Source of the DNA: a virus
Virus record (IMG/VR): IMGVR_UViG_3300008107_000342
Coordinates: 1 to 28,042 of that record
Reading direction: 5' to 3' (one strand)
DNA length: 28,042 bases
Shown: positions 1 to 28,042 of the stretch, in pieces
Layout of the letters: each line of letters opens with the position of its first letter
Position numbering within the stretch: the stretch's first letter is position 1
Made by a program: the position numbers and the translations under genes
The notes under the pieces: generated by a model
Seen by the model: the letters and a program-made list of their open reading frames with translations, nothing else
What the model was told of the DNA's origin: nothing
Databases searched by the model: none

Positions 1-17
1 ACACAAGAATCAAACTA

Positions 18-365
18 ATGAAGGTACAGTACATCAATGAAATCAGGGACTTCCGGGTCGTGGACGGCGACACAATCGAGTGCGAACTGGATCTCGGGCA
101 TCGCGCCCGCATTCAAGTCACCGTCAGGCTGGCAGGATTGGACTGCCCCGAAGTGAACAGCAAGGACAAGGAACTGCGGCAGAAGGCAAAGACCGCAAAG
201 GATGCCACTCGCCTGTGGCTGGGCGCACGAAGGTTGGGTGGTCTTGTGCTGGAGTCCAAGGATCTGGACAAGTACGGACGCAGCATCGGCGTGATCCACT
301 ACGGGGATGAGACGCTGAATGCCTACCTCATTGAGGCCGGACACGCAGAAGCCAAGACGTATTGA
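18..365 (+). CDS. Staphylococcal nuclease-like (SNase/thermonuclease fold) protein
   Basis: This 115-residue protein matches the SNase family, which cleaves DNA or RNA with calcium. Visible motifs are VVDGDTIEC (residues 14-22), VRLAGLDCPE (36-45), DKYGRSIG (84-91) and a C-terminal LNAYLIEAGHAEA. The residues equivalent to the catalytic Arg35, Glu43 and Arg87 of staphylococcal nuclease are present as R37, E45 and R88, so an active enzyme is likely. No signal peptide is seen, so it probably acts in the infected cell, possibly in host DNA degradation or nucleotide salvage; that role is inferred. The start is the only ATG that keeps the first strand, and it has an A/C-rich leader without a Shine-Dalgarno sequence. 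It heads the visible part of the rightward gene block and is followed after 2 bases by the next ATG. Confidence 0.9.
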   Translation: MKVQYINEIRDFRVVDGDTIECELDLGHRARIQVTVRLAGLDCPEVNSKDKELRQKAKTAKDATRLWLGARRLGGLVLESKDLDKYGRSIGVIHYGDETLNAYLIEAGHAEAKTY

Positions 366-367
366 CC

Positions 368-646
368 ATGAAGGACATCATACCTCCGATCATTCACCTG
401 AATGGAACCAGTGGCTTGCGGTTAATTGAGGGCTACGCCGCCGCAGACGATGCGTTCTTTGAGTTCGTCGAGGCATGGGGTCAGATTGAATTCAATCCCC
501 GTGATTACTACCTGAGAGGTGCAGAATACATCAAAGCGGCACAGGAACACCGAGAAGAAATCGGTCGGAAAATCGCGGAAATCCGAGACTATCTTGAAGC
601 TCATCGGATTTCCATCAGCGACCAACTAAAAATACGGAAACGATAA
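368..646 (+). CDS. Small conserved phage hypothetical protein (92 aa)
   Basis: I chose ATG 368, two bases after the preceding stop, over the in-frame TTG at 362 that would overlap it. The protein opens with PPIIHLNGTS, an opening that I recall from many small phage early proteins. It continues with predicted helices rich in Glu, Arg and Ala (YIKAAQEHREEIGRKIAEI) and a basic end. There is no signal peptide, membrane segment or catalytic motif. Its position between the SNase and exonuclease genes suggests an accessory of the DNA-metabolism block, but no function can be assigned. Confidence 0.8.
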   Translation: MKDIIPPIIHLNGTSGLRLIEGYAAADDAFFEFVEAWGQIEFNPRDYYLRGAEYIKAAQEHREEIGRKIAEIRDYLEAHRISISDQLKIRKR

Positions 647-656
647 CCACTCACGA

Positions 657-1454
657 ATGATGACAATTGATGAATACCGGGCGCATCCCGCCCTGAACTT
701 CAGCCTCGCGAAGCTACTGGCGTTCAAGACCCCGGCTCATTTCCAGCAGGCGAAGGAGGAACCAGAGGAACTGGACTCCATTGCCATCCGCATGGGGACC
801 GCAGTCCACGACCTGCTGCAAGGCATCAGCAGGAACTTTGCGATCAAGCCAGCGCATCGGGAAGGAGATCCCGCAGACACATGGCATGGATCCAAGAAGT
901 GGTGCAAGGAATGGACGGCAGCACAGACCCTTCCGATCTTCACCCAGGAGGAATACGATAACGTCATGGGCATGAGGCTGGCACTGGAGAACGATCCGAT
1001 CTTCCAGACGGTCATGCAACTCTGCCCGGTGCGCGAGACTCCGGTGCTGGCTGAGTACCGTGGCGTTCCGATCAAGGCTCTTCCGGACATGCTGGGATAT
1101 GATTCCCAAGGTCGAAGAATGATCGTCGACCTGAAGACAACGGGTGACGCATCGCCTGCTGAGTTTTCCAGGAAGTGCCGGAAGCTGGGATACCACATCC
1201 AGCGTCAGTGGTACACGCAGGCAGTCTCTCTGGCTGAAGGACTGGAGGAGGAACCAGTCTACATGCTGCTGGCGGTTGAGTCAGCCAAACCATATCTGGT
1301 GAAGCCCTATGTCTTCCCAGATGAGGCAATCGAGGAAGGACAGCGGCAGATGGACAAGATCATCGATCTGCACAAGCAATGCACCGAGACCGGGGTATGG
1401 CCGGGATATCCTGCCGCCCCCGAGAATCTCCTGTGGCCGAAGTGGAAGGACTGA
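657..1454 (+). CDS. PD-(D/E)XK exonuclease, RecE/Cas4-like
   Basis: This 265-residue protein has the layout of RecE/exodeoxyribonuclease VIII-like PD-(D/E)XK nucleases. It carries an early MGTAVHDLL helix with H51, then D144 in LPDMLGY, the catalytic D158-L-K160 (IVDLKTT), and a downstream Q184-x-Y186 helix. These enzymes resect double-stranded DNA to feed single-strand annealing recombination. A RecT/Erf-type annealase would be the usual partner, and none is visible here; the SSB-like gene at 6301 and the resolvase at 1677 could cooperate with it. Start codons at 657 and 660 are both possible, and I kept the first. The leader (ataaccactcacga) lacks a Shine-Dalgarno sequence. Family assignment is confident, and the exact polarity of digestion is unknown. 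Confidence 0.9.
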   Translation: MMTIDEYRAHPALNFSLAKLLAFKTPAHFQQAKEEPEELDSIAIRMGTAVHDLLQGISRNFAIKPAHREGDPADTWHGSKKWCKEWTAAQTLPIFTQEEYDNVMGMRLALENDPIFQTVMQLCPVRETPVLAEYRGVPIKALPDMLGYDSQGRRMIVDLKTTGDASPAEFSRKCRKLGYHIQRQWYTQAVSLAEGLEEEPVYMLLAVESAKPYLVKPYVFPDEAIEEGQRQMDKIIDLHKQCTETGVWPGYPAAPENLLWPKWKD

Positions 1455-1458
1455 ATTC

Positions 1459-1680
1459 ATGCGCCTGAGAATCCTTGAGACAGGACACTACCCGATATGG
1501 GCGAGCATCGGAGATCCGAGTGCGACGACCGTGCTGCGGCAGGGTGCCGTGGTGCAGTTCATTTCCATCGCTCCGGACCAAGATGGGTACGACCCTGACC
1601 GGAACGACATGATCACGAAGGCGGCGAATGGGAAATTTGTCATTGTAAACAAATCACAATCGGAAGAAATACCAGAATGA
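1459..1680 (+). CDS. Small hypothetical protein (73 aa)
   Basis: The gene starts at ATG 1459, four bases after the exonuclease stop, in a frame whose longer upstream extension only overlaps the exonuclease. It ends in an ATGA overlap (1677-1680) with the resolvase gene, so the two are probably translationally coupled. The sequence is beta-rich in appearance (MRLRILETGHYPIW, ATTVLRQGAVVQFISI, GKFVIVNK), consistent with a small barrel. No known motif is recognised. Confidence 0.75.
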   Translation: MRLRILETGHYPIWASIGDPSATTVLRQGAVVQFISIAPDQDGYDPDRNDMITKAANGKFVIVNKSQSEEIPE

Positions 1681-2105
1681 ACTACATCGGAATCGACCCA
1701 GGGAAGAGCGGAGGAGTCGCAGTGATCAGTCCATCCGGAGCCAAGGCGTTCAAGATGCCAGCGGATGACGCTGACTTGTTGGATTTACTCAACAGCATCT
1801 GTCCACTCGGAAGTCCAAGATTTGCCCTGCTTGAGAAGGTCCACGCCATGCCGGGGCAGGGAGTGACATCGACCTTCACCTTTGGCGAGGGCTTCGGGAA
1901 GCTTCAGATGGCACTGTGCGCGGCGAAGATTCCGTACCAGTTCATCACCCCGGCGAAGTGGCAGAAGTTCCTCGGGTGCATGACCAAGGGAGACAAGAAC
2001 ATCTCCAAGGCGGCAGCACAGCGGTTGTTCCCGGACATCAAGGTGACACACGCAATTGCGGATGCTTTGCTTATTGCTGAGTACAATCGAAGGACATACA
2101 TCTGA
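1677..2105 (+). CDS. RuvC-like Holliday junction resolvase / RNase H-fold nuclease
   Basis: The 142-residue protein has the RNase H-like fold signature of the RuvC family. It begins MNYIGIDPGKSGG with catalytic D7, has E53 in FALLEKV, and ends with HAIADALLIAEY, supplying H125 and D129. A GVTSTFTFGEGFG segment and WQKFLG match phage RuvC homologues. Such enzymes resolve four-way junctions produced by recombination-dependent replication and can debranch DNA before packaging. The length is close to bacterial RuvC minus its C-terminal extension. The start overlaps the preceding stop (ATGA), so translation is probably coupled. All expected acidic residues are present, so it is likely active. Confidence 0.9.
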   Translation: MNYIGIDPGKSGGVAVISPSGAKAFKMPADDADLLDLLNSICPLGSPRFALLEKVHAMPGQGVTSTFTFGEGFGKLQMALCAAKIPYQFITPAKWQKFLGCMTKGDKNISKAAAQRLFPDIKVTHAIADALLIAEYNRRTYI

Positions 2106-2130
2106 ATCATACAAACCAAAACCAAATCCC

Positions 2131-2406
2131 ATGACACCAATTGAAAAAGCAAAGTGGCTCGCCGAGTTTTACGGCGCTATCGCGGAAGGAAAGACCGCGC
2201 AGGTGATTTATAAAGATTCGTGGCAAGATAGACCAACGGACTCAACATCCGGTCCCACATTGTCATCTAGTCCAAACCACTGGCGCATCAAGCCGGAGCC
2301 GCGCCGAAAATGGGAGACATCATCCACTGAAACCTATAACCCCCTGGTCGCCACCGAGTGGAGAAAACAAGGATTGACCGTCACCGAGTGGGTTGAGGTC
2401 GTCTGA
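2131..2406 (+). CDS. Small hypothetical phage protein (91 aa)
   Basis: ATG 2131 follows a 25-base leader with no G (aatcatacaaaccaaaacca then aatccc). The protein begins MTPIEKAKWLAEFYGAIAEGK and contains HWRIKPEPRRKWE. This WRIKPEP-type stretch is one I recall in small proteins of unrelated phages. It is followed by a segment rich in Trp, Glu and Val. There is no membrane segment or catalytic motif. Function unknown. Confidence 0.75.
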   Translation: MTPIEKAKWLAEFYGAIAEGKTAQVIYKDSWQDRPTDSTSGPTLSSSPNHWRIKPEPRRKWETSSTETYNPLVATEWRKQGLTVTEWVEVV

Positions 2407-2430
2407 AAAATCACCCAAACCACCAACCCT

Positions 2431-2730
2431 ATGACAAAGAAAGAACGAGACGAGTACTTCGCCGCCATCGACTGGAACAAAACCAGCATCGCCACTGCCG
2501 CCAAGGAAACTGGCATGCAGTACATGGGTGCCTACCAGCGATGGAAGAAGAGCGGAGGTCCGAAACCTCCACGGAAGCACATCTGGAGTACTGTCGATTG
2601 GTCCCTGCGGACCATTGACATTGCCGCCCAGCTTGGCATCAAGCCGACAACGGTTTCCATGGCCCGCAAGAAGTTCGCTCCGGAGACTTGCCAGCACAAG
2701 CCTGCCCGGAAGAAAGAGGTTGCGGCGTGA
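2431..2730 (+). CDS. Tandem helix-turn-helix protein, candidate regulator
   Basis: The 99-residue protein contains two copies of a helix-turn-helix-like unit. The first (residues 13-40) reads IDWNKTSIATAAKETG and ends in RWKK; the second (55-82) reads VDWSLRTIDIAAQLGIKPTT and ends in RKK. Both share a (I/V)DW opening, a Thr/Ile-Ala-Ala recognition core and a basic end, and the protein finishes in a basic tail. Duplicated units of this kind usually bind DNA, so a transcriptional or replication-linked regulator is plausible. It lies immediately upstream of an unusual 128-bp intergenic stretch and the replication initiator. Its leader is G-free. The target is unknown. Confidence 0.8.
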   Translation: MTKKERDEYFAAIDWNKTSIATAAKETGMQYMGAYQRWKKSGGPKPPRKHIWSTVDWSLRTIDIAAQLGIKPTTVSMARKKFAPETCQHKPARKKEVAA

Positions 2731-2735
2731 AGCAA

Positions 2736-2791
2736 GTGTGTTGAGGCAGTCTGCGAAAGACTCGGCGTAGCAACCGTCGAATCCAGCACAC
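2736..2791 (+). ncRNA. Candidate three-way-junction RNA structure in intergenic gap
   Basis: By eye, gtgtgttg (2736-2743) pairs with cagcacac (2784-2791) as an 8-bp stem with one G-U. Inside it sit two hairpins: agtct/agact around gcgaa (2748-2762), and cggcg/cgtcg with a 7-base loop and one G-U (2763-2779). The layout resembles a minimal cloverleaf but lacks a normal T-arm and is too short for a tRNA. It could be a regulatory leader structure for the initiator gene or a chance fold. No energy calculation was possible. Confidence 0.3.
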
Positions 2792-2840
2792 ACAAACAAC
2801 TTGCCCTACCAGTGCCGTGAAAACGGGTTGCTCACTGGTG

Positions 2841-2856
2841 GGGCATCTTTTTGCCC
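2841..2856 (+). promoter_or_regulatory. Hairpin directly before the initiator start codon
   Basis: gggca (2841-2845) and tgccc (2852-2856) form a 5-bp stem around a U-rich loop, ending 2 bases before ATG 2859. It may limit access to the start codon or help define it. It lacks a following T-run, so it is not a clear terminator. If translation began at GTG 2817 it would simply be coding sequence. Confidence 0.35.
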
Positions 2857-2858
2857 AG

Positions 2859-3761
2859 ATGAATTGGATCAACATCAAGATCACGCAGCTTGAAGAGCCG
2901 GAAATGATCGGCGCGGAACCCGTACAGCGGGCGACCTGGCTGTATCTTTTGAAGTACTGCTGCACCCATGAGAACGGTGGAGTTATCAGTAACGCACGCT
3001 CCTGGACTGATCGGCAGTGGCTGGCTCTCGGTCTGACTCGATCCGAGGTTGACCAGCAATGCCCGCTCTGGTCCTGGGGAGAGAATGGCGACCTGATTGT
3101 GTGGCGCTACCCGATTGAAAGCGAGCAAGTCGTTAAGGCTAAACGGGAAGGCGGAAAGAAGGGTGGTCTTCTCCGTGGGAAATCCAAGGCGCAATCTGAA
3201 GGAGTCCTTGAAGGAGTCCCTGAAGGAGTCCTTGAAGGAGTCCTTGAAGGAGTCCTTGAAGGAGTCCTTCAACGTAATAGTAATAGTAAAGGTAAGGATA
3301 AGGATAATAGTAAAGACAACTACAAGAGGAAGGAGTCTGAGGAAGGAGATTTCCTCTTCGGTCCTGACGGACCTGCCGAGGTGGTGCCGAAGGTTTCCGT
3401 TCCACGGAAGGAACCAGCAAGACCAGTAACCGCTCCGGTCGAGACCAAGGATCCCCGGCACCATGAGATCACTTCCCAGATTGCCCAGCCGTACACCCAC
3501 GTCACAGGCAAACCGTTTCCGTTCTCCCCAAAGTTCGCCAAAGTCCTCCAGCGTTTCCTCGCCGGGTGGAACGGGACTGCCGATGAATTTCTCGATGCGT
3601 ACCACGATGCGATGCAGGCATCCACGAAACCGTATGCCCCAGGGTGCTTGACGAAAGCTCACGACCCGTCGTTCTTCTGCCTCAACTACGCGGAGGTTGT
3701 CGCTGCCACGATGAGGGTGGAGGTCAACGAGAAGCGCCAGCGGATCAAGGCACCATTCTGA
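2859..3761 (+). CDS. Replication initiator / replisome organizer-like protein
   Basis: I prefer ATG 2859 over the in-frame GTG 2817, because initiators of this class begin MNWI(N/K)I followed by a winged-helix domain. Here that domain is residues 1-95, with WLYLLKYCCTHENGG and DRQWLALGLTRSEV. Next comes the basic Gly/Lys linker REGGKKGGLLRGKSK typical of phage replisome organizers. Residues 114-137 are six EGV(L/P) repeats, and a hydrophilic Ser/Lys/Asp stretch follows. A C-terminal helical domain (about 200-300; FLAGWNGTADEFLDAYHDA) probably contacts the helicase. The product likely binds the origin and loads the DnaB-type helicase encoded 12 bases downstream. The DNA encoding the repeat linker looks like the origin itself. 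Assignment rests on architecture and context, not on a catalytic motif. Confidence 0.75.
   Translation: MNWINIKITQLEEPEMIGAEPVQRATWLYLLKYCCTHENGGVISNARSWTDRQWLALGLTRSEVDQQCPLWSWGENGDLIVWRYPIESEQVVKAKREGGKKGGLLRGKSKAQSEGVLEGVPEGVLEGVLEGVLEGVLQRNSNSKGKDKDNSKDNYKRKESEEGDFLFGPDGPAEVVPKVSVPRKEPARPVTAPVETKDPRHHEITSQIAQPYTHVTGKPFPFSPKFAKVLQRFLAGWNGTADEFLDAYHDAMQASTKPYAPGCLTKAHDPSFFCLNYAEVVAATMRVEVNEKRQRIKAPF
3198..3269 (+). repeat. Six tandem 12-bp near-palindromic repeats (candidate iterons)
   Basis: Six consecutive copies of gaaggagtcctt lie at 3198, 3210, 3222, 3234, 3246 and 3258. Only the second differs (gtccct). Each unit contains aagga-g-tcctt, an inverted repeat around one base. The repeats stay in frame and encode EGV(L/P). 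Their regular spacing of about one helical turn and their place inside the initiator gene are typical of initiator-binding iterons. Confidence 0.95.
3198..3330. other. Candidate origin of replication within the initiator gene
   Basis: The six iteron-like repeats (3198-3269) are followed at once by an AT-rich tract (3270-3330; 19 of 61 bases are G or C by my count) made of short taatag and aaggata-type repeats. Iterons plus an AT-rich unwinding region inside the initiator gene, just upstream of the helicase gene, is the arrangement of the lambda O origin and of several Gram-positive phage origins. Function is inferred from layout only. Confidence 0.6.
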
Positions 3762-3773
3762 CAACATCAATAA

Positions 3774-5123
3774 ATGAACAATGAACTGAAGAAGCCTCCT
3801 GGGTCGGAGGAAATGGACAGGGCAGTCATCTCCTGCCTGATGCAGGCACCGGAGTACGCCATCGACCAGGCGATTGAGATCATCAAGTCCTCGGACTTCG
3901 TCACCGGACACTGTGCCTACCTGTTCGACCTGATCATCTCCCGTCACGCTGACGGGAACCCGGTGGATGCCGTCTCGCTTACAGCCCACCTGATTGACGC
4001 TCAGAAGCTGGATTCCGTGGGAGGAGCAGGAACCATCTCAGAAATCGCCACAGCAGCGTCTGCGCCGTCTGCGGTACGATCATACTGCGAAGCCGTCAGG
4101 AGCGCTTCCAGACGCCGTAGCGTTGCAAAGATAGCGTCCCGGCTGGAGACTGTCGCTTACGATGGGCCGGATGACTGGAGAGAAAAGGTTGGAGCGATGA
4201 TCCGGGAACTGGATACCGCCACCGTCCAGAGCAGGAGCGCGAACCTGATTCCAATCAAGGATGTCCTCTTCAGCTACATCGACATCATCGAGCAGGGAGT
4301 GGAGACTGACGTGGATCCTGCCATCGCAACCGGGATCAGGGGGCTGGATGAATTGCTGGCTGGAGGAATCCGCCGGGAGTACATCCTGATCGGAGGAAAG
4401 CAGGGTCATGGGAAGACTCTGCTGGCGATGCAGATGGCTGGCAGGCTGTCGTCCGCTGGCAGGCGTGGGTTCGTGGTTGGCTACGAGATGTCCGCAATCC
4501 AGATCGTGATGCGGGATCTGGCACGCGAGTCGGGTATCCCTCTCGACAAGGTGATGGGACGCACTCCTCTTCGGGAACAGGGGGATTTCACCAGGATCCA
4601 GAAAGCCATTGAGTCCCTCGGAAGGTGGGATCTGCACTACACCGAATCCCCGTACATCTCGCTGGAGGGCGTTGCTTCCCATGCCCGGAACCTTCACCGG
4701 AAGAAGCCCTTGGACTTCATCGTGATCGACTACCTTCAGCTTGTGCCTGTCGCCCAGCGTTCTGGTGAGCGGGCGGATCAGATGCTCAAGACAATCTCCG
4801 AGACGGCAGAGAGGCTGCGGAAGGAACTGGGATGCACACTCATCGCTCCAGTCCAACTTAATGACGACGGCATGATCCGTGACGCGAGAGCAATCCTTGA
4901 TGCTCCACAGGTGTTTCTCCGGATCGACATGGATGTCCACGAAGGCGAGGACGGCAACGAGGAGACTGCCGATACCGGGAGGATCAAGATCCTCAAGAAC
5001 CGCTTCGGCGCATCCAACCGCAGCGTTGCAGTCCGCCGGAATGGTGCGCTACAGCGTTTCGAGGATGACGATGATCCGCCGAGGAGGAAGCAGGAGAAAC
5101 CTCAGAAGGCATGGCGCAAATAA
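3774..5123 (+). CDS. DnaB-like replicative DNA helicase
   Basis: The 449-residue protein has both DnaB domains. Residues 1-100 form the helical N-terminal domain (SEEMDRAVISCLMQ, DFVTGHCAYLFDLI). The RecA-like motor begins near residue 180 (ATGIRGLDELLAGGI). Walker A is GGKQGHGKT (207-215), Walker B is IVIDYLQLV (D319), and the end carries KILKNRFGASNRSVAVRR, which matches the KNR beta-hairpin region of DnaB. It unwinds DNA at the fork as a hexamer. No primase domain is fused and no separate primase is seen, so priming may come from the host or from a gene outside the window. It follows the initiator by 12 bases with a G-poor leader, consistent with an initiator-helicase operon. Confidence 0.93.
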   Translation: MNNELKKPPGSEEMDRAVISCLMQAPEYAIDQAIEIIKSSDFVTGHCAYLFDLIISRHADGNPVDAVSLTAHLIDAQKLDSVGGAGTISEIATAASAPSAVRSYCEAVRSASRRRSVAKIASRLETVAYDGPDDWREKVGAMIRELDTATVQSRSANLIPIKDVLFSYIDIIEQGVETDVDPAIATGIRGLDELLAGGIRREYILIGGKQGHGKTLLAMQMAGRLSSAGRRGFVVGYEMSAIQIVMRDLARESGIPLDKVMGRTPLREQGDFTRIQKAIESLGRWDLHYTESPYISLEGVASHARNLHRKKPLDFIVIDYLQLVPVAQRSGERADQMLKTISETAERLRKELGCTLIAPVQLNDDGMIRDARAILDAPQVFLRIDMDVHEGEDGNEETADTGRIKILKNRFGASNRSVAVRRNGALQRFEDDDDPPRRKQEKPQKAWRK

Positions 5124-5139
5124 TCATGGCGCGTTGTAC

Positions 5140-5176
5140 ATGATTGCGTATGTTGCGTTGAATTCACATCAATCAT
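5140..5176 (+). promoter_or_regulatory. Inverted repeat in the 67-bp gap after the helicase gene
   Basis: atgattg (5140-5146) and caatcat (5170-5176) are exact inverse complements separated by 23 bases, between the helicase stop and the next ATG at 5191. This could be an operator half-site pair or a weak RNA hairpin. I see no convincing sigma-70 promoter around it. Confidence 0.3.
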
Positions 5177-5190
5177 AACCACCAGAAACA

Positions 5191-5430
5191 ATGGAACTCA
5201 CCAAGGACACGCTCGGTCACCATCTCAAGCACAGAGAGGATCTTCGGAAGAAGTTCGTGCTGCTCTGCGGCGAGAAGACCCACAACGAAGTGATCGCTGA
5301 CATGGTCAAGGATCCTGAGTTCGGGGAACTTGAGTGGGGTTATCACGCGATTCGCAAAATGCGGAAGCTGTACAAGTGCCAGCCTCAGTGGGGTGGGAAA
5401 CGGGTGAAAGGACAGAAATCAAGACCATGA
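5191..5430 (+). CDS. Small basic hypothetical protein (79 aa)
   Basis: The gene starts at ATG 5191 after an A/C-rich leader. It encodes a basic, mostly helical protein beginning MELTKDTLGHHLKHREDLRKK, with a WGYHAIRKMRKLYK helix and a Lys/Arg-rich end (GGKRVKGQKSRP). The pattern fits a small DNA- or RNA-binding protein, but no defined family is recognised. It ends in an ATGA overlap with the next gene. Confidence 0.75.
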   Translation: MELTKDTLGHHLKHREDLRKKFVLLCGEKTHNEVIADMVKDPEFGELEWGYHAIRKMRKLYKCQPQWGGKRVKGQKSRP

Positions 5431-5642
5431 ATGATAAGCTTCTTATTGGATTGTTTTTCTCTGGTATTGGCTTTGTTGGTGGTTTTCTCTGCACAGCTAC
5501 AATCCCACAAGACGATCAACTCAAGCACTACCGTTCCGTCCTGATCCGCAATGGAATTGCCGAGTACCGGGCCGATGAGAATGGCGAACCGATTTTCGTA
5601 ATCACCCACAAAGAAGATGGAACCAAACCAACAGACCGATAA
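5427..5642 (+). CDS. Small membrane-anchored phage protein (71 aa)
   Basis: ATG 5427 overlaps the previous stop (ATGA). Residues 4-27 (LLIGLFFSGIGFVGGFLCTA) form one hydrophobic segment, best read as an uncleaved signal anchor; the Cys lacks a proper lipobox. The hydrophilic remainder contains NGIAEYRADENGEPIF. An AEY-x6-G-E/K-P/T-x-F pattern of this sort is one I recall in short phage membrane proteins of unknown role. The protein would sit in the inner membrane with its tail in the periplasm or cytoplasm. Base composition of the first codons is AT-rich, as expected for a hydrophobic segment. Confidence 0.75.
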   Translation: MNDKLLIGLFFSGIGFVGGFLCTATIPQDDQLKHYRSVLIRNGIAEYRADENGEPIFVITHKEDGTKPTDR

Positions 5643-5736
5643 TCAGCCCGAGCCAGATCCCGAAGACGACTTCGGTGACACCACCCTTGGACCTGCCTGC
5701 TCAATGGACAACCCAGACTGCGAAAGCTGCCAATGA
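5617..5736 (+). CDS. Very small Cys-containing acidic protein (39 aa)
   Basis: An ATG at 5617, inside the end of the preceding gene, opens a frame of 39 codons ending at 5736. The frame ends in an ATGA overlap with the next gene (5733). The product begins MEPNQQTDNQPEPDPEDDFG and ends with ACSMDNPDCESCQ. This C-x6-C-x2-C ending resembles small phage proteins I have seen. The tight double overlap and acidic, Pro-rich composition support a real gene, though short chance frames are common. Confidence 0.55.
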   Translation: MEPNQQTDNQPEPDPEDDFGDTTLGPACSMDNPDCESCQ

Positions 5737-6053
5737 ATGACTACTGGAACGACCCGCCGGATTACCCGGAACCACCGGAATGCTGCGGAGACATGATGGA
5801 TGTCACTGATGATGGCGTCTGTGTCTGTGGTGCTTGCGGAAAACGCATTGAGCCGCAGCCGGACATTGAGCCTATCGAAGCAGTGGAACTGGACGACTGG
5901 AAGAACCAATGCGCCACCTGTGGAAAGGAGACGGACTGCGTGTATTGCTCCACGGAATGCGCCCCATTATGCGCTCACGGAAACAAGGGCGAGTGCGACC
6001 ACTGCGACCATCTTTCGGATCTGGCATATGATGCCGCAAGAGAATCAAGATAA
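5733..6053 (+). CDS. Cysteine-rich zinc-ribbon-type protein (106 aa)
   Basis: Thirteen cysteines occur in 106 residues: an N-terminal ECCGDMM followed by VCVCGACGK (C17, C18, C30, C32, C35), then C60-x2-C63, C69-x2-C72, C76, C80 and C88-x2-C91. These CxxC pairs indicate two or three zinc-binding knuckles. The opening DPPDYPEPPECCGDMM is one I recall from other phage early proteins. It may mediate protein or nucleic-acid contacts during takeover. It lies in a chain of overlapping small genes. No enzymatic motif is present. Confidence 0.8.
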   Translation: MNDYWNDPPDYPEPPECCGDMMDVTDDGVCVCGACGKRIEPQPDIEPIEAVELDDWKNQCATCGKETDCVYCSTECAPLCAHGNKGECDHCDHLSDLAYDAARESR

Positions 6054-6061
6054 CAAATACC

Positions 6062-6289
6062 ATGGAAGTTCACGAATTCATCGCCGTTGCCGAGAAAATC
6101 CTTGATGATCCCACCTGCAAGCATAAGCAATGGGACAAGGAAGTGATTGATGAATTCACCTCAGACATGGAAGTCATCGAAGACTTCTGCGTCATGTTCT
6201 ACAAAAACAGAAAACTACAGCGACCATTCAAGGATATTGAGCTTGCTCTGCATGGAGCGGTCACTACCGTCAAAGATCACCTGAAATAA
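6062..6289 (+). CDS. Small hypothetical protein (75 aa)
   Basis: The gene starts at ATG 6062 after a G-poor leader (ataacaaatacc). The protein is mostly helical and acidic with scattered aromatics (MEVHEFIAVAEKILDDPTC, DFCVMFYKNRKLQRPFKDIE). There is no membrane segment or known motif. It sits between the zinc-ribbon and SSB-like genes. Function unknown. Confidence 0.7.
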   Translation: MEVHEFIAVAEKILDDPTCKHKQWDKEVIDEFTSDMEVIEDFCVMFYKNRKLQRPFKDIELALHGAVTTVKDHLK

Positions 6290-6300
6290 AAATAAACAAC

Positions 6301-6693
6301 ATGGCTACATCAAATGGATTCCAAGTCAGCGGCAAGATCGCTGAGATTCACCCTGAGAAGCAATTCGGGAAACTCACCAAACAGGACTTCGTCATCGACT
6401 TCAATGACGGCAAGTACGACCAGACCCTTCGGTTTGAGTTGATTGGCGACCGTGTGTCGCAGCTTGAGAACCTTGAAAGCGGGGACGAGGTGACGGTTCA
6501 CTTCAATCTTCGCGGACATCGGAACGCAAACACCGGAGTTGTCTACAACAACCTCACAGCATGGCGCATTGACACTGGTGCGCCGAAGCAGAAGCAGCGT
6601 CACCAGAAACCGCTTCCGCAGAAGAGCCGTGGTCCGCAGCCTACCGGGGACTGGTCACCGGGCCGTGGCGATGAAGATGAAATTGAATTCTGA
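6301..6693 (+). CDS. Single-stranded DNA-binding-like protein (DUF3127 type)
   Basis: The 130-residue protein has an OB-fold-like domain (residues 6-92) with GKIAEIHPEKQFGKLTKQDF, LRFELIGDRVSQLENL, GDEVTVHFNLRG and NNLTAWRID. This order matches the DUF3127 family, which is related to SSB and best known from Bacteroidota. It then has a Lys/Gln/Pro-rich flexible linker and an acidic tail ending DEDEIEF. That tail mimics the SSB C-terminal tip (DDDIPF) that recruits replication and repair partners. It likely coats single-stranded DNA made by the helicase and exonuclease. The leader before ATG 6301 is nearly pure A with no Shine-Dalgarno sequence. Confidence 0.82.
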   Translation: MATSNGFQVSGKIAEIHPEKQFGKLTKQDFVIDFNDGKYDQTLRFELIGDRVSQLENLESGDEVTVHFNLRGHRNANTGVVYNNLTAWRIDTGAPKQKQRHQKPLPQKSRGPQPTGDWSPGRGDEDEIEF

Positions 6694-6701
6694 TCCAAAC
6701 C

Positions 6702-6974
6702 ATGAATGCAATTGAAATCCTCGAGAATGCCGTTGGTCACATGAAGGACCGGGCGGAACAGTACGACGCTCCCGATGGTGAGCGGTCTATCGAAAAGACT
6801 GTCGATATGTTCAATGCGCTGACAGGGCATCGGCTCACTCATGAAGATGGCTGGGTGTTTATGGCATTTCTGAAGATGGTCCGGTCCCGCCAAGGTCAAT
6901 TCAAGGCGGACAACTACGAGGACGGTGCAGCGTATTTTGCGCTCGCCGGGGAAGCGGCATCCCGTGAGACGTAA
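6702..6974 (+). CDS. Conserved phage protein, DUF6378-like (90 aa)
   Basis: The sequence contains MKDRAEQYDAPDGERSIEKT, FNALTGHRLTHEDGWVFM, LKMVRSRQGQF and DNYEDGAAYFALAGEAA. This pattern is widespread in phage genomes and, as I recall it, is annotated as DUF6378. The helical fold with conserved Glu/Asp residues recalls MazG-like all-alpha nucleotide pyrophosphohydrolases, but that link is an inference. It follows the SSB-like gene by 8 bases. The family name is moderately sure; the activity is not. Confidence 0.7.
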   Translation: MNAIEILENAVGHMKDRAEQYDAPDGERSIEKTVDMFNALTGHRLTHEDGWVFMAFLKMVRSRQGQFKADNYEDGAAYFALAGEAASRET

Positions 6975-6993
6975 GGAGGAACTGGCAAGGTGC

Positions 6994-7266
6994 ATGGATA
7001 GGCGACCGGATACAGGGGTCGTGGTTCATGTCCTTGTCGCAGTGGACGGAGAATCCGGGAGGCTCGGAGTCACCGACAAAGTCCAGTATCCCGCTGAACC
7101 TCATGAGGTCAGACTGGTCATGCTGGATGACAAGTCGGTGAAACTGGTTCCTTGGTGCGCCTGTGCGAGAGTGAAAAGAAATCTCTCGACAGGACCAGCG
7201 AAGAAGCGTAAGAAGAAAAAGAAAAAGAAGAAGTCAGAAGAATGGTCGGACAGAAGTAAACCGTGA
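6994..7266 (+). CDS. Small protein with poly-lysine tail (90 aa)
   Basis: I chose ATG 6994; an in-frame GTG at 6964 that overlaps the previous gene is possible. The body (VVVHVLVAVDGESGRLGVTD, VRLVMLDDKSVKLVPWCACA) looks like a small beta fold. The end, about residues 71-83, is KKRKKKKKKKKS, with eight consecutive Lys, followed by SEEWSDRSKP. Such a tail would bind nucleic acid without sequence preference. A perfect aaggagg lies at 6973-6979, the only one before a rightward gene, but it is 14 bases from ATG 6994, too far for normal use. This is the last rightward gene before the terminator region. Function unknown. Confidence 0.65.
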   Translation: MDRRPDTGVVVHVLVAVDGESGRLGVTDKVQYPAEPHEVRLVMLDDKSVKLVPWCACARVKRNLSTGPAKKRKKKKKKKKSEEWSDRSKP

Positions 7267-7328
7267 GAGCTTGCGAAGTGTGCCGGGTTTTGTATTGGTT
7301 CCCGGTGCTGTCGGTTCATCGGATCACC

Positions 7329-7358
7329 GCTGAATGGTCTGCGATCCACGGATTCAGC
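7329..7358. terminator. Hairpin in the convergence region
   Basis: gctgaat (7329-7335) and attcagc (7352-7358) are perfect inverse complements with a 16-base loop, immediately before the stronger hairpin at 7361. A further ccggg/cccgg pair lies at 7283-7305. Together they make 7283-7399 a highly structured stretch between the two convergent gene blocks. No open frame here looks like a gene. Confidence 0.45.
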
Positions 7359-7360
7359 AA

Positions 7361-7399
7361 CAAACCCCCAGTCAACCATCTCGGTCGGCTGGGGGTTTG
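7361..7399. terminator. Bidirectional transcription terminator
   Basis: caaacccccag (7361-7371) and ctgggggtttg (7389-7399) form a perfect 11-bp stem with a 17-base loop. It lies between the last rightward gene (stop 7266) and the end of the leftward block (stop 7420). The outer stem supplies a short U-run in both directions (tttg and then cctttgg on +; tttg then ttgctg on -). Position and symmetry make this the natural end of both convergent transcripts. Confidence 0.8.
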
Positions 7400-7419
7400 C
7401 CTTTGGTGGTTCTGGTGGT

Positions 7420-7929
7420 TCAGGCTGTCTTCTTCGGTCTGCCACGCTTCTTCGCTGGAGCAGGAGCCTGCTCTTCCGCGACCGGGACAGGTGCTGGCTG
7501 CACTGGAGCAGGAGGTGGCGGCGAGTACTCCGGTGCCGGGGTGAACGCCGAAGGAATCGCTTCCGGTCTGCCAGTGGTGACCAGCGTGGCTCCAGCCATT
7601 CCATACACCGGATGCGGCGGAAGTTCTTGGACAGGCTCAGGACGCACAGGAACTGGCGCAGGAGCAGGCTGTGGTGGTGGCGGCGTAACCGGAGGCGCAA
7701 TGTACTGAGCGGCGTCAGACGCAGCCTTGGCGGCTTGAAGCATGCGATCCTGGTATGCAGCCAGAGAAACCTGCACTGCCGGAATGATATGGTTCCCCAT
7801 GCTCATGCCGGATACCACTGAGGTCAGCGGGATCTGGTGCTTGGTTCCAACGTACTGCGCCACGGCAGTGATGGTTGCGTTGATGATCGCCATCTCTGGC
7901 GTATCTTTTGTGATGTCGATGGTGGTCAT
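7420..7929 (-). CDS. Pro/Ala-rich protein with C-terminal AT-hook (169 aa)
   Basis: Residues 1-80 form an Ala-rich helical domain (MAIINATITAVAQYVGTK, MLQAAKAASDAAQYI). Residues about 80-155 are a proline/alanine/valine low-complexity linker. The last residues are AKKRGRPKKTA, which contains the core RGRP AT-hook that binds the minor groove of AT-rich DNA. It is the last gene of the leftward operon, 15 bases after the giant gene, so it is probably expressed with the virion genes. It could coat or anchor DNA in the capsid, or travel with the injected proteins. No enzyme motif is seen and the role is inferred. Confidence 0.75.
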   Translation of the reverse strand: MTTIDITKDTPEMAIINATITAVAQYVGTKHQIPLTSVVSGMSMGNHIIPAVQVSLAAYQDRMLQAAKAASDAAQYIAPPVTPPPPQPAPAPVPVRPEPVQELPPHPVYGMAGATLVTTGRPEAIPSAFTPAPEYSPPPPAPVQPAPVPVAEEQAPAPAKKRGRPKKTA

Positions 7930-7944
7930 GAATCCGGACTACAA

Positions 7945-10900
7945 TTACCTGCGGATCGCGTCAAGGTAAGCCTCCAAGCGACCGTCATCATACTTGCGGT
8001 CGAACCTGCGGATCTTCCTCTCAGTGACATCTGATCCACGCCACGGTGGGATGTACTGGTTGGCGATTGCCCGCTCGTCACGTTGATCAAGTTTTACCTC
8101 TTCGCTTCGCATGATTGCAAGAATCTTCTTCTTGGCATCTCGCGGAGTCATGCCGCCAGCCTCCAGAAGGCTTGTTGCCGAGGAGAACATCTGCCCGAGT
8201 TCACGCATGATTTCGGCGTGGCGGGTCATGGCAAGTTTCGTGTCTGCAATCACATCTTCAGGCTCCACGTCATTGGCATCCCGAAGAGCCGACTGGTAGA
8301 GGGATCGGTTCACGATACGCAGGTCATCCTGGGCCTGCCGCATCTGAGCGAGGTACATCTCGTCGATCTTCTGGGTGCGGATGCTCTGACCAGTGAGCAT
8401 CGACAGGAGGACTGCATCCATCTTGTACTTGCTGCCATTCTCCTCGATCCCGTATGCAGCCTTGTACATCTTGATGGCATCACGAACGTCACCAGGATAC
8501 CCGGCAGCATTCATGTAGTACTTGATCCCCTTGGCGATCTTGACGTAGACACTGTCGTCCTTTTCCCAGATTGTCTTGTTCCGGACCCGGTCGAATCCAG
8601 AAAGCGCATTGGATGCAGCCTCGACTGCAATCTGCCTAGATGCGAAGTTACCAATGAAGTCAGACACGATCTGCATCGTAACCTCGACGGCAAGGATGTC
8701 GTCAGCGCTGGCTTTGTCGATTGCCTTTTTGGCAGAGATCACAATTTCATTCGACCATCCAAACGGAAGCTGGAACGAAACGTCAGCCCAGTCGATCTCG
8801 CCATTTGCGTATGCGCGTCCAGCCAGCACCTTATTCTGCGCCCACTCTGGCAGAAGTTTCCGGAGAGAATCAATCTGCGAACTGTCGAGCGTCACGCCTT
8901 CCTTCTCCTCGTCGTCCCCACCACCAACCATCCGCATGACAGCAACTGCGAGGAATTTTGCGACAATAGGGTATCCGATGTGACCAGTCAGTGCAGAGAC
9001 AAGACGCCTTGCGCCCCTGATTTTTTCTTTTTGATTAACTCCATTCTTCATTTCATCCAGCGCAATCCTGTAGGAGTTCATGGCAGTGCGGATGAACTCG
9101 GTTTTCGATGCAAGGAACGGAGAAAGGATCTTGCCCCATCCATTTTTGCGGAATTGATTCACGCCTTCCAGAACCCGAGAGTCAGATTGGATGGTGTCAT
9201 TGATGTTGTTCGCGGCCTTGATCTGAAGCTCCTTCGGGAGGTTCTGGAACATGCCGTTCTCTCCGCGCCACTCATTGAACTGAGCCTTGTCCTTGGCGTG
9301 GATCTTCGCCTGTTCCTCCATCTCACTGAGCCAGAACGTGATTTTTGTCACCGAGTCCATTGAGGAGTAGTACTCGGTACGATTCCCTGCTGTGGACTTG
9401 GCTGTCTGGACCAGGTAGTCCATGGCACCCTGCATGTCATCAGGGCGCATCCACGATGGCAGGAATCGTGCGAGTTTACCTCCAGTGATCGGCCTGCGGG
9501 TGAGTTCGTCCTCGTACCCGAGAAGCCTCGCCATGTCGTTCCGTTCGATGTTGTTGTCAGCGACACCGACATTGACTGCCCTGGTGTACAGATCTTGGAA
9601 CGCCTTGCGGTCGGATTCCTTTTCCGCCCTGCCAGTCACATCGGAAATGGTTCCGATTACACCGGAGACACCACCAAAAACCTTCGACCCAGGACCAGTA
9701 AACGAATAAAGCTGGAGCAGGCCAGAAAGAAGATTTTTGTTCCATTTCCAGAATACTGGATCGCCTTCCGTTCCACCCTTCACTCTCGGCACGGTGGCAA
9801 GGTGTTCAGCAATTGCTCCGGATGCGATGCCAAAGTTGGAAATCACTCTCGCCATTGTGATTGGATTGGCGAGATTCTGACCAGAGTTCATCCCCCACGA
9901 AGGGAATGACGCAAGGTTTCGGACTGCACCACGCATCAAGCCGGATGTCGCATTCCAGAGAGCAGCACCAACCATATATCCAATGGCTTTGAATGCATTG
10001 TTGGAAGGTTGATTGCCGGACCTGCGGATCTCCAGCGAGTTGTAGATGTTTCCGTCAATGTAAATATCAGCCAGTGGATTGTCCTCGTATCCTTCGTCTC
10101 CCTCGATGATGCGCTTGTAGCCTAGGTACTTGTTTGGGTTGCTGTCGTAGTCCTCCTTCTTTACGGCCCAGCCTTCTTCTAGTCCAAGTTTGGCAATATT
10201 TTCACGGAACACTGCATCCGCAATCAGTGATGCCTGTTTCGTGATCGTTTCGGTAACCCTCTGAACTGGTGACTCAGTCTCTCCCCAGAACTTCCGCATG
10301 TACGCCGGAATGTTGTCACGATGCATCAGGATCTCATCGTTCAGCTTCTGCCAGCTATCGGCTACACCCTTGCCGCCGGATCCGCTGACTGGCGCACCGA
10401 GGATGAAGTCCAGGTTCTTCTGGAAGTCCGAGTTGAGCGCTTCAATAAAGCTCTGCTTCTGATTGTTCCCGATGGACGTGCGCCACTTGATTCCAGATGT
10501 GTCCGGCTTGCCAGTTACACGGAGATTCTCGGATGTCTTGTACTGCCACCGGGCAAGATTCAAGGCATCACCCATTGAGATCAGCTTGTACTTCAGCAGC
10601 TTGATCCGGTCGATTGCGGAGTCGGTGATCAGTTTATCAAACGAATCCGGGTCATTGTAGGCATCACGCCCCATCTTCATGGCGGCAGCACGGATCTCTT
10701 TCTTCTTGGCACCAGTAGGAAGACCGAGGAGGGCAGGGTTGCTGACAAGGTAGTTGGCAATCCCACGGATGAACTCCATTCGGTACTGCGCCCGCCTGCG
10801 CTTCACCTCATTCTTTGCCCTGACCAGAATGTACTCGTCGCTCAGGTACAAGTACATGTCCATCTCCTTGTCCTTCCTGTCCTTCTTGTACATGGACTTC

Positions 10901-13900
10901 TCGTCCATGATCCGCATCTCATCACGGAGATCGCTGACCATGTCTGCGTTCTGCTCCGCAATGATGTCCTTTGCCCGCTTCTCAATGATCTTCCCGGTGA
11001 GGACGTTCACCAGCGGAGTGATCCGCTCACGCGCAATCTCACGATACTTCAGCGGTTTGCCGCCAACCATCTCGCCGCCGACCGTGGAGCGGTACGCCTC
11101 GTTGAGGAAGTTCACATAGTCCTCACGGTTCTTCGACTCAAAAGCCTCGTATGCACGGGTGACGTAGATCCCTTCCTGCGCTGAGAACACGATCCGCATC
11201 ATGCCGTCCTTCATCAGGTAGTCGATTCCGGCAATCTCCTTGGACCTGCCGTCGATAGCCGCCCTGGCTTCTTCAATCTCATTGAGGATGGAATCCGGCA
11301 GGAACATCTTGGCGTTCGCCTGAAGCGACAGGAACTTTTCCTTGTTCTCCAGCAGGAACTTGCGGTTCACTTCCTTGTACTTTTCCTCAAAGAGAGCCTT
11401 CAGGGAATCGTTGTACTTGAGCATCTCCTTCTGGAAGATCTCACGATTGTCCTTGAGCTTGTCGAGTTCCGCAGCAGTTCCGCCGGACTTGCGAATCTTC
11501 TCAATCAGGGCAGCGTTATCGCGGAGGTACTGCTCGGTGAGCTTATCGGTCTTCGCCTGAACGGCAGCGATGCCACGCTCGCGGATAGCTTCAAGCTCCT
11601 CCTCCTGCTTCGGAGTCAGCGACGGCATGCTGTTCCCAAGGGCAATGTTCATCAGTTCCTCCGGGGTGGCTACCATGAAGTCGGTGTACCCCATCTTCGC
11701 AGCAAAGGCATCAGCCTCGGCCCGAGACGCATACGGTCTGGTGAACGAAGGCTTTCCGCTGGAATCGGTCGTGAACACCCGGAAGTTCTTGGTGTCCTTC
11801 TCGGTCCTGCCAAAGACCTTCTCGATCTGCTTGCCGAGATTGTTGCCAAGGAAGCGTGCCGCGTTTGCTGCCGCCTTCTTCTCCTGCTCGTTCATGATCG
11901 CCACCTCAAGCCCAGCCTGAGTGAGGTTGCCTCTGGATCTGAACTTCGACGCAATCCATCCTGTCACTGCCATCCATCCGCTGGATGGGACCGCAACGTA
12001 TGTGCCTGGTGCCGGGGTGTAGCCTCGGGCGGTTGAGTAAAGGACAATCGCATCTTCCGGCGCAATGTTCTCGCTGCTGTATGGGGCAACGGCGGCGCGT
12101 TGCTCGGGTGTCAGCGCTTGCCTTGCCTGAACATCACGGGATTCGATTTCGCCTGCTGCACGCTGATACATTTTGAAAGCAGATGTCTTGTCATATTGGT
12201 TTACGGCAGATTTTATCTTGTTGGCTGCATCTACCCGTTCATCCCCCCATAAGGCGCGTGCTTCAGGCGTGTTTGGTATGCGATTGGCTTCTGCAAAAAC
12301 AGCTTTCATGCCAGTTTCGCTGGACCCCCTAGCGAACCCTTCAATCTGCTGAATTGCGTGCTGAATTTCATGTAGAACAGTAGATAGAGAATCCTGTTCA
12401 TTTTTAAAAGCATATATTGGGTTTAGTGAAATTCCATTAAAACTACGATCAAATGCGCCAATGGCAAATGGACTTGCCTCCATGTCGTCTGCATTAAACG
12501 ACACTGGCATAAACCTAAGTTCTGGGTACAGATCAAACAATTGATCATGCTTAAGAATGTAGCTGAGAGGAATTCTTCCTCGGCTTCTATTCTCCTCATT
12601 TAGATAAAACGAATAAACACCAAGATTTTCTTTCTTCTTTTCAGAATCAAACCTACGGCTAAAATCAATCAAGTCTTTGCCTTTAAGATTGTATGCTTTT
12701 TTCAATGCAAGCTCCATTGCGGATTGCTGTTTTGCCTGAAAAAATTCACGGACAATATCCTCCTGTGAGCTTCCGTCCTTTCTTTTCTGTCTGTATTCAG
12801 AAAGCCTAAGTTCCGCTTCATTATCAGGCACCTCCCATCGCATCTTACCGTCGTACTTTCCGGGGAACCATCCGGTCACAGCACGAATCTCCTCGCTTGT
12901 CTTGCCCGCCGCAGCCATTGCCTTTGCTGCATCCAGGGAATCCTGCATGAACACCCTGCGTTCTTCTGGCATATTCTCCAGCGACTTCTCGCCAGCGTAC
13001 ATCCCGAGGACAAACTGATTGTTCATTCCTTCGGCTACGCCTCCGTACATCACTGGAGGATACTCCTCAATAGGACCATCCCTCTGAATGACCGCATTGA
13101 ACGCCTCGTCCGGCATGGTCATCGCATCCAGCGCACGCAGGTACGGATCACCGAGAGCCTGCTTCAGCGTGTCAATGAAGTCCCGGATCAGGCGAGCAAT
13201 CTTGCCAAGGAATGTCGTTGGTCTTTCCTGCTTTCGACGAACCAGATCCGCCCCATTCTCAACAACCCATTCGTCAAGACGGAACAGGCGATAGTTCTCC
13301 TTGTCCCACTTGATTCCGCGAACCCGCTTCCCGTTATCAAGAGTCTCCCATTCCTTCCACGGGATTGAGTCCATCTCCTCTTTGGACAGCATCCTAGAGA
13401 GATCGTCGTACTGATCCTCATTCAAGTGCGTCCTTCCAATGAACGGAACGAACCACGGATTCTTGGCAATGTACTTCTTGACGGCTTTGACGTAATCAAC
13501 GCGCATCTTCTCAATTTCCTCATCGGGAATGAAGCGGGAGAGACCATGCCAGAATTCATGAACAGCAGTCCGGTCAATCTCATTCGGAGAAGAACCGAGA
13601 CCGTTCAGGGCCAAAGTCACAAGGGACTCCGTGAAATCGAATGTGCTGCTCTTCGGCTTCACGGACAACGAGATTCTCGTATCCTCCAGAGCCTTTTCCG
13701 ATACCGAGTTCACGAAGTCGGTGATTGGCTTGATTGCCTCTTTTGGAAGACGCCCGGAATTCCCGGCTGTGATGATCTGCTGGAGGATCGCTCCTTTGCC
13801 TCTGGCGTATGGTGCTTTTCTCCGCTCACTCTCAGCCTTGATCCGTCGTGTGAGTTCGGTGTTTGCGTTGATCGCCTCGTTCAGGGCAACAAATGGAGTG

Positions 13901-16900
13901 GACGCTTCGCCAGCCTTTGCTGCGCGGACAGCATCCACAAGATCAAACCTTCTGACACCATCAGGTGTCACCCCTCTCGCCTCGGACGCTGGAGAGACTA
14001 CTTGAATTGGAAGTGGATTTGGAAGGTTTTCATTTGTTGTTTTGATAAACTGGACACGAACATCAGAAGACGACCCTCCGCGAACTGGTGAAACATCAAA
14101 TCCATCACCAAGAACTTCAGATAAGTAGCTGATAAGTTCCTGCTGGGTGAATCCTTTTTGATATGTCAGAGTCTTTCCTTTTCTTTGAAGCCTTGACATT
14201 CCCCTGAAATCCTGAACTGGTTTTGAATTCAAGACATCAGTTCCTCTTGTTACAATCACAGCCCTACCTCCTTTATTTAGGAGATTTGCTATGTCTTTTA
14301 CAATGAAGTCTCTTGTCTGTGGGTCTACTACGTTAAGAACAAACGTATTGAGTATAGTGTCGTATTTTTTCTCAATCGCATCACCAACTCCAGCGGATCT
14401 ATCTCCTGAGTAAGTTGGCTTAAAGTCGCTCGGAGGAAATGGCTCATACGAATCAGCACCAAGGTCGGCGGACGCCGCGCCTTTACCATCTCCATAAACA
14501 AGCCCATTCTTGAAATCATCATTAGAGATTACTCCCGCTGATTTCAATCTTGAATGGATTGTCGTGCCTATTTGAGTTGCCTCTGGCCTTACGTTAAGTT
14601 CCTCAAAGATTTTTCGATTCATCTTTACTGAGCCATCATCAATCATTAATTGAGCCAACTCAGTATTTCCAGATTTCATTGCTGATATGTAATCAGAATC
14701 AGAAAAGCCGATCCCTCTCGCCTCGGACAGCATGATCCCGGTGGCTCCAAAGGCATCAGCCTTGGTTCCGAGATCCATCGCAAGAGGCTGCATCCCGTTG
14801 TCGGCAGCAAAGCGACTGGCATCCATCAGCGATCTCGCCACGCCAGTACGCACAGAATCACCCATGAGCGCAGGGAACAACAGGTCAGGCTTCTGGATCA
14901 CATCCGCAGCCAGCGGGTTGTCAGCGGCAAACCTCGACGCAAGAGCGGCACGCTGAGTCTGGAGACGAACGTCGTCCCCGTCCATCTCACTGACCGCTTC
15001 CTCGTTGATCACAAGGCCGATGCCATTGTACGCAATCGGATCCTTGACCCCAGGCTCAACGAAGACCTTGAGGTCAGGAGCGTAGAGCGCAAGCTGCTGG
15101 TCAATGATGCCTCTGGATTCGGAGAACCTGATGTCGGGAGATTCAGGGTTGAATCGCTGAGAGAGCGGGATGACGTTTCCTTGATCGTCGCGGGTGACGG
15201 GGTCGGCGGATTTGATTTGGGATGGTTTGAACGCAATAAAAGAATCCCCGTAACCTTCTGCTTCATTGCGATATACAATTCCGTCATATCCTTTCTGGAT
15301 CAAAAGATCACGCAACGCTTGGTTTTCGTCACGCGCATTGAAAACCACTTCATATTCCTCTTCAGAAATCTTAGCTCCGCGTTTGCGAGCCTCACGCATA
15401 ACGCTTTGGTAATTCCAAGTTCCTAAATCAGGCAAACGAAGTGGATTGGAAATATTAACCCAAAATCTAAAAGTTTCACCAAATGATTCAGCTTGCTGCT
15501 CTGTTCCAAGGTGAACGCCTAATTCAATCCCTTCAGATGGCATTGAGAATACATCAAAACCAATAGCTTCTTTTCCGCGCTCACTGGTTCCTTTTGAGGA
15601 TTCGTAAAGTCTTCGTGCTTCTCCGGCATCTTCAACTGTGATTCCATTTTCGGTAGCCATTCCATACTCTACCCATCTTTCAAATATGCTTGCCACAGAC
15701 GACCAATCACTGATGCCATATTTATCAGCGAGATCTTTAAGTTTTTCGCGGGCTGATGCATCTCCTTCAATGGATTTCCCTTCAATATATTTTGTAACTG
15801 TAGTTCCGTGCCAAAGTTCTCTTTGGAACTTAGCCGCCATCGCAGCCTGATCCACCAACCTCTGCGCCTCATCCATATCCCCGCGCTCTACCGCAGAGAG
15901 ATACTCCGCATCCATCTGAGGAGTGACACCTCGGGATTCGGACGCAGGCTTTCCAACCAACTCACCAAACTTCTCACGGTCAATGTTCGGCATCCGCACT
16001 GATCCCTTGTCGGCAGATCCAATGAGGCTGATGATGTCGTTGTATACATCCGTGGCAATGTCGGTCTGCCCGGTGAAGTACTTGGCAATCGAACGGACAA
16101 AGCGATCAAACAGTCCCAGCGGTTTGCCGTCCTTGCCGACTCCGCTCAGAAACTTCTGGAACGCCTTGCTGGTGGTCGCATGGGTTGCGAACTCACTCAG
16201 GCTGGAGAGACCGTAGACCACGTCGAAGAAGTCGTAGTCATTGAGCATTCTCGCCGCATTGACCAGTCCTCGCCAGTTGGTCAGATCCACATCCTTGCCC
16301 AGCTTGGACTTGATCAGATCCGCTGCCGCCTTCCTTGCGGAATCCATCTGCTTCTGAAGCGAATCCACCAATGCTTTCTGCGCCGGGGTGGCCGGATTGC
16401 TGATTGCCCTCTCGGTTCCAGCGTGAACCAGTTCATGCAGCAGCGTCTCGACGATGCCAGTTTCATGCGGTCCATCGAGGTTGAGGTAGACCGTTCCAGT
16501 CGCCGGGTCGAACCATCCGTTCTTGGATGGATCCACCGAGATCATCTGGACGGTCACATCGGTGCCTTGCAGAACCTTGAGTAGATCCTTGGCTACCTTC
16601 CTGTGCCTGCGGTTGCCGGACTTGGAGATCTTCTCCAGAGCGCCGAAGACAGATTCCTGGTTCCCATTGACCAACCCAAGGTCGCTGGCGATCCGGGTAA
16701 CACCTGCTTTGCGTGCTTCGGCTGGGGTGTACGGACGACCCGTGTACGCCGAAACGCTGAGATCGTCAGTGACGTTCGGATTCGGAGATCCGTCCTCTGT
16801 GGTTCCCGGCTTTCTTGAGAGTGACGCAGGGCCGTTTGTGGCAAACGCTTCCGGCGGATGGGTCTCATTGGATACCGCAAGCATGGAGCCAGAGTCTGTC

Positions 16901-19900
16901 TGGAACACAACAACTCCGAGCGGATTGTTCCTTCCTACGCTCTTGAACCAATCGCTGAGTTCCTGGGGCGCTGGCGCAGAGAACTTGAATTTCGCTCCCG
17001 GTTTCGTTTCCTTCCACTTCACCTCAATCGGACCAAAGACCTTCGCTTCCTTCTTCTTGCCAGTCTCAAACTGACTTGCGCCTTCGTCCTCTGGAAGCTC
17101 AAGACCAGTCAGCATCTCAGTGCTGAAGTCTTCGTCAGACATCGGGATTCTGCTCACTGCATCACCGCCAATAGCAGCACCCATGAGTTGCAGCTTCTTG
17201 GAAAGCACCGATGCCCTCGATGTATCCAGCGAGATGTCCGTTGCCGTAATGGTGACGATCCGGTTCGGGGAGTTGTCGTTCTGGATAGTTGAGGATCTCC
17301 AAATTCGACCGTTGCCCTGAACAGCAGAGACCCCACGGTACGGAGCAAACGTGTAGATGATCGTTCGTGGATTGTTCCCGACAGTGTCATCAAGGTTGAT
17401 TCCAGTGCCGCCTGATTCAAGTGATGCAATGATCACCTTGGTCTTTCCAGACTGGAAGTCCTTCTGGACCTGCGATGCCTTCTTCTTTGATTTGCTGTGA
17501 AGTTCAGAGAACTCAATATTGTTCTTCTTGAGTTCATTCTTGAGAAGTTCGACCGGGCTTTCAAGTTGGAATCCAACCATTTGAATGGTCTCTTCTTCGT
17601 ACATTCCTTGTATCTTCTTTGAGATCCTCACATCCATGGGCTTTATCCTGGACGTGAATACCACAACGCTTCTGTTGTTTGACAGTTCGTTTTTCAGCAG
17701 ATCTACCGTTGATCCAATCTTTGTAAGTTCAGCCGCGTAAAGAGCGGCAGAGTCAGGGGCAAGGATTTTCCATCCAGCCATAATGAACGCATCCATTTTA
17801 GCCAATGCGTCCTTGTAGTATGATGACCATGGATTCTCATCAGATGTTCCTTTGACATCCATGAACTGGACAGAGACACCCTCGTAGGAAATCTCACGCT
17901 TAATGAACCCTCCATTATTTCCTGCGCCTACCATCAACTCATTGATCCAAGGGAACAGCTTGTTCTTGCTGTCTGCCTTGCTGTAAACAACCTTGTATTC
18001 TCCAGGTCTCCTCCTGTCACTCACTACTCTTGCCCCCCTATTGATCATCTCACCAAGGAAATCATTCGGAGTAGCAAAACCAAGAACTTTATGGAGATAT
18101 GCAAACTGGTGAACCTTGTCTCCAGGTGTCGCTGTGTAATATGAAATCTTCCTTGCTGACTCAATAATCTTCCGGAACTTTGTGGCCCATTCTTTTCTGA
18201 CAGGATCATTCGGATGTTCCCCGAATGTATTTGCCAATTCATTTGCCTCATCAAATATGACGACAGATCCAGCAGGAATATTTTCTGCTTCAATTCTGTG
18301 ATACGCACCAACGTAGATCTTTCCTTTTTCTGGTTTCTGATCAACAAACAGATTCAATGACACTCCCATGTCGGCAGAATCATTGTCCATTGATCCAGTC
18401 AGTTTTGGCGGATCGCTTTCATACGGCTTGCCGAGCGCATCATTCTTTGAGATGATGAATACGGTATCACCTTTGTCTGCGTAGTATTTTGCCACAGCAA
18501 TGATCTGCCGTGTTTTGCCGACACCAGTCCCGTCACCATTGAGCGCAGCACCGATGCTCTCCATGGAGTTGATGACTGCGTTCGCGCCATCAATCTGCAT
18601 CTGGTACATCTTGGACTTGATCGCAGGATCGACATAGTCCGGGATGTCTTTGTTCACAGGGACGACATCAATCACCTGATCTCGGGCAAGCCTGCGGGTC
18701 TTCTTCTCAACCGCTTTACCTTGGACTGGTGGTGCTTTTACTTCCGGCTCAACCGCCGCCTTCGGCTCTTCGACTGGTGCTTCTGCCTTCGGAGCAGGAG
18801 AAGGAGTTTCTTCCTTCGGAGCGGCAGGCGCGGCTACAGGTTCAGTAGCAGCTTCAACCGGAGAGGCGGGTGCCTCCGCTGGTTTGGTTCGCGCCCTTCT
18901 TTCAGCAATGACTGCCCTGCGGTCGATGATCGCCCACCCGCCTTGCGTTGGATCTCCGATGACATCTCCGTATCGTTTGATTTCAATGAATTTCCCGCCT
19001 CTCGGATCAGACATCTGGCGGGATTCCCTTTCTGTTCTGAGGGAGTTCCTTCTTGATGCAGTCATCAAGCTATCAGGAATGAACGTGATGTCTTCCGTGC
19101 GCTGCTCTGTTCCTTTCAGTTTAGTCAATGCGAGTGCCTTCTTTTCAACGGCAGTCAGTTCTTCATCACCTACTGGTTGGATGTTTGGCTTCTGTTCTGC
19201 TTCTGTTGGTTTGGTTTCCACGGTCGCTTCAACCGGAGCTTCCACGGAAGGCTCATCTGTTGCTTTTACGGCAGCAACTTCTTTCTCTCCTTTGAAAACA
19301 TACAGGTCACCTTCTTTGACATATCCTTTTTCTTCAATGCTGTCGATCAATTGCTTCCTTGCAGATCGCACAACGCCACCTGGTTCTCCCATTGGACCGG
19401 GAGAAATTGTCCGGTCTACATCACTCAGAGAGTCAATCAATCCGGCAAATATTGGTCGCTTTTGATTTGCTGCCTCAATGACAGTTCCGAAAACGTCAGG
19501 GTCTTGATCTTCCGATGTTGCTTTTTGTAAAGCATCTTCTCTTGCCCTTACTAGCGCCGCTTTGCTTTTGAATCCAAACGCATACGGATTATCTGTTCCG
19601 TCTTTTGCTTTTGAAAGATCATCTTTAGCTGTTTTTATTGCCTCAGATTTTCTGAATGCCGAAAGTTCATCTTTCGTCATCTGTTCCGGCTTCGTCGCAT
19701 CGCGGGTGGCTGGCTTCGCTTCCACGGCAGGCTCTTCGACTGCGGTCGAAGCAGCAGGTTCCGCAGCGGGAGCAGCTTCAACTGGCGGTTGAGCGGTAGC
19801 GGGAGCAGCTTCAACCGGAACCGGAGGAGCAGTGTTCGCTGCCTGCTGGAGCGCGGCACCAGTGATTGATGCGCCGGGAACCTGCGATACGACAGCAGCA

Positions 19901-22900
19901 ACTGACGCTGCGTTTACTGCGGCGGGGTTTGTCCGTTGGGCCGTGACTGGGCTTGCGGCTGTGGCTTGCCTTGTTTCCGAAGGTACGCCAATGTCGCGAG
20001 GAACGAGTCCGTTCTGCCAAGAGTCGCGGGACTCGATGAAGAGGGAGAGGATATTGAGGTCTCCCTCAAGTTTGGCTGTGATTTTTTGTTTGAGGTCATC
20101 TGAGATTCCCGTCTGAGTTTTGGTGGTTTCAATTGCCTGAGTGATCTGCTCTTCGGCAAGGAGGATCTGTTCGTCCGTGATTCCCCTCGCCATGCGTGCG
20201 AACTCCGGTGTGTTCTGCACCCTGATGGTTTTGCGTCCCTTACGTTGCAGCAGTGAGACACCGAGTTCAGCCATATCGACAACGGAATCAGTGTCTGTCG
20301 TGATGCCGCCGAAGATAATCTGCAATGCTTCACCTTCCGTTTCGCCGTACATGCGAAGCACTTCTGCTCTGTCCTGCGCTGCATCTCCGGTGACTGTAAT
20401 GCCGAGGGCATTCACTGCCTCGTCAGCAAGGAACGTGGCTGGAATGTCAATGACCGTTCCATCCGGTGTCTGCAAGGCGGGTCTGCCTTCGTCATCAATC
20501 AGCGTGCCTTCGTAGCCTTCGTACTGAATCTGCATGCCGACAGCTTCACTGAGCAGCGGATTCGGTGGAGGTGGAGGAAGCGGAAGTTCTTCAGGAGGCG
20601 CAACGCCATTCTGTTCTGCCTCTGCCAATTGCTTTTGCCGAGCAGCATTACGGATGTCATTCGGCGTGACGGTGTTGTTTGCCCCGGACGGAGTGACGGT
20701 CGTGATGTCCACTCCAAACTGGGATGCGAGACGAGTGGCAAGCCTTGTTGCGCCAAGAGGTTGAGCCGAGACAACGGTCGTTGATGCGGCAGTGGATGCC
20801 GTCGTCGTTCCAGTTGGCGAGACTACCGTTGCGGCACCAGCCGGGGGTGGCACTGGGCTTGGCGGAACGGCAGCAGCACCGGGGGCGGTAGGCGCAGGTG
20901 GAATTGGACCAGCAGCGGGAGGTGCGGCAGCGGGAGCAACTGGTGGCGGCGGCGTTGCAGGTGCAGGTGCAGGTGCAGGTGCAGGTGCAGGTGCAGGTGC
21001 AGGTGCAGGTGCAGGTGCAGGTGCAGCGGGTGGAGTAGGTGGCGCACCAGCGAGTCCAGCCATCTCCGCTTCGATCTGCGCGGCAGTGAGACCCCCGGCA
21101 GTCTGCCTGATCTGCCCACCGACAGCAGCACCACCACCGACAATGAATCCAAGTGCGCCAGCGTAGAGCGATTCCTGGATGATGTCCGAAACCTTTTTGT
21201 CCTGCGCCTCTGCTGACGGGTTGGTGAGGTACTGGGAAATTCCGCCGATGAACTGATCGAGACCTTCTTCCAATCCTTCCGATCCAGCCTTTCCGAGAAT
21301 TCCCTTCGCAGTCTTGATGACTGCCTGCTTGCCGTATTCAGACCTGAGTACATCAGGAAGTCCGGCAGCAACCAAGTCACGGACAGTGAATTCCCCGTCC
21401 TTGCGCTGGCTCATCGTGCCGATGTCTTCGGCACCACCAGCACCAGCGGCAGAGAATCCGTATGTGATCAACCCAGTGATGGCACCGGAGATTGCGGCAG
21501 CATTCCTTGCTGCATCCAGCGCTTTTGCTGGAGCCATGCCTTCATTCCGAAGCTGGCTGTACACCTCTGGGAATGTTCCTCCCATGCTGCTCATCCCGGC
21601 AGTGGCGGCAGAGACTGCCTGCTGAAGACCAAGTCCTCCCTTGAGAGGATTCTTCGACGACATCTGCTTCGCCGTGGCGATTGCTGCGTCAGCAAGATCA
21701 TCCACAGAGCCAGCGGCGATACTGGGGATCCTTGAAACCGCAGCCCTGACGGCACCTCGTTCGGCGTTTGCCATGGCGGCACTGATTGCTCCACGGGCAG
21801 CAGCGTATGAAACCCCGGTCCTGGCTGCAAGAGATCCGGCAGCAGCAGAAGCACCGATACCTCCAGTAGCCATTGAGATCGCAATCTGAGCGACGAGATC
21901 CGGCAGGACGGCAGCAACGTCACGGGTCAGCTTGATGGTGGTTGGCGCACCCATCCTGCTACCAACCATCTCAGCGGCCTGGGCCTTTTCGTTCTCGGCT
22001 TTCTGGACTGCGGCAGCACGTTCAGCAGCTTCAACGTCGCCAAACATTGCAGGCACGACGTTCGCAAGATTCACCAGCCTGGTCAGTCCGGTTCCGATCC
22101 CACCGATGCCCTGGCTGAAGAACTCACCGATGTCATTGTACCACGCCTGATCCCTCTTGTCCTTGTAGTACCTGGACACAGCAGCGACCTTCGCCTGAGG
22201 ATCCTTTGCGTCCTTGGCATACGGAGCAAAGTCGTCCCGGTTGCGGAGGAGGAGATCAAATGTCGGTGCCGCAATGGATTCAGCGATCTGCGTTCTGGTT
22301 TCCTTGGCGAGAGCCTTTGCTTCGTCCGGAGCCTTCGCTTTGTCCACGACGGCATCGTAAGCCTCCTTGTCGAAGGCAAGATCCGCATTCGGCACGAAGA
22401 CCTTCGGCTTTACGTCAGGATCAAGAACCCTGACTTTGGAGTTGAGAACAGGGACGTAGTCCTCCAGCGAGTCAGCATTGGTCACCCAGCGGGAAATGGA
22501 TGTCGGTGCGCTTCGCTTGAGCGCTTCAAGGTAGTCGGTCTGAATCTCTTCGTCCGTCAGTCCGTACTTCTTCTGGAACTCGTTGAGTTCCGGCATCGGT
22601 TTGTACTGGGCATTGGCAGCAGGGAGAACCTTGGTGGCAATTCCACCGACAATGGATTCATCCCAGTTCACATAATCAGGATCAACGACAGACCATGTGC
22701 CTGACTTGTCCTTGACGATAGCCGGGGACTGAGGAGTGCCGACATCAAAGCCGAGGATCTCGTTTCCTTCCTGGATCGCAGAGACAACCTTGTCGGCAAC
22801 CTTCGGAGTGATGACCCTTGATGCAAGTTCATTGCGTCTGGTGACGACAGACTTCTTGTCCTCCTCGTCACGCTTCCCGGCATAGATCAGCTTGATGTCA

Positions 22901-23388
22901 TCAGGAGCATCCGATTCTGCAAGTGCTTTGCGATAAGCGGCAGGATCCTTGGTGACCTTCGGATTGAAGACGATCTGACCACCTACGAAGGCAGCGCCAC
23001 GGTTTCCGTCGATGACATCCTTGTACGCCTTCTCGTCAGGAGCTTTCGCGGCAAGCCTCTGCTGCTCGCTGCTGATGATGTTGACGTAGTTGTCGTAGTC
23101 AGCATTGACTTCCTCGGGAGTCGGATCGGCACCAATCTCGGAAGAGAGGCGGCGACGGGTCTGGAGTTCCTTGAGTTTGAACTTCTGGAAGGACTCCGGG
23201 TTGTCGAATCCTCCAGCCTGAAGCTGATAGTTCTGAGTGTCCTTGACCCACTTGTCGAAGATCGGCATCCGCTGCTCAGGTGGAAGCGAGTAGATCAGGC
23301 TTTCCTGTTCAATCTCGCTCCACTTCTTGGGAGCCTGCGGCTGTGTCTGTGGTTGGGAAGGAAGACCAGTTCCATCAATCGATTCCAT
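7945..23388 (-). CDS. Giant polyvalent virion-type protein (5147 aa)
   Basis: One uninterrupted frame encodes about 560 kDa. By residue: 1-420 hydrophilic N-terminal region; 425-760 four Ala/Gly-rich hydrophobic segments; 790-815 Ala-Pro repeat; 878-914 E3-binding-like domain; 915-1595 small unknown domains between Pro/Ala/Glu linkers; 1595-2060 SF2 helicase; 2240-2420 HELVH peptidase; 2491-2755 ADP-ribosyltransferase-like; 2955-3120 methyltransferase-like; 3215-3400 HEFWH peptidase; 3495-3790 LPD23-like with HEIQH; 3927-4020 coiled coil; 4460-4830 hydrophobic C-terminal segments. This mix matches phage polyvalent proteins, thought to enter with the DNA and disarm host defence. It follows two internal-virion-type genes, much as T7 gp16 follows gp14-gp15. 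The leader has no clear Shine-Dalgarno sequence. Whether it is cleaved after synthesis is unknown. Confidence 0.92.
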   Translation of the reverse strand: MESIDGTGLPSQPQTQPQAPKKWSEIEQESLIYSLPPEQRMPIFDKWVKDTQNYQLQAGGFDNPESFQKFKLKELQTRRRLSSEIGADPTPEEVNADYDNYVNIISSEQQRLAAKAPDEKAYKDVIDGNRGAAFVGGQIVFNPKVTKDPAAYRKALAESDAPDDIKLIYAGKRDEEDKKSVVTRRNELASRVITPKVADKVVSAIQEGNEILGFDVGTPQSPAIVKDKSGTWSVVDPDYVNWDESIVGGIATKVLPAANAQYKPMPELNEFQKKYGLTDEEIQTDYLEALKRSAPTSISRWVTNADSLEDYVPVLNSKVRVLDPDVKPKVFVPNADLAFDKEAYDAVVDKAKAPDEAKALAKETRTQIAESIAAPTFDLLLRNRDDFAPYAKDAKDPQAKVAAVSRYYKDKRDQAWYNDIGEFFSQGIGGIGTGLTRLVNLANVVPAMFGDVEAAERAAAVQKAENEKAQAAEMVGSRMGAPTTIKLTRDVAAVLPDLVAQIAISMATGGIGASAAAGSLAARTGVSYAAARGAISAAMANAERGAVRAAVSRIPSIAAGSVDDLADAAIATAKQMSSKNPLKGGLGLQQAVSAATAGMSSMGGTFPEVYSQLRNEGMAPAKALDAARNAAAISGAITGLITYGFSAAGAGGAEDIGTMSQRKDGEFTVRDLVAAGLPDVLRSEYGKQAVIKTAKGILGKAGSEGLEEGLDQFIGGISQYLTNPSAEAQDKKVSDIIQESLYAGALGFIVGGGAAVGGQIRQTAGGLTAAQIEAEMAGLAGAPPTPPAAPAPAPAPAPAPAPAPAPAPAPATPPPPVAPAAAPPAAGPIPPAPTAPGAAAVPPSPVPPPAGAATVVSPTGTTTASTAASTTVVSAQPLGATRLATRLASQFGVDITTVTPSGANNTVTPNDIRNAARQKQLAEAEQNGVAPPEELPLPPPPPNPLLSEAVGMQIQYEGYEGTLIDDEGRPALQTPDGTVIDIPATFLADEAVNALGITVTGDAAQDRAEVLRMYGETEGEALQIIFGGITTDTDSVVDMAELGVSLLQRKGRKTIRVQNTPEFARMARGITDEQILLAEEQITQAIETTKTQTGISDDLKQKITAKLEGDLNILSLFIESRDSWQNGLVPRDIGVPSETRQATAASPVTAQRTNPAAVNAASVAAVVSQVPGASITGAALQQAANTAPPVPVEAAPATAQPPVEAAPAAEPAASTAVEEPAVEAKPATRDATKPEQMTKDELSAFRKSEAIKTAKDDLSKAKDGTDNPYAFGFKSKAALVRAREDALQKATSEDQDPDVFGTVIEAANQKRPIFAGLIDSLSDVDRTISPGPMGEPGGVVRSARKQLIDSIEEKGYVKEGDLYVFKGEKEVAAVKATDEPSVEAPVEATVETKPTEAEQKPNIQPVGDEELTAVEKKALALTKLKGTEQRTEDITFIPDSLMTASRRNSLRTERESRQMSDPRGGKFIEIKRYGDVIGDPTQGGWAIIDRRAVIAERRARTKPAEAPASPVEAATEPVAAPAAPKEETPSPAPKAEAPVEEPKAAVEPEVKAPPVQGKAVEKKTRRLARDQVIDVVPVNKDIPDYVDPAIKSKMYQMQIDGANAVINSMESIGAALNGDGTGVGKTRQIIAVAKYYADKGDTVFIISKNDALGKPYESDPPKLTGSMDNDSADMGVSLNLFVDQKPEKGKIYVGAYHRIEAENIPAGSVVIFDEANELANTFGEHPNDPVRKEWATKFRKIIESARKISYYTATPGDKVHQFAYLHKVLGFATPNDFLGEMINRGARVVSDRRRPGEYKVVYSKADSKNKLFPWINELMVGAGNNGGFIKREISYEGVSVQFMDVKGTSDENPWSSYYKDALAKMDAFIMAGWKILAPDSAALYAAELTKIGSTVDLLKNELSNNRSVVVFTSRIKPMDVRISKKIQGMYEEETIQMVGFQLESPVELLKNELKKNNIEFSELHSKSKKKASQVQKDFQSGKTKVIIASLESGGTGINLDDTVGNNPRTIIYTFAPYRGVSAVQGNGRIWRSSTIQNDNSPNRIVTITATDISLDTSRASVLSKKLQLMGAAIGGDAVSRIPMSDEDFSTEMLTGLELPEDEGASQFETGKKKEAKVFGPIEVKWKETKPGAKFKFSAPAPQELSDWFKSVGRNNPLGVVVFQTDSGSMLAVSNETHPPEAFATNGPASLSRKPGTTEDGSPNPNVTDDLSVSAYTGRPYTPAEARKAGVTRIASDLGLVNGNQESVFGALEKISKSGNRRHRKVAKDLLKVLQGTDVTVQMISVDPSKNGWFDPATGTVYLNLDGPHETGIVETLLHELVHAGTERAISNPATPAQKALVDSLQKQMDSARKAAADLIKSKLGKDVDLTNWRGLVNAARMLNDYDFFDVVYGLSSLSEFATHATTSKAFQKFLSGVGKDGKPLGLFDRFVRSIAKYFTGQTDIATDVYNDIISLIGSADKGSVRMPNIDREKFGELVGKPASESRGVTPQMDAEYLSAVERGDMDEAQRLVDQAAMAAKFQRELWHGTTVTKYIEGKSIEGDASAREKLKDLADKYGISDWSSVASIFERWVEYGMATENGITVEDAGEARRLYESSKGTSERGKEAIGFDVFSMPSEGIELGVHLGTEQQAESFGETFRFWVNISNPLRLPDLGTWNYQSVMREARKRGAKISEEEYEVVFNARDENQALRDLLIQKGYDGIVYRNEAEGYGDSFIAFKPSQIKSADPVTRDDQGNVIPLSQRFNPESPDIRFSESRGIIDQQLALYAPDLKVFVEPGVKDPIAYNGIGLVINEEAVSEMDGDDVRLQTQRAALASRFAADNPLAADVIQKPDLLFPALMGDSVRTGVARSLMDASRFAADNGMQPLAMDLGTKADAFGATGIMLSEARGIGFSDSDYISAMKSGNTELAQLMIDDGSVKMNRKIFEELNVRPEATQIGTTIHSRLKSAGVISNDDFKNGLVYGDGKGAASADLGADSYEPFPPSDFKPTYSGDRSAGVGDAIEKKYDTILNTFVLNVVDPQTRDFIVKDIANLLNKGGRAVIVTRGTDVLNSKPVQDFRGMSRLQRKGKTLTYQKGFTQQELISYLSEVLGDGFDVSPVRGGSSSDVRVQFIKTTNENLPNPLPIQVVSPASEARGVTPDGVRRFDLVDAVRAAKAGEASTPFVALNEAINANTELTRRIKAESERRKAPYARGKGAILQQIITAGNSGRLPKEAIKPITDFVNSVSEKALEDTRISLSVKPKSSTFDFTESLVTLALNGLGSSPNEIDRTAVHEFWHGLSRFIPDEEIEKMRVDYVKAVKKYIAKNPWFVPFIGRTHLNEDQYDDLSRMLSKEEMDSIPWKEWETLDNGKRVRGIKWDKENYRLFRLDEWVVENGADLVRRKQERPTTFLGKIARLIRDFIDTLKQALGDPYLRALDAMTMPDEAFNAVIQRDGPIEEYPPVMYGGVAEGMNNQFVLGMYAGEKSLENMPEERRVFMQDSLDAAKAMAAAGKTSEEIRAVTGWFPGKYDGKMRWEVPDNEAELRLSEYRQKRKDGSSQEDIVREFFQAKQQSAMELALKKAYNLKGKDLIDFSRRFDSEKKKENLGVYSFYLNEENRSRGRIPLSYILKHDQLFDLYPELRFMPVSFNADDMEASPFAIGAFDRSFNGISLNPIYAFKNEQDSLSTVLHEIQHAIQQIEGFARGSSETGMKAVFAEANRIPNTPEARALWGDERVDAANKIKSAVNQYDKTSAFKMYQRAAGEIESRDVQARQALTPEQRAAVAPYSSENIAPEDAIVLYSTARGYTPAPGTYVAVPSSGWMAVTGWIASKFRSRGNLTQAGLEVAIMNEQEKKAAANAARFLGNNLGKQIEKVFGRTEKDTKNFRVFTTDSSGKPSFTRPYASRAEADAFAAKMGYTDFMVATPEELMNIALGNSMPSLTPKQEEELEAIRERGIAAVQAKTDKLTEQYLRDNAALIEKIRKSGGTAAELDKLKDNREIFQKEMLKYNDSLKALFEEKYKEVNRKFLLENKEKFLSLQANAKMFLPDSILNEIEEARAAIDGRSKEIAGIDYLMKDGMMRIVFSAQEGIYVTRAYEAFESKNREDYVNFLNEAYRSTVGGEMVGGKPLKYREIARERITPLVNVLTGKIIEKRAKDIIAEQNADMVSDLRDEMRIMDEKSMYKKDRKDKEMDMYLYLSDEYILVRAKNEVKRRRAQYRMEFIRGIANYLVSNPALLGLPTGAKKKEIRAAAMKMGRDAYNDPDSFDKLITDSAIDRIKLLKYKLISMGDALNLARWQYKTSENLRVTGKPDTSGIKWRTSIGNNQKQSFIEALNSDFQKNLDFILGAPVSGSGGKGVADSWQKLNDEILMHRDNIPAYMRKFWGETESPVQRVTETITKQASLIADAVFRENIAKLGLEEGWAVKKEDYDSNPNKYLGYKRIIEGDEGYEDNPLADIYIDGNIYNSLEIRRSGNQPSNNAFKAIGYMVGAALWNATSGLMRGAVRNLASFPSWGMNSGQNLANPITMARVISNFGIASGAIAEHLATVPRVKGGTEGDPVFWKWNKNLLSGLLQLYSFTGPGSKVFGGVSGVIGTISDVTGRAEKESDRKAFQDLYTRAVNVGVADNNIERNDMARLLGYEDELTRRPITGGKLARFLPSWMRPDDMQGAMDYLVQTAKSTAGNRTEYYSSMDSVTKITFWLSEMEEQAKIHAKDKAQFNEWRGENGMFQNLPKELQIKAANNINDTIQSDSRVLEGVNQFRKNGWGKILSPFLASKTEFIRTAMNSYRIALDEMKNGVNQKEKIRGARRLVSALTGHIGYPIVAKFLAVAVMRMVGGGDDEEKEGVTLDSSQIDSLRKLLPEWAQNKVLAGRAYANGEIDWADVSFQLPFGWSNEIVISAKKAIDKASADDILAVEVTMQIVSDFIGNFASRQIAVEAASNALSGFDRVRNKTIWEKDDSVYVKIAKGIKYYMNAAGYPGDVRDAIKMYKAAYGIEENGSKYKMDAVLLSMLTGQSIRTQKIDEMYLAQMRQAQDDLRIVNRSLYQSALRDANDVEPEDVIADTKLAMTRHAEIMRELGQMFSSATSLLEAGGMTPRDAKKKILAIMRSEEVKLDQRDERAIANQYIPPWRGSDVTERKIRRFDRKYDDGRLEAYLDAIRR
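8899..10011 (-). other. Giant protein: C-terminal membrane-interacting region
   Basis: Residues 4460-4830 include hydrophobic stretches IGYMVGAALWNATSGLMRGA and IGYPIVAKFLAVAVMRMVGG, separated by helical segments such as LSPFLASKTEFIRTAM. The pattern resembles the LPD38-like C-terminal part of other polyvalent proteins and could form or line a channel during DNA entry. The domain name is tentative. Confidence 0.5.
11329..11610 (-). other. Giant protein: long coiled coil
   Basis: Residues 3927-4020 are almost entirely charged and helical (QEEELEAIRERGIAAVQAKT, LRDNAALIEKIRK, NREIFQKEMLKYNDSLKALF) with heptad-like spacing of Leu and Ile. This probably separates the enzymatic region from the C-terminal part, or mediates oligomerisation in the virion. 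Confidence 0.6.
12019..12906 (-). other. Giant protein: LPD23-like domain with HEIQH peptidase motif
   Basis: Residues 3495-3790 contain TGWFPGKYDGKMRWEVPD, LKHDQLFDLYPELRFMPV, then VLHEIQHAIQQIEGFARG (HEIQH 3673-3677) and GEIESRDVQARQALTPEQRA. This order matches the large polyvalent-protein-associated domain I know as LPD23, which has a zincin-like motif. A conserved closing strand (AIVLYSTARG) ends the module. Parts of it are AT-rich. Confidence 0.72.
13189..13746 (-). other. Giant protein: HEFWH metallopeptidase domain
   Basis: Residues 3215-3400 include TAVHEFWHGLSRFIPDEEIE with HEFWH at 3277-3281. Near residue 3371, LDEWVVENGADLVRRK could supply the distal glutamate ligand of a gluzincin. 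A zinc peptidase is likely. Its target could be the giant protein itself or a host protein. Confidence 0.65.
14029..14526 (-). other. Giant protein: SAM-dependent methyltransferase-like domain
   Basis: Residues 2955-3120 carry VYGDGKGAASADLGADSYEP (motif I and the acidic loop after it), then KKYDTILNTFVLNVVDPQTR (motif IV region) and IANLLNKGGRAVIVTRG (motifs V-VI). This is a class I Rossmann methyltransferase pattern similar to those linked with phosphorothioation clusters and polyvalent proteins. There is no NPPY/DPPY motif, so it is probably not an adenine-N6 enzyme. Motif I is somewhat degenerate. The DNA is AT-richer than its flanks. Confidence 0.68.
15124..15918 (-). other. Giant protein: ADP-ribosyltransferase-like module (ART-PolyVal)
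   Basis: Residues 2491-2755 begin with a helical adapter (AEYLSAVERGDMDEAQRLVD), then LWHGTT (2524), FGETFRFWVNISNPLRLPDL, a GYDGIVYRNE segment, SFIAFKPSQIKSADP and NPESPDIRFSESRG. The WHGT opening, NPL-LPDLG and FKPSQIKSA elements are hallmarks of the ADP-ribosyltransferase domain of polyvalent proteins. It probably modifies a host target using NAD. Confidence 0.78.
16129..16671 (-). other. Giant protein: HELVH metallopeptidase domain
   Basis: Around residues 2240-2420 the sequence GWFDPATGTVYLNLDGPHET precedes TLLHELVHAGTERAIS, with HELVH at 2318-2322. A downstream LSSLSEFATHATTSKAF could provide the third zinc ligand. This resembles zincin-fold peptidases found in phage polyvalent proteins. 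Confidence 0.68.
17209..18606 (-). other. Giant protein: SF2 helicase (Strawberry-notch/DarB-like)
   Basis: Residues 1595-2060 contain all core SF2 elements: a Q-motif-like MYQMQIDGANAVINSM, Walker A GDGTGVGKT (about 1618), Walker B IFDEANEL (about 1711), SYYTATPGD (about 1750), ASLESGGTGINLDD (motif V) and VQGNGRIWRSST (motif VI). DEAN replaces the usual DEAH, as in Strawberry-notch-type helicases and antirestriction proteins such as P1 DarB. It probably translocates on entering DNA and counters restriction. Confidence 0.85.
20647..20757 (-). other. Giant protein: E3-binding (peripheral subunit-binding)-like domain
   Basis: Residues 878-914 read ATRLATRLASQFGVDITTV, TPSGANNTVTPNDIRNAA. This follows the 35-residue peripheral subunit-binding domain of 2-oxoacid dehydrogenase E2 (R-x-x-A-x-x-x-G-V-D-x-x-x-V-x-x-(S/T)-G-x-x-x-x-(V/I)-x-x-x-D-(V/I)). 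It is preceded by an Ala-Pro linker, as in E2 enzymes. Confidence 0.7.
20957..21026 (-). repeat. Hexanucleotide microsatellite (gcaggt)n encoding Ala-Pro
   Basis: The + strand reads gcaggt repeated without interruption for 70 bases (11 full units plus gcag). In the giant gene this encodes about 11 Pro-Ala pairs, a stiff extended linker. Hexamer units keep the frame, so replication slippage would alter linker length without breaking the protein. Confidence 0.95.
21110..22130 (-). other. Giant protein: N-terminal hydrophobic segments
   Basis: Residues about 425-760 include GIGGIGTGLTRLVNLANVV, DLVAQIAISMATGGIGASAA, AAISGAITGLITYGFSAAGA and YAGALGFIVGGGAAVGGQI. These Gly/Ala-rich amphipathic or transmembrane stretches resemble the membrane-inserting parts of ejected virion proteins. 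They could form a conduit through the host envelope. Confidence 0.55.
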
Positions 23389-23435
23389 GCCTCACGGCTT
23401 ACCGTCAGAGTAGGAATAGATCAAGTATGAATTGA

Positions 23436-24470
23436 TCAGAACGAGTCTTCGGCACCACCACCGGGAGACATTCCGCCGGATCCGCCATCACCGATCATGG
23501 ATTCAATGCGCTTCTTGTACATGTCCATCTCCTTCTTTGCCTCTGGATCCTGGTCATCCTTGTACCTGTTTGAGGCATCTTCGTAGAACCTGTAGAATGC
23601 ACGCAGCTTTTCTGCGTCCTGCTGACTCTTCGCAATCCGCTGCTCCTTCTCCTCGGCAAACCTTGTGCGCTGGCTTTTGTACTGACTGAACGCGGATGCC
23701 ATCTGCGCCCGCTGGGCAGGAGTCAGGTTCTGCTTGAGCCGTTCGGCAATCGGCAGACCAGTAGCCGGATCTGTGATCTGTTCGACGAACTGCTCGCGGA
23801 TACCAGGCTTCGACTGAGACATCCAGTCCAGAGCTTCAATGTACGGAGCGGACTGCGAAACGCTCAGGGCGTTCATCATGGCCTGCTTGCGCCTCCCTTC
23901 CGGCGTGAGCATTGCAGACTGAGGACCACCGTCCTGATACGCCTGAAACACAGACATGGCAGCAGGGTTGTCTCCAAGCCTCGTCATGAAGCCGGAATCA
24001 ACCGTTGACTCGTACCGCTGCTGATCACGGATCCGCTGCTGCTGCTCTGCTTCCATCCTTGCCGGAAGATCCGCCATGCTGGCTTCTGCCTGCGCTCCCT
24101 CCAGCTTTAATGCGCTCGCAGAGGATTGCGTCTGAAGAGGAACGAGACCACGACTGGCACCATACTGCTCTGCATTCAGTTGAGCTTGAGCGATAGCCGC
24201 AGCCTCGGAGAACGGAAGGATCCTGCCAGCGCTTGCCGCTCTTGCCCGCTCCATTTCATTCTGCGCCATCCGTGTCTGGATGTCGTCGTACTCGGACCTG
24301 TACTTCGCAGTGTCCATCTTCAACTCTGCGGCATACTGAGGACTGATTGATCCTCCGAATGCATTGCGGGCCGCGCCAACTGGGATGGTTGACTGGAAGT
24401 ACGAAGAAGGCGCAGGTTCGCCGTAGAGGCTTGCTCTGGCTTTCTGGATATTGTTTGGAGGAGGTGCCAT
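23436..24470 (-). CDS. Internal-virion-type Gln/Ala-rich protein (344 aa)
   Basis: The protein is rich in Gln, Ala, Ser and Arg and is largely helical (QTRMAQNEMERARAASAGR, EAEQQQRIRDQQRYES, FAEEKEQRIAKSQQDAEKLR), with a Gly-rich flexible end (GGSGGMSPGGGAEDSF). There is no signal peptide or enzymatic motif. It sits between another Gln/Ala-rich protein and the giant gene, an arrangement like ejected core proteins of podoviruses. Its start is 11 bases after the upstream stop, with no Shine-Dalgarno sequence. Role inferred from composition and place only. Confidence 0.72.
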   Translation of the reverse strand: MAPPPNNIQKARASLYGEPAPSSYFQSTIPVGAARNAFGGSISPQYAAELKMDTAKYRSEYDDIQTRMAQNEMERARAASAGRILPFSEAAAIAQAQLNAEQYGASRGLVPLQTQSSASALKLEGAQAEASMADLPARMEAEQQQRIRDQQRYESTVDSGFMTRLGDNPAAMSVFQAYQDGGPQSAMLTPEGRRKQAMMNALSVSQSAPYIEALDWMSQSKPGIREQFVEQITDPATGLPIAERLKQNLTPAQRAQMASAFSQYKSQRTRFAEEKEQRIAKSQQDAEKLRAFYRFYEDASNRYKDDQDPEAKKEMDMYKKRIESMIGDGGSGGMSPGGGAEDSF

Positions 24471-24481
24471 TGTCTTGATGC

Positions 24482-25675
24482 TTACCTTTTGATTCCGGCG
24501 AGGAGTTTGGCTCGACGTTCCAGTTCTGCCTTCTGGCGTTTCTCGTATTCAGCCTTGCCTTTGAGGTACTCCTCTTCGTCTGGATTGACTTCCTTCTCTT
24601 TCTCAATCCTTGCTTTCCGGCCAAGCTGATACGGACCAGGCGTTGGGATGTATGTACCCTCACTGGCTACAGTGGGTCTCGGTGGAGAAATTCTTGGTGG
24701 AGCAACCAGATCCGGTCTTTCTGCGGCAAGCTGCGTTGCTGGTTTCGGAACTCCAGTCATCCGATCAAAAATATCAAAAGAACTGTCCTTTGCCTCAAGA
24801 TCCATCTGATCACGCAGGTTCTCTCCGGTCTGCTTCTTGATTCTTGCCTGCTCGCTTTCAAGACCTGCAACAGCAAGATCCCTTGATGCGGTTCCCGCTG
24901 CCTTCTCTGCTTCCGACTGAGCATTCATTCTTCCAATATCAGAAAGATTCCTCATGGCAGTAGCCATTGTTCCGCTGAGACGCCCAGCGCTTTCTCGGAT
25001 CTGTCTTTGCCTGCGCTGCTGTGCGCTCTCGGCAAGCATGTTCACGGAACTCTCTGGCAGGTTCTGCTTGAGACCCTGATAGTATTTCTTGCCAGCATCA
25101 GTAAACTGAATCTTTCCACCAACATTCTCGGTCAGCTTCGGAGAAGGAGGAGTCAGTACCTGCGGTCTGCTAGCGAGCATGTCTTTGCCGTACTTAGAAA
25201 GCGGAACGCCTGCACCCCTTGCTTCCGACACGATCCCCATGCGGTCTTCATCCGTCTCGGCATCCTTGTACCGATCACGGAACTGCTGCGTGATGTCCGA
25301 CTGGGACGGCATTGCTGGCTTCGCCGCTTGCGTTGCTGCTGTAGTCGCCTGATTACCTCCCTGCTGTGCCATACGAGCCTGCGGTTGCATTGCCTTGTAA
25401 GCATCAAGACCGCTGACAGGAGGAGGTGCCTGTCCGAGTTTCTCGAAACCTTGCTCGTAATCCCGTTCCCCGGCGGCAGCGACATCCTCGGCTCGGACTG
25501 TCCCTCCGATCTTGAGTCCGGCTTTCCTGCCCAGTTCGGTGACGGCAAGCGCACCCATGTAGTCGCCCTTCCGTTTCGCCTGACGATAGCCTTGCGTCAG
25601 CAACGACTGGCGTTGACGGGCAAAGTCTCTGGATGCCCTGAGTTGATCAGGTTCTGAAAGTGATCCGATAGCCAT
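24482..25675 (-). CDS. Internal-virion-type Gln/Ala/Lys-rich protein (397 aa)
   Basis: The N-terminal third is basic and helical (DFARQRQSLLTQGYRQAKRK), followed by Gln/Ala-rich low complexity (PQARMAQQGGNQATTAATQA), a middle helical segment (NLPESSVNMLAESAQQRRQR) and a highly charged C-terminus (LGRKARIEKEKEVNPDEEE ... RRAKLLAGIKR). It has no recognised catalytic motif. Position and composition suggest a minor virion or ejection protein that precedes the 344-aa protein in the operon. The leader aaaacc before its ATG is G-free. It contains VSEARGAG, probably an accidental match to the giant protein's junction motif. Confidence 0.72.
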   Translation of the reverse strand: MAIGSLSEPDQLRASRDFARQRQSLLTQGYRQAKRKGDYMGALAVTELGRKAGLKIGGTVRAEDVAAAGERDYEQGFEKLGQAPPPVSGLDAYKAMQPQARMAQQGGNQATTAATQAAKPAMPSQSDITQQFRDRYKDAETDEDRMGIVSEARGAGVPLSKYGKDMLASRPQVLTPPSPKLTENVGGKIQFTDAGKKYYQGLKQNLPESSVNMLAESAQQRRQRQIRESAGRLSGTMATAMRNLSDIGRMNAQSEAEKAAGTASRDLAVAGLESEQARIKKQTGENLRDQMDLEAKDSSFDIFDRMTGVPKPATQLAAERPDLVAPPRISPPRPTVASEGTYIPTPGPYQLGRKARIEKEKEVNPDEEEYLKGKAEYEKRQKAELERRAKLLAGIKR

Positions 25676-25681
25676 GGTTTT

Positions 25682-26065
25682 TTAGAAGTATGGATTGATT
25701 GGTTTGTTCCCCGCTCCCCAGATTTCAATCTGCGGATACCCCTTGGCTCCACCCCTAGACTGCGACAGTTCCTTCTGGAGAGACTGTTCGACGAGGCTCC
25801 AGTGGTATGTGGCTCTGTCGAGGTCTGCGTTATCTTCGGCAGTAATCCCGAGGAACGCATGCTTGAGGACGGTCGTGTTATCCAAGTAGACGATGTCGGT
25901 GTTGGACGTGAGTTGCCGGAACTTGAGTTTTGCGATTCCGCTGATTGTCCACTCCCCAGTGGCATCATCTGGAACCTGAGGAACCGAGTACCTGCGGTAT
26001 TCAGTGACACCGTCACCCGGCATCAGAACGGCATACAGGTAGTCATCGGAGTCTTTGACCGTCAC
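25682..26065 (-). CDS. C-terminal half of adaptor-like structural protein (probable frameshift partner)
   Basis: The 127-residue frame opens VKDSDDYLYAVLMPGDGVTE and YRRYSVPQVPDD, then has SNTDIVYLDNTTVLKHAFL and AEDNADLDRATYHWSLVEQS. These look like the second half of a virion protein family of about 300 residues rather than a complete protein. Reading upstream in this frame gives TNRVTVKDSDD, which continues directly from the preceding gene if one base is skipped near 26070. It may alternatively be expressed from its own ATG at 26063-26065, overlapping the upstream frame by 23 bases. Confidence 0.65.
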   Translation of the reverse strand: MTVKDSDDYLYAVLMPGDGVTEYRRYSVPQVPDDATGEWTISGIAKLKFRQLTSNTDIVYLDNTTVLKHAFLGITAEDNADLDRATYHWSLVEQSLQKELSQSRGGAKGYPQIEIWGAGNKPINPYF

Positions 26066-26573
26066 ACGGTTTGGTCAGCGTGATTGTTGACAGTCCGGTC
26101 AGTGATTGAGTCCAGACCGTCCTGCCGTCCTCGGTGACGTAGTCAACCCGGATGGAATCTGCCGCATCCCAGGTTCCGTTGATCAGCGTGAAGATCATTT
26201 CCTCCAGTCCGGGGATCGGAAGATCTGACATTGTCGGAATGAATCCTTCATCGGTCAGACCGAAGAAGAACGAGACAGGACGCTCAAGAAACCCAGGACC
26301 AGTTGTCTGGTACTCGTAGTGCTGTCCTCTGATCTCAGCCGGGGTGTCATTGATCCTTACGGACAGCAGGGATTCATAGTCTTCCGGCAGGCAGATGTAC
26401 CCGGCAGAGACATCAAGCTCAACCTCCTGCTGCAACGCCCTCCAGTTCCCCATGTTGTAGAGCCTCGGGAGAACTTGGTTGAGCATCGGAAGGATGCTCG
26501 TAGCGGCAGAGTGACCGTCTGCCACAGGGAGATATGTGGAGAGGACTGAGTTGATCTGCGCTACTGTTCTCAT
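26043..26573 (-). CDS. N-terminal half of adaptor-like structural protein
   Basis: The 176-residue frame begins MRTVAQINSVLSTYLPVADG and contains LPMLNQVLPRLYNMGNW and VSAGYICLPEDYESLLSV. This pattern resembles head-tail adaptor or tail-tube-A-like proteins of short-tailed phages. The last residues after LSTITLTK (PCDGQRLR) look like out-of-frame read-through, and the natural continuation lies in the +1 frame. The length is normal for a shorter adaptor, so a real two-gene arrangement cannot be excluded. Assignment as an adaptor is tentative. Confidence 0.65.
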   Translation of the reverse strand: MRTVAQINSVLSTYLPVADGHSAATSILPMLNQVLPRLYNMGNWRALQQEVELDVSAGYICLPEDYESLLSVRINDTPAEIRGQHYEYQTTGPGFLERPVSFFFGLTDEGFIPTMSDLPIPGLEEMIFTLINGTWDAADSIRVDYVTEDGRTVWTQSLTGLSTITLTKPCDGQRLR

Positions 26574-26612
26574 CTTTGGGAGGTTACATTCCGTGGTTTC
26601 TCATGCAAGTGC

Positions 26613-27257
26613 TTATACTGGTCGGAACGAGACTGTTGCCCCCGAGAGGTCAGTTCCTGGGAACGATCCCGGCAGGTAGATTGCATTCGGGATTACAATG
26701 GATCCAAACTTCAGAAGCCTGAGCGAGATGAATCCATTCTCATCTACTGAGTACTCGGCAACCCTCACTCTGAACTTCTCTGGGTCTGGCTCCGGAAAGA
26801 CAGCAGCAATCTTGAAAACCGCAGAGTCGCGAACCGGGTAAAACCTTGCAGAACTGACTCTCAGCGAGTTATTGTAAGGAACGGTTGCGATATCCACAAG
26901 ACCAACGGCAGTAGATTCCGCGTACGGCCAAAGCTCAACCATCGGCATCTCGATGTAGATCACGCCATCAGTTTCGCTTTCAAGATCACGAAATGAAGTG
27001 CCGAATGTGTTGCGGAAGACATTGATCGCTGGATCGCCAAGCCCTTGAATGTTTCCAGCCGAGCAGACAATGACATCTTTGTCGTCAATAACCTCAATCT
27101 CAATATTGAAATCAATATTGTACTGGATTGGCTCAACAGCAGGCGGCGTATTCCTGCGGATGATTGCGGCGAACAGTGGATCAATCGACAGCATGGATGC
27201 CAGTTCACCTTGGATGAACTGAATTCCTGATCCTGCTTTGATTGTTGGTGCTGCCAT
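26613..27257 (-). CDS. Hypothetical virion-type protein (214 aa)
   Basis: The protein is beta-rich with few charged helices (GIQFIQGELASMLSIDPLFA, EPIQYNIDFNIEIEVIDDKD, FGSIVIPNAIYLPGSFPG). Its ATG overlaps the stop of the upstream gene by one base (TAATG), so translation is coupled. Beta-rich composition and a place among structural genes suggest a tail or fibre-associated component. No family is recognised. Confidence 0.7.
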   Translation of the reverse strand: MAAPTIKAGSGIQFIQGELASMLSIDPLFAAIIRRNTPPAVEPIQYNIDFNIEIEVIDDKDVIVCSAGNIQGLGDPAINVFRNTFGTSFRDLESETDGVIYIEMPMVELWPYAESTAVGLVDIATVPYNNSLRVSSARFYPVRDSAVFKIAAVFPEPDPEKFRVRVAEYSVDENGFISLRLLKFGSIVIPNAIYLPGSFPGTDLSGATVSFRPV

Positions 27258-27982
27258 TACTCAAGTGTCCAGGCTATGATGTTTGGTGAATACGCCTGCG
27301 GCAGAGTGAATCCTCCGATATGGGTTTGCTGCACGTTTCCGTCAGCATCAATGAACCCAAGCACAAACCTGAACTTCCCGTCGTCAGGCCAAAACGTGTT
27401 CTCCGGTGACGTGACCGACATCTTGAAAATGCTCTGCGGCGTGATTGATGCATCAAGGAGTTTGTCCTCATCAACACCAGTCCAGTCGGTCTTTATGCCG
27501 ATGATCGAGTCATAATTCACACCCTCAATAGTGACGGTGCTTTTCACCTCGTAGTTCGGAACTTCTGTCAGCAGCGTGTACTGCTTCATCGGGATCTCTG
27601 CAAAGATGTAGAACGGAGCTTCTGCTTCAATCAGACCCTGGTTCACTTCAGTCTCCTTTGCCAGCCACTTTCTGGCATCAGGATCCCAATGCATGTGGAA
27701 GATGTACCCGGTATTGATCAGTGCAGCACCAGCGCTGTACGCAATCCTGAATGCCATGTACTGGAGCGGATCCTCTGGATCAACCTGCTGCGACTGGACA
27801 TTCTCAATATCCTCGCGCACATCACTGGATAGCGAGATGATCACTTCAGCGCCGGACTGAGCAACATCAATCCCGTCCCCGGCAAGCACTCGGAATGGCT
27901 GCGCTGCGGATTGTCCCGGTTGAGGGATTCCATCCGGGACTTGATCTGGATCAAGAAGGTGACTGAGATCAGGGAAAGGCAT
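27257..27982 (-). CDS. Hypothetical virion-type protein (241 aa)
   Basis: The protein has a Pro/Gln-rich start (MPFPDLSHLLDPDQVPDGIP), then RVLAGDGIDVAQSGAEVIIS, a segment of the kind found in phage tail and fibre proteins. The rest is beta-rich (YIFHMHWDPDARKWLA, GKFRFVLGFIDADGNVQQTH). It probably belongs to the tail, but this is inferred from composition and position. The start immediately follows the upstream stop (TAA then ATG), which indicates operon organisation. Confidence 0.7.
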   Translation of the reverse strand: MPFPDLSHLLDPDQVPDGIPQPGQSAAQPFRVLAGDGIDVAQSGAEVIISLSSDVREDIENVQSQQVDPEDPLQYMAFRIAYSAGAALINTGYIFHMHWDPDARKWLAKETEVNQGLIEAEAPFYIFAEIPMKQYTLLTEVPNYEVKSTVTIEGVNYDSIIGIKTDWTGVDEDKLLDASITPQSIFKMSVTSPENTFWPDDGKFRFVLGFIDADGNVQQTHIGGFTLPQAYSPNIIAWTLE

Positions 27983-28042
27983 TTAGAACTGGAGAACAGG
28001 GTTGTATGGCCTGAATACAGTGATCTTTCTGGTCCTGAATCC
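27983..28042 (-). CDS. C-terminal end of an upstream gene (partial)
   Basis: The right edge holds the last 19 codons of a leftward gene, ending RPYNPVLQF and stop TAA at 27983-27985, directly adjacent to the ATG of the next gene. The frame is open to the window edge. It is too short to identify; by position it should be another virion gene of the same operon. Confidence 0.6.
   Translation of the reverse strand, partial: GFRTRKITVFRPYNPVLQF

Follow-up and report, generated by a model that had tools for sequence, protein, structure and literature searches.

Polyvalent proteins were described as a class in 2017 by Iyer et al. (PMC5512222), in whose available text they appear as single phage chains that join zincin, ADP-ribosyltransferase (ART), helicase and LPD domains, with strawberry-notch-like ATPases in a few of them. 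The same text predicted that embedded peptidases cut these giant phage proteins into working parts, and in its available portion no cut sites for such processing are named. The virion RNA polymerase of phage N4 is expelled with two further ejection proteins, and its C1 domain contains an HExxH motif that is conserved (PMC12633501, preprint, available part).

The stretch of DNA analysed here, a 28,042-base IMG/VR virus contig referred to below as the window, was found to carry a gene for a protein of 5147 residues (562 kDa) that contains domains from the repertoire given for the class (zincin, ART, SWI2/SNF2 and LPD domains; PMC5512222, available text). A reading made from the sequence alone had proposed a single leftward frame of 15.4 kb, and this stands: the frame starts with ATG, is open throughout and has an uninterrupted counterpart of 4907 aa in a related contig, G002. 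The phage origin of the gene is indicated by the virus record itself, by genes for DnaB, SSB and a RuvC-like resolvase, and by virion-structural matches in G002. The features are collected in Table 1. The polyvalent class itself is known; what is added here is a swap of cargo inside the gene, a cassette leader and trailer, and junction peptides. The available text of PMC5512222 has neither leader/trailer adapters nor junction peptides, nor the word 'linker', whereas the window has both, and none was described for polyvalent proteins in the open literature searched, which comprised articles without supplements.

Other described proteins resemble the window protein in part. Pseudomonas phage H66 gp60 (3787 aa) likewise unites LPD23 and methyltransferase matches and two HExxH motifs in one chain; it and 8P_023, both of the F116 group, have about 200–300 residues in common with the window protein, and H66 gp60, unlike the latter, has no SE[SA]RG. 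The N4 virion RNA polymerase is also a giant chain with HExxH, its tie to the family phrog_2206 discussed below being by family name. Cellulophaga phi18:3 gp123 and phi19:3 gp129 share residues 4353–4607 at 25–26% identity but are only 1935 and 1871 aa long.

We read the window protein, with a probability of roughly three in four, as a polyvalent protein built of a near-fixed backbone with exchangeable enzyme cassettes, most likely packaged in the virion and ejected. The backbone would consist of the N-terminal 780 residues, the three zincin-like domains and the C-terminal region, and recombination would exchange or remove what the helicase, ART and methyltransferase slots contain. On this reading, a common leader opens ART-type and methyltransferase cassettes, a common trailer closes those of ART type, and a peptide individual to each phage, here SE[SA]RG, marks the seams. 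After delivery the enzymes would be expected to act on host molecules; the sequence-only reading went further in proposing that they might counter host defence and act ahead of phage gene expression.

Table 1 Features of the polyvalent protein gene and its upstream neighbours, in the direction of transcription; coordinates refer to the window, residues to the giant protein.
Feature	Coordinates	Strand	Remarks
Upstream gene, 397 aa	24482..25675	-	no Pfam/PHROG match; one SEARG near residue 150
Upstream gene, 344 aa	23436..24470	-	no Pfam/PHROG match; candidate ejection protein
Polyvalent protein gene	7945..23388	-	5147 aa
N-terminal region, residues 1-780	21049..23388	-	most conserved part against G002 (98.6% aa over 1-779, dN/dS 0.037)
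Pro/Ala-rich linker, residues 781-880	20749..21048	-	TGCAGG hexamer array; shorter in G002
E3_binding match, residues 884-912	20653..20739	-	22.1 bits, just under Pfam cut-off 23.7
Helicase module, strawberry-notch type, residues about 1561-2190	16819..18708	-	Pfam; other helicase in G002
Zincin-like peptidase 1, residues 2190-2482, HELVH at 2318	15943..16821	-	phrog_2206 match
Junction SESRG copy 1, residue 2483	15928..15942	-	
Cassette leader DAEYLSAVERGDMDEAQRLVDQAAMAAKF, residues 2493-2521	15826..15912	-	before ART
ADP-ribosyltransferase (ART-PolyVal)	15190..15825	-	Pfam; core replaced in G002
Cassette trailer DDQGNVIPLSQRFNPESPDIRF, residues 2734-2755	15124..15189	-	end of ART
Junction SESRG copy 2, residue 2756	15109..15123	-	
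Domain X, residues 2761-2887	14728..15108	-	no Pfam match; 98.5% identical in G002
Junction SEARG copy 3, residue 2888	14713..14727	-	
Methyltransferase-like cassette, residues 2888-3134	13987..14727	-	leader-like start; absent from G002 exactly at SEARG repeat
Junction SEARG copy 4, residue 3135	13972..13986	-	
Candidate zincin-like peptidase 2, HEFWH at 3277	12949..13971	-	motif alone
LPD23, residues 3482-3527	12808..12945	-	Pfam
Zincin-like peptidase 3, HEIQH at 3673, residues 3595-3794	12007..12606	-	common to H66 gp60
Residues 4353-4607	9568..10332	-	common to Cellulophaga phi19:3 gp129 and phi18:3 gp123 (annotated from MS/MS)
C-terminal region, residues 4719-5049	8242..9234	-	parts common to contigs L060, L046, L035

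The giant protein was scanned against Pfam in ten overlapping slices, using the curated cut-offs. Above these were AAA_34 (1.5e-8), Helicase_C_4 (1.1e-7), Helicase_C and ResIII, which together form one helicase module of strawberry-notch type, as well as ART-PolyVal (3.2e-7; 31.6 bits against a cut-off of 31.2) and LPD23 (1.3e-12). The helicase of the sequence-only reading thus passes the profile search proposed beforehand, its ART assignment is upheld, and the occurrence of three biochemically disparate domains above curated cut-offs in one chain supports its placing among the polyvalent proteins. The seven recognisable modules counted there reduce to these three by curated profiles, with the three peptidases and the methyltransferase standing on motifs or homologues, and the proposed membrane-active ends are weak, as two 19-residue stretches exceed a Kyte-Doolittle value of 1.4 (maxima 1.56 at 491–509 and 1.46 at 4799–4818). 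The structure model of the C-terminal region has low confidence (mean pLDDT 49.0).

Other searches added little to the domain map. NCBIfam gave only matches far under cut-off, PADLOC gave weak matches that all fell within the helicase region, and AAA_30 had no match in the window. Megablast of the helicase region against phages gave no result, and a Helicase_C_4 search of three relatives, without a match anywhere in them, was uninformative. Among the PDB sequence searches, four were without a match and two gave weak ones (best E 0.98 and 0.11) that were not believed, the former being the search with the N-terminal region, which returned two rows only (E 0.98–0.99). Tblastn of the N-terminal region against phages found no match. 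The relatives of residues 1–780 are near-identical contigs and, beyond them, weak ones (0.006 to L077/L079). A 797-aa protein of G002 gave no tblastn match, and 532 of the 616 residues of another protein gave one weak match.

Three HExxH motifs were located, at residues 2318 (HELVH), 3277 (HEFWH) and 3673 (HEIQH). Residues 2257–2454, with HELVH inside, match phrog_2206, a family named virion RNA polymerase (7.2e-10); the match covers the zincin region only, and no RNA polymerase domain was found in the ten slices. The region around HEFWH had no Pfam match. The region of the third motif, shared with H66 gp60, is also common to 8P and ctsTn925. A DUF6782 metallopeptidase profile aligned around the first and third motifs, far under its Pfam cut-off (0.021 and 0.033). 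Of the three zinc peptidases proposed earlier, the first and third therefore have relatives or a profile match, and the second has its motif.

Residues 2888–3134 are likely, though not proven, to be a methyltransferase, as judged from a phage homologue and a structure model. Within gp36 of Roseobacter phage CRP-3 lies a stretch with 40.6% identity to the cassette, and a Methyltransf_23 match (1e-3, under cut-off) overlaps that stretch; the 50 Foldseek rows listed for its model (pLDDT 51.4, low) were mostly methyltransferases, none of them at 0.001. The Pfam methyltransferase matches in the window itself were under their cut-offs (best 0.012 and 0.028), and no PDB sequence match was obtained. 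In a DNA adenine methylase–helicase dyad the motif (D/N/S)PP(Y/F/W) would be expected, and none was seen by eye in the 247 residues of the cassette. This sets the window apart from DarB-like antirestriction proteins, whose family phrog_10089 gave a weak match over the C-terminal part of the helicase (8.7e-4).

Comparison with G002 (L002; 72,271 bases), the sole intact comparison since the other close contigs are fragments, disclosed an exchange of cargo inside one gene against a near-constant backbone. The two proteins are 98.6% identical over residues 1–779 and 90.3% over 3135–5147, most of the backbone lying at 90–99%, whereas over residues 1887–2075 of the helicase region identity drops to 20.6%. 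At this slot G002 has another helicase (ResIII 9.3e-8, above cut-off; AAA_34 9.2e-6, below) with a longer N-terminal part than that of the window. The ART core differs between conserved ends, residues 3707–3745, a short stretch after HEIQH, also differ, and the methyltransferase cassette is absent from G002, as are about 100 linker residues near 1396–1500.

Synonymous divergence between the two genes ranged over 0.14–0.42 for ten segments of the backbone and stood at 0.34 for a linker of 52 codons; it was 0.69 for the helicase segment and 0.65 for the ART segment, so that these two are replacements and not the outcome of fast drift. The dN/dS ratio was 0.04–0.18 in 10 of the 13 segments measured, so that the frame is under purifying selection, the outliers being the two replaced segments (0.447 and 0.459) and the 52-codon linker (0.331). 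A 16-bp direct repeat edges the methyltransferase cassette of the window; the single near-copy in G002 is flanked on its left as the first window copy is and on its right as the second is. The difference at this slot may reflect either gain or loss.

The giant protein of ctsTn925 (MW202426) was aligned with that of the window (BLAST, 1e-3), and it matched at 62% along the 29 residues that precede the ART (hereafter the leader) and at 69% over 26 residues at its end (the trailer), with no match in the enzyme between them; the remaining match was the third zincin region. Scans with a three-sequence alignment (A2) gave 335 relatives in viral contigs, the best 80 of which (79 loci) were taken, and 25 in genomes (24 loci); from the cassette set 15 loci were dropped because they overlapped or duplicated others or were pieces of close relatives. 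With iterated profiles at 12 bits, 113 leaders and 117 trailers were obtained, which formed 110 ordered pairs and left three leaders and seven trailers unpaired (redundant contigs included). This count is biased, as leader patterns guided the choice of loci, which tblastn along the cassette then confirmed; the flanks played no part in the selection. At 85% identity 82 pairs remained, 80 of them with usable flanks, and keeping one per contig gave 71, the last set including the window, G002 and other related pairs. HExxH occurs in 48 of these 71 giant frames against 1.8 expected by composition.

The 82 non-redundant payloads fell into one similarity cluster of 74, another of five and three single ones. 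Ten were scanned with Pfam: ART-PolyVal was above cut-off in three (L100, L060, L104) and under it in two (L120, 4.2e-5; L031, 0.023), and five had no match, among them all three scanned members of the five-member cluster (L012, L117, L118) and the single payloads L056 and L115, L120 being the third single one. The methyltransferase cassette also begins in a leader-like way, with 11.4 bits in the window and 10.4 and 11.0 in the mutually near-identical contigs L080 and L089; these starts have E values of 0.023–0.046 over 1328 ORFs and make up three of the four matches that score 6 to 12 bits. It would therefore seem that the leader is part of a cassette system and not a property of the ART alone. 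The order of cassettes differs, the methyltransferase preceding the ART in L080/L089 and following it in the window. Leader and trailer thus offer a handle on new effector domains, whatever sits between or behind them being a candidate.

The edges of the ART and methyltransferase cassettes in the window are marked by the four copies of SE[SA]RG. Four copies compare with 0.016 per shuffle (maximum 1 in 2000 shuffles), for a pattern chosen post hoc; in a generic test for exact 5-mer repeats at 100–400 residue spacing over residues 1561–5147, three were found against a shuffle mean of 0.9 and a maximum of 5, so that this test gives the repeat no significance when the protein is taken on its own. 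Across the 71 contigs, whose cassettes are mostly ART, the flank before the leader is more like the flank after the trailer of the same protein than like that of other proteins: own pairs score 23.28 and cross pairs 15.73, the highest of 10,000 permutations reaching 18.14. After removal of the trailer end the values were 16.45, 13.32 and 15.04, and for the 67 contigs that remain when the window, G002 and tandem cases are set aside they were 16.13, 13.32 and 14.96, none of the 10,000 permutations reaching the observed likeness. A subset carries this signal: in 11 of 71 contigs the own flank takes first place, and in 33 it is among the best five (4 and 19 once the trailer end is removed). In 19 chosen loci searched with hand-written patterns, junction patterns were confined to the giant frames (stop-to-stop frames of at least 200 residues in the fetched flanks).

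What the junction peptides do can be read in several ways, and the likeliest by a small margin, though less likely than not, is that they are protease sites: a polyprotein would be cut there, whether ahead of packaging, inside the head or once in the host, freeing the enzymes. With one mismatch allowed, junction 5-mers recurred 64 more times within their own protein, where 16.4 would be expected, and 36 of 71 proteins (13.7 expected) had at least one such copy. For 16 proteins chosen because their repeats were visible, 95 of 203 same-residue comparisons differed in codon, which indicates that the peptide is kept rather than the DNA. Position -1 was F or Y in 18 of 63 own extra copies (the copy at a frame's first residue has no -1), compared with 102 among 1177 matches in other proteins (Fisher 1e-5). 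Taken together, the repeats, the drift of codons and the aromatic residue at -1 suggest processing, but L039 and L061, a pair with the same motif, contribute 8 of the 18 F/Y cases, and the window junctions have A, F, L and A at -1.

The LPAK copies of L061 delimit an L5_gp82-like piece (1.8e-6), a GNAT (7.9e-9), one with no match, an ART-PolyVal (5.7e-14) and a Kinase-PolyVal (7.5e-22), and in L063 a PBECR5 match (2.5e-29) starts at residue 7 of a junction-cut piece. Precedents exist in that head proteins of SPN3US are processed at A-X-E, with other motifs in related phages (PMC5694885, available text), and Iyer et al. predicted zincins as the processing enzymes and cited the processing of P1 DdrB (PMC5512222, available text). 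The same text, however, has the N4 virion RNA polymerase packaged unprocessed, and L039, which is complete and has five LPA[KG] copies, contains no HExxH. A broader proposal, equally tentative, is that polyvalent proteins are punctuated polyproteins, each with the phage's own junction peptide and a matching protease and with interchangeable leader/trailer cassettes. If so, enzymes could be swapped between phages with the delivery backbone untouched, and the junction peptides are in any case concrete, phage-specific candidate cut sites, directly testable by virion mass spectrometry.

Slightly less favoured, and rather unlikely, is that the junction peptides are recombination seams, repeats that serve the gain and loss of cassettes and have no function in the protein. 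The 16-bp repeat about the methyltransferase, with its single near-copy in G002 exactly at the seam, speaks for this; the frequent codon differences, however, mean that such copies are not recent DNA repeats, and an enrichment of F/Y at -1 would not be expected. More doubtful still are docking or spacer linkers, uncleaved, that keep the chain threadable during ejection. For the N4 virion RNA polymerase a beads-on-a-string passage through a channel of about 35 Å has been proposed (PMC12633501, preprint, available part), but a mere spacer need not repeat its residues within one protein and yet differ between phages.

Under the preferred reading of a near-fixed backbone with exchangeable cassettes, the giant protein is probably packaged in the virion and ejected into the host, as its homologues suggest. 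H66 gp60, which shares residues 3595–3794, bears the note 'verified by mass spectrometry as part of the virion'. For phi18:3 gp123, with residues 4353–4607 in common, the annotation derives from experimental MS/MS proteomics, and phage 8P has a 5145-aa 'structural protein' (8P_023) with the zincin-3 region in common. Zincin 1 adds its match to a family named virion RNA polymerase, the N4 enzyme so named being ejected. The two relatives annotated by mass spectrometry have 200–255 residues each in common with the window protein, and that the remainder travels with them is an extrapolation; the virion-borne delivery claimed earlier is thus supported by homology and nothing beyond it. Synthesis early in infection without carriage in the virion is very improbable, as relatives are annotated as detected in virions and the giant gene of G002 follows, on the same strand, genes with virion-structural PHROG matches (75–878 and 1539–2750). 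The far end of G002 has a tail-spike match and another virion-structural match.

The two profile-less genes that precede the giant gene in the window may parallel the two N4 ejection proteins. They had been called internal-virion-type, a description drawn from their position and composition, neither gene having a Pfam or PHROG match. Of the same-strand frames to the right, five lack both a Pfam match at 0.01 and a PHROG match at 0.1, and a sixth matches PHROG weakly. To the left, mostly on the opposite strand, lie genes for an endonuclease, an exonuclease VIII-like protein, a RuvC-like resolvase, DnaB and SSB, and a 169-aa minus-strand frame (7420–7929) with a weak PHROG match adjoins the giant gene. 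In G002, where frames of at least 90 residues were searched, a single further SEARG lies in the second gene upstream of the giant one, as it does in the window counterpart.

The near-identical contig L001 lacks short stretches present in the window, at least one of which (13785–13876, 92 bases) breaks the frame, and this may be assembly error or decay. Of the 71 giant frames, 46 have both their stops within the locus, and the window frame is the longest of these 46 (median 3148, stop to stop). Its size is not unique, 8P_023 having 5145 aa and a frame of L121 with an unpaired trailer 5287 codons from stop to stop.

The methyltransferase-like cassette of the giant polyvalent protein (residues 2888-3134) has a relative at 59.7% identity in two contigs near-identical to each other, L080 (7278-7964) and L089 (7275-7961). 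In the giant protein of these contigs the cassette sits ahead of the ADP-ribosyltransferase, and the other matches to the window are found only around the HExxH peptidase-like region zincin 1 and the ADP-ribosyltransferase cassette.

Profile search placed an E3_binding match, slightly under the Pfam cut-off, after a linker rich in Pro and Ala that includes a TGCAGG hexamer array. The same order, Pro/Ala linker then E3_binding, occurs in dehydrogenase E2 chains. Protein alignment disclosed that the linker differs in length between the window and G002, a related contig with an intact counterpart. Short stretches inside the giant frame, one of them listed below, are missing from the near-identical contig L001, owing either to assembly error or to decay.

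One copy of the junction peptide SEARG also lies outside the giant frame, in the second gene upstream of it. On the left, two gene blocks converge at a terminator-like hairpin, which may be due to chance, as 2 such sites were found in 1.1 kb versus 0.8 in shuffled sequences.

Features in and around the giant gene
Feature	Position	Strand	Remark
Frame with tandem array	2817-3761
12-bp tandem array	3197-3269	+	encodes repeated EGVL tract
90-aa frame	6702-6974	+	phrog_474 'phosphofructokinase', 7.7e-25, profile partly covered; family name perhaps wrong
Terminator-like hairpin	7379-7394
Stretch missing from L001	13785-13876
Linker, then E3_binding match	20653-21048	-
397-aa gene	24482-25675	-	SEARG at about residue 150
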